Of a stretch of DNA of 46,133 nt, positions 1-46,133 are shown piece after piece. The notes under the pieces are model-generated. The model was given only the letters and a program-made list of their open reading frames with translations, was not told the origin of the DNA and did no database searches. Location of the stretch: the IMG/VR virus record IMGVR_UViG_3300035661_000105, positions 1 through 46,133 of that record; one strand, given 5' to 3'. The first letter of the stretch is position 1. Every line of letters begins with the position of its first letter. The stretch comes from a virus. A program made the position numbers and the translations under genes.

Positions 1-141
1 ACACTCCGTAGCCCTTGCCCGTCTGTGTAGCCCCCGTCTGCTTTAGTCCGGGACGCTTGTACAACTGGTACTCGCCTTCCTTCTCCCCCTTCTCAACATA
101 CCCGTTGAGGAGCTTCGCATCCTTGCCCGTCGTGCCATCAC
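1..141. repeat. Terminal direct repeat (contig overlap), left copy
   Basis: Bases 1-141 repeat at 45993-46133 in the same orientation with a single difference (C at 127, T at 46119). The repeat lies inside a coding sequence and the reading frame continues perfectly across the join, so it is most simply the overlap left by assembling a circular or circularly permuted genome, not a functional end. A true short terminal repeat of the virion DNA is less likely because it would cut through a tail gene. Confidence 0.9.
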
Positions 142-205
142 GATTGGCAGGTTGCAGAACCAGGGGCAACCTAGGAGGCTGCTGGACCGTCTGCGCCTGT
201 GGCAT
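1..205 (-). CDS. P22 gp10-like packaged-DNA stabilisation/tail protein, N-terminal part (continues at 46133)
   Basis: The first 68 or so codons of a 522-residue protein whose remainder lies at 44629-46133. The ATG at 205-203 overlaps the TAA of the upstream gp4-like gene (TAATG), which fixes the start. It begins MPQAQTVQQPPRLPL and runs through the contig edge in an open frame; joining base 1 to base 45993 gives the intact gene. The family forms the neck plug that closes the portal after packaging in P22-like phages. The copies on the two contig ends differ by one base that changes Gly27 to Ser. Confidence 0.85.
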   Translation of the reverse strand, partial: MPQAQTVQQPPRLPLVLQPANRDGTTGKDAKLLNGYVEKGEKEGEYQLYKRPGLKQTGATQTGKGYGV

Positions 206-915
206 TATCGAAACGCTCCTTGTACACCCGTCCGTGCGTCGGGGGTGAACAGAACACTAGCATCCTCCACGTCCCAAGACTCCAACGCATCACGATACCC
301 CATCGCCCGCTGCTGGCAACGGTCCATGATCGCCTGGGGTTGCCCCGTGCAAATCTCGTCGGCGACTCCCCAGCGAAGTGCAATTCGCCACTCAGGCGGA
401 AAGTCCAGGGTCTCCGTCACGTTGATGAAGCCGGTGACGCGCCTACGAATCTGCAAGTGAGCAACCCCCGTCGCGGCCACTGCATCCGGCACAAGCCAGA
501 AGCTGACCTTCAATTGAGTCGCTTGCTTGTCAACGAAGTACTGATTGATCTGACCCGTCTGAGTAACTTGACTCAACCTGTTATGGTCGCTCCAGCTCAG
601 CGGACTCAGCGGACGCCTGACGCCATTCGCGTCCGTATAGAATGCGTCGATCACTTGCAAAGGAGCGCTCATCACCACCCCCGCAGCAGGACCGAAAGTA
701 TAATCCGCAACACCCGCTGACAGCGTAACCGGCAAGTCCTGGTTGAGCCAGAGCTTACAACCCTGGGTCTGCCAGAGACTGATAAGGTCCGTCATCTTCC
801 GCATACCGTTTACGATCTGATCGCTGTTAAGGTTTTCACCTGCAGGCAGCAGACCTGCATCACGGTACGCATCAGTGATGATAGAGATTGGCGTATTGTC
901 AGCGGGAGTTGTCAT
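205..915 (-). CDS. P22 gp4-like head completion/tail accessory protein
   Basis: A 236-residue protein starting MTTPADNTPISII. The start is set by the ATGA overlap with the upstream gene; a longer open frame to 1071 lacks any supporting ribosome site. The N-terminal pattern (ITDAYRDAGLLPAGE, then a helix with the WQTQG segment) and the ISLW/LWLNQDLP region match the gp4-like tail accessory factor of short-tailed phages, which sits under the portal and recruits gp10. The family member P22 gp4 also has muramidase activity, which I cannot judge here. The neighbouring gp10-like gene immediately downstream supports the call. Confidence 0.75.
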   Translation of the reverse strand: MTTPADNTPISIITDAYRDAGLLPAGENLNSDQIVNGMRKMTDLISLWQTQGCKLWLNQDLPVTLSAGVADYTFGPAAGVVMSAPLQVIDAFYTDANGVRRPLSPLSWSDHNRLSQVTQTGQINQYFVDKQATQLKVSFWLVPDAVAATGVAHLQIRRRVTGFINVTETLDFPPEWRIALRWGVADEICTGQPQAIMDRCQQRAMGYRDALESWDVEDASVLFTPDARTGVQGAFR

Positions 916-1325
916 TTGTAGATCTTCTTGAAGTCGAGAACACAGTCGAACACGAGAATCCCTGCCCACCCAAACGTGGCAAGTTCTACCGTACCGTTCC
1001 AACCGGCTGCGTTGAGGTCTTGCGGGAACAGTCCGCCAGAGCTGTCCAGGTCCAGTTCGTTCGAGTCGCACACGGCGGCCATGAGCTGGTTAGTCGTAGC
1101 ATGCCAATCGAAGACACAGGCCAGTGGTGAACTGACAGCGTACTGAATGCGTTGGAGGGCAAAGCCCTTCAGCACCCCGTTAGCCATCGGATCGTTGTTC
1201 GTACACTGCGCCAACGTAAGGACGGTCTGTGCGGAGAGGTTGGCGGTGTCCAGCACCCCCGCCACACAGACGCGAACGTTACGAGGGCCTTCCTCCAGGA
1301 TTGTAACCTGTACACGGTTAGCCAT
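912..1325 (-). CDS. Conserved phage structural protein of unknown function
   Basis: A 137-residue protein (MANRVQVTILEEGPRNVRV) preceded by a good AAGGAGA site 6-7 bases before the ATG. It sits between the capsid-region beta-helix protein and the gp4-like gene, with its stop overlapping the next start (ATGA). It is predicted to be mostly beta-strand with a hydrophobic, tryptophan-containing C-terminal half (GWNGTVELATFGWAGILVFD). Position suggests a head decoration or head-to-tail component. I do not recognise a named family. Confidence 0.7.
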   Translation of the reverse strand: MANRVQVTILEEGPRNVRVCVAGVLDTANLSAQTVLTLAQCTNNDPMANGVLKGFALQRIQYAVSSPLACVFDWHATTNQLMAAVCDSNELDLDSSGGLFPQDLNAAGWNGTVELATFGWAGILVFDCVLDFKKIYK

Positions 1326-1336
1326 CGTAGTTCTCC

Positions 1337-2530
1337 TTAAGCGTCAGCTGCGGGAAGGACAACTCCCGAAGACTTGTCAGCTGTACGTGCGTGCCAGTTC
1401 TGGCCGAAGCGCAGACCGGTGCCGGCGGTGACCTGCAAGGAGTTGAGGTACGTCGTGTTGGCAAGGCAGAAGTCATAGTTGCCGTTGATGAAGCCCGTGC
1501 AAGCCGTGCCACTGCCCGTGATCAAGTAACCAGTCGCCGTTGCTGCTGCGTTCACCAGAACGAAGATGTTGCGAAGGAGAAGGAAGTTGGTCAGGTTGAA
1601 GGTGGCAAGGACGATCACGGCGCCTGTGTTCGTGGTGACGGCGGCGTAGTAGTTGTCTGTGATCTTCACCCGGTCAGCTGCAGCACCGATGCTCAACAGG
1701 TTGGCAGCACCTGCCGCAGTCAGCGACGAGATCGTATTGTTCGTAATCTGCAGACCATCACACGCGTTAGCCAGGGCGCCGGTAGTGAACAGCGTCAGGA
1801 AGTTCAGCACCGCACTTGTATCCGCGATATCACAGTTGTCCAGCGCAAAGTTTTTCTGCGTAGTAGTGATGGTCGTGGAAGCGGCCGTATAAGCCTGACT
1901 CAGTTGATACGTACCCACGCCGCCGGCGGTACCAGTCAACTGGGCTGTGATGTACACGTTAGCCGGAGTGTTCGTACCGTTAATCAGGTTGCCGACGAAC
2001 AGAGTGCCCGTGGTCGCTGCGGTAATCGTCAGCACCCCGTTATCAACCTTGCCTGTCATGCTGGCATGAGTCAGGTTAAACAGTTTGGTGATGTTGGCGA
2101 AGTTGGCAGTGAAGCGGCAGTTCTGGATCGAGAGGTTGTCGCCGGAGACGTTGATGACTGCAGTGGCTGCCGTGTCCAGAATGAACTGAGGGCGCAGGTT
2201 ACCAGAACCCAGGCCGATGATCGCAACACCGGAGACCGCAAGGTTCAACGCCGTGGCCGTGCTGATACGCTCGATGTGGCCAGCACCTACCATCACGATA
2301 TCGCCGTTGCCGGGCTTGCACTGAGCGACCGCACCTTGCAAGGTAGCGAACGGGGCCAGGTATGAACCCCGGTTGGAGTCACTACCAGCCTTGGTGTAGG
2401 CATTGATGGTGGTACTGTTGTTAACCCAGAACACGTTGCCGGGTTGAGTCTGGACAAGGGGCATACCGCGTACGGTCAGGCCGCTAGTGAAGCCCTGTGG
2501 GAAGTTTGTTATCATTCCGCCGATTGGCAT
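1337..2530 (-). CDS. Right-handed beta-helix-like virion protein
   Basis: A 397-residue protein with a canonical GGAGA ribosome site before MPIGGMITNFPQG. The middle carries repeated short beta-strand segments with the N-x-I-x-N-C/N pattern typical of pectate-lyase-type beta-helices (GDNLSIQNCRF, CDGLQITNNTIS, ADRVKITDNYY). An early motif reading GSYLAPFATLQGAVAQC resembles the lead-in of phage head fibre and decoration proteins. Its place just downstream of the major capsid gene favours a head fibre or capsid decoration role over a receptor-binding tailspike. No catalytic motif is evident. Confidence 0.65.
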   Translation of the reverse strand: MPIGGMITNFPQGFTSGLTVRGMPLVQTQPGNVFWVNNSTTINAYTKAGSDSNRGSYLAPFATLQGAVAQCKPGNGDIVMVGAGHIERISTATALNLAVSGVAIIGLGSGNLRPQFILDTAATAVINVSGDNLSIQNCRFTANFANITKLFNLTHASMTGKVDNGVLTITAATTGTLFVGNLINGTNTPANVYITAQLTGTAGGVGTYQLSQAYTAASTTITTTQKNFALDNCDIADTSAVLNFLTLFTTGALANACDGLQITNNTISSLTAAGAANLLSIGAAADRVKITDNYYAAVTTNTGAVIVLATFNLTNFLLLRNIFVLVNAAATATGYLITGSGTACTGFINGNYDFCLANTTYLNSLQVTAGTGLRFGQNWHARTADKSSGVVLPAADA

Positions 2531-2655
2531 TTGAATCTCCTTTGCGTGAGGGCCATGCCCCCAGGGGTCTGCCGGGGTACGCCGGCACGCTGCTGCTTAC
2601 TCGGACTGCTCATTGATGCGCACGGGGATTATTGGAACATAACGCCCGTGCTAAA

Positions 2656-3072
2656 TTATAACTTCAATAACTCTTCCAGTAAAGAGTCTGCAACAAAAGC
2701 GTTAACCTTAGGTGCGGGTCTGTTTAAATACTCTACAGCCTTGCTTAACAATTCTATAGAATCCTTAAAATGGCCTAAGCCTACATTACAAGCTGAACAC
2801 AGTAAACCTCTAACAACTCCAGTTGCATGTGAATGATCTACAGCTAACTTTTTATCAGTAGGCGTTTCATTACAGATAGCACAACGCCCGTCCTGCTGTT
2901 TCAATAACTCTTGATACTGCTCGTAAGCAATTCCATAGTCCCGCTTTAAAGTATAACCCTTAAAACGTTCTGCGTTAGCTTTTCGGCTTACGCGTTGACG
3001 CTCGGGAGAGTGGCTTAAACAATAGCCATCTTCCCGAGCCGGTCTGCCGCAGCTATTAGCTTTACAGACCAT
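2656..3072 (-). CDS. Recombination endonuclease VII-type HNH nuclease (free-standing homing-like)
   Basis: A 138-residue protein with an N-terminal zinc finger (C3, C8, C18, H21) and an Endo VII core: CAIC, then the catalytic LAVDHSHATGVVRG segment, then CSACNVGLG. The paired CxxC sites bind structural zinc and DH-H supplies the metal-finger catalytic residues. The gene begins six bases after the stop of the major capsid gene, lacks a good ribosome site, and is visibly richer in A+T than the genes on either side, with codons such as TTA and ATA. That combination is typical of a recently acquired homing endonuclease. It could instead act in resolving replication intermediates. Confidence 0.85.
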   Translation of the reverse strand: MVCKANSCGRPAREDGYCLSHSPERQRVSRKANAERFKGYTLKRDYGIAYEQYQELLKQQDGRCAICNETPTDKKLAVDHSHATGVVRGLLCSACNVGLGHFKDSIELLSKAVEYLNRPAPKVNAFVADSLLEELLKL

Positions 3073-3078
3073 TATGCG

Positions 3079-3999
3079 TCACGGCCCGTTGGAGCCAAAA
3101 ATACCGCGAGGATCGGTACAGCCAACGGAAAAGCGCATGTATGAAGCCGCTTTAGCATTTTTTGTATCGAAGTCATTGTCCTGCGAGAACGACGGCTCTT
3201 CGCGCCAGAACATGGTCATGCCTTCCGGAGCGTTGGTACGAACGAACCACGGGTGAGCAGCTGTGAAGTAATGATTCAGCTTGATGCCCTTCGGGAATGC
3301 GTTCGTGGCCTTCAACACGTTGATGTTGTTATTACCAGAGTCAGCTTGCAACACCGACTGCAGAACACGGTTCGCGTTAAACCACTCGTTGCGGGAGATA
3401 TGCAGCGACTCGGGCATGATGTTGATCAGCAGGCCCGAGTCGTTCTGCGCGCCCATGATCTGGACGCTGATATCTTCCAAGGAAGCTTCGCAGAGGTCAG
3501 CCGCCGGCGAGAGTGCGTTGGAGAAGTTACCACCAGTCGCGTTCACGTGGGCCGTGGAGCAAAGTGCTGCGCCGTCACCCGTGGTGAAGTAGGTCGTGGA
3601 GAAGGCGTTGTTGTAGAGGAACGCTGCTACGTTCTCCACCGTCTGACTCATCGAGAAGGCATTGGCTGCCGCGCGACGAGTCGCCACTTCCTTGTACTGA
3701 TTGTCCTGCAGCTCTTCGTACGTCACGATGTAGCCGAGAGCGTAGGCGATGTGCTGGTAGGTGGTAATAGCGCCCTGGACTTCACCGTCATAGGTGATAC
3801 CCTGGCCCTGCGGCTTGATTGGCGCGAGGCCAAAGGGGGAGATCTGAACACCCTGCTCATAAGCACGGTCGGACGACTGGACGTTGTAAAGGTCCGTGTA
3901 TTCCTTTTCGTGCTCGTCGTAGATCTGACCCCACGTGGTGAACACGCCTGGCCAGAGAAGCTTCGGGTGACTGCCTGTATTGATAACGCCTGTAGGCAT
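3079..3999 (-). CDS. Major capsid protein (HK97 fold, Mu gpT-like)
   Basis: A 306-residue protein starting MPTGVINTGSHPKLLWPG with an AGGAGAC site upstream. The gene order portal, scaffold, decoration protein, then this gene, is that of capsid operons. Features seen in HK97-fold capsid subunits include the early WGQIYDEHEKEY helix and a long central helix-rich stretch. The ending reads SYMRFSVGCTDPRGIFGS, like Mu-type major head proteins. No protease gene is present, consistent with a scaffold removed intact or degraded by another activity. The fold assignment is inferred from motif memory and context. Confidence 0.8.
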   Translation of the reverse strand: MPTGVINTGSHPKLLWPGVFTTWGQIYDEHEKEYTDLYNVQSSDRAYEQGVQISPFGLAPIKPQGQGITYDGEVQGAITTYQHIAYALGYIVTYEELQDNQYKEVATRRAAANAFSMSQTVENVAAFLYNNAFSTTYFTTGDGAALCSTAHVNATGGNFSNALSPAADLCEASLEDISVQIMGAQNDSGLLINIMPESLHISRNEWFNANRVLQSVLQADSGNNNINVLKATNAFPKGIKLNHYFTAAHPWFVRTNAPEGMTMFWREEPSFSQDNDFDTKNAKAASYMRFSVGCTDPRGIFGSNGP

Positions 4000-4011
4000 T
4001 GTAGTCTCCTG

Positions 4012-4617
4012 TTAGACGCCAGCGGCGCCAGTGCCAGAGCCAAGCTCATGGACGTTAAACTTCACGAGGTGCTTCGCGTACGGACCGAAGCCGTTACCGA
4101 ACTTCTGAGTCAGGCCCATGAGGCGCAGCTGCAGGGTTGCGGTGGTGGCAGGGGTCGCGCCGCTTGCAGAGCGGAGTTGCCAGCCGGACATGTACGTACC
4201 GGCAGCTGCAGAGACTGGCACAGTATTCATGCCGATATCAGCAGCAGCGAGTTGGGTGCCGTTCGACTCTTCTTGGATTTCAAAGAGCACGTTAGGATCA
4301 TCCACTACCATAGCGTACCAGACGTTCGGGTCGGACGCGGGACGCTTGGTGGTATCGAGGTTGGAGTAGTTGGCCATCACGCCAATGCTGCGACCAAGGC
4401 CTACGATGACACCACGCACTGCACCCGTTGCTGCTGCGAGTGCAATGCCTTGGATACCGTTGGCGTCAGCCATACCCGAGCTGATAACGGGGTCGCCAAT
4501 GGCGAGTTCCGTACCGTAGCCGGCGGCGATGGAGTAAAGTCTTGCTTGGCCGTTCCAGGCTGCCCCGTTCAGATATTGAACAGGAGAGTAACCGGACGGA
4601 CGGTTTGCGTTTGGCAT
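4012..4617 (-). CDS. Head decoration/structural protein
   Basis: A 201-residue protein starting MPNANRPSGYSPVQYLNG, with GGAGG nine or so bases upstream of the ATG. It is alanine- and glycine-rich and beta-strand-rich, and contains the FEIQEESNGTQLAAADIGMN segment that recurs in podovirus head proteins encoded next to the major capsid gene. Position directly upstream of the capsid gene in the same operon supports a capsid-stabilising decoration or head protein. The specific role is inferred. Confidence 0.65.
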   Translation of the reverse strand: MPNANRPSGYSPVQYLNGAAWNGQARLYSIAAGYGTELAIGDPVISSGMADANGIQGIALAAATGAVRGVIVGLGRSIGVMANYSNLDTTKRPASDPNVWYAMVVDDPNVLFEIQEESNGTQLAAADIGMNTVPVSAAAGTYMSGWQLRSASGATPATTATLQLRLMGLTQKFGNGFGPYAKHLVKFNVHELGSGTGAAGV

Positions 4618-4632
4618 ATAAGCCTCCGTGCG

Positions 4633-5157
4633 TTAGCGCGACTTGCGCTTGGGTGTAAAGATGTCTGGAAGTTTGGTACGGTCCTTATCCACGTAGCGGT
4701 GTCTTACATCAGTGCCTTTTTCCTGCTCGGCTCCTATGCTACCACCACGGAGAGCTTCCGCAACCTTATCATTCCGCTGTTCATTTGCTTGCTGATCTTC
4801 CTCGTACCACTCCTGTTTGATTTTCATCAGTATCAGACGGGAGGGCTGGTTATCAAGGCCCACCGCATCGCCGGATATAACACTCACTCTCGAACCCATA
4901 TCAGTATTACCGGAGGCGGCTGAGTCGCCGCCCAGACCGACCGAATTGATCCGCACTTCTCTTTCGTCCACAAACTCGTACCCACCGTCCACAGCACGCT
5001 GGATGCGGGCCGGCGTATTCAGGAACCAATGAAGATGGTAACCTTCTATTTCAGGACACTCCAGCTTCTGCACCGGAGTACTCATCGGGATACGCTTGCG
5101 TTCTGCGTTACCCTTGCCGCGACCTGCGAGGTCTTTCAGTTCAGTTGCCATCATCAT
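4633..5157 (-). CDS. Conserved capsid-operon protein, function unknown
   Basis: A 174-residue protein. Three consecutive ATG codons (5157, 5154, 5151) follow the scaffold gene; the first overlaps the scaffold stop as ATGA and is taken as the start. It holds a segment with GYHLHWFLNTPARIQRAVDG, which reads like a globular strand-helix unit, and a basic tail (TPKRKSR). The gene lies between scaffold and decoration protein, so a morphogenesis role is likely. I cannot assign a named family. Confidence 0.7.
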   Translation of the reverse strand: MMMATELKDLAGRGKGNAERKRIPMSTPVQKLECPEIEGYHLHWFLNTPARIQRAVDGGYEFVDEREVRINSVGLGGDSAASGNTDMGSRVSVISGDAVGLDNQPSRLILMKIKQEWYEEDQQANEQRNDKVAEALRGGSIGAEQEKGTDVRHRYVDKDRTKLPDIFTPKRKSR

Positions 5158-5996
5158 TCTCCGAAATAGATCTGTGCGTAGCGCGCACGCCAAGCATCTT
5201 GTGTCTCGTACTTCTTGCCTTTGCCTACGAACTTCTTCGCGTCAGCATCACATGCGTCCTTGGCCTCCTTCGGCAGGGAGGCGAAGCCTTTACCTGAGGC
5301 GCGGGACTGGCGAGTGTCCGTCGAACCACTGCGAGCGCCTTCAACCTTGGAGGCGGGCTCAAGCTGGTCGATGCCAAGTTCCTTCTTCATCTCCGCGCCA
5401 ACGAGCTCGAAGAAGGCGCGACCAACTGCGGTCTCTCCTTTGTCGCGAAGGTCCTGCGCGATGCCAAGGGCGAGCGCGGTCTTGCGGCGATCTGAACCGT
5501 ACCAAGGATTCTCCGCTTGCCACTCCTTCAACTCTGGTGCGACCACGAAGGGTGCAGGAGCTTGCGGGGCCGGCTTCGGAGCAGGCTTGGCCTCTTCCTT
5601 ATTCAGCTTGGTGAGTTGATCCGTCAGCTCGGCAACGCCAAGATGGTCCCCGTTCTCGGACGCCTGGGCCAGCTGCAACTTCAACTGCATGCGAGCTTCT
5701 TCTGCGGCCCTCACTACGGCGACGGAGTGGACTTCCTTCAGAGACTCAATCGCCTCTTGCGCGGCCAACAGTGCCGCCGTTTGTTCTTGCGCCTGCCGCG
5801 CCAGTGTGTCGACCTGAGCATGCAGACGCTTGTTCTGTTCCTTCACGATCGGCAGGATCGTCTCGCCGCGTTCAATGTACTGATCCGCGTCGACGAAACG
5901 CTCGGGCTCACCCTTGTAGCGCGACGGAGGAATCCAGCCCATCTTCTCTGCCTGTGCTTGCGCCTCTGGCGTGGCGGCTGATTCGATGTCAGACAT
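5154..5996 (-). CDS. Capsid scaffolding protein
   Basis: A 280-residue, highly charged protein starting MSDIESAATPEAQAQAEK; the start overlaps the end of the GroES-like gene by eight bases. The N-terminal GWIPPSRYKGEPERFVDA segment is a hallmark of podovirus scaffolds. Residues about 50-125 are predicted coiled coil rich in Ala, Gln and Glu, followed by a proline/alanine linker (KPAPKPAPQAPAP). A basic helical C-terminus ends in RARYAQIYFGE; such ends dock on the capsid shell. Position between portal and capsid genes agrees. Confidence 0.8.
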   Translation of the reverse strand: MSDIESAATPEAQAQAEKMGWIPPSRYKGEPERFVDADQYIERGETILPIVKEQNKRLHAQVDTLARQAQEQTAALLAAQEAIESLKEVHSVAVVRAAEEARMQLKLQLAQASENGDHLGVAELTDQLTKLNKEEAKPAPKPAPQAPAPFVVAPELKEWQAENPWYGSDRRKTALALGIAQDLRDKGETAVGRAFFELVGAEMKKELGIDQLEPASKVEGARSGSTDTRQSRASGKGFASLPKEAKDACDADAKKFVGKGKKYETQDAWRARYAQIYFGE

Positions 5997-6315
5997 GCTC
6001 AGGCTCCTCGTGCGTGATGGCACAGAAGATGTCGCGGTCATTCACCAGGCGATACATCTTACCGTCCGCAGGCCCCTTGGCAAGGAAGCCAGCAAACTTC
6101 GTCACGAGGACGCGCTCACCGACTTGTGCGCGGGGCTGCGGTTCATCGTGCCAGGCCGACGGACCAATGGCAACTACACGAGCACGATTCTCCACCATCG
6201 ACTGACGCCCCTGGACCGAGTCCGGTAGCATAATCGTAGCGTGTTTGCGTTCCGGGTCATAGCCCTCAATCAATACTGCAACGCCGCGAGGGGCAAGTCC
6301 ACTAAGGTTTTCCAT
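5989..6315 (-). CDS. GroES-like co-chaperonin
   Basis: A 108-residue protein with the Cpn10 pattern. An N-terminal PRGVAVLIEGYDPER strand is followed by a central RARVVAIGPSAW strand, the GERVLVTKFAG segment and a terminal YRLVNDRDIFCAI, corresponding to the GroES beta-barrel ending in the DILA-type region. GroES caps GroEL during folding; phage T4 gp31 replaces it for capsid folding. Encoded between portal and scaffold, it is well placed to help fold the capsid protein. The mobile loop that contacts GroEL would lie around residues 28-40, where QGRQSMVENR is not the canonical IVL sequence, so partner choice is uncertain. Confidence 0.75.
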   Translation of the reverse strand: MENLSGLAPRGVAVLIEGYDPERKHATIMLPDSVQGRQSMVENRARVVAIGPSAWHDEPQPRAQVGERVLVTKFAGFLAKGPADGKMYRLVNDRDIFCAITHEEPEHV

Positions 6316-6547
6316 TTTCTAACTCCGTTGAATAGTCCTCGTAGGTGAAATCGGTTACGTAAGCGTAACCCTTACACGTGCCCAAGTTGCCTACGTTCAC
6401 CAGGGCCGTGGTATCGAGTGAGTAGTCCGTGAACGAACCGCCCTCCCAGGATCGACGAAGCTCATCCCGCTTCGACTCGAGGATCTTCATCAGCTCCTGA
6501 GTCATCGGATGGTGCTTCCAATCTTTGAAATCCTCTTCAGTCAACAT
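6302..6547 (-). CDS. Small conserved phage protein
   Basis: An 81-residue acidic protein (MLTEEDFKDWKHHPMTQELMKIL) overlapping the portal gene by 11 bases and the GroES-like gene by 14. The N-terminal half is helical with a heptad-like KILESKRDELRRSW stretch. It resembles small proteins often found after podovirus portal genes whose role is unknown. The tight overlaps mean it is translated as part of the packaging/capsid operon. Confidence 0.65.
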   Translation of the reverse strand: MLTEEDFKDWKHHPMTQELMKILESKRDELRRSWEGGSFTDYSLDTTALVNVGNLGTCKGYAYVTDFTYEDYSTELENGKP

Positions 6548-8630
6548 TTGAAGTACTCCGTTGCATACCTATCTTGTGCCGCGATGCTATCTCAATTGCC
6601 TTCAGCATGTGGTCAATGTTAGCTGTGATGCGGCTGCGCTCAGCCTCCGCTTGGTTAATACCTGCTTCAATCATAGCAGCCTGCGAGAACGCTTCCTCGG
6701 ACTGTGCCTGCGCAGAGTTCTTCATCGCCTTGGATTGCAAGTCCAGGATCATCGCATCATTAACGCGGCGCTCTTCCTCCAAGGCCACGATGAACTCTTG
6801 TGCGGACTGTTGGAGCTCAGCTTGCTTGAGTTGCAGGGCAGCTTGCTTGGTCGCCTCCTGTGCCTGCACTGTAGCGGTCTTACCATCCACCGCCATCTTA
6901 GCAATCATCACATCAGGGTTCGGGGCAGGCTGTGCGCCGGGTTTAAAGATCTTCTCAATGTCCTCGATGCCGATGGCCGTCAGCCAAATGATCTCGACTG
7001 CATCCCGGTTGTAGCCAGGGGTAGTCGCCGCCGCTTGCTTCAACATAGTCGCGCGCTGAATCCGCATCATGTCAGAAGTGATCGTGGGATCGGCCTGCGG
7101 AGTAATATCGCCCTTCGTCTCCAGGTAGTCGCGGAGAGTCACGCCCCCGACCTGAGGTGCATCTAGTTTCAGGAATCGCTTGTTCAGATCGAAGAGTTTC
7201 TGGAACTCCATCTTGCTCGAGCGCCAGATACGCTTGAAGATCGCGGAGTAGACCTTCTGCCCCTGGTCCACCATTGTCTGCATGGAGGATGCAGGAGTGT
7301 TCTGCCCAGGGTTCTCGCCGACTGTCGTGTCAGTAGTTCCCGACACTCGCGACGTGTAGTTGATGAGCAGGGAGAGTAGTTGGAACAGTACATCGCTCGG
7401 AGCGTTGACCGGAGCGGGCAGGATTGACTTGCGAAGATCGTCCCCGGTGGCGTCCACTCGCTTCCACTCGAACGGGGAGAGGGCGTTGGTACCGCTACGG
7501 AACTTGGCACCACGTCCAAGGAACCCGCCGGCCGTCGTCTGCATAACACCACAGTCGACGAGCATGTTGACCAGGGAACTGACTGTCTCATTCAACGGCC
7601 CGAGGAATACTCCGAAGCCAATATCGTAGATGCCGCCGTCAGGAGAAGGAATGAAAGTCTTCTTGGTGAAGTATTCATTCGCCTTGACTCGGATAATCTT
7701 GCCCGCGTACTTGCCAGAGGGGACCTTCTCAATCGCCTTCTCTTCGTCAAACCGGGTAACAATGCGAACGACCGTCTTGCTTTCCTTGTGGACAGTAATG
7801 ATGTAGGGTTCTGCATACCCGTCGTCATCCAAGTCCATGTCCACGTGCTGCTCGAGGAAAGTCAGGGAAGTCGTGGCATCCGGTTGCGATGCAGTAACAC
7901 CTTGACGTTTATCTTGCTCTAGCTTGGCCTTTGTTTCCGAGGGCTTCGGAGGGTTGTCGTACCACGACTCGTCCAGCACATCGCGCCAAGTTCCCGCCAG
8001 CACAGCACTGCGGATTTCATTCTTGAACTTGGGGACGATGTGAGTCTTGCGCGGGCACTCGTCAAGGGACTTGGACCAGTAGTTAACTACAAGATCCTTC
8101 GCGAGTACCAGTTCACTTACGTTGCGGCCGAGCTGCGGAGAGTAATAAGTCTTCTTGAAGTTCGTACCGACGATACTGAGATTCAAGATCGCCTTATCCT
8201 CTTGCTCTTCCCAGGAGGAGTCCTGCTGCAGCAACTGCCAGTTCATGTGGCGGGAGATCTTGTTGGCCTGGAGTGTCCGCGTGCCCTCGGGGTCAGCTCC
8301 TTCAACCTTACACTTCACCACTTGGTTGCCATTGATCAGTGCGGGGTAGGCGCGAGCATGGAACTGCATGGCAGCAATGGTGACAAGGGGGAAGGCGATG
8401 TTGGAACAGTTCGGCCAGGGAAAGGTCTTAGCCTTCTGCACCTGCAGGGCAAGGTCCATGCCTGCCTCGTTCCGGCGCATCCAAGTCTCGCGCGACTGCT
8501 CATCCACTTCATAACCATTCACGCACTCGACGCCGATGCGTTCCAGGTCCTCGTCGGAGAAGCGGTCGCATAGGTTCGCGGAGGCGATTGCCTCAGCATT
8601 CAATTCGATCTTACCATCCAGCACTAACAT
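6537..8630 (-). CDS. Portal protein (P22-like podovirus type)
   Basis: A 697-residue protein whose ATG follows the terminase stop with no gap. The length fits P22-type portals (about 700 residues). The early WMRRNEAGMDLALQVQKAKTFPWP segment and the middle LNETVSSLVNMLVDCG and LINYTSRVSGTTDTTVGE segments are typical of portal clip and wing domains. From about residue 575 a long alanine/glutamine-rich helix (QAQEATKQAALQLKQAELQ) continues to the end, matching the C-terminal barrel that distinguishes P22 portals. The dodecameric ring is the DNA gate and motor dock. Confidence 0.85.
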   Translation of the reverse strand: MLVLDGKIELNAEAIASANLCDRFSDEDLERIGVECVNGYEVDEQSRETWMRRNEAGMDLALQVQKAKTFPWPNCSNIAFPLVTIAAMQFHARAYPALINGNQVVKCKVEGADPEGTRTLQANKISRHMNWQLLQQDSSWEEQEDKAILNLSIVGTNFKKTYYSPQLGRNVSELVLAKDLVVNYWSKSLDECPRKTHIVPKFKNEIRSAVLAGTWRDVLDESWYDNPPKPSETKAKLEQDKRQGVTASQPDATTSLTFLEQHVDMDLDDDGYAEPYIITVHKESKTVVRIVTRFDEEKAIEKVPSGKYAGKIIRVKANEYFTKKTFIPSPDGGIYDIGFGVFLGPLNETVSSLVNMLVDCGVMQTTAGGFLGRGAKFRSGTNALSPFEWKRVDATGDDLRKSILPAPVNAPSDVLFQLLSLLINYTSRVSGTTDTTVGENPGQNTPASSMQTMVDQGQKVYSAIFKRIWRSSKMEFQKLFDLNKRFLKLDAPQVGGVTLRDYLETKGDITPQADPTITSDMMRIQRATMLKQAAATTPGYNRDAVEIIWLTAIGIEDIEKIFKPGAQPAPNPDVMIAKMAVDGKTATVQAQEATKQAALQLKQAELQQSAQEFIVALEEERRVNDAMILDLQSKAMKNSAQAQSEEAFSQAAMIEAGINQAEAERSRITANIDHMLKAIEIASRHKIGMQRSTSNVD

Positions 8631-10106
8631 TTAGTATCCCGTCACGACCGAGCGGCCGTCTGATTGGTTAGCGGACTTGCGATTCCAAAATCCGCGTTCC
8701 AGGTCCGCCTGATCCTCGTCGAAGAAGTCTTCGTCCTCCACTTGTGCGAAGTCGTCGAAGCCCTTGGACAACAGGGCGGGCGCATCGAACTGGTCATCCA
8801 GAGTTGCCTGGGCAATGCCGGTGAAGCGGAGGTTCTCTTGTTCGAAGCCTGGGTACCAGTCCTGGCGTTTGTCAAACCTACACTGGCCGGCGCGCATACG
8901 CCGCTGGTAACTTCGTCCACGGGTCGCCTTGTCCTTGACAGGAAGGATCGCCTCGAAGTTGATTCGGATATCCCGCACCTGCATCTCACGGTAGATCATC
9001 GACTTGACTGACTTCCAGATCACTCCGTCCTCAACCCAAAAGACCTCGGGGTTCCAGCGCTGCTGGATAGAGAACATTTCGTCGATCCACTCGACGGGGT
9101 CCCAACGGCCGACGCGGCAGTCTACATGGTGGAGGAGGTTGTCCACGTCCTTGCCCCCGACAACGAAGCAGGTACGGTTGGCCTTGTCAGCCTTGCTCAC
9201 TGCGAAGTCGGCGGCCGCGCAGATGATCTTCGGGGAGTCATAGTCATCCTCGGTCATCGGACGGAAGTCGGCCTTGCGTAGGAATGCTTCCGAGTTGTCG
9301 AGAGGGTTGTTCAGGAACTCTTGTGAGTAACCCGCCGCATCGCCATCCTCGATGAACTCCATCTGGCGAGCACGGAGGCGTTCTTCCGGCCACTGCTCCG
9401 GCCAAAGGATGTTGGAGAAATCATCGAACGCTTCGTGCGCCGCGTAGAAGAGATGCTTCCAGGAACGATTGCGGCGGAGGCGGGAAAGGAGTGCATCCTC
9501 GTGCAGGACCGTACCGTGTACCCGCGTCTTGCCATAACGGCCCAAGGCTTGCTTCGCAGCACGGAAAAACCAACGACGGAACTTCATCCGCCGCTCCGGG
9601 TTCTCTACCTGCTCGTCATCTTCCATGTCGTCGCAGACGAGGAGGTTGGGGCGCTTCCCCTTCCACATGCGGCCACGAATGCGCTGCTCAGCCCCTCGAC
9701 ACAGGATGCGGAAGCGATGACCGTCAGTGCAGACGACAATGATATCCGCCTTGCTGTCGGACTCGAAGTGAGAGATGCCGAACTCCCTACGGAGATCCAG
9801 GTTCTCGTGAAGCTCTTCGGATATGTTCCCGAGTTGTTCGGCGGCCAGGTCCTCGGTACTGGATACCAGTATCACGTAGTCGGAACAGCGGAAGAGAACC
9901 TCCGCCATCGTGTAGACCATTGTGAGGGCGGTGGACTTGGCGTGCTCACGAGGGGCGATGCACATGACCTGCGGAGCGTCCGAGCAATACAACTGCCAGG
10001 CTTCCCTGTGCAGCTGCGGAGTCGCGGCACGATTGTCGTACCTGGGGGAAAGGAAAGTTCCCGCAAAGGATTCAACAAGGTCGGCCGTGAGCTTGATCGG
10101 AGTCAT
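8631..10106 (-). CDS. Terminase large subunit
   Basis: A 491-residue packaging ATPase/nuclease. The start at 10106 is chosen because it overlaps the previous stop as ATGA. A Walker A-like motif reads APREHAKST at residues 51-59, where the lysine position is typical of terminases, and the Walker B reads LLVCDDMED at about 155-163. The C-terminal nuclease domain begins near AAADFAVSKADKANR, supplying the first catalytic aspartate, and VEDGVIWK follows. The protein translocates DNA into the prohead through the portal encoded next. Confidence 0.93.
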   Translation of the reverse strand: MTPIKLTADLVESFAGTFLSPRYDNRAATPQLHREAWQLYCSDAPQVMCIAPREHAKSTALTMVYTMAEVLFRCSDYVILVSSTEDLAAEQLGNISEELHENLDLRREFGISHFESDSKADIIVVCTDGHRFRILCRGAEQRIRGRMWKGKRPNLLVCDDMEDDEQVENPERRMKFRRWFFRAAKQALGRYGKTRVHGTVLHEDALLSRLRRNRSWKHLFYAAHEAFDDFSNILWPEQWPEERLRARQMEFIEDGDAAGYSQEFLNNPLDNSEAFLRKADFRPMTEDDYDSPKIICAAADFAVSKADKANRTCFVVGGKDVDNLLHHVDCRVGRWDPVEWIDEMFSIQQRWNPEVFWVEDGVIWKSVKSMIYREMQVRDIRINFEAILPVKDKATRGRSYQRRMRAGQCRFDKRQDWYPGFEQENLRFTGIAQATLDDQFDAPALLSKGFDDFAQVEDEDFFDEDQADLERGFWNRKSANQSDGRSVVTGY

Positions 10107-10396
10107 GAGGTGACTACCTTGTAACCCTGCAGAGCCAACGTCTGGCCACTGGAGGTTACTGCGAAGCATGTGAGGAGGTACGTGGTCCCCGCAACGCCGC
10201 CCGCGAGGAGCTGAGTTACTTGTGCCCCTTGGATAGTCGCGGCCCCCGAGACGAGCGTGGGCGTTGGGTCGGTGCCGGAGTAGACAGCAGCTGTAACTGT
10301 TGCAGTGCTGATTGTTTCGCCGACGGCAAGGCGCGAGGTGAAGTCGAAGACTTCTTTGATGGTTTCGCCATTGGCCTTGTCCTTAAGTATTAACAT
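10103..10396 (-). CDS. Conserved phage beta-rich protein, function unknown
   Basis: A 97-residue protein with a KEVFDFTSRLAVGETIS start region and a GGVAGTTYLLTCFAVTSSG core. These are features of an immunoglobulin-like beta-sandwich that recurs in many phage genomes next to terminase genes. It overlaps both neighbours by 4-7 bases. A virion attachment or neck role is possible, but no specific function can be read from the sequence. Confidence 0.7.
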   Translation of the reverse strand: MLILKDKANGETIKEVFDFTSRLAVGETISTATVTAAVYSGTDPTPTLVSGAATIQGAQVTQLLAGGVAGTTYLLTCFAVTSSGQTLALQGYKVVTS

Positions 10397-10587
10397 GAGC
10401 CGCCTCCGGTTCCGAGCATCAGGTCCTGTGTGCAGGTGGGTGCGGGCAGGACGCTGGAAGGAAGGGAGGCGGCAGTGCGGGGTGCACGCTTGCGGATCTT
10501 GGCAGGCGTAGCAGGATAGGGACCGGACCGACCAGCAGGCGGCTTGCCCGTGCGACGGGGAGCGTGCTTGCGGATCGGCTTGGACAT
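10390..10587 (-). CDS. Small basic protein
   Basis: A 65-residue protein very rich in Arg, Lys and Pro (KHAPRRTGKPPAGRSG), probably unstructured. It starts in a TAATG overlap with the gene before and ends overlapping the gene after. Such arginine-rich leaders near terminase genes may bind DNA, but nothing here proves it. Real because it fits the coupled operon exactly. Confidence 0.6.
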   Translation of the reverse strand: MSKPIRKHAPRRTGKPPAGRSGPYPATPAKIRKRAPRTAASLPSSVLPAPTCTQDLMLGTGGGSC

Positions 10588-10823
10588 TACAGGGCCTTCA
10601 GGGTTTCAACCAGCTCGTCCACTTTGGTGTGGATGAACAGGGCGAAGGACATTTGGTAGGGGGCGGGACCTTCGGCCTCGTGGCGCTCGATCCAGTCGTG
10701 CACGGCGGCGGCCCAGGGGTCTTCCGGGGACGAGGGAGCAGGCTGCCTGAGAACCTCATCCGTTACGCCCTCGGGAGCATTGCCAAGCTCAGTCGCGTCC
10801 GTTACAATATTAATCGGTTCCAT
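10587..10823 (-). CDS. Small acidic protein
   Basis: A 78-residue protein starting MEPINIVTDATELGNAP. The ATG at 10823 overlaps the preceding stop as TAATG and is preceded by a strong AGGAGG site, so it is preferred over the upstream TTG. The C-terminal half is helical (DWIERHEAEG...KVDELVETLKAL). It is a coupled member of the packaging operon with unknown role. Confidence 0.65.
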   Translation of the reverse strand: MEPINIVTDATELGNAPEGVTDEVLRQPAPSSPEDPWAAAVHDWIERHEAEGPAPYQMSFALFIHTKVDELVETLKAL

Positions 10824-10993
10824 TAGCAACCTCCTGCCATCTTATAACGTTGACGCATCGGCTCAGCCGGCGTGGGTTCAAATCGATTCTGCTTCGGGTT
10901 CACGGACTTCAGATCGCGTCCGACGACCTTGCCGCCTTCGTCAGATATCTTGGATGCCGGCAGAGCCGGCTGTGACTTCACTTGCTTGGCCAT
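10823..10993 (-). CDS. Very small protein overlapping the terminase small subunit
   Basis: A 56-residue basic protein beginning MAKQVKSQPALPASK and ending GGC. It overlaps the 3' end of the small terminase gene by 53 bases in another frame and couples to the next gene through TAATG. A moderate GGGAG site lies 9 bases upstream of its ATG. The C-terminal half (KQNRFEPTPAEPMRQRYKM) looks disordered. Without this gene the spacing to the next start would be an unusual gap for this operon, which supports it. Confidence 0.55.
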   Translation of the reverse strand: MAKQVKSQPALPASKISDEGGKVVGRDLKSVNPKQNRFEPTPAEPMRQRYKMAGGC

Positions 10994-11501
10994 TGATGGT
11001 TACTCCCTGTCGAATGTTCGATTGCAATGCGATGAGGCGATTGGCCAGGGCCGCTAGGTGGTCGCCGGCTGGTACGACGGGCTGTGGTGCAGCATTACCG
11101 CCGATGCCAAGGGCCTTTGCTCCGAGCTCCACGGCTTTCAGTACTACCTGATCACTGACCACGGGGGCGTTGAGCTTGTCCATCAAGCGATCCAGGGAAC
11201 GGTTGGCGAGGCCCCGAAAGCGCTCCTCGATCGTCGCCGTGAGGACCGGGTCAACCAACTCCCCCCGGCGCTCTGCCATCATGTTCCTGAACGCGTCGGA
11301 CGACATGACCTGACTCAGCCAACCCTCCGTATACCCGTACCTCGCGGCGACGGCCCCTTGACTGATCCCCGGGTTCGAGATAATAAAGTCAATCATGTCC
11401 GCATGAGTGTAGCTGACCTTCGCGATCACTCCACGGGCCGAAGGAACCCGACTCGGTTCCTCCGCCAATTCCTGCATCATGTTGTCCACGGCCTGTTCCA
11501 T
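10941..11501 (-). CDS. Terminase small subunit (probable)
   Basis: About 186 residues from the ATG at 11501 (MEQAVDNMMQEL); the frame stays open to 11615, so a longer form starting with GTG is possible, but that would translate through the conserved palindromic motif at 11571-11618. A helix-turn-helix is visible at ISQGAVAARYGYTEGWLSQVM, followed by helical segments (VDPVLTATIEERFRGLANRSLDRLMDKL) as in oligomeric terminase small subunits that bind packaging sites. First gene of the leftward arm and close to the large terminase, which supports the call. Confidence 0.65.
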   Translation of the reverse strand: MEQAVDNMMQELAEEPSRVPSARGVIAKVSYTHADMIDFIISNPGISQGAVAARYGYTEGWLSQVMSSDAFRNMMAERRGELVDPVLTATIEERFRGLANRSLDRLMDKLNAPVVSDQVVLKAVELGAKALGIGGNAAPQPVVPAGDHLAALANRLIALQSNIRQGVTINGQASEVTAGSAGIQDI

Positions 11502-11570
11502 ACACGTTAGACACGTAGCCTGCTTCCGAGTTCCCTGTTGCCGTGCATGGCGTGAGGCTCGTGTATTACC

Positions 11571-11618
11571 CCCGTGGCTTATTGGGCCATAATACACGTG
11601 GGCTATTATTCCCACTCT
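11571..11618. promoter_or_regulatory. Palindromic control motif, copy A
   Basis: A 48-base block starting CCCGTGGCTTAT and ending CCCACTCT that is closely matched at 16398-16443, with the core reading TTAT-N6-ATAAT flanked by CGTGG and CACG. A third, reverse-oriented copy is at 28314-28345. Here it lies just upstream of the small terminase start, at the head of the late leftward operon. It is a candidate operator or promoter for a phage regulator; no convincing sigma70 -35/-10 pair is visible. Confidence 0.6.
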
Positions 11619-11936
11619 AAAATTACTTTCTGCATTGGGTGGCGGTTAGTTAATTTATTTTTTGCCCCCCGTCAAGTTTATGGGGCAGGGTGGGGGAGCT
11701 TGAAGGTGGGTGGGGGCGCGGCTTAGGGGGGGATGCTGATTGATAGCGCGCTGGATTGGTGCGGGGGGTGGCACTCTGTTGGTGCGTGGGAATGGGGGGG
11801 GGGGCTGGTTGTATGCACCGAATTGGGGCAGAAATAAATTGATGGATGACGCAAAATAGTGGGAACTGCTTGTGGGGGCGCGTGTCAAACGGGTACGAAG
11901 GGCAGATAGGCTGCCGTTCAATACCGGAGAATTACC
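11619..11936. other. Divergent control region with guanine runs
   Basis: About 320 bases between the two arms without a credible gene. After an AT-rich piece (TTTATTTTTT near 11654-11663) the plus strand carries clustered G-runs. Between 11682 and 11716 these are GGGG, GGG, GGGGG, GGG and GGGGG with short spacers, followed by a 7-G run at 11726-11732 and an 11-G run at 11794-11804. This can form a G-quadruplex. The early rightward promoter should lie in the last 130 bases, but I cannot place a clear consensus. The long minus-strand open frame here is a low-complexity artefact. Confidence 0.5.
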
Positions 11937-12362
11937 ATGAAAGTTACACGTCCTGAAAATATGCCGAGCAGAATCGTCTTTACGTTCGAGCCCCAGTTTG
12001 AAGGCGGCATTGCGCCGGAGCCAGTTACGTTTGACGCGGATAGAGTGCATTCGAGTCTGCACCACGCAGCAGAGATGCATGGATGGGAACAACGGCTGCG
12101 GGATAATGCCGCCATTGCACGGAAACAGAGTGATGGTACGATTATCACCGTCACGGATGCGATGCGCCGGGATGCGGTGCTGGAGCTGGTCAATCATTAC
12201 CACGGAGGGAGCCCCGACTGGTCAATCAAGGCAGCTGCGAAGGTGAAAGTAGCTGCGCGTAATCCGGTATGGGAAGCTATCGCAGCGAAACGCGGCATGA
12301 CGTATGAAGCGTACATTGCTGAGCGGGCGGAGCAGGATCTGGCTGAACTGGCCGCGATGTGA
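11937..12362 (+). CDS. Early protein, function unknown
   Basis: A 141-residue protein, first gene of the rightward arm, with GGAG seven bases before the ATG. It has a mixed N-terminal region (RIVFTFEPQFEGG) and a helical, alanine-rich C-terminus (AYIAERAEQDLAELAAM). No motif I recognise. As the leading early gene it is a candidate host-takeover factor, but that is inference from position only. Confidence 0.7.
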   Translation: MKVTRPENMPSRIVFTFEPQFEGGIAPEPVTFDADRVHSSLHHAAEMHGWEQRLRDNAAIARKQSDGTIITVTDAMRRDAVLELVNHYHGGSPDWSIKAAAKVKVAARNPVWEAIAAKRGMTYEAYIAERAEQDLAELAAM

Positions 12363-12366
12363 TGAT

Positions 12367-12451
12367 GTACGCGTACGTACGGCCGCCCTACACAATCGCG
12401 GGAACCAAACGTACGTACGCGTGTCATATATATACGTACGCGTACGTACGG
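12367..12451. repeat. CGTACG-rich direct and inverted repeats
   Basis: GTACGCGTACGTACGG occurs at 12367-12382 and again at 12436-12451, each followed about ten bases later by ACACAATCG and a GGGA or GGGAG. In addition a perfect 13-base inverted repeat pairs 12410-12422 with 12438-12450 around a 15-base AT-rich loop containing TCATATATATA. The region separates two early genes. It may be a protein-binding site array, a promoter-proximal operator or a melting site. Confidence 0.75.
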
Positions 12452-12478
12452 TATTGATTGACACAATCGGGAGCAAAT

Positions 12479-12754
12479 ATGGGTGATGTATTAAACACGC
12501 TAACATTCGAGGAACTGGATGCAATGCGAGAGGCAGCCAAACCGAAGGCGAAACATTGCCTGACCTGTGATAAGGAGGTGCGGATGAAGCCGGGGCAGCT
12601 GTTCTGCTCGCCGGCCTGTCGGGTGCGCTATGCGAGGGAGCAGGCTCGAGTGCAATATGAAGCGCTGATGAAGGAGCGGCAAGCTTGGACGGAGGAGCGC
12701 GAGGCTTTGGTGCGCGAAGTGCAGGAACTTCGAAAGCAACTGGCGACTAGGTAG
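12479..12754 (+). CDS. Small zinc-ribbon and coiled-coil protein
   Basis: A 91-residue protein starting MGDVLNTLTFEELDAM. The ATG at 12479 is preceded by GGGAG with six-base spacing and is preferred over an upstream ATG. A four-cysteine zinc site (CLTC ... CSPAC, about residues 27-46) is followed by a long charged helix (QARVQYEALMKERQAW, then LVREVQELRKQLATR), likely a coiled coil. The zinc module resembles those in small phage DNA-binding or regulatory proteins. Function not known. Confidence 0.75.
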   Translation: MGDVLNTLTFEELDAMREAAKPKAKHCLTCDKEVRMKPGQLFCSPACRVRYAREQARVQYEALMKERQAWTEEREALVREVQELRKQLATR

Positions 12755-12841
12755 CTAGGGCGAGGGGCGGGGGAGTATCCGGCCCTTCTTCCGAGCGACT
12801 TGCTCGAGGGGGCGTGGCCTTATCCACGAAGGAGGCTCATC

Positions 12842-12985
12842 ATGGTAACGAGAACTGAATTTGCGAATGAACTTCGGGCGGCGGGTCTGGATGATATGCT
12901 GGCTTGGGCGTTGAGAGATCAGGATATTCCAGACGCAGGCGAGGACTGGGAATGGGAGGGGCTTGACCATGAACGCGCGGAATGA
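12842..12985 (+). CDS. Small acidic early protein
   Basis: A 47-residue protein, MVTRTEFANELRAAGLDD, ending in a strongly acidic stretch with EDWEWEGLDHERAE. A strong AGGAGG lies eight bases upstream of the ATG, which is preferred to an upstream TTG. It overlaps the next small gene. No known domain. Confidence 0.65.
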   Translation: MVTRTEFANELRAAGLDDMLAWALRDQDIPDAGEDWEWEGLDHERAE

Positions 12986-13085
12986 GATGCTGGTGCGTTT
13001 AGGCCGGCTGGCAGAAGAGGCAGCGGACGCGCGGAAGCGGGTGTATTGGGCGAGGCACTGGTTGAAGTACTTTCTGCTCGGGTAA
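12969..13085 (+). CDS. Very small basic early protein
   Basis: A 38-residue protein, MNARNEMLVRLGRL to FLLG, embedded at its start in the end of the previous gene. A GGAGGGG site lies 7-10 bases upstream. The sequence is a single amphipathic helix with many Arg, Ala and Trp residues (RKRVYWARHWLKYF). Supported by ribosome site and overlap only. Confidence 0.5.
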   Translation: MNARNEMLVRLGRLAEEAADARKRVYWARHWLKYFLLG

Positions 13086-13149
13086 GAAAAAGGCGGACGG
13101 GCTAGGAAAGACGTCTGCTCGAATTACTTGGGAACTAACTAGCTCGCTA

Positions 13150-13166
13150 ACGTGTCATATACACGT
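13150..13166. promoter_or_regulatory. Small palindrome ACGTGT-N5-ACACGT
   Basis: A perfect six-base inverted repeat around CATAT. The GTGTCATATA half is shared with the loop edge of the CGTACG repeat region (12421-12430), suggesting that one factor may recognise both. It lies in the 280-base gap between early genes, beside tandem AGCTAG/CTAGCT elements at 13172-13190. Confidence 0.4.
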
Positions 13167-13210
13167 AACACCATAACACCATAGCTAGCTATCTAGCTAC
13201 ACTCTACGCA

Positions 13211-13322
13211 CACCTAACCGGATTAAATCGGAAAAGGGGTTTCGGGAAAGTAGTTTGTTTATATATTTTTTTTTCTTATTACTCTAACGAACTAAATTCC
13301 CCCGACCGAATCCGGTTAGGTG
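13211..13322. repeat. Long inverted repeat around an AT-rich loop (candidate origin or operator)
   Basis: CACCTAACCGGATT at 13211-13224 is perfectly repeated in reverse complement at 13309-13322, and the match extends imperfectly to 21 bases (13211-13231 against 13302-13322, 18 of 21). The roughly 70-base interior includes an AT-rich run with a T9 tract (13259-13285). This is the only strongly AT-rich, dyad-flanked segment in the rightward arm, which is why a replication origin is considered. A transcription-regulatory role is equally possible. Confidence 0.6.
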
Positions 13323-13364
13323 CTGGAGTAGGCTAGACGGGAATGAGGTTAGGAGGAGAAGGAG

Positions 13365-13754
13365 ATGATGATGTTGATTAAGAAGAGCGCGACAAGGAAA
13401 CTGGACTTGCATCAAGTGCAGGAAATGCGGAAGTACTATGGAGAGGGCGCGACGCAAGGGGCGTTGGCTAGGCACTATGGAGTGAGCGTGGGGCAAGTGG
13501 GGAGGATTGTGAGAGGGGAGAGTTGGGTGGAGGGGGCAGGGGATAGACTGCCTACGCAAGCGGAGCAGGATGGGATTTTGCAAAGGCTGCTACAGGCGCA
13601 GGAAAGGGTAAATATAGCGCCGGAGCTAGTTATGACGAAGGTAGCAGCTCCGGCGGAAAAGGCTCAACTGCCGGATGATCCGAGATTTAAGGAAGGCGGG
13701 GCGTTTGATTTTGTGCTTAAGAAGGCTCCGGTTAATCCGATGGAGGAGGAATGA
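13365..13754 (+). CDS. Helix-turn-helix early regulator (candidate)
   Basis: A 129-residue protein preceded by several purine-rich ribosome sites (GGAGGAGAAGGAG). A helix-turn-helix of the resolvase/sigma4 type spans residues about 15-50: HQVQEMRKYYGEG, then ATQGALARHYGVSVGQVGRI. The remainder is charged and probably flexible. It overlaps the next gene as ATGA. The family is common as phage DNA-binding proteins next to control sites; the big inverted repeat 40 bases upstream could be its target. Confidence 0.65.
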   Translation: MMMLIKKSATRKLDLHQVQEMRKYYGEGATQGALARHYGVSVGQVGRIVRGESWVEGAGDRLPTQAEQDGILQRLLQAQERVNIAPELVMTKVAAPAEKAQLPDDPRFKEGGAFDFVLKKAPVNPMEEE

Positions 13755-14104
13755 TTATGGACAAGCTAAATGAAGCAATATCCGAGCTAGGGGATGAGTT
13801 CCTCGACTTGCCGGAATTTATCCGTGCGACTGCGAAGGAGCACGGACGAAGCATGGTACGGTTGGCTATGCAGGCAGGGCTAGCGCAGGAAGCTGCGGCG
13901 AAGCTAGCAAGGGTGGTGAGGCCGCAGGGGGAGGAGGGGAAAGCGCTGATGCTGCTGGCAGGAGCGTTTAATGAACTGGCGGCTATGGTGGTTAAGGACC
14001 ACGGATGGACGGGGGAGATGCTGGCGAAGTGTGAGCAGGATATTCTGCTGGCGCATTCGACTCACATCGTGGTGCCGAAGGGGGAGGTGATACTGACACA
14101 GTAG
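13751..14104 (+). CDS. Early helical protein, function unknown
   Basis: A 117-residue protein starting MIMDKLNEAISELGDEF in ATGA overlap with the previous gene. It is predicted almost entirely alpha-helical, with alanine-rich helices (LAMQAGLAQEAAAKLARVV and LLAGAFNELAAMVV). No catalytic motif. Its stop codon lies inside the first copy of the repeated element that follows. Confidence 0.7.
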   Translation: MIMDKLNEAISELGDEFLDLPEFIRATAKEHGRSMVRLAMQAGLAQEAAAKLARVVRPQGEEGKALMLLAGAFNELAAMVVKDHGWTGEMLAKCEQDILLAHSTHIVVPKGEVILTQ

Positions 14105-14240
14105 AGGACTGCGGCAATTACAGGACTCAGCCTGTCGCATCAAACAGCTCAGAAATGGGCTGTTTCGTGAGCAAGGTTGCTCGAACGTAGAGGACTACGG
14201 CTAATACTGGCCTCATTGGTATTAGCAGACTACGGCAATT
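14101..14240 (+). repeat. Hairpin-and-repeat cassette between early genes
   Basis: Two 24-base direct repeats (14101-14124 and 14187-14210, 20 of 24 identical, starting GTAGAGGACT) and a shorter third copy (14223-14240, GACTACGGCAATT core). Interleaved are four hairpins: CAGG/CCTG at 14121-14134, AAACAGC/GCTGTTT at 14142-14165, GAGCAA/TTGCTC at 14169-14182 and CTAATAC/GTATTAG at 14201-14225. No open frame fills it. The architecture suggests a structured RNA leader or small RNA ahead of the gene at 14262; it is not a tRNA. Confidence 0.6.
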
Positions 14241-14261
14241 GATCGACGAAGGAGTGATGAA

Positions 14262-14513
14262 ATGAAACACGGGAATTATGAGGGCATAATGCACGTGCTG
14301 AACGGGGTCAGCCTCGACCTAGGCGAATCGCGCCCCGAGGCTCCGTACACGAACAGCTGCGCGGCGTATGAGCCGCTGCCGGATGCGCTGAAGGTGGAGT
14401 GGCTGGAGGCCAGTGCATTCGTAATGGAGAGCATCGCGCATTTGAGAGGACTGGAGCGGGAGTTGCTCCCTCACGCGGATGCACTGCGGTATATGGCGAA
14501 GGAATGGAAATGA
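14262..14513 (+). CDS. Early protein, function unknown
   Basis: An 83-residue protein, MKHGNYEGIMHVLNGVSLD, with AAGGAG seven bases upstream. The C-terminal half is one helix-rich unit (EWLEASAFVMESIAHLRGLERELL). It ends in ATGA overlap with the next small gene. Nothing diagnostic. Confidence 0.65.
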   Translation: MKHGNYEGIMHVLNGVSLDLGESRPEAPYTNSCAAYEPLPDALKVEWLEASAFVMESIAHLRGLERELLPHADALRYMAKEWK

Positions 14514-14644
14514 AGTATGAAATGCCTTGGAAAATCAGCCAAGCCAATGCTCGGTGGCTGGCCGCATACTGGGAGGCAGTCATGACCCGGCGTCCCTTGT
14601 CGCTGTTGCGAGTCCGGTATGGAATACAAAAGAGGCTGCTGTGA
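14510..14644 (+). CDS. Very small early protein
   Basis: A 44-residue basic protein, MKYEMPWKISQANARWL, beginning in ATGA overlap with the previous gene and ending in GTGA overlap with the next. Rich in Trp and Arg. Support is the double translational coupling. Confidence 0.55.
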   Translation: MKYEMPWKISQANARWLAAYWEAVMTRRPLSLLRVRYGIQKRLL

Positions 14645-14766
14645 AATCGTACAATTATAAGTCGCCGTCGCGCGATCCGATCTGGCCGTGGCTCGTCGCC
14701 TTGCTCGTCCTATGGATGGTAGGCGGCGCATTGACCGAGCAAATTGCAAACTGGCTATTAAACTAG
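14641..14766 (+). CDS. Small single-span membrane protein
   Basis: A 41-residue protein starting at GTG (GTGA overlap). A hydrophilic N-terminus with KSPSRDP is followed by a membrane span (WPWLVALLVLWMVGGAL) and a short tail. Small early inner-membrane proteins in phages often act in superinfection exclusion or host inhibition; that is inference. Confidence 0.55.
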   Translation: MKSYNYKSPSRDPIWPWLVALLVLWMVGGALTEQIANWLLN

Positions 14767-14775
14767 GAGAGAATC

Positions 14776-15132
14776 GTGGAATATATACTGCATGGAAGTA
14801 AGTTCGAAGTCGAACCCATGTTGCGTAACTACGCAACAGGCGGTACCGCGCTCATCTTCGTCTGTAAGTGTGAAGATGCCGAGGACGTCTACGAACCCTT
14901 CATGACTGCCTCAGTTAATTTCGAAGAGCGCCCCCTCCCTCCTGCCCAGATCTGGGTCAAAGACTGGGCGGAGAACGAAGGAATTCTCGAGTGGATGCGG
15001 CAGGAAGGCATTCTCACAGGCTACGCACTCGCCCTACAGCATTACTCAGGCTGCGACGTAGCCCTTGCGTATCAATTAGCAGAACCCTACGCACAGACGG
15101 CGCGGGAGAATTTTGCGAAGCTTGAAAAATAA
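14776..15132 (+). CDS. Conserved early protein (DUF4313-like, tentative)
   Basis: A 118-residue protein starting at GTG with an AGGAGAG site. It has a compact alpha/beta look: TGGTALIFVCKCEDAEDVYEPF, the conserved-looking IWVKDWAENEGILEWM, and a helical tail. The family memory is weak. Strong codon regularity and ribosome site make the gene itself secure. Confidence 0.6.
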   Translation: MEYILHGSKFEVEPMLRNYATGGTALIFVCKCEDAEDVYEPFMTASVNFEERPLPPAQIWVKDWAENEGILEWMRQEGILTGYALALQHYSGCDVALAYQLAEPYAQTARENFAKLEK

Positions 15133-15233
15133 ATTGATTGCTTGGGAACCGGCGGGCGTTCCATGTGTCAAACCAATACGAAATACGGGAACGGTGGCCG
15201 ATTAACCCACCCAAGGCTCAGAGGCTCAATCTC

Positions 15234-15419
15234 ATGAAATCACTACCTTTCGCAAGAGCTAACGCTATGTTCGCCGCAATTTCCGCAATGGTTGCAGCGG
15301 GTCAGCAAGCTTTAGTCAGTCAGCTCCCTTCTTACCAGTCGCGAGGCAAGGGCGAGGGCTGTGCAGGCAATAAACGCGCCAAATCCAGTTTCAAGCAAAA
15401 CAAGCGGCGCGGGCTGTAG
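15234..15419 (+). CDS. Small conserved phage protein, basic C-terminus
   Basis: A 61-residue protein starting MKSLPFARANAMFAAISAM. The N-terminal half is a hydrophobic alanine-rich helix and the tail is strongly basic (GNKRAKSSFKQNKRRGL) with the SYQSRGKG motif. This arrangement recurs in many podo- and siphovirus early regions. The ATG at 15234 is preferred to an upstream TTG. Role unknown. Confidence 0.65.
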   Translation: MKSLPFARANAMFAAISAMVAAGQQALVSQLPSYQSRGKGEGCAGNKRAKSSFKQNKRRGL

Positions 15420-15432
15420 CATCTAGCCGGTT

Positions 15433-15518
15433 GGGGGTGGCCTATCCGCCCCCTTCCGAGTAGGTGTTCCACCTGCTACGAGGGAATACGTAGCCGCCCC
15501 CTTTCCAAAGGGCTACAC
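15433..15518 (+). terminator. Hairpin cluster, possible weak terminator/attenuator
   Basis: Three hairpins lie between genes: GGGGGTGG/CCGCCCCC (15433-15453, followed by only two T), GTAGGTG/CACCTGCTAC (15461-15480) and an element with GTAGCC/GGCTAC enclosing CCCTTT/AAAGGG (15490-15515). None has a full U-tract, so partial termination or mRNA protection is as likely as true termination. Confidence 0.4.
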
Positions 15519-15530
15519 AAGGAGATTCAA

Positions 15531-16196
15531 ATGACTGAAGTTACCAAAGAGGCAGTTGCAATCCCGTCCAAGTCGAAAACGGAAGTCCTCTCCGTCAGGA
15601 TGGAAGATGGCCGCACGGTAGGCTTCGCCGGCAAGCGCAAGGTGAACAAGGAAACCGTGATCGACGAGTCGAAGATGGTGCACGATGCTGATAGCAACGT
15701 GCTTCAGCTGGAGGCGGGTGCAGTATCCATCCGCATGGACTTCCGCAATGGCGCGACGCGACTGATCGCCCTTCCTCTCGCCCTTCTGGCCCGTTTCGCT
15801 GGCCACGGCGCGGAACAGAAATTCGGTGATGAACTCGCAGCCCCGGCTGACAAGCCCCTATCCGAAGATGACATGGTTATCGCTATCGACGACCTGAATG
15901 TGGAAATCCAAGCCGGCAAGTGGGGCAAGGGCCGTACCTCCGGTGGTGGCGGCGTCAGCGGCGCTTCCCTCGTCGTTCAAGCCATCATCGAAGTCACCGG
16001 CAAGGACCTCGCTACGGTCAAGGCCTTCCTGCAGAAGAAACTCGATGCAGACAAGGAACTCACCCGCAAGGCTCTGTACGATTCCTTCCGCGCGGCGGGC
16101 ACCAAGACAGGTGCAGTCATCAAGCGGATGGAAGAGGAGAAACTCGCCAAGTCTGTCAAGATCAACGCGGATGACGCGCTGGCTGAAATGGACTAA
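15531..16196 (+). CDS. Conserved phage protein, function unknown
   Basis: A 221-residue protein with AAGGAG upstream of MTEVTKEAVAIPSKSKT. The first half is beta-rich (TEVLSVRMEDGRTVGFAGK), residues about 125-150 form a glycine-rich linker (KGRTSGGGGVSGAS), and the C-terminus is helical and basic (TKTGAVIKRMEEEKLAK). It is bracketed by hairpins, so it is probably a monocistronic, strongly regulated early gene. The glycine linker and helical tail resemble small nucleic-acid-binding phage proteins but no family is certain. Confidence 0.7.
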   Translation: MTEVTKEAVAIPSKSKTEVLSVRMEDGRTVGFAGKRKVNKETVIDESKMVHDADSNVLQLEAGAVSIRMDFRNGATRLIALPLALLARFAGHGAEQKFGDELAAPADKPLSEDDMVIAIDDLNVEIQAGKWGKGRTSGGGGVSGASLVVQAIIEVTGKDLATVKAFLQKKLDADKELTRKALYDSFRAAGTKTGAVIKRMEEEKLAKSVKINADDALAEMD

Positions 16197-16249
16197 CCAT
16201 CCGGCAGTAGCCTCAAGGCTGACGAAACCCTTGATGTAGCAATGACGAA

Positions 16250-16278
16250 GCCCACCACGAGTGGGCCTAGTCACTAGG
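16250..16278 (+). repeat. Paired small hairpins downstream of an early gene
   Basis: GCCCAC/GTGGGC at 16250-16266 is immediately followed by CCTAG/CTAGG at 16266-16278. They lie in the 266-base gap that also holds the terminator at 16337-16382 and control motif B. They may protect the upstream mRNA end. Confidence 0.4.
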
Positions 16279-16336
16279 AGCATCTCCACTCCGAGAGCGA
16301 TGGAAGAAATGAGCCTCCTCCATTGATCGGCACGGA

Positions 16337-16382
16337 GGGGAGCGGGAATAGGTCAGGTGGCCGTCCGCTCCCCAGTGTTTTT
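16337..16382 (+). terminator. Rho-independent terminator
   Basis: A perfect nine-base stem GGGGAGCGG (16337-16345) with CCGCTCCCC (16365-16373), then AGTG and TTTTT (16378-16382). It ends the first early transcription unit about 15 bases before control motif B, so a new transcript should start downstream. Confidence 0.7.
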
Positions 16383-16397
16383 CAAGCGAGGCTCACA

Positions 16398-16443
16398 CCC
16401 GTGGATTATGGCCGGATAATGCCCGCGTCTAATAATCCACTCT
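16398..16443 (+). promoter_or_regulatory. Palindromic control motif, copy B
   Basis: A 46-base block, CCCGTGGATTAT ... ATAAT ... AATAATCCACTCT, closely matching copy A. It sits between a terminator and a new gene, 20 bases before the start codon at 16463, exactly where the promoter or operator of the middle operon is expected. Core dyad: ATTAT-N6-ATAAT. Confidence 0.65.
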
Positions 16444-16462
16444 CTACTGGAGGCTCGGCATC

Positions 16463-17023
16463 ATGGAACTAGGCGACCTGTATCGCGAGGTCAAGGCAAT
16501 TGCCAAGACTGAATCGCCAATTAAGAAAATGTCCCTCTCCCCTAGGGGACTTCACGCATCCCCCGAAACCCTGTACTCGGACCCGAAAAACTGGACGCGG
16601 CAGCGCAGCATTGCGCTGGTCCATCTCGACACGCAGACGCTGCTCGGGAACTTCAACGAATTCATCCATAACAGTATCATCGGCTGTCGCCGTCTCGTTA
16701 GGGCCAAGGATGAAAAGTCCTGCGCGCACGTGGAATACGTCACTGGCCGATGGCTCGGCGTGGAAGAAAAGCTCACCTACGACGCGAAGGCCTACACGGT
16801 CCTGCAGGATATCCTCTGCACACTCACCTCGCCGCCGTGCGAAGGCCTCACTGACCTCCACGTCTTCCGCCAAGATAGCGCGGTCCTCCGGGCGGAACTT
16901 CCCTCCAAGTGCATCTTCACCACCGCCGAGGGGGATGCAATTGAATTCCCTGCCGGCGTCAACATCTTCCCCCACCTCACCCGTGAGATCAAGATTCTCA
17001 TTAATAAGGAATCGCAAGCATGA
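16463..17023 (+). CDS. Middle-operon protein, function unknown
   Basis: A 186-residue protein, first gene after the terminator and motif B, with GGAGG upstream. It begins MELGDLYREVKAIAKTES and has an alpha/beta character with conserved-looking HASPETLYSDPKNW and a helical middle (LGNFNEFIHNSIIGCRRLV). Overlaps the next gene as ATGA. Leading position suggests an abundant early/middle product. Confidence 0.7.
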   Translation: MELGDLYREVKAIAKTESPIKKMSLSPRGLHASPETLYSDPKNWTRQRSIALVHLDTQTLLGNFNEFIHNSIIGCRRLVRAKDEKSCAHVEYVTGRWLGVEEKLTYDAKAYTVLQDILCTLTSPPCEGLTDLHVFRQDSAVLRAELPSKCIFTTAEGDAIEFPAGVNIFPHLTREIKILINKESQA

Positions 17024-17232
17024 GCGTCAAACTTGCCGTTCAGCCGCCGTTTCGGCACGACTGGACTTCCGTCTCTATCGAAGGTGAAGATGAGGACGCA
17101 CTGATGAATATTCTTGTCAGTCGCCTTGCTGCCCGGGACTACGAAATCGAAGTCGAAGTCGACGGCGAATTCATCCCCTTCGAGGACTTTGAATTAATCA
17201 ACGGGGAGGCTGATGATGGCACGGACGCCTAG
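17020..17232 (+). CDS. Small acidic protein
   Basis: A 70-residue protein (MSVKLAVQPPFRHDWTSV) with a very acidic C-terminal half (EVEVDGEFIPFEDFEL, then ADDGTDA). The negative surface could mimic DNA, but the sequence alone does not show that. ATGA-coupled to the gene before. Confidence 0.65.
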   Translation: MSVKLAVQPPFRHDWTSVSIEGEDEDALMNILVSRLAARDYEIEVEVDGEFIPFEDFELINGEADDGTDA

Positions 17233-17494
17233 CCCAATTAAAGGAATGCCACTGACCACCAGCATCCCTGAGGACGTGTATGGTCGAATCAGCTTGTACC
17301 TGTGGTCTGACCTTGAACAGCGCATTCCCCACGGAGCGTTCAGCCGTTTCATTACTGACCGTGCGCGGGAGTTCTTTACCCTCTCCCAAATCGACCTGGC
17401 CCCGTATCTCGGCAGTATGCCGGGAGCTTGCGTAGTCAGCGGCACGCCCGAAACAATCGAACACTTGAAACAATACTTGGAGTCCCTGCCATGA
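17216..17494 (+). CDS. Small protein, possibly ribbon-helix-helix-like
   Basis: A 92-residue protein. Of two adjacent ATG codons (17213, 17216) the second has better spacing to GGGGAGG. The segment MPLTTSIPEDVYGRISLYL followed by a helix (HGAFSRFITDRAREFF) resembles the strand-helix-helix of MetJ/Arc-type regulators, where PEDVY.RI begins helix one. Tentative. Coupled to both neighbours. Confidence 0.55.
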   Translation: MARTPSPIKGMPLTTSIPEDVYGRISLYLWSDLEQRIPHGAFSRFITDRAREFFTLSQIDLAPYLGSMPGACVVSGTPETIEHLKQYLESLP

Positions 17495-17712
17495 GTTCCC
17501 CTATCACCCCGGTGGTCCAGTCGAAGATCGAACACTGGCGGAAGTCCTGCCAAGACGGTACGATCACGATTGAAGACTATAAAGAAGCCATCCGTATGCT
17601 TCGAGGTGGGCGGGAGGCAGCCGCCAAGGCCAGTTCCACCACTGCCCGTAAGAAGGCCATTGCAGCGGTTCCGAGTGCGGAGGATCTGCTGGACGAACTG
17701 GACGACCTGTGA
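17491..17712 (+). CDS. Small helical protein
   Basis: A 73-residue protein, MSSPITPVVQSKIEHWRK, coupled by ATGA. It contains the segment GTITIEDYKEAIRMLRGGR and then a basic, alanine-rich stretch (AAAKASSTTARKKA) ending in an acidic helix (EDLLDELDDL). This short helical pattern with a basic middle occurs in phage recombination-region proteins of unknown role. Confidence 0.65.
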   Translation: MSSPITPVVQSKIEHWRKSCQDGTITIEDYKEAIRMLRGGREAAAKASSTTARKKAIAAVPSAEDLLDELDDL

Positions 17713-17807
17713 CAGTCATCATTGCGTTATCAGTTTTATTCGGGTGTATCGTACTCGAAACAGTTGCCGGACTGCTCAACCGGCGAGATAGGAGGAAAAA
17801 GAAATGA
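17709..17807 (+). CDS. Very small membrane protein
   Basis: A 32-residue protein from a GTG that overlaps the previous stop (GTGA). One hydrophobic span (TVIIALSVLFGCIVLETVAGLL) ends in a strongly basic tail (NRRDRRKKK). Its last codons contain the AGGAGG ribosome site of the next gene and its stop overlaps that gene's ATG. Confidence 0.5.
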   Translation: MTVIIALSVLFGCIVLETVAGLLNRRDRRKKK

Positions 17808-18085
17808 AATCACCAGTGTACATTGTAGCGGACTGGAGTTCCTACGAAATGCAGTTCCGCTTTCGCGCGCAAGGCTGGGAGCCTTCCAACACCGGCGATA
17901 CAGTTGCAGTGACTAACGGCTCATTCGAGTTCGAGGCTCCGTCGGACGCAGACCTTCGCGTTCGGCTTGCTCAACAATTGAACGCCAGCAAGACTGCAAA
18001 GCAAGCGGAGTTGCAGATTGAGCTGAATCAGATTGATGAAAAGATTCAGTCCCTTCTCGCGCTGGAGGCTCCCCGTCATGACTAA
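17804..18085 (+). CDS. Small protein, function unknown
   Basis: A 93-residue protein with a strong AGGAGG site. The N-terminal half is strand-rich (SPVYIVADWSSYEMQFRFRAQGW) and the C-terminal half is a long helix (QLNASKTAKQAELQIELNQI), probably coiled coil. Overlaps the next gene by eight bases. Confidence 0.65.
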   Translation: MKSPVYIVADWSSYEMQFRFRAQGWEPSNTGDTVAVTNGSFEFEAPSDADLRVRLAQQLNASKTAKQAELQIELNQIDEKIQSLLALEAPRHD

Positions 18086-18299
18086 GCTCTACGTCACCTA
18101 CGGCAGCGGGACGCATCAGGCGGATAACTTCTCCGTCATCGAGGGCGCTACGGAAGACGACTGTCGCGAGCAGTTGGAAGCCATCAACGGCAAGTATGCG
18201 TTCTCGTACAGTTCTGGCTATTTCGTCGGCCATGCGGAGAAGTACGGTTTGACGCAAATCCCGCTGCAAGCTCACGTATATACAAAGGAGGAAGCATGA
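18078..18299 (+). CDS. Small protein, function unknown
   Basis: A 73-residue alpha/beta protein, MTKLYVTYGSGTHQADNF, with a YSSGYFVGHAEKYGL segment. Short proteins of this look are common in phage early regions. Coupled by overlap to both neighbours; the AAGGAGGAAGC near its end is the ribosome site for the nuclease gene. Confidence 0.65.
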   Translation: MTKLYVTYGSGTHQADNFSVIEGATEDDCREQLEAINGKYAFSYSSGYFVGHAEKYGLTQIPLQAHVYTKEEA

Positions 18300-19210
18300 A
18301 TACGCCCTTTCCGGAGGTAGTTGACTCCACCCTCATCGCGGCGTGGAGGTCCTGCCAAGTCAAGGCCAACCTTGAGTACATGCAGCACTGGAAGATTCAA
18401 AACCAGTCTGTGCATCTCCATGCGGGGAAGGCGTATGCGGAAGGGCTGGAGAAGGCCCGTATCGCTTACTACGTGGATGGACACGACGAAGAAACCTCGG
18501 TGGCCTACGGACTCAAGGCACTGCTGGCCGCCTACGGAGACTTCGAATGCCCCAGCGACTCCCCAAAGAGTGCTGAACGGATGGCTGGTGCATTGGAATT
18601 CTACTTTTCTCGCTATCCTATGGGGTCGGATCAAGCAGTCCCGATGCACTTCGCCGACGGAAGGAGAGGGATAGAATTCTCCTTCTTAGAGCCAATCGAC
18701 ATTATCCACCCGACGACTGGCAACCCGATCCTCTACGCAGGTCGCATGGATATGTGCGTAGACTACCAGAATATGAAACTCGGCGAAGATGACAAAACCG
18801 CCTCACAACTCGGCGCCAGCTGGCCCCGCCAGTGGGACCTTCGATCTCAGTTCACTTCATACGTCTGGGGTGCGGGACGAGCAGGCATTAAGCTGGATGG
18901 CTTCTTAGTTAGGGGAGTATCCATTCTTAAAACCAAGTACGACACGATGGAGGCGATCACCTACAGACCCCAGTGGATGATTGATCGCTGGTACAATCAA
19001 GTCCTCCGCGACGTAGCCGCCATGATCGCCGCGTGGAAGGAAGGGTATTATAACTACTCCCTCGATCACGCTTGCGCGGAGTACGGTGGCTGCCCGTTCA
19101 AGTCCTGCTGCCAGATGCGTGACCCAGCCCCGATTCTTAACCAGCAATTTGAGCGCAGACTCTGGGACCCGGTCAAGCGGGAAGAGCGTCTGCTTGGAGA
19201 AAATGAATGA
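18296..19210 (+). CDS. Cas4/RecB-like PD-(D/E)XK nuclease
   Basis: A 304-residue nuclease. The catalytic core reads GRMDMCVDYQNMKLGEDDKT (about residues 145-164), giving the Asp and Asp-x-Lys of PD-(D/E)XK exonucleases of the PF12705 type. Cysteines near the N-terminus (WRSCQ) and near residues 263-276 (C-x-GGCPFKSCC) match the split four-cysteine iron-sulphur site of AddB/Cas4 enzymes. It starts the recombination module, upstream of a Sak4-like ATPase, and probably resects DNA ends for recombination or degrades host DNA. Confidence 0.75.
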   Translation: MNTPFPEVVDSTLIAAWRSCQVKANLEYMQHWKIQNQSVHLHAGKAYAEGLEKARIAYYVDGHDEETSVAYGLKALLAAYGDFECPSDSPKSAERMAGALEFYFSRYPMGSDQAVPMHFADGRRGIEFSFLEPIDIIHPTTGNPILYAGRMDMCVDYQNMKLGEDDKTASQLGASWPRQWDLRSQFTSYVWGAGRAGIKLDGFLVRGVSILKTKYDTMEAITYRPQWMIDRWYNQVLRDVAAMIAAWKEGYYNYSLDHACAEYGGCPFKSCCQMRDPAPILNQQFERRLWDPVKREERLLGENE

Positions 19211-19434
19211 AAACGATGGCACTGCACGCCTGTGGGCGTCACAACGCAGTGGTAGAAGAGACTGAGGAAGATCTAATCTGCTCGGATTGCAATGGCAGTG
19301 GGGAAGGCCAATACGACGGAACGATCTGCCACACCTGTCACGGCGGCGGTACGCTGAAGGAGCGGATTATAGCCGACACCCTCGAGCATGACGAGTTCGA
19401 CGACCGCTTCGATCTCGAACACGACGAGGAATAG
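19207..19434 (+). CDS. DnaJ-type zinc-finger protein
   Basis: A 75-residue protein with two CxxCxGxG-like repeats (CSDCNGSGEG and CHTCHGGG, about residues 25-50), the signature of the DnaJ cysteine-rich domain, and an acidic tail (LEHDEFDDRFDLEHDEE). No J-domain is present, so it is not a full Hsp40. ATGA-coupled between the nuclease and another zinc protein. Confidence 0.7.
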   Translation: MKTMALHACGRHNAVVEETEEDLICSDCNGSGEGQYDGTICHTCHGGGTLKERIIADTLEHDEFDDRFDLEHDEE

Positions 19435-19436
19435 CC

Positions 19437-19865
19437 ATGTCATGTGAGTCGTGCGGGAAGCCTAGCATTGTCGGAACCTGCACGACTTGCGTCACCGCTT
19501 GGGAGAGGATAATTCAAATGAAAGAGGTAACTGGCATTACCACTGTACAGTATTTTGAGAAAGACCAGTTCATCGGGGAGCGGACACTTGCTTGTGGTTC
19601 CGTCTCCGTCGATGGAAAGTCCTTCTCAGCGTATTGGCCACACATCGCCTACTTCTGCCCGTCCTGCGGGGAGTTGTGGGGGAGGGAAGTTTATCAACAC
19701 GATTTCAAGTATACGCCTTATGTGAAGAGTTCCTGGGCGATGGAAGTCCGCCGTTGCGTAGAGTGCGGAGACGGAACATTCCTGACCGAGCGGAACCTTG
19801 ACGGGTGTAGCAAAGATTTATTAACGCGAGAGTTTCTCGCACTTTTAGCAAGGAGTGGACTATGA
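19437..19865 (+). CDS. Zinc-ribbon protein, function unknown
   Basis: A 142-residue protein with three cysteine pairs: CESCGKPSIVGTCTTC at the start, CPSCGELWG near residue 75 and CVECGDG near residue 105. It probably folds as two zinc ribbons. The middle is strand-rich. Overlaps the ATPase gene as ATGA, suggesting a partner in the recombination or replication module. Confidence 0.7.
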   Translation: MSCESCGKPSIVGTCTTCVTAWERIIQMKEVTGITTVQYFEKDQFIGERTLACGSVSVDGKSFSAYWPHIAYFCPSCGELWGREVYQHDFKYTPYVKSSWAMEVRRCVECGDGTFLTERNLDGCSKDLLTREFLALLARSGL

Positions 19866-20725
19866 CTGAAGTAACCACAACCCCCGACGTACAGCAACTC
19901 ATGGGGCCGAAGGTTTGCCTCATGGGGCTGTCCGGCACGGGGAAAACGTACGCGCTAGGTACGCTGGCAGAGTGGTGTGATAAGAACGGATTTGAGCTGG
20001 CGATTCTCTTCACCGAGAACGGGCTGGAGACCTTCCTCGGCTACTTCCGCGATCACGGAAAGGAGCCACCGGCGTGTGTCTACTGGCATCAGCAAGGGAC
20101 GAAGCCGCTGTCGCTCAAAGCCCTCATCACCGCAGCCGACAATGTAGGGAAGCTGTCGTATGAAGCCCTCGCCAAGTCGGTGGACGGGAATCGTGGAGGC
20201 GACAACAACGCATTCTGGAAGATTCTTAACACCTGCGCGAAGCTTATTGATGACCGCACGGGAAAGGACCTTGGCGCCGTCGACAGCTTCCCGATCAAGC
20301 GCATCTTCGCAATCGACTCCCTCACCGAGCTATCCAATGCCGCGCTGAAGATGCAGATCGGAGCTCGTCCAATGGCCAGCCCAGGCGACTACGGTATCGC
20401 GCAGAATAATCTGATGAACTTCCTCCGGCTTGTTACCCAGGGCTGTCAGTGCCCCTTCGTCATGACTGCCCACGTGGATAGGGAGACTGACGCAGTGACG
20501 CAGACGACCAAGATTATGATCAAGTCGATTGGGAAAGCACTTGCCACCGAAATCCCTCCGCTGTTCTCAGACCTGATCTACACGCAGCGCGACAATGATA
20601 AGTTCACATGGGACACTGCTGCGTATGGAGTCGACACCAAGACGCGGAGCCTCGGTTACAAGTCCAAGATCACACCGGACTACGCCTTGATCTTCGACGT
20701 ATGGAAGAAGAGGAGCGGGCTATGA
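19862..20725 (+). CDS. Sak4-like RecA-fold ATPase (recombination)
   Basis: A 287-residue protein with Walker A GLSGTGKT at about residues 22-29 and Walker B RIFAIDSL near 143-150, and a late TAHVDRET motif typical of RecA-core AAA_24 proteins. Sak4-type phage ATPases promote single-strand annealing with an SSB partner; the neighbouring genes encode a Cas4-like nuclease and a protein with an SSB acidic tip, which fits. A packaging or helicase-loading ATPase is less likely. Confidence 0.75.
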   Translation: MTEVTTTPDVQQLMGPKVCLMGLSGTGKTYALGTLAEWCDKNGFELAILFTENGLETFLGYFRDHGKEPPACVYWHQQGTKPLSLKALITAADNVGKLSYEALAKSVDGNRGGDNNAFWKILNTCAKLIDDRTGKDLGAVDSFPIKRIFAIDSLTELSNAALKMQIGARPMASPGDYGIAQNNLMNFLRLVTQGCQCPFVMTAHVDRETDAVTQTTKIMIKSIGKALATEIPPLFSDLIYTQRDNDKFTWDTAAYGVDTKTRSLGYKSKITPDYALIFDVWKKRSGL

Positions 20726-20925
20726 GCAAGCGCGTTGTAGTCACCGCCGAGTTCTCCGTGCAGTTGCGTATCCCTGCCGGCAGCACAGTGGTTGCCATGC
20801 AATCCTTTCTGATCGACGCGATGGAGGAGTTCAAGAAATCCTTCCCACGCGACGACCCGAAGGCGGCCTTTGACCCCCATTCGCTGCGAGTCAAACTCGT
20901 CAAGCGTTCAACGGAGTATTTGTAA
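20722..20925 (+). CDS. Small protein in recombination module
   Basis: A 67-residue protein, MSKRVVVTAEFSVQLRIP, ATGA-coupled to the ATPase gene and TAATG-coupled to the next. One strand-rich half and one helix (SFLIDAMEEFKKSF). No known domain. Confidence 0.65.
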   Translation: MSKRVVVTAEFSVQLRIPAGSTVVAMQSFLIDAMEEFKKSFPRDDPKAAFDPHSLRVKLVKRSTEYL

Positions 20926-21164
20926 TGGCCAAGGAACTTCTCGGTGATGCGTGCGCCTGTGTGAAACAAGGAGCCAAGAATTCCTACATCAAGATGGGAG
21001 TCGCATTTAAGGACGGCGAGCGAATCAGTATCAAGATCGACGCGCTTCCCCTTCCGTCTGCCGAGTGGGAAGGCTGGATAAATATTTTTCCACGCAAGGC
21101 CGCAACACCTGCAACAAATACCAAAGCACCAAGCAACTGGGATGATGACGATATCCCGTTTTAA
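20925..21164 (+). CDS. Small protein with SSB-type acidic tip
   Basis: A 79-residue protein ending WDDDDIPF, which is the C-terminal tip that bacterial SSB uses to recruit partner proteins. The body is compact and beta-rich (SYIKMGVAFKDGERISIKID), too short for a full OB fold of the E. coli type, and carries a GWINIFPR motif. It may be a miniature ssDNA-binding protein or a mimic of the SSB tip that captures host repair or replication proteins. Confidence 0.65.
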   Translation: MAKELLGDACACVKQGAKNSYIKMGVAFKDGERISIKIDALPLPSAEWEGWINIFPRKAATPATNTKAPSNWDDDDIPF

Positions 21165-21230
21165 CCGAGCAACAAGTGAGCCGAGGGCACTCTCCCTCTT
21201 ACCGTAGTACCTTAACCAAGGAGTATCACC

Positions 21231-21710
21231 ATGTCTGCATTTGATCCTAACAGCTTCCTCGACGCACAAGTTACCGAAGTCAACGAGAAGCGCCCGAACA
21301 TTCCGACGGAGAATCCTGAGGACGAAACCGGTTGTTACCTCGCAGTCGTCGGCGAAATCAAGACGGACGCTGGCACCATCGGCAAAGGCGAGCGCATCGG
21401 TCAGCCCTGGGTGTCTATGCTCATCCCGCTGAAGATTCAGATTCCGGCCAGCGTGCAGGGGCTGGGCCTTCCCTCCGAGCTGACCATCACTGACCGGGCC
21501 TTTCTGGACCTCACCCCCCAGGGTGGCATCGACAACAGCAAAGGCAAGAACCGTCAGCAAAAGAACTACCGCGACGCAACCGGCCTGAACACTCCGGGCG
21601 AAGTCTTCGCTTGGCGTATGTTGACCGGCAAGGTTGTGAAGGTCAAGATCGCCCACGAGCTGTACGATGGTAACATTCAGGAACGCATTGCTCAGGTTCT
21701 TCCGAGCTAA
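21231..21710 (+). CDS. Conserved phage protein, possible ssDNA-binding-like
   Basis: A 159-residue protein with AAGGAG upstream of MSAFDPNSFLDAQVTEVNEK. The family is widespread in podovirus replication modules: an N-terminal FLDA motif, a central LTITDRAFLDLTPQGGIDNSKGKN, then VFAWRMLTGKVVKVKIAHE. Probably all-beta. Its own terminator follows, so it may be made in high amounts, as expected for a DNA-binding protein. The function is not proven. Confidence 0.65.
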   Translation: MSAFDPNSFLDAQVTEVNEKRPNIPTENPEDETGCYLAVVGEIKTDAGTIGKGERIGQPWVSMLIPLKIQIPASVQGLGLPSELTITDRAFLDLTPQGGIDNSKGKNRQQKNYRDATGLNTPGEVFAWRMLTGKVVKVKIAHELYDGNIQERIAQVLPS

Positions 21711-21728
21711 GTCGCCCGTGTAGCGCAT

Positions 21729-21759
21729 GGGGAGTGTGGAGCGATCCACCTCCCCTTTT
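21729..21759 (+). terminator. Rho-independent terminator
   Basis: A strong stem: GGGGAG-T-GTGGA, loop GCGA, TCCAC-CTCCCC (one bulged T), followed by TTTT. It lies 20 bases after the preceding stop and just before the ribosome site of the next gene, so partial read-through into the downstream operon is expected. Confidence 0.7.
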
Positions 21760-21775
21760 CCCCTAGGAGACCCTT

Positions 21776-21991
21776 ATGACTCAAACTCGATTACAATCAA
21801 TGATTGAAGTAGGCGTAGGCGTAGCAATCGGCTACTTCGTCGCCCTCGCAACTCAGCTGATAGCCTTCCCGCTCCTCAGCATTCCCGTGTCGCTCAGCAA
21901 TAATTTCCTTCTCGGCCTCATCTTCACAGTCGTCTCCGTGATCCGTGGCTACTTCGTTCGTAGACTCTTTAACTGGATGCACACAAAATGA
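21776..21991 (+). CDS. Small two-span membrane protein (DUF7220-like)
   Basis: A 71-residue protein with two hydrophobic spans (VGVAIGYFVALATQLIAFPLL and NNFLLGLIFTVVSVIRGYFV) and a basic C-terminus with RRLFNWMHTK. The SxxRGYxxRRxFN ending is typical of a small phage membrane family near replication genes. ATGA-coupled to the ParB-methyltransferase gene. Role unknown. Confidence 0.7.
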   Translation: MTQTRLQSMIEVGVGVAIGYFVALATQLIAFPLLSIPVSLSNNFLLGLIFTVVSVIRGYFVRRLFNWMHTK

Positions 21992-23322
21992 AACGCTTTA
22001 TCAACGCAGATTCTATCATCGTAGCCCCGGAGCGGCAGCGGAAGCACTTCGACGCTACGAAGCTTGCGGAACTCGGCGGCAGTATCGAGGCGAATGGACT
22101 GTTGCAAGCCATCGTTCTCCGCTACGTCGATGGCCAGTATATCCTTGTCGCAGGTGAACGCCGCCTTCGCGCAATGAAGGACCTGATTGCACTTGGCCAG
22201 ACCTTCAACTACGACGATGAGCCCGTCCCCGCCGGCCTTGTCCCTCACACCCTCCTCAGTGAGCTCGATCCCCTTGCGGCCGAGGAAGCAGAACTCGAGG
22301 AGAATCTTCAACGTGAAAACCTCACTTGGCAGGAAAAGGCCGCTGCAGTGGCGCGGCTTACTAATCTGCGTAAAGCCCAAGCACTGCAAGCCGGCCTACC
22401 GATGCCCTCCATCGCCGCCATCTCTGAAGAGGTTCGTGGCTCGAGTGAAGGTGTTAATCAGGAGACAACCCGTCGCGAGATCATTGTTGCGAAGCATCTC
22501 AACAACCCAGCAATCAAAGCTGCAAAGACTGTCGACGAAGCCTTTAAGATACTCCGTAAAGAAGAGACGGCTGCAAAGAATGCTGAACTGGGCATTCAGG
22601 TTGGCCGCACGTTCTCGGCAAAACTTCATACACTCTTCAACGAAGACTCGACTAGCTGGCTATCCGGATACAGGGACCAAAGCTACGACGTAATCCTGAC
22701 AGATCCGCCCTACGGCATGGGTGCAGATGAGTTCGGTGATTCGGGCGGCAGAGCGGAAGGTGCCCACGCATACAAGGACGATTACGAAACCTTTATGCGC
22801 TGTGCAACGGCCCTTGCTTTCGAGGGCTTTCGTATCGCCAAACAGCAAGCGCACATGTATTGCTTCTGCGACCCGGATCGCTTCAGCCAGCTCAAGGCAC
22901 TCATGGTTGAGGCTGGCTGGACAGTATTCCGCACCCCGCTGATCTGGTACAAGCGTAATGGTTCCCGCGCTCCGTGGCCAGAACAAGGTCCTCAGAGAAA
23001 GTACGAATTCATCCTGTACGCGGTGAAGGGGAAGAGGCCTGTACTCAAGATGGCAGGGGATGTGCTGGACTTTCCTCCCGATACTAACCTCGGGCATGGT
23101 GCACAGAAGCCCGTCGCGCTATATCAGGAATTGCTGTCTCGGTCCTGCCTACCAGGCAACTCCGTCATTGACCCCTTCTGTGGCACAGGCCCTATCTTCA
23201 CGGCGGCGAACGAACTACGCTGCATAGCTACGGGAGTAGAGGTTGATGCCGGCAGCTACGCTATTGCCATGAGGCGGCTGGACGGGCTGGTAAATCCGAA
23301 GGACTTGCTGGAGGGACTGTGA
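21988..23322 (+). CDS. ParB-like domain fused to DNA methyltransferase
   Basis: A 444-residue fusion. Residues about 1-110 are a ParB/Srx-type domain (the VAGERRLRAMKDL motif near residue 56), and 110-200 form a helical ParB middle region (AELEENLQRENLTWQEKA). The C-terminal half is an amino-methyltransferase with the catalytic TDPPYG near residue 240 and the SAM-binding DPFCGTGPI near residue 393. That motif order is of the beta type (N6-adenine or N4-cytosine). It likely modifies phage DNA to evade host restriction; the ParB part may give sequence or structure targeting. Confidence 0.88.
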   Translation: MKRFINADSIIVAPERQRKHFDATKLAELGGSIEANGLLQAIVLRYVDGQYILVAGERRLRAMKDLIALGQTFNYDDEPVPAGLVPHTLLSELDPLAAEEAELEENLQRENLTWQEKAAAVARLTNLRKAQALQAGLPMPSIAAISEEVRGSSEGVNQETTRREIIVAKHLNNPAIKAAKTVDEAFKILRKEETAAKNAELGIQVGRTFSAKLHTLFNEDSTSWLSGYRDQSYDVILTDPPYGMGADEFGDSGGRAEGAHAYKDDYETFMRCATALAFEGFRIAKQQAHMYCFCDPDRFSQLKALMVEAGWTVFRTPLIWYKRNGSRAPWPEQGPQRKYEFILYAVKGKRPVLKMAGDVLDFPPDTNLGHGAQKPVALYQELLSRSCLPGNSVIDPFCGTGPIFTAANELRCIATGVEVDAGSYAIAMRRLDGLVNPKDLLEGL

Positions 23323-23606
23323 TGAACAAAGCGGAAGCCCAAGTTGCGATGCTACACGAAGCTCTTTTAGCCGCCCATAAGTTCACAAAGTACGCAGATA
23401 GGTCATACGAACTTGGAATCAAAGCAATCAAAGCAACGTCGCCAGATGTTTTCGCTTGGCTCCGTAAGCATGATGCGGAGGTGTTGAGGAAGGCTTTTAT
23501 GATGCTTGAACAAAAGGTGCGGACGGGTGAAAACAGCATAAGCGAAGTCAGTTGCGCGACGAATTACCTGAAAGAATGGGCAGCAGAACTGGAGAAGCCG
23601 GAATGA
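23322..23606 (+). CDS. Small helical protein, function unknown
   Basis: A 94-residue protein, MNKAEAQVAMLHEALLA, with GGAGGG eight bases upstream of the ATG; a GTG three bases earlier is also possible. It is entirely helical and charged with an N-terminal heptad-like unit. ATGA-coupled onward. Confidence 0.65.
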   Translation: MNKAEAQVAMLHEALLAAHKFTKYADRSYELGIKAIKATSPDVFAWLRKHDAEVLRKAFMMLEQKVRTGENSISEVSCATNYLKEWAAELEKPE

Positions 23607-23743
23607 AACTCGCCAAGAAACGCCGTTGCATTATGTGGAGACTTGATGCTGATTGGGACAACGATACTTGGTATCAGATTCGCTGGTCAAATATTCACGG
23701 AGGTGTAAGGAAATGCCACCAGAACAAATCTACCAAGCGCTGA
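23603..23743 (+). CDS. Very small basic protein
   Basis: A 46-residue protein, MKLAKKRRCIMWRLDADWD, ending CHQNKSTKR, in ATGA overlap with the preceding gene. Rich in Trp, Lys and Arg. The ribosome site of the next tiny gene (GGAGGTG) lies within its codons. Confidence 0.5.
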   Translation: MKLAKKRRCIMWRLDADWDNDTWYQIRWSNIHGGVRKCHQNKSTKR

Positions 23744-23775
23744 AAGAACTATACCAAGAGAAGGAATGGAAATGA
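23713..23775 (+). CDS. Possible 20-residue peptide nested in the previous gene
   Basis: MPPEQIYQALKELYQEKEWK, from an ATG nine bases after GGAGG, running to a stop that overlaps the next start (ATGA). It may be a leader peptide for translational coupling and not a functional product. Low confidence. Confidence 0.3.
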   Translation: MPPEQIYQALKELYQEKEWK

Positions 23776-24074
23776 ACATCACACCAGAACAACTGCGCGA
23801 GATTGCAGAACGACTTATCGACCAGGGGGTGATTCCCTTTATTCCTGCAAATCACCTGGCCACCATCTTCGCCGAATTCCAGAAGCTGCAAGACTCGCGC
23901 GAGGCAAACATCGAATGCGCCGCACACCGTCTCGCGCTTGAACTTGAGTGCCTGTTGCTGGATACAAAGGACATGGCTGTCGTCAGCAGGTGGTGGGATT
24001 CTGGACACGAGGCCCTTTCTGCATGGCACGCCCTTGATGATCAACCGCACATTAGCCCTTTAGGAATGGATTGA
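23772..24074 (+). CDS. Small helical protein, function unknown
   Basis: A 100-residue protein, MNITPEQLREIAERLIDQG, with an amphipathic N-terminal helix and a second long helical region (ECAAHRLALELECLLLD). ATGA-coupled to the small peptide before it. No recognisable family. Confidence 0.6.
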   Translation: MNITPEQLREIAERLIDQGVIPFIPANHLATIFAEFQKLQDSREANIECAAHRLALELECLLLDTKDMAVVSRWWDSGHEALSAWHALDDQPHISPLGMD

Positions 24075-24076
24075 AA

Positions 24077-24292
24077 ATGACACCCATTGTATTTAGTGGC
24101 CACCCCGATTTAGTCGGCGGGATAAAGTGATCTGACATAGAACTTGACTGGATCAATGCAAGAATCAGGCAGGAGATTGCTGACTGTCTATACGTAGTCG
24201 CCAAAGAGCAAGATCATCTTGGCGGAACAGGGCTACTTCCATTTGAACTTCGCCGTAAGGCTAGGGACATAGAACAGGGGATAACAAAATGA
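24077..24292 (+). pseudogene. Small open frame interrupted by an in-frame TGA
   Basis: ATG at 24077 two bases after the preceding stop, with AGGA upstream, reads MTPIVFSGHPDLVGGIK and then meets TGA at 24128-24130. The same frame then stays open for 53 more codons (SDIELDWINARIRQEI onward) and ends in an ATGA overlap with the next gene, exactly the junction used throughout this operon. There is no ATG, GTG or TTG restart in that frame downstream. Either a Trp or Arg codon mutated to stop, the product is read through, or the base is an error. Confidence 0.55.
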
Positions 24293-24612
24293 ATCTTGTA
24301 AACGAACTGCGCTGTCTTGCAGAAGATTTGTATTCTGCTAACTCAGCTAGTCCAATCGTGAGCGCCCTGAGTAGGGCTGCTGACAGGATTGCGGAGCTTG
24401 AGGATCAGAAGCCGTTCTATGGCCAGAAGCCTACCTACGCACCGTCCATTAGTGATGCCCATTTGAGGGCGCTTGCGGCAAAGTGTGGGCTGATGCCAGG
24501 GTATAAAACCGCTGAATTAGTCGCTGCTATTATAGGGTACGCAAGAGTAGTACTTAACGACCCTGCGGTACAAGAGGCTTTCTACGCCCGCTCAGTACAA
24601 GGAGGTTCTTAA
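24289..24612 (+). CDS. Small protein, function unknown
   Basis: A 107-residue protein, MNLVNELRCLAEDLYSAN, with an N-terminal helical pair (a segment like SALSRAADRIAELE seen in many phage proteins) and a helical tail. TAATG-coupled to the DNA polymerase gene, with AAGGAGG for the polymerase inside its end. Confidence 0.65.
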   Translation: MNLVNELRCLAEDLYSANSASPIVSALSRAADRIAELEDQKPFYGQKPTYAPSISDAHLRALAAKCGLMPGYKTAELVAAIIGYARVVLNDPAVQEAFYARSVQGGS

Positions 24613-27077
24613 TGTCACGCCCCGGCGAAGGCCCAATCCCCTCGCGTATAATGATCGTCGGTGAGTCATGGTCCCACGACGACATTCGCTTCAACATGCC
24701 ATTCTCCGGCAGCGTGGGGCAGGAACTCAATCGTATGCTCCATGAAGCCGGCATCATGCGGAGTGAGTGTTACACTACCTGCGTCTGCGATTACCCCATC
24801 CCCTTCGATGCCATCGCTAAGGCTAAGAAAGACATCACCCTTAATCATCATTTCTATAAAGGCATGTATGTCACTGAAGCACTTCGTGCAGGTTGCCGTG
24901 CACTCGCTGTTGAAATTGATCTTGTCCAGCCTAACCTCATTATCGCGATGGGCTCTGTTGCCCTGTGGGCGCTCACAGATCTGTGGTCGGTGCCGAAGTG
25001 GAGAGGTTCGCTCCTGTACTCCACGCACCCCCGGAAGCCGAAAGTAATACCAACCTACCACCCCTCCGCGATCTACCGCCAATGGGACCTTCGCGCGATT
25101 GCAGTAAATGACCTCAAGCGCGCCAAGCGACATATGACTACGGCGACCTACGATAACAAACCAGAGTGGCAGTTCCAAGTCCGGCCCTCTTTCGATTCCG
25201 CTATAGCTTGCCTCAACATGCTTCTTGCACGTGTGCAAGTTACTGATGAACTCTGGCTCGACTTCGATATCGAAACACGCTACGAGCATATTGACTGCAT
25301 CGGAATCAGCTGGTCACGCACCGAAGCGATCTGTATTCCTTTCGTGGCGCAGGGAAGGAAGGAGGGCTACTGGAACTTGGACGAGGAAACCGTAATCATC
25401 TTTAAGTTGTACAAGCTCCTCACGCATAAGAACTGCCGTGTCCGCTGGCAGAACGGTCTCTACGACGCGCAGTACGTTTACCGTCACTGGCACTTCCTCC
25501 CCCACGGCGGCCAGGATACAATGATATCCCAACACTCCCTTTTCTGCGCCATGCCGAAGGGGCTGGACTTTATCGCATCCATGTACTGCGACTGGTACGT
25601 GTACTGGAAGGACGAGGGAAAGATCGCATCGAACATACCAGAGGAACAGCGTTGGACGTACAACCTTCAAGACTGTATCTACACTCGGGAGGCCGGTGAG
25701 GTCCTTCAACAGTCCGTCAAGGTCATGGGGCTGGCCGAGGTCGACTCCTACCAGCAGCGCATGTTCAATCCGGTCCTCCGTGCCATGCGCCTCGGTGTGC
25801 GTATCCGTCCGGAGGTCAAAGCTACAATGGCTATGGATATCCAGGAAGAGCTCTCCCACAGAGAAGCCTTCCTATACAACGTAGTTGGCCACGCGATCAA
25901 TCCGAAGTCGCCGAAGCAAATGCAAGCCTTCTTCTACGAAGACATGGCACAGCCGAAGATACTCAAGCGCGTAGTCCGCAACGGGCATACTACCATGTCA
26001 GCCTCTTGCGACGACGAGAGCATGGCAAAGATCTCTGCCCGTGAACCCCTTCTTAAACCAATCTGCAACGCGATCCTGGACATTCGCACCTTGTACAAGT
26101 TCCTTAAAGACTTCGTCATGATGCCACTGGATACGGATGGGCGTATGCGTTGCTCTTTTAACATCGCAGGAGATGCGGGTGGAAAATCTGCACCGTATTC
26201 GTACAGACTTAGTTCGAGTAAGAATCCTTTTGGCTCAGGTGGAAACCTGCAAACGATACCGTCTGAAAAGTCCAAGTCATCCGGCAAAGCTGCAGCTCGA
26301 GGTAGTATGGATTTTACTCTGCCTAACATACGCAGCATGTACGGCCCTGATCAAGGATTCACTTTCTTCGACATGGACTTGGATCGGGCGGACCTTCAGG
26401 TAGTCGTCTGGGAATCTGGTGACCCGATGCTCAAAGCCGCTCTTCGCATGGGCGCGGACATTCACTTACTCAACACCTACGGTATTGATAACAAGGAACC
26501 ACCGCCGCTAGAGGAACTCGTCGAGACCCACCCGCGTTACCTTGACCACAAGTCTCCCCGTAAACACAAACGCGAATTCGCAAAGGTATTCTGTCATGCT
26601 ACTAACTACCTCGGTAAGGCTAAAACGGTTGCGGCGCATACAGGACGCGGAGTCCACGAGATTGATCAAGCGCAGAAGCGTTGGTTCGCTGCGCACCCAG
26701 GCATTCTCGAATGGCACCAGCGCGTTACTAACCAAGTCCGCGAGTTCCGCTACGTCGAGAACAAGTTCGGCTATCGTTGGTACGTCTTCGATAGGATTGA
26801 TGAGAATCTTCTCCCCGCCGCAGTGGCATGGATTCCGCAATCTACAGTGGGGATCGTTATCAACCGCGCGTGGCTGGCATTTTACGAGAACATCCCGGAG
26901 GTACAAGTCCTCCTTCAAGTCCACGACTCACTTGCGGGGCAGTTTCCTACCCACCGCCGCGCGACCTTGCTTCCGCTGATGGAACGGTACTCCAAGATAG
27001 TCATCCCGTACGATGAACCACTGATCATACCTACTGGAATTAAAACGAGTACCATCTCCTGGGGCGATTGTGTCTAA
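24612..27077 (+). CDS. DNA polymerase, family A, with N-terminal uracil-DNA glycosylase-like domain
   Basis: An 821-residue replicative polymerase. Residues about 1-175 look like a family 4 UDG: VGESWS near 15, MPFSGSVGQELNRML near 35 and TYHPSAIYR near 150; the iron-sulphur cysteines of classical family 4 are not evident. The 3'-5' exonuclease follows: DFDIET near 217, NGLYDAQYV near 280 and YNLQDCIYT near 349. The polymerase domain has motif A DMDLDRADLQ near 586, motif B KVFCHATNYLGKAKT near 657 and motif C QVHDSL near 769. A similar UDG-polymerase arrangement is reported for SPO1-like phages. Confidence 0.9.
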   Translation: MSRPGEGPIPSRIMIVGESWSHDDIRFNMPFSGSVGQELNRMLHEAGIMRSECYTTCVCDYPIPFDAIAKAKKDITLNHHFYKGMYVTEALRAGCRALAVEIDLVQPNLIIAMGSVALWALTDLWSVPKWRGSLLYSTHPRKPKVIPTYHPSAIYRQWDLRAIAVNDLKRAKRHMTTATYDNKPEWQFQVRPSFDSAIACLNMLLARVQVTDELWLDFDIETRYEHIDCIGISWSRTEAICIPFVAQGRKEGYWNLDEETVIIFKLYKLLTHKNCRVRWQNGLYDAQYVYRHWHFLPHGGQDTMISQHSLFCAMPKGLDFIASMYCDWYVYWKDEGKIASNIPEEQRWTYNLQDCIYTREAGEVLQQSVKVMGLAEVDSYQQRMFNPVLRAMRLGVRIRPEVKATMAMDIQEELSHREAFLYNVVGHAINPKSPKQMQAFFYEDMAQPKILKRVVRNGHTTMSASCDDESMAKISAREPLLKPICNAILDIRTLYKFLKDFVMMPLDTDGRMRCSFNIAGDAGGKSAPYSYRLSSSKNPFGSGGNLQTIPSEKSKSSGKAAARGSMDFTLPNIRSMYGPDQGFTFFDMDLDRADLQVVVWESGDPMLKAALRMGADIHLLNTYGIDNKEPPPLEELVETHPRYLDHKSPRKHKREFAKVFCHATNYLGKAKTVAAHTGRGVHEIDQAQKRWFAAHPGILEWHQRVTNQVREFRYVENKFGYRWYVFDRIDENLLPAAVAWIPQSTVGIVINRAWLAFYENIPEVQVLLQVHDSLAGQFPTHRRATLLPLMERYSKIVIPYDEPLIIPTGIKTSTISWGDCV

Positions 27078-28308
27078 TAGAAACTACCCTGACTGGATCA
27101 CCGCGTATCTGGACTTCGCGTCCGTTACCGAGGCACCCCGTCGTAATCACTTCTGGGCCGCCGTGGGAACCATTGCAGGCTGTCTGCGCCGTCGCGTGTG
27201 GATAGATATGAAACGGTTTTCCTGGTACCCTTCCTTCTACATCATTTACGTAGGCCCGCCGGGAGTCATCGCCAAGTCCACGACCATTGACATTGCAGCA
27301 GATCTGCTCAAACAAGTTCCTGGCGTCAAGTTCGGCCCGAACGCGATCACGTGGCAAGCTCTAGTCACCGCTTTCGCCAACGCTTCCGAGTCCTTCGAGT
27401 TCGAAGCTGAGTGGCATCCCATGTCGCCCTTGACTCTCATCGCCTCCGAGCTTGGTTCCCTCCTCAACATCCAAGACAAGGATATGATTAACCTGCTCAT
27501 CGAACTGTGGGATGGTAAGAAGTCCTACGAAAAGATCACTAAGATGAGCGGGAATGATATCATCGAAGCTCCCTGGATCAACATCCAAGCGGGGACTACT
27601 CCTCACTGGATCGCGGACAATATGCCACAATCTATGATCGGCGGCGGTCTAGCCTCCCGTTGTATATTCGTCTACGGGGATAAGAAGGAACGCTACGTCG
27701 CCTACGTGGATGAGCAAGTCGGCCACGCAGACGCCTCGATGAAAGCCGCCCTGATCGAAGACCTCGAGCGCATCGCAATGCTCTGTGGGCGCTTCACTAT
27801 CTCTGAGGAAGCTCGCGTGTGGGGCAGGTCCTGGTACGAGCGGTTCTGGCGCGATGCAAGCTCCCGTATGGATGATCAGATGATGGAAGGCTACGCCGCG
27901 CGGAAACAGACCCACCTCCACAAGCTCGCAATGGTCCTCTCCGCTTCTCGTGGCGATTCCCTCCGCATTGAAAAGTCCGACCTCGAACTCGCCAACGTAA
28001 TGCTGGAAGATATCGAGGGGGATATGCACCACGTCTTCTCTCGCATCGGACGAACGGAGGATTCCATGCAAGCCGAGCGCTTCATTGAGTTCGTTAGGAA
28101 GCATGGGACCATCGCTTACACAGAAGCTTACCGCATGATCCACGTTTACTTCCCGGACTTCCGCGACTTCGAAGGCATCATGCAGGGGGCGGTGAATTCA
28201 GGTCAGATCATTCTCGTCAACACTGCGAAGGGGATGATGTTGCAAGCGGCTAACCCTAGCATCACGCCGCAGCCGAAGGCAATCATTACACCGGATACAC
28301 TGGTATGA
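27070..28308 (+). CDS. DUF3987-like P-loop ATPase, probable replicative helicase
   Basis: A 412-residue protein starting at GTG, overlapping the polymerase end by eight bases. The N-terminal PDWITAYLDFASVTEAP and the WAAVGTIAGCLRRRVWI segment are typical of DUF3987/primase-helicase C-terminal proteins. Walker A is GPPGVIAKST near residue 60 and the LTLIASELGSLL strand near 118 serves as Walker B. A GGGLASRCIFVY arginine-finger region is near 195. The C-terminal winged-helix-like region is weak. No primase active site is seen, so priming may depend on the host. Confidence 0.75.
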   Translation: MSNRNYPDWITAYLDFASVTEAPRRNHFWAAVGTIAGCLRRRVWIDMKRFSWYPSFYIIYVGPPGVIAKSTTIDIAADLLKQVPGVKFGPNAITWQALVTAFANASESFEFEAEWHPMSPLTLIASELGSLLNIQDKDMINLLIELWDGKKSYEKITKMSGNDIIEAPWINIQAGTTPHWIADNMPQSMIGGGLASRCIFVYGDKKERYVAYVDEQVGHADASMKAALIEDLERIAMLCGRFTISEEARVWGRSWYERFWRDASSRMDDQMMEGYAARKQTHLHKLAMVLSASRGDSLRIEKSDLELANVMLEDIEGDMHHVFSRIGRTEDSMQAERFIEFVRKHGTIAYTEAYRMIHVYFPDFRDFEGIMQGAVNSGQIILVNTAKGMMLQAANPSITPQPKAIITPDTLV

Positions 28309-28580
28309 ATTCTACACGTACATTATCGCCCCATAATCCACGTGGGAATAGCGTAGAGTACCTCATCACCAAGGGCCTCGGCTACTGCTGCGAGTACGCA
28401 TTTTTCCTCGTGTGTCAGGAGGTACCCTCCGAACTGATCGCCGCCCGCCTTGGCTGTGAAGTCAACACGATTCGCCGCCATCGCCTCTGGCTCCGCAACG
28501 GCAAGATCACCTGCAAGAAGCTCGAGTCCTGTATGCTACCTAAACTGGAAAGGAAGTTCCCATGCTTTACCACCGAATAA
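28305..28580 (+). CDS. Small helix-turn-helix protein
   Basis: A 91-residue protein, ATGA-coupled to the helicase. A helix-turn-helix is clear at residues about 43-65 (PSELIAARLGCEVNTIRRHR), followed by a basic tail. Control motif copy C (28314-28345) lies inside its own first codons, encoding TRTLSPHNPRGN, so the gene could be autoregulated or the regulator of the three-copy motif. That link is inference. Confidence 0.65.
   Translation: MNSTRTLSPHNPRGNSVEYLITKGLGYCCEYAFFLVCQEVPSELIAARLGCEVNTIRRHRLWLRNGKITCKKLESCMLPKLERKFPCFTTE
28314..28345 (-). promoter_or_regulatory. Palindromic control motif, copy C
   Basis: On the minus strand it reads CCCACGTGGATTATGGGG then CGATAATG and TACGTG, matching the core of copies A and B (CGTGGATTAT-N6-ATAATG). 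It is located inside the start of the helix-turn-helix gene. Because the core is a near palindrome, orientation is ambiguous. Confidence 0.55.
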
Positions 28581-28696
28581 GCAGTAACGTATTCTTCCTC
28601 ACGCCTTCCCTTGCTGTCGGCATCGACGTAGATGGAAGTGTGTTCCTTGAATTCGCCTGGTTCAATATCGCCATCGGTATCGGGGAGGCACCTTGA
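28562..28696 (+). CDS. Very small protein, function unknown
   Basis: A 44-residue protein, MLYHRISSNVFFLTPSLAV, with AAGGAAG ahead of its ATG, and overlapping the end of the helix-turn-helix gene by 19 bases. Mostly hydrophobic and aromatic. Its stop overlaps the TTG start of the last rightward gene (TTGA). Confidence 0.5.
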   Translation: MLYHRISSNVFFLTPSLAVGIDVDGSVFLEFAWFNIAIGIGEAP

Positions 28697-28851
28697 GCAC
28701 CTTGCTAATCATCTACCTGTCCTTCTCCTCTGGCCAGGCCTACTCCCAGTCCTACAGCATACCGGCCCACTCTTGCCAGGCGCAAGCTCAACGAATCAAG
28801 CGCAAAGTAAAAGCGGGCCGTGTATGGACCTACTGCTTGAGTGTAGCTTGA
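28693..28851 (+). CDS. Small secreted or periplasmic protein, last gene of the rightward arm
   Basis: A 52-residue protein from TTG in TTGA overlap. A short hydrophobic leader (STLLIIYLSFSSGQAYS) resembles a signal peptide, and the mature part contains two cysteines with the WTYC motif near the end, as in a widespread small phage family. It overlaps the end of the convergent holin gene by about 22 bases. The role is unknown; it is not a clear Rz1-type spanin. Confidence 0.5.
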   Translation: MSTLLIIYLSFSSGQAYSQSYSIPAHSCQAQAQRIKRKVKAGRVWTYCLSVA

Positions 28852-29339
28852 GCCAGCAGTTCCTTAGTCCGATCACTCCCTTTATTACTACCGAGCCAGA
28901 AGTTAACTACCGCACCGAAGGCAGCCCCTAGAGACCCTAGCATAATTAACAGGGGCTGTGATTCAATAGCTGCCCTGTCGTGCATCATCCACCCTAGTAT
29001 CCCGAAGAACCCCACAGTGATCAGGGTAGACAGCGCTTCTGGAAAGTAACTTCCCGTCGTAGCCCTCAGCGTCCGTGCGGAATCTACATTCTTGAACTCC
29101 AGTTCCGCATACTTGAACCCCCGTTCCGCCTCGTCGTTCTTGAATTGCAGTTCCAGTTCCTTCAGCTTCCCTAGCTGTTCCGGGGTAACCTTTCCCTCCG
29201 TAATCATCTGAGTAATCTTCTCCTGGGTCGCGCCTTCAATCCCGAAGATCTTTCCAATACCCTCTACCGCCAGGCCGCCCAATGGCCCCAACAACGCGCT
29301 TGCAACTGTCGGCGCAATGCCAGCTAGAAAGTCTTCCAT
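28830..29339 (-). CDS. Holin of the GTA_holin_3TM type
   Basis: A 169-residue protein with an N-terminal hydrophobic segment (GIAPTVASALLGPLGGLAVEGIG), a charged central helix (LELQFKNDEAERGFKYAELEFKNV cut by position about 65-85) and two C-terminal spans (STLITVGFFGILGWMM and LLIMLGSLGAAFGAVVNFWLG). The SARxxRATTGSYxPE motif and layout match the three-span holins of gene-transfer agents. It ends the lysis cassette and converges on the rightward arm. Confidence 0.75.
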   Translation of the reverse strand: MEDFLAGIAPTVASALLGPLGGLAVEGIGKIFGIEGATQEKITQMITEGKVTPEQLGKLKELELQFKNDEAERGFKYAELEFKNVDSARTLRATTGSYFPEALSTLITVGFFGILGWMMHDRAAIESQPLLIMLGSLGAAFGAVVNFWLGSNKGSDRTKELLAQATLKQ

Positions 29340-29340
29340 G

Positions 29341-29790
29341 CTACTCCCCCGTCCGTTCGATTGTGCAGAAGACTTTCTGCCCCGTTGCAGCTGCCCTTCG
29401 CATCTCCGTCACAAGCATAGCGACAGCCGGCGCACAGTCCCGCACTCCGTCCGCTGTAGGATTCATCCCCACGGCTACACAGCCAAGTAACTGTTCCGCA
29501 CAATTCGCCCCGTGGATCTCCGTGTAAGTGAACCCCGGCACTTTCAGGAACAGCGGAACCGTTCCATGCTTCGGGGAGTCGTACAGCTCCAACTCATACC
29601 TCCCTAGTGGCATCGCTGTACGACCTGGCACCTTGTCATTTCCCTTCTCCAGTCGCCGATCCTCGTCCTCCAACGTGCTGCAGATAGGGTCAGGATTTCC
29701 CTTGTGGAACAGTTGCCCCAGGGTAAAGCCCTCACGCCCTTGTGGGCGCCCTTCCTTGAAACGGATAATCAAATATTCCAGCGCGTCCAT
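29341..29790 (-). CDS. DUF5675 family protein, possible cell-wall enzyme
   Basis: A 149-residue protein with the family pattern of an N-terminal strand, LEDEDRRLEKGNDKVPG, an RTAMPLGRYELEL segment, then EIHGANCAEQLLGCVAVG, resembling the histidine/cysteine active-site layout of L,D-transpeptidase-like folds. It lies between a membrane protein and the holin, where an endolysin would be expected. No other candidate lysin is visible in the window, so it may serve that purpose, but enzyme activity is unproven. Confidence 0.65.
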   Translation of the reverse strand: MDALEYLIIRFKEGRPQGREGFTLGQLFHKGNPDPICSTLEDEDRRLEKGNDKVPGRTAMPLGRYELELYDSPKHGTVPLFLKVPGFTYTEIHGANCAEQLLGCVAVGMNPTADGVRDCAPAVAMLVTEMRRAAATGQKVFCTIERTGE

Positions 29791-29798
29791 ACAACCCC

Positions 29799-30089
29799 CT
29801 ATTTAAGTGATACCCCAACCTTCGTGGCAAGGCCTAGCAGGGTCAGCCCAAGTACAATGATCAGCAACCCCCATACACCTTTTTTCGCTACATCAAGTTT
29901 CAATTCGTTCCAAAATTTAGCCTCCGCATGCTTGGCCTCGATCCAAGCTTCGTGGGCTTCCCTGTGCTTGGCAGGTCCGTCGGGAAAGGCAATCGACATT
30001 TCTTCAAGCAGCTCCAGCGCGGTATCAATCTTCTGTTCCATAGACAGATGATCGTACTTTCTACGGTCGTAGGTCATACCTTCTTTCAT
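29799..30089 (-). CDS. Small lysis-region membrane protein
   Basis: A 96-residue protein, soluble and charged over the first 65 residues (MEQKIDTALELLEEMSIAF, KHREAHEAWIEAKHAEAKFW), then one span (VWGLLIIVLGLTLLGLATKVG) near the C-terminus. The ATG at 30089 overlaps the previous stop; a second ATG 12 bases inside is also possible. A small accessory holin or regulator is plausible. Confidence 0.6.
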   Translation of the reverse strand: MKEGMTYDRRKYDHLSMEQKIDTALELLEEMSIAFPDGPAKHREAHEAWIEAKHAEAKFWNELKLDVAKKGVWGLLIIVLGLTLLGLATKVGVSLK

Positions 30090-30706
30090 GTTTTAAATTG
30101 CGGTAGTCGGATTGACATTGCGTAACGTGCTGCTAACTCGAGGGGATGACCCTCCACAAATGTTTTTAACTGCCATCCAAGGTCGATCTTCAGGCAACGG
30201 GAACCTATAGGAAGGATGTAGGTCCAATTCCAATAGTCGCCAACGAAGGTTAGGCAGTAACCACCACGACCCTGCGGAGCGTCCTGGACAAGCGGATCGC
30301 CGTGGTGACTGCTGTAAGCGTCAGGGGCTAGCTTCGCCGCCAGGACACTCGCGTCAAGGCCAACTGCGGGATTACGCCAGAGCCAGAGAACCATTGCCCA
30401 GTACTCTGAAGCGTACGCCGTCCGTTCCCTGTGGCCGGCATCCCCGGTCAGTGCATTGTCAGGCGTATCGAACCAGGCCAGCCAATGTGGCAACCGATAG
30501 CCAAACCCTTGGGCATTGTTATTGTCCAGGGGTCCGTATCTCCACTCTGCGAAGACAGGAATGAAGGGCGCGAGAAGGTAGGCCAGGACTTGCCCAATGA
30601 ACCAGACAGGGGCGAGCCTCCACCAGCTGGACAGTATTGCTAGTACCACCCAGAGCTGAAGGATATGTTGTGTGACAGGATGGAGGGAGAAGAGCCAAGC
30701 AATCAT
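30086..30706 (-). CDS. Conserved phage membrane protein (DUF7338-like)
   Basis: A 206-residue protein with two N-terminal spans (HILQLWVVLAILSSWW and WFIGQVLAYLLAPFIPVFA) followed by a soluble region with the LPHWLAWFDTPDNALTGD motif and WRNPAVGLD typical of the family. Found next to tail-fibre and lysis genes in many phages; the function is not known. ATGA-coupled on both sides. Confidence 0.65.
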   Translation of the reverse strand: MIAWLFSLHPVTQHILQLWVVLAILSSWWRLAPVWFIGQVLAYLLAPFIPVFAEWRYGPLDNNNAQGFGYRLPHWLAWFDTPDNALTGDAGHRERTAYASEYWAMVLWLWRNPAVGLDASVLAAKLAPDAYSSHHGDPLVQDAPQGRGGYCLTFVGDYWNWTYILPIGSRCLKIDLGWQLKTFVEGHPLELAARYAMSIRLPQFKT

Positions 30707-31080
30707 CGTGGCAGTTCCAGGTGAACAATATCCGCACGGGCTTTGATACGAAGCGCCAGTACAGCGTCAGGGATTGGAACTGCAGTCTCAGCAAAGCGCG
30801 TCACGTACCAGTCAGTGCTTGCTAGGTATGCCAAAGACTTGACGTTGAGTTCCGCTTGCAACATCTGATCAATCTGCTCCTGTGGTTTCGGCGTGACAGT
30901 CAAGCTGCCATCCTCATTTTCGCTGACGTAGTTGTAACGCAGATCAGGCATGACCGGATCAGGAACTTCCACCACGCCAAGCATCTCACGCACAGAAGGA
31001 TCACGGAGGTTCGGATACTGCACCTCGTTGATGGTGATCGGAGAGTCGAGTGCTACTTTCTTACCATTCAGGATTAACAT
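30703..31080 (-). CDS. Tail fibre-associated protein (DUF4376-like)
   Basis: A 125-residue protein with an N-terminal strand-rich half and a C-terminal helical unit that reads LASTDWYVTRFAETAVPIPD and then LALRIKARADI, the usual ending of tail-fibre chaperone/attachment proteins. A GAGG site precedes the ATG. It follows the large fibre gene, which supports a fibre-assembly role. Confidence 0.6.
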   Translation of the reverse strand: MLILNGKKVALDSPITINEVQYPNLRDPSVREMLGVVEVPDPVMPDLRYNYVSENEDGSLTVTPKPQEQIDQMLQAELNVKSLAYLASTDWYVTRFAETAVPIPDAVLALRIKARADIVHLELPR

Positions 31081-31084
31081 TTGA

Positions 31085-33274
31085 TTACCTCGCAGTGGAG
31101 TATTTAGTTGGAGCTTCAGCTACGGCGTAGAAGATGTAGGTGCCGCCTGCGGTATTGACGTTTGCGTTCGTGCTTCTTGCCTTAAAGCCTGTAACTGTGG
31201 TGTCTATAACGAGCGACGAGCCAACATTATCGGCACTGGCCAGGTTTGGGTATAATAGCGTACTTAATGGGTTGTACGTATCCCGGACGGTATCGAGAAC
31301 CCACCAGTCAGCAGCCGCGTCAATCCTCTTAATCCATATGTAACGCGACTTGAATCCGCAATACACAAACGTTCCATCAGCAGAACCATTACCCGGAAAA
31401 CTCCCGATCTTGCTGTAGCCTTCGACAGAGTAGAAGCAGTAGGCTAAGTACGTTGTACCGTTTCCATTTATAGAAGTTGAAGTCCCAACAGACACAACAG
31501 TTGCGGTTGGTTGGGTCGATTGAAATAGGGTGGGCGCCGCAAAGGAAGCGTCAGTAGTGAATGAAAGTGCCTGATCAGAGCCGCGCAAAACTGCGGCTGG
31601 ATAACTGTATATGGAATAACTTCCTATTATTCCTCTTGGCTTTGCGATAACTAACTCCAGAGCCTTACCCAGCCCATGCCCCACCGTAGCATTCACCCCT
31701 GTGCCTGTGTAGGTAACAACACTCTGCCCCGCCAGCACGTTCGCCGATACCTGACTCGAAATACTTCCCGCATTATTCGTAACTGCTGCGCCGCCCATGT
31801 TCCACGCCCACCCAACACTGGATCCAGCCGGTGCGGTGTACGTAGTTTCTGCCGCTGTCGTGTTGGATTGCAGGACAGCAGAGCTACCGCGTACTGTGTC
31901 AATCAACTGGTGATTGTTAGCGTTCGCTCTATCCTTAATCCAGTTCAGGTAGACTGGAAACAGTGCTGCAAGATTCGTCTTAATGTTCGCGCCGGTATCA
32001 AGTAATGTTTGGAAGTGCAAACTCGGCTTGATAATCGCTGGCGTCGGCAGGTTCGCGGTGCAGAGTGCTTTAAAGCCTGTTGGAGGTGTAGTACCCCCTA
32101 CCGTCCAAGTCTTTGCCCCTGAGTTGATAACTGCGGTGGTTCCACCTGCTGTGCTGCAATAGGTAAAATATGGAGTCGTAGCTAATCCTGTAGCAATACT
32201 GTTCCAGCTTGTTCCGTCTGTAGTCCAGTCGAAGGTTCCTGCACCGGAATCAAAGCGGAATCCCTTGGTAACACCCGCTAGAATCGTCGTGGTGGCGGTT
32301 ACTGTTCCGGTGTTGTCCAACATTCCAGCCGTCGTTGTGCCCCCCGTACTCGTTATTTCCCAATAGGCTTTTAATCCAGACGAGATGCCAAGTGTTCCCC
32401 TTGCTACAGTCGAGGCAGCAACCTTAGTATTGCCAATAGTCAGGGATGCCGAAGGGATCAGTGCATTCCAGACATTGCTGTTATTCGTCGGCGTATCGGT
32501 GTATTGATTCGCAGAAGTGATACCGCCGTTAAGTGTCAGGTGATTACCGTTGCCGCTGCTGTCAGTGCCGAGTGCGCCTGAGTTGCTGAAGTCGTACCTG
32601 CGACCGAAGTTGCCGTACGTGCCTGTGTAGTTCTTTGGAACCCACTGGCCGGTATCAGCTGAGACGCGGCCAAAGTTCGTTGCTGGTAGAGCTTGGCCGT
32701 CAATCCAGTGCCACATTGCGAGATAGCAATTGCTGAAGTAACCGGCCGTTCCACCGATGCAGCCAATCTGAGTCGGTGCAGATGCTGCATTGAATTGAAG
32801 AACTTCATTCAGTGCGAGTGCCGCGCCAAGGTTCGTCTGCAACGCACCGTCAATCTCGACCTTCATTCGATCCGCAGCAACAGCTTGTGTCGTGTCGAAT
32901 CGAATACAGTAATGTCGCCAACCAGTAGGATCGCGTAGCTGCGAGCTAAAGTAGTCTTTGGTAGCACCACCGTTAATCAGCGCGATGCGGTTATCCCGCA
33001 CAGCACCTAATGCACCAGTACCGGCGATGCCTACAAATCCAGTGTTCGAGCCGGGTGTGCCTGAGCCGAGCATTGCTACATCAACTAGATTGACTGAGGT
33101 ATCAACTTTCTTTGCCCAACAGGAAAGCGTTCCAATATTGTTGTTAGTGGGTGTTGCGCCTAGTGTAAGACTCCCGTACTGACTCGCCCCCGAATCAAGC
33201 ATCAGCGAGTTGGCGATGTTGTCTCCTATGTCGACCGAGGCCCCTCCCCCCGGCACCATGTTAAATGGAAGCAT
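31085..33274 (-). CDS. Tail fibre with LamG/concanavalin-like domain
   Basis: A 729-residue protein, serine-, threonine- and glycine-rich and almost all beta. The N-terminal region NSLMLDSGASQYGSLT and SCWAKKVD resembles a jelly-roll LamG fold that binds sugars, followed by YFSNCYLAMWHWIDGQAL. The later part has repeated strand blocks (AGSSVGWAWNMGG and GTYIFYAVAEAP). It is the largest fibre candidate and so the likely host-recognition protein. Confidence 0.7.
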   Translation of the reverse strand: MLPFNMVPGGGASVDIGDNIANSLMLDSGASQYGSLTLGATPTNNNIGTLSCWAKKVDTSVNLVDVAMLGSGTPGSNTGFVGIAGTGALGAVRDNRIALINGGATKDYFSSQLRDPTGWRHYCIRFDTTQAVAADRMKVEIDGALQTNLGAALALNEVLQFNAASAPTQIGCIGGTAGYFSNCYLAMWHWIDGQALPATNFGRVSADTGQWVPKNYTGTYGNFGRRYDFSNSGALGTDSSGNGNHLTLNGGITSANQYTDTPTNNSNVWNALIPSASLTIGNTKVAASTVARGTLGISSGLKAYWEITSTGGTTTAGMLDNTGTVTATTTILAGVTKGFRFDSGAGTFDWTTDGTSWNSIATGLATTPYFTYCSTAGGTTAVINSGAKTWTVGGTTPPTGFKALCTANLPTPAIIKPSLHFQTLLDTGANIKTNLAALFPVYLNWIKDRANANNHQLIDTVRGSSAVLQSNTTAAETTYTAPAGSSVGWAWNMGGAAVTNNAGSISSQVSANVLAGQSVVTYTGTGVNATVGHGLGKALELVIAKPRGIIGSYSIYSYPAAVLRGSDQALSFTTDASFAAPTLFQSTQPTATVVSVGTSTSINGNGTTYLAYCFYSVEGYSKIGSFPGNGSADGTFVYCGFKSRYIWIKRIDAAADWWVLDTVRDTYNPLSTLLYPNLASADNVGSSLVIDTTVTGFKARSTNANVNTAGGTYIFYAVAEAPTKYSTAR

Positions 33275-33276
33275 GG

Positions 33277-33651
33277 TCAGGCCCTCGTGCTAGCAGCGTT
33301 GGACAGCAGCATCACCTTCGGCTGCCCGCTCACCAGCACGCACTTGAACACTAGCACGTTCGAGTAGCCCGCCGTCGTCTGCAGAGTCGCACCACTCATA
33401 TTCACGAAGGCAGTAGACCAGCTTAGCGAGAAGCCCCCTGCACCTCCCTGGATCACCTCCAGCATTACCAGGCGACCGTTCTTCCACCGCAGCGGCGGCA
33501 TCATAGTAGCGGATTGCGTCAACACCAGCTCTGCATTCTGTTGTACCTGCAGGTCCCAGAACACAGTTGCCCCTGCGCCAAGTTGCTTGACGTTGAGCGT
33601 CTGTGCCTCGTCGTACTCCTGTGTCTTGTTCGCAAGGGCAAAGGCTTCCAT
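33277..33651 (-). CDS. Small fibre-region structural protein
   Basis: A 124-residue beta-rich protein (MEAFALANKTQEYDEAQTL) with a GGAGGFSLSWSTAFVN segment. It reads like a compact receptor-binding or fibre tip module. TAATG-coupled to the gene upstream, just before the large fibre. The specific role is unknown. Confidence 0.65.
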   Translation of the reverse strand: MEAFALANKTQEYDEAQTLNVKQLGAGATVFWDLQVQQNAELVLTQSATMMPPLRWKNGRLVMLEVIQGGAGGFSLSWSTAFVNMSGATLQTTAGYSNVLVFKCVLVSGQPKVMLLSNAASTRA

Positions 33652-34097
33652 TACAGGTCAGCTCCTTGTGCGGTCGCGACGAGAGCGGTGGTGGCTGCGG
33701 TTGTCGTGATAGAGGTGGAGATGTACAGGGAGAATCCTGCGGGCAGTACAATGCCCAAGGGGATAGGGCCGGACTCGTAGCTCCCTACCGTCGTGCTCGG
33801 AGTCACGAGGGTCGTCTGAACTTCCTTGAACGGGTAGGCTTTCGTACCATCATGCAGCCACAGCAACACGTCCTGCACGGCCGTCGGAGCAACCTGGGAA
33901 CTGGAAGCACCCTTCAAACTGAACGAGTCGATCCGGCGACCATTGGCGCTGACGGGAACAAACGCCACAATATTCGCAGCGGCCAAGCTCGCAGTCGCAG
34001 TCGGAGCACGCGTCGTACAAGCTGTCAGCGTGGTTAGGTCCGCATTCACTGCATAGGGTACTTGTGCAGTGATTATCGAGTTCGGGGTAGTTGCCAT
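33651..34097 (-). CDS. Fibre-region structural protein
   Basis: A 148-residue protein starting MATTPNSIITAQVPYAV. The ATG at 34097 has GGAGG with good spacing and is preferred to the ATG 15 bases upstream. It is beta-rich with a hydrophobic threonine-rich tail. Part of the fibre block; no enzymatic motif. Confidence 0.65.
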   Translation of the reverse strand: MATTPNSIITAQVPYAVNADLTTLTACTTRAPTATASLAAANIVAFVPVSANGRRIDSFSLKGASSSQVAPTAVQDVLLWLHDGTKAYPFKEVQTTLVTPSTTVGSYESGPIPLGIVLPAGFSLYISTSITTTAATTALVATAQGADL

Positions 34098-34098
34098 G

Positions 34099-34623
34099 TT
34101 ACAGTCCTCCAAATTGTTGTAGTGCGATCATAGGGATATTGCCAAGGGCGCCATTCACTTGCCCTTTGTCTCTGAAGGAGAAGTTGCCTGCCCCATCAAT
34201 ACTCATTGCTACGTTTGCTGCGAGTGTGCCACCTGTGAAGAAGTCCAGGCGCTTGGCTGCTGCCGTGCCGAGGGCCATGTGTCCGCTACTCGCATAGACG
34301 TACCCATCCCCTGCTCCGTTTACGGTCCAGCTAGCTTGCGCGTATCCAGAACCGTTGATTCCGAAGTCGACGTAGTTCGTCGTAGCAGTTCCGTTATCCG
34401 CCGTAGCTACAAAGTCTGAGCTAGCTGCATCTCCTGTACTAGCATTCCGAATGTCCGCAGACGAGTAACTGTTAACCGTATCTGTCAGCTGTAGTTGAGA
34501 GCTAGGCAGAACTAGCGGGATCGCCCCGTTACTCGTCTTTACCCCAGTGATCAGCCAGGCATCGACTAGGTTCAGCCAGGCCGCCTTGATCGTGGGTAAA
34601 CTATTGTCTACAAAGTTTTGCAT
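34099..34623 (-). CDS. Tail fibre-like structural protein
   Basis: A 174-residue protein with an N-terminal helix (VDNSLPTIKAAWLNLVDAW) of the kind that anchors fibres to the tail, then strand-rich repeats and an SIDGAGNFSF motif common in fibre shafts. It lies between the zinc-finger protein and the other fibre genes. Confidence 0.65.
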   Translation of the reverse strand: MQNFVDNSLPTIKAAWLNLVDAWLITGVKTSNGAIPLVLPSSQLQLTDTVNSYSSADIRNASTGDAASSDFVATADNGTATTNYVDFGINGSGYAQASWTVNGAGDGYVYASSGHMALGTAAAKRLDFFTGGTLAANVAMSIDGAGNFSFRDKGQVNGALGNIPMIALQQFGGL

Positions 34624-34632
34624 GTCAGTTCC

Positions 34633-34953
34633 TTAGTCCGGTGAGGTTGTGGAGAAATCGAAGAAGGGAGAAACAAATCCCGGACGGACGCAGCCGGGCA
34701 AGGCTTGCCGGGGCACTGCGCTAGAATCCTGTGGGGTACAGAATGCCGTAAAGACTGCCTGCGGCACGGGCTGACTCCACGGAGGGCTCGGATTCTCTTT
34801 CACAGCTCGCACGTAGTCCTGGGGGTGCCGAGGCTCCCAATGCTTCTCACATACATAATATCCTTGCCAGTGTTTTTTCAGCTCACTCGCCTTGAACTTC
34901 ATTCCGCATTCAAAGCATACCGCGTTGTTATCGCCCGGCTTGAAGTATGTCAT
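34633..34953 (-). CDS. Conserved zinc-finger-like podovirus protein
   Basis: A 106-residue protein with CFECGMKFKASELKKHW, then CEKHWEPRHPQDYVR: a four-ligand CxxC ... C-x2-H site near residues 13-38, followed by a proline-rich tail. The N-terminal MTYFKPGD start and the EPRHPQD motif recur in many podovirus genomes near tail genes. TAATG-coupled to the giant gene. Role unknown. Confidence 0.7.
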   Translation of the reverse strand: MTYFKPGDNNAVCFECGMKFKASELKKHWQGYYVCEKHWEPRHPQDYVRAVKENPSPPWSQPVPQAVFTAFCTPQDSSAVPRQALPGCVRPGFVSPFFDFSTTSPD

Positions 34954-37900
34954 TATTGATTCCCCTTCTTAGCTTTCTTTGCCGCCGCGAGAGCCTTATA
35001 CTCAGGCGATTCGTGCAGCCGTTTCCCTGCAGCCCTCGCCTCCGCAGCTTGGGTATACGAACGCCCGTAGGTAGGTGACCCAAGCATCCCGCCAATGCCT
35101 TGGCTCTCCCCAGAGTCCTGGAACGAGATGGGAGTAAACGCCCTGCCCGCATGCGCCACCCGATCGCCTAGCGTCGGATTCTCCCGCTTCGCATCCTGCA
35201 TCTCTTGCACTGTCATCCCTTCCTTCAACGGTTTGTTCCCCATCTTCGGAGCCTTGTGGGTAGACCAGTACTCCACGCCCTCCATCTGACTCACAGACTC
35301 TTTCACAAGGAAGGATGACTTGTTCATCAACTGTTGCCGAGGTGCCAGTAACCAGTGCATAGGTTCCCAGAAGTGCTTCGATACCTGGGTCGTCGTGCCA
35401 TCCGCATTCTGCAGCCGTGTCGGGTCCCACTCTCCCGAGGAGTTATTATTCTCCCAGAAGTGGTGGCCGGTGTTCTGGACGTTCAGCCAATCAATCGCCG
35501 CCGTGTAGACGAAGGCACTGCGCATGAGGTACTGCCTGTGGAGATCTGCCAGTTCTGTTGGATGCCATAACCCTCTCACCCCCGAACCCTCCCCGCCTTT
35601 AATCCCCCCTACCTTCGCGCCGACCAATCCAGCCAGCCCTCCTATCACCGCCCCCATACCACCGTAGTCGTCCGGCGCCAGTTGACTCCCGACAATCGCA
35701 CCAGTCGCTGCAACCTTCCCTTGGTTACTAAACGCCTTGATCATCCCGCGACTTGTAGACAAGGTCCAGTCCATCGCGAACAAACTCATGCGGCCGAGGA
35801 ACTGCCCCGTCGGACCCAGTGCAGCACTAGCTACCGACCTGCTCCAACGACTCTGCAGCTCCTGGACCAGCCTCACATAGTTCTGTCCCCCCACCATATC
35901 GTCCGCGAAAGAAATCGCGCTAGTATAAACCTCCTTCTCGGACTTAAGGGCTGCACGACCTGCTTCAACATCCCGTGCATTATTGCGGGATAATTCACGT
36001 ACCTTATCCATCATAATCATAATCTTAGTCGCGGGCATCAAGCGTCCGAACATAAAACTATCCGTGGCGTGCATCAGGTCCTGGTACTTCCCAACTGTAT
36101 TATTACCAAGGCCCGGGACTACCTTATCCAGATACGCGGACACCCCTCCAATCGCTTGATAGTAATTCCCTTGCAGGTCAGCGATGGTAGGCTCGGCCCG
36201 TTCGAAGCCTGGACGGAATCCATACTTCGCCGCCGTGTCAATCATGTCGCCAGCTTCGCCCGACCTCAGCTGCTTCAGCATCGTGTTCTCGCCAAGAATC
36301 TGATGCGGGATGTACTTCCCGATCGCACCCCCTGCGGCCATACCCGCCACCATCCCTAGCATCGAATGGTCATCCGACATTTGACTGCCCGCAATCCCGC
36401 CCCCGACAATCGCAAGTCCTCGAGGCCCGAGCGTCTGCGCAAGGTTCTGTGCAGCCATCGGAATCCCCTTGCGCAGCGGCATCGCACCAATCGCTGCATG
36501 GGTGATAGCTGCCGCGTGGAACAGAGACATACTAACCGTCGCCCGCTTCTGCGTAGTGTTAATCACGTCCAGCATCCGAAGGATAGCGCCAGGATTAAAC
36601 GAGTCGAACAGCATCCGCAAATCCCCTACCGTATCAGGGTGGACACGGAACCCTCTCAGCTGCGGGTGGTCGATGAACATATAGTCCCTCGGGGCCTTCC
36701 CTTCCTTCATGATAACCGTCTGGCCTTCTTCAAATCCCGTAGGATGTTCGCGCAGGGCCTTCACCAGATTCCGGTTCTCAATAGCGTCCGTCACACTGCG
36801 GTTATACTCTTCCATAACCTTAGCAATGTCCATCGAGATAACCTTGTAGCCATTCGCCTCCGCAAGTGCGCGAGTAGGGAATGCGCGGGACTTTCCAAAC
36901 GGGCTGCTCGTACTGAAGTCGCCCACGCTGCGCTCGCGTAACCAGCCAAGCGCTTCCTTCCCGTAGATACGCGTAGCATAGTTATCAATCACTTCCCGAA
37001 TCACGCCGGCCTTCTTAGCCGCTGCCCCTCGCTCTTCAAAGAATGCCTTCACGCCTTCCGCCGTCTTGAGTTCAGCAGCCGTCAACACCTGTGGCTCCTC
37101 TCCCTCTAAGTATTTGTAGATCGCCTCGCGACGAGCCAGCACGGGATGCTCTTCGTACATACGTTCAGCGAAGGAATATGCCGCTCGTTCACTCGCCCAC
37201 TTGTTATAGGTACTCGCGAGAATCTGTTTACCAACGTCAAGAAACGCAGCCTCGTTCTGCATACGATTGATGAACTCTCCAATCGCCTTTGGCTTCGCAC
37301 CGGCGACCAGCACGCCGCCCATGAAACCCAGCAGCGCACCTTCCACTGGATGCTTCGAATCTAGGTACGCGCCGAGCGCTGTCGCACTTACAACCCCTGC
37401 AAGCTTAACCATCTGCTCAGGAGTAGCTGCCCCACGCTGCCCCGTCGCGTCTGCGTAGTCGTGCAGGTAGCGTTGCAACTGGTCCTTCGCGCGGCTGATA
37501 CGCGATCGTACAGTTCCAATTGGCACACCTGTCCGGTCCGCGATCTCTTCGTACGACAGGCCATCGGCTTCCCGCATGAGGAAGGCTTCCCGGAAGCTTG
37601 GCTCCACCTTCTCCAGTGCGGTAGTCATGCGTTCACCGAGTAACTTGTTCTGCGCGATACTCGCAGGCGTCACATCATGCCCAAGAGTCTCTTCCATCTC
37701 CGGGGTCATCTCAGACGTTTCGGGCCGCACCTTCATATTGCGGATAGCGTTCTTCGCTTCGTTCTGGGCAGTGCGATACAGGTACGTGCTGAGCTTTGAG
37801 TTCTCTTCGAAGTTGTTTATCCGTGCGAATACTTTTTCGAAGGAGCGCTGGACAATATCGGGGATACTGATTCCCGTACGTTCGAAGGAGTGTAGTGACC

Positions 37901-40892
37901 GTTCCAGTTGCGGAGCGTTACGAGTGTACAGCTCTGTGAATGCTTGCTGCGCCTTCGGGCCGCCCTCCCTTGCCGTCTTGAGCAGGTCCGCTTCCAGCAT
38001 CGCCTTCATGCCGCCCTTGCCCCCCGCTACCCCTAGCCCGATGCCTGCCAGGGTCAGCATGGATTTGTTATCGGGGCTGAGAAGATACGCACCCAGGCCA
38101 ATCCCTCCTGCGATAGCCGCGAGAAGTTTCGGGTCTGCGGAACCGAGCATCTTGATCCGCATGTCCGCTCCCTTGCCGATCACCACAGAGTCTACCGGCA
38201 CCTGCCACCATGTATGCCCCTGTGCATCAGCGAACTCGACGCCGCCGAGGGACTTGTAGTAACGAGTGATCTCGCCGGCGTAACGGTTGTAGATGGACTG
38301 GTGGCCAGGGTCTTTGAAGGGCTGCGGAGCTTTCCGGTCTGCCTCAAGTTTGTCAAACTCCGCTAAGGCTTCTACATTATCCATGCGTATAGCTATTTCC
38401 CGCATCTGTTGCAGTTCTGCGTCGCCAAAAATTTTACGCAACTCTTCCCGTGGCCACCCCTCCACCTTCGCAACCGTGTCAGCACTCGCGAAGCGCACAT
38501 ACCCTTCGCCCTTCTCCGCGGACTTATTCAGCTGCTCACGGATCAATCTCCGGGGCCAGTTCTTTAGGATCGGGCTGAGCTGTCCCGCTGCTGCGCCCGC
38601 GTCCATTGCGGCACGATTCTCCGCTCGTTTCATCTGCAGGGCTTCTTCAAAGGCACTGATGCCGTCTCGCGCAGCTCGGAGAATCTGAGGATCAGTCTCC
38701 AGCGCCTTCACCGCATCCAGCACGCCGCCCTCCGTTGCTAGGTTACCGTAGGAGTTGAGGCGGTCCTTCGCAGCGTTCGGTAGGCGCTCAAGGATAGCTT
38801 CTTCGATCTTAAAGATAGCGTCAGGGTTGGCCTTGAGCAACTCAGCCTTGTGCTTAATAACATTATCCAGCTCGCCCCCGAAACGGCCCTTGCCCTCTAG
38901 CCAAGTATCCAGTGGCTTACCGAGAATCTTTAACTGTTCGGCGATCGCTGCCTGCCCGTGCACCAGTGACACGAACTGTTCTGGAGACAGCTCTTTCACA
39001 TGCTGCGCAAGGTCAGATTGCACCTCCACCACGTGAGTGACGCCGTCCTCTTTAAAGGAACGAGTCCATCCGAAGAGGCGAGAGTCCCCAAAGTGATTCG
39101 CGTCAGACATTTCCATATGCTCGGGAAGTCTGAACAGGGTGGAGGTAACATCCTGCATAGCGCTGGCATCACGCCCCCCGACTATATTACCGCCCTCCCG
39201 CCGCGCCGGGACCTCTCGACCGATCTTCTCCAGCCCGTAGCTTGCATACTTACCAGACTCTTCCGTGGTCATCCGCCAGCCACTTGTCTCCGCTACCCAA
39301 CCGGAGACAAGATCGTGCGCGGAGATTCTATCTCCATCCACTGTAGCCAGCACGCGTTCAAAGACCTTCTTCGCTTCACCTGAGGTCTTCCCGAAGCGGT
39401 CCGTGATCTCCTGCTTGGCGAAGTCAATCTTGTTACCTGACAGATGCTCGAACACAGGGTCGGTATAGGGGCGAGATTCCTTCAGCAGGACTTCCAACGC
39501 CCTGCCCTTACCTGTTAGCGTCGTCGCACCTATCAGGCCAAGCGTCCCGAGCTTCTCCATGTCCTCCGGATTCAACGCCGCCCAGATCGCCGCCGAGGTA
39601 AGGCCCAGTGCCGCCAGCAGCCTCGGGTCAACGTTGCCATCCTGAAATCCGCTGCCGATAGGCTTCCCGTCCAGGCCGACAATCCTCCCGCCGGCCTTCA
39701 TTGTGTTCTGTACAGCAACCTTCTCCACCGCGTCAATGTCGAAGTCCTGCCCTCTACGCATCTTGTCCAGTGCGGAGTCAAGCGGCGAACCCGCCTTCAG
39801 TTCCTCCAACGTCTGCCCATCTTGAAGGCGGGTCTTCGGTACCGTAGGTTCCGCAGGTTCTGGTAGCCCGACTTGCGGTTCCACTCTCGGCACCGTGACC
39901 TTCCCGTTCAGCTCCCCCGTCGGCACCCAGGTGTCAGTTCCATTTACCTTCGCGGGAGTATACATCTTACCGTCGGGGCCCTTGACCGGCTCCCCCGTAA
40001 CTTCAATTGGATACTCTACCCCGCCGCTCAGCCACGTAGCAGGGCCATTAGGGACAATGGTAGCCTCCATGCGAGCAGCCTTGTCTACAGGAGTCTCCTC
40101 CTTCACAGCTGCCTTCGCGTCCTTGATCCGTTGCTTGGACGCCGCGATAGCTTCTTCCGGCGTAAGACCTCCGGCCTCCAGGGGAGCCACCGGCTGCCTG
40201 TAAGGCTCACGTGCCTCTGTCGCGGGCTGATTTGGGCCGGCGTCGTCCCAGACAACTCCACCCTTGTCCGGAATATCAGTCGCCTTCGCCCTATCCGCTT
40301 CCAGTCCAGCCTTCGTAGTGATCGCACCTTCTGGCAGCTTCGCCTTCGGGGTAGTCAGTCCCTTCACCCCTGCGTCAACTGCGTGTGCGCCGCCCTTCAG
40401 CATGACCATGTTAAATAGAAGTTTCGCGTCGGCTTCACTTACTAATCCACTCGAAGCCTTCTCTGCAATGTTTGCAGCATCTTGAATCATGCCAGACAAT
40501 TTTGACTGGTCCATGGGATCGCCGCCCCCGAGTATTTTACTAGCCGTCTGCAGCGGAGTCTTCATCCATTCCGGAATAAGTTCCTCCCCGGCTTCCCCTG
40601 CCAGCTCTACCGTGCGGCGATTTTCCCCTGCTGCAGTTGCAGCGAGACGCCCGCCAAGGTTAGCTCCGAGGGCCAACGCCTGCCCAGGTATCCCCGCGAA
40701 CATATCGCCCAGCATAAGCGTTCCCTTGCCGAGCGTCTTGGCGTAGGTCTTTTGTTCCTCGGAGTCAGTTACGAAGTCCTTCACCTGTTGTAGGGTCGCG
40801 CGCGGTTTCGCCGGCGGCTCCTCCCCCTCCCATACTACCGTAGGATCACTCGCCGCCGTGTCTTCCCATTGTATCTCAGCTGCCATGATCAT
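34953..40892 (-). CDS. Giant internal virion (ejection) protein with embedded ECF sigma factor
   Basis: A 1979-residue protein, ATGA-coupled to the previous gene. Order: Pro/Ala-rich N-terminus; hydrophobic hairpin 1 (about 421-466); an alpha/beta part with VVEVQSDLAQHV near 619 and HTWWQVPVDS near 892; hairpin 2 (918-962). Next comes an ECF sigma unit: sigma2 at about 982-1050 (PDIVQRSFEKVFARI, LSTYLYRTAQNEAKNAIRN) and sigma4 at about 1085-1147 (EPSFREAFLMREADG, YEEIADRTGVPIGTVRSRIS). Hairpins 3-5 lie near 1157-1202, 1487-1531 and 1722-1764, and the C-terminus is basic. Size and place suggest ejection with the DNA, comparable to P22 gp16/20 or N4 vRNAP. The sigma domain is seen directly; injection and use are inferred. 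Confidence 0.88.
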   Translation of the reverse strand: MIMAAEIQWEDTAASDPTVVWEGEEPPAKPRATLQQVKDFVTDSEEQKTYAKTLGKGTLMLGDMFAGIPGQALALGANLGGRLAATAAGENRRTVELAGEAGEELIPEWMKTPLQTASKILGGGDPMDQSKLSGMIQDAANIAEKASSGLVSEADAKLLFNMVMLKGGAHAVDAGVKGLTTPKAKLPEGAITTKAGLEADRAKATDIPDKGGVVWDDAGPNQPATEAREPYRQPVAPLEAGGLTPEEAIAASKQRIKDAKAAVKEETPVDKAARMEATIVPNGPATWLSGGVEYPIEVTGEPVKGPDGKMYTPAKVNGTDTWVPTGELNGKVTVPRVEPQVGLPEPAEPTVPKTRLQDGQTLEELKAGSPLDSALDKMRRGQDFDIDAVEKVAVQNTMKAGGRIVGLDGKPIGSGFQDGNVDPRLLAALGLTSAAIWAALNPEDMEKLGTLGLIGATTLTGKGRALEVLLKESRPYTDPVFEHLSGNKIDFAKQEITDRFGKTSGEAKKVFERVLATVDGDRISAHDLVSGWVAETSGWRMTTEESGKYASYGLEKIGREVPARREGGNIVGGRDASAMQDVTSTLFRLPEHMEMSDANHFGDSRLFGWTRSFKEDGVTHVVEVQSDLAQHVKELSPEQFVSLVHGQAAIAEQLKILGKPLDTWLEGKGRFGGELDNVIKHKAELLKANPDAIFKIEEAILERLPNAAKDRLNSYGNLATEGGVLDAVKALETDPQILRAARDGISAFEEALQMKRAENRAAMDAGAAAGQLSPILKNWPRRLIREQLNKSAEKGEGYVRFASADTVAKVEGWPREELRKIFGDAELQQMREIAIRMDNVEALAEFDKLEADRKAPQPFKDPGHQSIYNRYAGEITRYYKSLGGVEFADAQGHTWWQVPVDSVVIGKGADMRIKMLGSADPKLLAAIAGGIGLGAYLLSPDNKSMLTLAGIGLGVAGGKGGMKAMLEADLLKTAREGGPKAQQAFTELYTRNAPQLERSLHSFERTGISIPDIVQRSFEKVFARINNFEENSKLSTYLYRTAQNEAKNAIRNMKVRPETSEMTPEMEETLGHDVTPASIAQNKLLGERMTTALEKVEPSFREAFLMREADGLSYEEIADRTGVPIGTVRSRISRAKDQLQRYLHDYADATGQRGAATPEQMVKLAGVVSATALGAYLDSKHPVEGALLGFMGGVLVAGAKPKAIGEFINRMQNEAAFLDVGKQILASTYNKWASERAAYSFAERMYEEHPVLARREAIYKYLEGEEPQVLTAAELKTAEGVKAFFEERGAAAKKAGVIREVIDNYATRIYGKEALGWLRERSVGDFSTSSPFGKSRAFPTRALAEANGYKVISMDIAKVMEEYNRSVTDAIENRNLVKALREHPTGFEEGQTVIMKEGKAPRDYMFIDHPQLRGFRVHPDTVGDLRMLFDSFNPGAILRMLDVINTTQKRATVSMSLFHAAAITHAAIGAMPLRKGIPMAAQNLAQTLGPRGLAIVGGGIAGSQMSDDHSMLGMVAGMAAGGAIGKYIPHQILGENTMLKQLRSGEAGDMIDTAAKYGFRPGFERAEPTIADLQGNYYQAIGGVSAYLDKVVPGLGNNTVGKYQDLMHATDSFMFGRLMPATKIMIMMDKVRELSRNNARDVEAGRAALKSEKEVYTSAISFADDMVGGQNYVRLVQELQSRWSRSVASAALGPTGQFLGRMSLFAMDWTLSTSRGMIKAFSNQGKVAATGAIVGSQLAPDDYGGMGAVIGGLAGLVGAKVGGIKGGEGSGVRGLWHPTELADLHRQYLMRSAFVYTAAIDWLNVQNTGHHFWENNNSSGEWDPTRLQNADGTTTQVSKHFWEPMHWLLAPRQQLMNKSSFLVKESVSQMEGVEYWSTHKAPKMGNKPLKEGMTVQEMQDAKRENPTLGDRVAHAGRAFTPISFQDSGESQGIGGMLGSPTYGRSYTQAAEARAAGKRLHESPEYKALAAAKKAKKGNQ

Positions 40893-41944
40893 TCATCCTC
40901 GTCAGGGGCGGGAGTCACTTGCCGCTTAGGAGGAGCAGCACCTTCGATCTTCCGCAGAGTCACCGTGCCGTCCTTCGCCTTCGCGACGACCAAGACACGT
41001 TGGCCATTATAGTTATAAGTCTTTCCTACAAACCGCAGAGCAGGTTCAACAGGGAAGCCTGGAAACTCCTTCCGGTCCTTCGCGGCGAGGGTCGCCTCCT
41101 GTGCCACGGTCAACTGTCCCGTAGCCTTCTTCGTACCCGGTGCGTCCGGTCCGCCGTACTTCTTTTCATTATCTGTTTGCGCCTTGAGCAGAGCTTCCCG
41201 TGCCTTGGCTACACCGACCGCAGCAAAGTCCTTCGCCGCACCTGCAGCCTGCCGACGCTCCCTCGCCTCGTCCAGACTGGCCGAAGCTTCCAGTTCCAAT
41301 TTATCCTTCACGGACATGCTCTGTGACAAGGCCGCCTTCAGCAAAGGTACGGCTTGCGCGTAGTCCTCCGGCAAGCGGGACAGATCCGACTTCTCGCCAG
41401 CAGGCATATTCGCAATCGCCTGCCCTCGAATCATCGCGTAGTTAGCTGCCCCACCTTCCAACGCCGCTTGCGCAAAGGCCCCCCGCTGCGCGTTCCGTTC
41501 TGCCTGCGCCTTGAGTTCCTGCACCTTCGCTTGCGCGTCAGAGCTAGCCGCAGCCGCCTCATGCTGCTTGATCGTCGCGGCCTTCTCCCAGAGCGGGGCC
41601 AGCTGCACCGGGTCCATGCCGGAGTCCGCTCCGAACTGCGCCATCTTCAGCAGTGAATCCGCAGCGGACAGTTGAGCACTTGGTGCCTTATCCGTCGTGA
41701 GTATCCCGCCTTGCTCCGCGACCTTCTGCGCCGCTGCATAATCAATCCCAAGCTGCTGCATCCGCTGCGCCTGTTGCAAGGCCATGTCCTGCGTTTCAAC
41801 CTGGCCCTCCAGCGCTCTCTGCTGAACAGGCTGCATGGCGATCTCCCCCATCGCCTTCGCGTCGGATAAGAAGCCCTGCCGCTCCTGACGCATGTCAGCT
41901 TCAGCGGCCCCTTGCCCTATAGGTGCGCCATACATACCGCTCAT
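40889..41944 (-). CDS. Internal virion protein, helical
   Basis: A 351-residue Ala- and Gln-rich protein, ATGA-coupled on both sides. Nearly all predicted helix (LEGQVETQDMALQQAQRMQQ and similar), with a basic/proline C-terminal tail (APPKRQVTPAPDEDE). This composition is typical of podovirus ejection proteins such as P22 gp20-like or T7 gp15-like parts, which form the ejection channel with the giant protein encoded next. Confidence 0.75.
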   Translation of the reverse strand: MSGMYGAPIGQGAAEADMRQERQGFLSDAKAMGEIAMQPVQQRALEGQVETQDMALQQAQRMQQLGIDYAAAQKVAEQGGILTTDKAPSAQLSAADSLLKMAQFGADSGMDPVQLAPLWEKAATIKQHEAAAASSDAQAKVQELKAQAERNAQRGAFAQAALEGGAANYAMIRGQAIANMPAGEKSDLSRLPEDYAQAVPLLKAALSQSMSVKDKLELEASASLDEARERRQAAGAAKDFAAVGVAKAREALLKAQTDNEKKYGGPDAPGTKKATGQLTVAQEATLAAKDRKEFPGFPVEPALRFVGKTYNYNGQRVLVVAKAKDGTVTLRKIEGAAPPKRQVTPAPDEDE

Positions 41945-42921
41945 TGCATGTACCCCATCTTCTGTAGGAACATCATCACGTTAGCAGGAAGTTGGTTCTG
42001 ATTCGCTCCCATGCGAGTGACCCCGTAGCCGAGGGAGGCAAGGCCCGCGCTCTCCAGGTTGTTTGCGTACTCCTGCCCTTGGATTCCGATCTGTGCCCCG
42101 GCAGCTCCCGTACCACTTGCGCCGGCGAGTCCCGCCATCTGCTGCAGATGTTGGTCATACCAACCGGTGGAAGCGTTCGCGCCTGCAACGGACATGGCGC
42201 CGGAGTCGGCTCCATAGACTGCATTGGCCCTCTGAGCACCTTGGATACGGAGCGCGTAGGCAGGGTCCCGTGCAGCGGCCTGACTCGGGTCTTTCAGAAA
42301 CGCTTGCAGTTGTTGATCCGACAAGGCACGGCCGCCGGAGGCGCCCCAGCTATCAGCCCTCGCCGCATTGGCCGCTGCGAGCTTCCGCATCTGGTCTGCC
42401 TGGTCCATGCCCTTGAGGCCGGAGTAGATTGACATACCATTCTGTGCTAACGACAAGGCAGACTTAGCGCTGCCCCAATCGAATCCGGCTCCGGCTTCTT
42501 GCCCAATCGTCTGCCCCAGGCCGGATGCGAACTGCCCGGAAGTAGCACCGCCCGCGTCAGCCGCTGTATCAAACAGGCCTGTAAGGAAACCGTCATTGCC
42601 GCCAGTAACCCCATTCGCACCCATCGTGAACAGGTTGGAGTTCTGCTCCGCCAATGCATCACTAACCCCAAGGCCGGAATCAACTGCAGTTTTAAAGCCT
42701 GCCATATCAACCATGCCGCCGGTGCCTGCATCAACCAGACCTCCCATAGCTGCATCGCCTAGAAAGCCTCCAGCTGCCCAATCAGTAGCTGCCGTAGCTG
42801 CCGCATCTGTAAAGGCCGCTCCGCCCATACCTCCCAGTAGCGCACCCCCTGCAGTATCCGCCGCAGCACCCGCCGCAGCCGAGTCAAGAACCGCCGCCCC
42901 AAAAGCTTCTTCAATGCCCAT
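41941..42921 (-). CDS. Internal virion/DNA-transfer protein, Gly/Ala-rich
   Basis: A 326-residue protein; the ATG at 42921 overlaps the radical SAM stop (TAATG), and the longer upstream frame is rejected. The first 150 residues are exceptionally Gly/Ala-rich (AAVLDSAAAGAAADTAGG), suggesting membrane-inserting helices. The second half is helical with DQADQMRKLAAANAARAD and SDQQLQAFLKDPSQAAA motifs seen in P22 gp7-like DNA-transfer proteins. Located downstream of the radical SAM gene, so it is a candidate substrate. Confidence 0.75.
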   Translation of the reverse strand: MGIEEAFGAAVLDSAAAGAAADTAGGALLGGMGGAAFTDAAATAATDWAAGGFLGDAAMGGLVDAGTGGMVDMAGFKTAVDSGLGVSDALAEQNSNLFTMGANGVTGGNDGFLTGLFDTAADAGGATSGQFASGLGQTIGQEAGAGFDWGSAKSALSLAQNGMSIYSGLKGMDQADQMRKLAAANAARADSWGASGGRALSDQQLQAFLKDPSQAAARDPAYALRIQGAQRANAVYGADSGAMSVAGANASTGWYDQHLQQMAGLAGASGTGAAGAQIGIQGQEYANNLESAGLASLGYGVTRMGANQNQLPANVMMFLQKMGYMQ

Positions 42922-44201
42922 TATAAGTCCCTCCGGAAGATTAGTGTTCCATCGGCCTGCCCGATCTCGACCAGCCCGTGACGCTCTTGCCACTTCCTCA
43001 GTTTCATATCACCCCCCGGAATACAGGAGAACACTTCCGCGTATCCTTGGCGCCTCAGTTCCTCCAAGAACGCCGGCCAGATTTCTTTGCACTGCAACCG
43101 TTCATTCAACGTCCAGCGATCAATGAGGGAGTGCAGCCAGATCTTTCCTGGAATACTTTCCCGTTCAACCGCCCAGACCTTTCCAAAGTCCCGCTCCACC
43201 TGATGTACGATGCGATCCAGAGACTTTGGTAACAGGACCTTCGCCTCTTCTGCAATCTGCTCCGGCGTCATGGCTTGCACGACCTGGTGCAGGGGGCTGT
43301 GCATAGGTCCTAGTACCGTACCGAATACCGGACCAGTTTTACTATACGCCGTTACACTGTCATTATCAGGCCAGCAGACAATGTGTAGGTTCCTGCCACA
43401 GTAGATTAGCTCAAGATAGTAAAGGTTGCTCCCCCCGTCCGCCATCTTCTGCGCGCCGTAGGCCAACGCAGCCTTCCCCATGTCTGACATGAAGAGTCCA
43501 GACGCCCGTGTACAAGCTCCCATAGCAGCACCTGCACGAATCACGAACTGATCCGGCTGCATACCCTTGCTCACCAGAAACCGAATCACATCCATGCAGT
43601 GTAGCATCTCTGCAATCGTTGACACGGTGAAGGATAACTGGCACACCCGCAGCCCGCTATCCTTAATCGCCTTCAGCACAGTGACCTTGTGTTCCCAAGG
43701 CTTCACTGCCTTGGTAAAGTGCATGGAGTAGTTAACGTACTTCAGTCCCGCCGCAACAAGGGATTCTGCATAGCCCTCCTCCTCAAACCGCTTCCCGTTC
43801 GTAGTCATCCCTACACGCTTCCCATGTAGGGTGAGGAAGCGAACGATCTTAAACAGGTCATCTCGCATGGTAGGCTCAGCACCCATCAAACAGATATCGT
43901 CAAACCCGCTCTTCATACATTCGACAATGACAGACTCCGCGCTGCGATCAATCGAGTCATTGTCGACTTTGTAGTAGCAGTACTTACACACCATGTTACA
44001 GCGGGCAGTCACGTCTACAATATACGTGGAGCTGAAACGCTCGATCCAAGGGTTTATATGCTGGTCCGTAATGCTCGCGATGAAGCTGGCGTCAGGGTCA
44101 ACCACCTTCCCGTTCACGTAGGCGACGTTGTCCAACACCTCCACAACCCTGTCACGGATCCTGGTAGGAACCTTTGGCTGAAACTTCACTACCGCATTCA
44201 T
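42921..44201 (-). CDS. Radical SAM enzyme in virion operon, C-terminal extension
   Basis: A 426-residue protein with the iron-sulphur motif CNMVCKYC (Cys68, 72, 75), a YIVDVTARC lead-in, the SAM-binding GAEPT at 107-111 and the TTNG strand near 134. These define a radical SAM core of the SPASM/AdoMet type to about residue 240. Residues about 345-426 (IWLHSLIDRW to FRRDL) look like a separate acyltransferase-like (GNAT-type) module, although no clear acetyl-CoA motif is visible. TAATG-coupled on both sides among tail and ejection genes. Substrate unknown; a neighbouring virion protein or a nucleotide are the main options. Confidence 0.85.
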   Translation of the reverse strand: MNAVVKFQPKVPTRIRDRVVEVLDNVAYVNGKVVDPDASFIASITDQHINPWIERFSSTYIVDVTARCNMVCKYCYYKVDNDSIDRSAESVIVECMKSGFDDICLMGAEPTMRDDLFKIVRFLTLHGKRVGMTTNGKRFEEEGYAESLVAAGLKYVNYSMHFTKAVKPWEHKVTVLKAIKDSGLRVCQLSFTVSTIAEMLHCMDVIRFLVSKGMQPDQFVIRAGAAMGACTRASGLFMSDMGKAALAYGAQKMADGGSNLYYLELIYCGRNLHIVCWPDNDSVTAYSKTGPVFGTVLGPMHSPLHQVVQAMTPEQIAEEAKVLLPKSLDRIVHQVERDFGKVWAVERESIPGKIWLHSLIDRWTLNERLQCKEIWPAFLEELRRQGYAEVFSCIPGGDMKLRKWQERHGLVEIGQADGTLIFRRDL

Positions 44202-44629
44202 TAGACTATACTCACAATCAAACCATCTTTGATAGTTACGGTCTTGCCGGACAAGCTGGCCGTCGTGAGCGTCCCCGTGTAACCTGCACTGCCATCGCTC
44301 GACTTGAAGCCGCCAGCGGTTGATGCTTGGATCGTCGTGCCCTTGATTGTGTTCGGAGCCGTATCCCCCATTGCCTTTGGGCTCGCCCAGGTGCTACCGA
44401 CGAATGAATTGTACTCTGTATCTGTCAGGTGGTAGAACTTGCTCGTTGCACCGCCTTGCAAACCATTAAGCCCGTTATGCTGAATCGTCGTACCACCACT
44501 ACCGATAGAGTTCAGAATGGCAGTCAAGTCAGTGAACCACTTTAACCAGACAGGATTGAATCTCCCCTCCTTCGTCTCAGGGTTCACAAGGACTACCTCA
44601 GCCCAAGTCGGTGCAGGTTGAAAGGCCAT
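44201..44629 (-). CDS. Tail-region structural protein
   Basis: A 142-residue protein starting MAFQPAPTWAEVVLVNPETK. An N-terminal helical segment reads PVWLKWFTDLTAILNSIG and a C-terminal beta-rich region carries VTIKDGLIVSIV, as in short tail-fibre or tail-needle-associated proteins of podoviruses. Between the gp10-like and radical SAM genes, TAATG-coupled to both. Confidence 0.65.
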   Translation of the reverse strand: MAFQPAPTWAEVVLVNPETKEGRFNPVWLKWFTDLTAILNSIGSGGTTIQHNGLNGLQGGATSKFYHLTDTEYNSFVGSTWASPKAMGDTAPNTIKGTTIQASTAGGFKSSDGSAGYTGTLTTASLSGKTVTIKDGLIVSIV

Positions 44630-46133
44630 TATAGTGTCCCTATGTCGACTTGAAGCTCAAGCGCCTGGATACGCAGGGGCGCGTTACACTTGTGGCGGAG
44701 ATGGTAGGCCCTCCGTATGAACGTTCCTTCATTCTCCAGAATCGGCTTCTGACTATTCATATTGACCTCGCGGAAGTTAGTCCACTTGGTCTCTTCGTAA
44801 TCCTGGTCGTTGTGACGGACCTGCAGGACGCTACCCTCCGCTCGGTCGCCTACAAACTCCATCAAGCTCAACGTCTTCCGTCTCCGTGTCCCTCCGTCAA
44901 AGTTCGGGGTGTAGATATCTACCGTGATCAGATCCCCGTCATCTGTGTAGTAACTGCCGTCGAACTGGTACAGCTTACCGTTCGTTTCATGTTGGAGGAT
45001 TAGACCTAACGAGTCACTGTACGTCGCGCCGACGATGGGCCAGTAATTCCCATTCACGTCCGTCCACTGCGCCCAGGTCTTATCCGCCATGTCATAGACG
45101 AGGGTAATGTTCTCGGCAATCAGTGTGATCCCGTAGAACCGATGCCCCTCGAACTTTAAGGCGAACGAACGGACCTGGGAGAAGTCTGCCGCCCCGAGTA
45201 ACCGTTCAATAGGCTTGGTCGAAACGATCTGGGCCTTGAGACCTTCCACCTGCAACACCTGCGGAGCCGCCGACCTATTCGTCGCAATCCAGAGTAGCAC
45301 GCCGTCCATGTCCTGCACAGAGTCTGCGTGCTTACAACCGTAGCTGAGCTTCGCGCCCTGGACAGGAGACAGCGGACTGGCCGTCGTATTCGCGGCGTCG
45401 TAGAATACTTCCGTCGACCACTGCCCGAGTGCTAGTACGTACACCAGCTGCTTCGCCAATGCCACGCCGCCATCGGACTCGATCTGCGCAGTGATCCTAT
45501 TCAAAATATCTGTCCAGCCCGTTGGGTCATTCAGACTCGTGCATCCCCTAATACTCGCATTCGAGTCCATGACATACGTCGTGCTGTCAAGATACACAAT
45601 ACCTTTGACAGTCGAAGAGGGAAAGTTGTTTGCGGTTGTAGCGGTACCGTTACCCGTGCCAACACCTGTGGCGATGAATGTAGTTCCAATGTTATTATCA
45701 GCAGCTCCGATCAAGGTAAAGTTAGTCGTACCGGGGACTAGAATGGTGTAGCTAGTACTCACAACGAAGGAGCCCGCGGTCACTGTGGTAAGGCTGCTGA
45801 TTTGAACTAGTCCGCTTACCTTGTCAAAGTTATACGTCGCGATGCCGTTACCCAACTGCAGCTTATGCGTCGCACCCAGGCAGGATGTAAACCGATACTG
45901 TCCTCCAGTAGTGTCCAGGATTCCTGCTTGTGCAACCCCGTTCAAGTACAGTGTCGCCCCGAAGATCGAGTATACGTCGCCTTCCCAGTTGAACACTCCG
46001 TAGCCCTTGCCCGTCTGTGTAGCCCCCGTCTGCTTTAGTCCGGGACGCTTGTACAACTGGTACTCGCCTTCCTTCTCCCCCTTCTCAACATACCCGTTGA
46101 GGAGCTTCGCATCCTTGCTCGTCGTGCCATCAC
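44629..46133 (-). CDS. P22 gp10-like packaged-DNA stabilisation/tail protein, main part (N-terminus at 205-1)
   Basis: Open from the right contig edge to 44629; joined to bases 205-1 the protein is 522 residues. The segment YKRPGLKQTGATQTGKGYGVF early, then WSTEVFYDAANTTASPLSPV and the WIATNRSAAPQVLQVEG beta-propeller-like repeats, match gp10-like stabilisation proteins (about 470-520 residues) that attach under the gp4 ring. The TTG at 46056 is internal and is not the start. Split only by the contig break. Confidence 0.85.
   Translation of the reverse strand, partial: DGTTSKDAKLLNGYVEKGEKEGEYQLYKRPGLKQTGATQTGKGYGVFNWEGDVYSIFGATLYLNGVAQAGILDTTGGQYRFTSCLGATHKLQLGNGIATYNFDKVSGLVQISSLTTVTAGSFVVSTSYTILVPGTTNFTLIGAADNNIGTTFIATGVGTGNGTATTANNFPSSTVKGIVYLDSTTYVMDSNASIRGCTSLNDPTGWTDILNRITAQIESDGGVALAKQLVYVLALGQWSTEVFYDAANTTASPLSPVQGAKLSYGCKHADSVQDMDGVLLWIATNRSAAPQVLQVEGLKAQIVSTKPIERLLGAADFSQVRSFALKFEGHRFYGITLIAENITLVYDMADKTWAQWTDVNGNYWPIVGATYSDSLGLILQHETNGKLYQFDGSYYTDDGDLITVDIYTPNFDGGTRRRKTLSLMEFVGDRAEGSVLQVRHNDQDYEETKWTNFREVNMNSQKPILENEGTFIRRAYHLRHKCNAPLRIQALELQVDIGTL
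45993..46133. repeat. Terminal direct repeat (contig overlap), right copy
   Basis: Right copy of the 141-base overlap with bases 1-141; one mismatch (T at 46119 against C at 127). It lies inside the gp10-like gene and shows the contig is circularly closed. Confidence 0.9.

Follow-up and report, generated by a model that had tools for sequence, protein, structure and literature searches.

Why a phage should carry a complete ECF sigma factor in the middle of a putative ejection protein, and whether this factor could enter the cell together with the genome, are the questions raised by an unbroken open reading frame of 1979 codons on the minus strand (34953..40892) of a 46,133-base virus record, hereafter the window. 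Bases 1-126 of the window recur identically at 45993-46118, and this 126-base end repeat, be it circular permutation or assembly overlap, indicates a nearly complete, circularly mapped genome. Along the minus strand lie the terminase (8631-10169), the portal (6537-8630; weak match to Pfam SU10_portal), GroES-like and scaffold-like genes and the major capsid gene (3079-3999), the terminase, GroES and capsid names being taken from relatives with the same gene order; then come, across the junction, the tail nozzle or head closure protein (44629..46131, minus strand; PHROG 578, E 1.4e-39), a radical SAM protein (42921-44201, minus strand), and two putative internal virion proteins assigned by synteny, namely a gp14-like protein of 350 aa (41941..42993, minus strand) and a gp15-like protein of 351 aa (40889..41944, minus strand). 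Homologues of the former precede the giant gene in several sigma-bearing relatives, homologues of the latter stand directly before it in most of them, nozzle homologues precede it in most as well, and the order nozzle, gp14-like, gp15-like, giant is conserved. Tail fibre genes follow the giant in minus-strand order and replication genes occupy the plus strand. Such an arrangement is that of T7-type podoviruses and places the giant at the gene 16 position, from which ejection of the protein into the cell along with the DNA is likely by analogy. At the sequence level, no T7-type internal virion protein family was matched in the window giant, the PHROG matches of which are to sigma-type families only, and phrog_342 is weakly matched in L133, a relative without the sigma domain. 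Besides, Alcaligenes phage QDWS535 has a GNAT gene where the window has the radical SAM gene, and two fusions were observed on the plus strand of the window, a uracil-DNA glycosylase domain with a family A DNA polymerase (24612-27077) and a ParB_N domain with an N6/N4 DNA methylase (21988-23322).

Residues ~970-1150 of the giant protein (37443..37985, minus strand) are a complete ECF sigma factor with both region-2 and region-4 motifs. Pfam, PHROG, TIGR02937, PDB sequence comparison and Foldseek all agree on this point with an earlier note on this DNA, which had claimed such a factor within the 1979 residues of an intact frame. The profile search proposed there retrieved Sigma70_r2 (PF04542) at residues 988-1052 (37737..37931, minus strand; 37.5 bits vs. 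a cut-off of 24, E 2.1e-9) and Sigma70_r4_2 (PF08281) at residues 1088-1139 (37476..37631, minus strand; 55.2 bits vs. 25.7, E 5.4e-15), both above the curated Pfam cut-offs, and PHROG 1740, 'RNA polymerase sigma factor', matches the giant protein with E 8.9e-25. Sigma strings occur at residues 1011 (PDIVQRSFEKVFARI), 1034 (LSTYLYRTAQNEAKNAIRN) and 1114 (YEEIADRTGVPIGTVRSRIS), the linker between regions 2 and 4 spans ~35 aa and region 3 is absent. Structure prediction, suggested in the same place, gave an AlphaFold2 model that fits ECF sigma folds: ECF sigma structures make up almost all of the top Foldseek matches (probability 1.00), the isolated region 2 of sigma-E (5or5) aligns at 1.9 A with a target-normalised TM of 0.84, and confidence is mostly 75-88 pLDDT in sigma2 and sigma4 and low in the flanks. 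Regarding its affiliation, the closest PDB sequence is E. coli sigma-E (1or7, E 8.8e-20); with 89.9 bits against TIGR02937 sigma70-ECF (cut-off 42.9) and 84.5 bits against the RpoE equivalog TIGR02939 (below its cut-off of 236.15), the domain is by that rule an ECF sigma factor and not an RpoE orthologue. It departs from the definition of ECF sigma factors as separate small proteins, since it sits within 1979 aa, as do its counterparts within 17 further giant ORFs.

By PF08281 search, this embedded domain is the sole sigma factor above the cut-off in every record searched; no second sigma factor was found in the window genome, nor any second stand-alone sigma gene in these phages. No anti-sigma factor was seen beside it. 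Neither scanning the large ORFs of the window against Pfam and PHROG nor scanning the giant against Pfam returned an RNA polymerase, in line with the statement of the earlier note that the phage has no such gene. A genome-wide PF00940 search found no match anywhere and adds little, because its controls gave no match either. The zincin processing motif HExxH, frequent though not universal in polyvalent proteins, is absent from the window protein, in which no processing peptidase was seen; of note, the giant of a distant sigma-bearing relative, L182 (2205 aa), has an HExxH motif (HEVNH) at residue 1076, possibly a processing zincin.

The sigma domain is a modular insert. In L130, which lacks it, the alignable flanking parts are 2 residues apart vs. 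174 in the window, and in the close relative G013 the sigma core is missing at the same borders. Glycine-rich hydrophobic hairpins usually adjoin the domain and occur on both sides in the window, before it at residues ~917-958 (38019..38144, minus strand; hydropathy peak 923-941) and after it at residues ~1165-1207 (37272..37400, minus strand; hydropathy peak 1186-1204). A hydrophobic segment lies just after the sigma domain in 12 of the 13 members examined and just before it in seven; hydrophobicity is weak in these segments (Kyte-Doolittle 1.3-1.9) and model confidence low. Other domains are found in related giants, namely SLT (L128), glucosaminidase (L129) and PcfJ, and the window giant, combining sigma with a conserved mixed alpha/beta region, is multidomain in the sense used for polyvalent proteins. 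Residues 490-912 (38157-39425, minus strand) are conserved in relatives with and without sigma and contain the motifs VEVQSDLAQH and YNRYAGEITRYYKSLGG; this stretch matches no Pfam family, is modelled by AlphaFold2 at 68 pLDDT and has no fold match at E <0.001, with weak GNAT-like matches. In many giants a short N-terminal motif is present in duplicate, perhaps as a packaging tag: IQWED/VVWEG in the window (~40820-40880, minus strand), SWDDAV/TWDDAV in L166, SWEQMTG/SWEQMGG in L122 and QFMG/DFMG in L130.

The survey of other giant phage proteins, which had also been suggested, yielded 17 further embedded sigma domains, i.e. 18 in total, after further IMG/VR scans, in giants of 1343-2465 aa. 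Relatives were reached through a portal alignment, which supplied 80 related IMG/VR contigs, 8-mer scans from the window protein alone having given no useful ones and a profile of nine sigma domains being too varied for a collection scan. In tblastn of the giant over 50 related records, the sigma region lay within ORFs of 1343-2067 aa in eight, and others matched without it; in the annotated phage collection, no close relative of the whole giant protein was found. All nine embedded members tested pass the TIGR02937 cut-off and the sigma2 and sigma4 motifs are retained in the 18 members. An assembly artefact is ruled out by the unbroken frame and by the 17 further members on other contigs, many of them from other metagenomes. 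When bacterial genomes are searched, the embedded sigma finds its best matches mostly in stand-alone proteins of ~190-260 aa. A tree of 47 sigma domains places 16 of the embedded ones, including that of the window, in a single group (bootstrap 96, SH-aLRT 89) and pairs that of L128 with that of L182 separately, which implies one or two embedding events. Purifying selection on the sigma part is strong, with dN/dS of 0.01-0.07 in close pairs (dS up to ~1), values mostly at or below those of the rest (downstream part) of the same protein; together with the profile scores and the fold, this rules out a chance sigma-like stretch. Besides, in one group the sigma4 part, which reads the -35 element, was exchanged en bloc, DNA identity between L121 and L140/L141 being 93% in sigma2 vs. 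55% in sigma4.

The window has five predicted ECF-type promoters of the form GGGAAC-N16/17-TGTC[AT], of which four face early genes and the fifth faces the terminase operon. They were first spotted by eye between the early and late operons, then scored with a matrix trained on eight other genomes, the window excluded, by which they rank among the top six positions. The best of them (GGAAC-N17-GTCTAA, 11507..11534, minus strand; 21.9 bits), directed toward the terminase and structural operon, can be read as GGGAAC-N15-GTGTCTAA at 11535, where the ORF preceding the terminase, a putative small terminase, begins. On the plus strand are GGAAC-N17-GTCAAA upstream of ORF 11937-12362 (11862..11889, 18.8 bits; GGGAAC at 11861), GGAAC-N17-GTCATA (12401..12428, 13.6 bits; GGGAAC at 12400), GGAAC-N18-GTCATA ahead of the early operon that begins at 13365 (13131..13159, 18.0 bits; GGGAAC at 13130) and GGAAC-N17-GTCAAA in the gap before ORF 15531-16196 (15145..15172, 12.0 bits; GGGAAC at 15144). 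Exact copies of GGGAAC-N16/17-TGTCA number four, all on the plus strand, vs. a mean of 0.04 and a maximum of 1 in shuffled windows. A search for sigma70-type promoters showed no enrichment in 11.5-31 kb (9 found vs. 11.4 expected), and early promoters for host sigma70 are thus not above chance in that region. Strong palindromes overlap or follow two of the ECF-type promoters, at 12410-12450 (ACGTACGTACGCG...) and 13150-13195 (TAGCTAGC...). A weak sixth site, GGGAACC...GTCCAAT at 30200 (plus strand, 13.1 bits), falls within a minus-strand ORF and is probably due to chance, and a dyad, ATTAT-N14-CGTG, has five copies in intergenic regions of the window, one more than the best shuffled dyad.

In sigma-bearing relatives, the divergent early/late region contains GGAACTT-N15-GTCTAA, which is the textbook sigma-E consensus; it occurs also just after the giant gene in G001 and G006, and the -10 element of the window differs from it (GTGTCA vs. 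GTCTAA). Counting GGAAC-Nk-GTC[AT]A in eight sigma-bearing genomes (330 kb) gave 36 occurrences at k=17 vs. 0-3 at any other k from 6 to 31; in 18 sigma-less genomes (729 kb) there were four at k=17, no more than background. Site counts at spacings 15-18 differ between sigma-bearing and sigma-less genomes with a Mann-Whitney p of 1.9e-5. An unsupervised dyad search ranked GGAAC-N17-GTCT top in G006 and, in G009, tied with other registers of the two-box motif; in the other genomes tried it was not singled out. The closest relative, G051, shares the layout of the window: early genes lie downstream of four sites and the terminase downstream of one. At a matrix score of at least 13, main-clade sigma-bearing genomes longer than 40 kb have 5-9 sites, and sigma-less genomes have 0-1 except G013 and QDWS535. 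G013, the giant of which lacks sigma, has four matrix sites, two of them strong, and QDWS535, also without sigma, has three, of which a strong intergenic one at 48814 stands before the terminase region; three sites were also found in G014, a fragment record in which the giant is not seen. An inverted copy of the -35 element between the boxes (GGAACTT-N7-AAGTnCC) was counted in the promoters of G001, G004, G005, G006, G009, G051 and G053, where 17 of 67 sites have at least 5/7 matches at offsets 13-15 (shuffled mean 1.9, maximum 6); it is possibly an operator or a second sigma4 contact, and none is present in the sites of the window.

The promoter finding is strong; its link to the embedded sigma is a statistical association, good but not proven. 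G012, nested in the sigma-bearing clade of the portal tree, has neither gp14/gp15-like genes nor sigma and retains one site, which is intragenic, a pattern that fits joint loss of sigma and promoters. No such promoter sites are present in G018, where SLT is combined with an embedded sigma belonging to the other clade, and a de novo motif search there gave nothing clear. As the sigma-bearing phages belong mostly to one clade, the portal tree allows at most three independent sigma/promoter pairs and the association is not significant by that test. A motif general to these phages is ruled out for most sigma-less relatives, G013 and QDWS535 excepted, and the sites of these two suggest that host sigma-E may also read such promoters. 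The proposal of the earlier note that the factor redirects host polymerase to phage promoters thus stands in part: ECF-type promoters do accompany the embedded sigma, but G013 and QDWS535 have such promoters without it and G018 has a sigma without the motif.

A genuine, conserved and selected ECF sigma factor, inserted as a module at the gp16 position and accompanied by specific promoters, is what the computation establishes; embedded sigma and matching early and late promoters in most complete genomes suggest that the virus carries its own promoter-recognition factor. On balance, the giant probably serves as a sigma-E-like factor that is delivered by the virion and directs host RNA polymerase to promoters of the phage. 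We infer the following course of infection: the gp16-like ejection protein, bearing its ECF module, would be packaged inside the head and ejected before or together with the DNA; the middle of the polypeptide would reach the cytoplasm, where the sigma domain, tethered or cleaved in its working form, would bind host core RNA polymerase into a holoenzyme and direct transcription in the first minutes from GGGAAC-N16/17-TGTC[AT] in the window phage and from GGAACTT-N15-GTCTAA in relatives. Most of these predicted promoters precede early genes and one precedes the terminase and structural operon, which sigma domain made late could feed before being repackaged.

That the promoters are instead read by host sigma-E, perhaps freed by envelope stress at ejection, with the embedded sigma redundant or acting late only (e.g. 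raising late transcription), is rather unlikely, even though the motif is nearly the host sigma-E consensus and the strong sites of G013 and that of QDWS535 occur without an embedded sigma; the wealth of sites in long main-clade sigma-bearing genomes relative to most sigma-less ones, the single intragenic site left in G012, and the strong purifying selection on the sigma part all argue against it. Less probable still is that the domain is a tether by which the ejectosome keeps hold of host RNA polymerase (or of phage promoter DNA), transcription pulling the genome in as in T7 with no sigma released. The location of the module in mid-polypeptide with no obvious protease and the hydrophobic segments beside it would suit such a role, as would the projection of T7 gp16-C into the cytoplasm and the pulling in of the T7 genome by RNA polymerase (PMC8954989), but the hydrophobicity of these segments is slight and confidence in their model low, the promoter before the late operon needs sigma away from the entry point, and a tether is a variant of virion delivery rather than a full alternative to it. 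Finally, the phage may have acquired a host sigma gene and retained it for DNA binding or as a structural part of the virion, with no role in transcription. The modular giant family does gain and lose domains; this reading is nevertheless very improbable given motifs retained in 18 members, the low dN/dS, the matching promoters, and the exchange of sigma4 en bloc between close relatives, which would be expected if recognition of the -35 element is important.

Within the preferred reading of virion delivery, a bolder version may be considered tentatively, in which the sigma factor ejected by this phage lineage is an integral part of its machinery for DNA translocation: held by the ejectosome at the inner face of the inner membrane, sigma would load host polymerase on promoters as they emerge, making recognition, takeover and transcription-driven entry one step, with sigma and promoters gained and lost together. 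A phage lacking a polymerase of its own is generally assumed to start from strong host sigma70 promoters, any sigma factor being made later. A virion-carried sigma factor, if true, would add a third mode of initiating infection, intermediate between the polymerase of N4 and the polymerase modifier of T4. Its predictions are testable on five named promoters, a separately expressible domain and natural relatives with and without the module, and the cognate ECF motif could, if the reading is true, reveal the early promoters of many metagenomic podoviruses.

Among known systems, the suggestion of the earlier note that a virion-borne sigma takeover had perhaps not been described agrees with the literature searched, which lay largely outside subscription journals and in which no injected, packaged or virion sigma factor was found. 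E. coli sigma-E (RpoE) is the closest characterised sequence, is among the closest folds and shares the promoter type (GGAACTT / GTCTAA), but it is a separate protein, whereas the window sigma is embedded and below the RpoE equivalog cut-off. Phage sigmas of ECF type that redirect host polymerase are known in phiEco32 (gp36), SU10 (gp32) and phage 7-11 (PMC4281155, PMC4331800), and the portal family of SU10 is distantly related to that of the window, as its weak SU10_portal match indicates. The phiEco32-type sigma, however, has a stand-alone gene, is made during infection from a sigma70 promoter and serves middle and late promoters with the motif tAATGTATAtA (PMC4281155), whereas the window sigma is fused into a putative virion protein and its predicted promoters are sigma-E-like (GGAAC/GTC) and mostly early. 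T7 gp16, once ejected, passes through the inner membrane and extends its C-terminal part into the cytoplasm, after which RNA polymerase pulls in the genome (PMC8954989). With T7 gp16 and podovirus ejection proteins the giant has in common gene order, size class and membrane-type segments (PMC8954989), and the N-terminal peptidoglycan hydrolase of gp16 is paralleled in the relatives L128 (SLT) and L129 (glucosaminidase); that paper, in which the word sigma is absent, attributes no sigma domain to gp16, and the window giant is without T7-type sequence match. Polyvalent proteins (Iyer et al. 2017, PMC5512222) are likewise very large, multidomain and thought to be injected, some of them jump-starting transcription; in their survey, which covers 131 domains and the main text of which lacks the word sigma, takeover of transcription proceeds via N4-type polymerases and protein-modifying enzymes (PMC5512222). 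Among injected virion proteins, T4 Alt alters host RNA polymerase by ADP-ribosylation and is not a sigma factor (PMC5512222). In N4, it is a virion RNA polymerase that is ejected and starts early transcription (PMC4496689, PMC5512222), and gp50 is, like the giant, a very large virion protein with a transcription module in mid-polypeptide (PMC5512222, PMC4496689); N4 gp50 delivers a whole single-subunit polymerase, whereas the window giant, devoid of polymerase domain, would bring the promoter-recognition subunit only.
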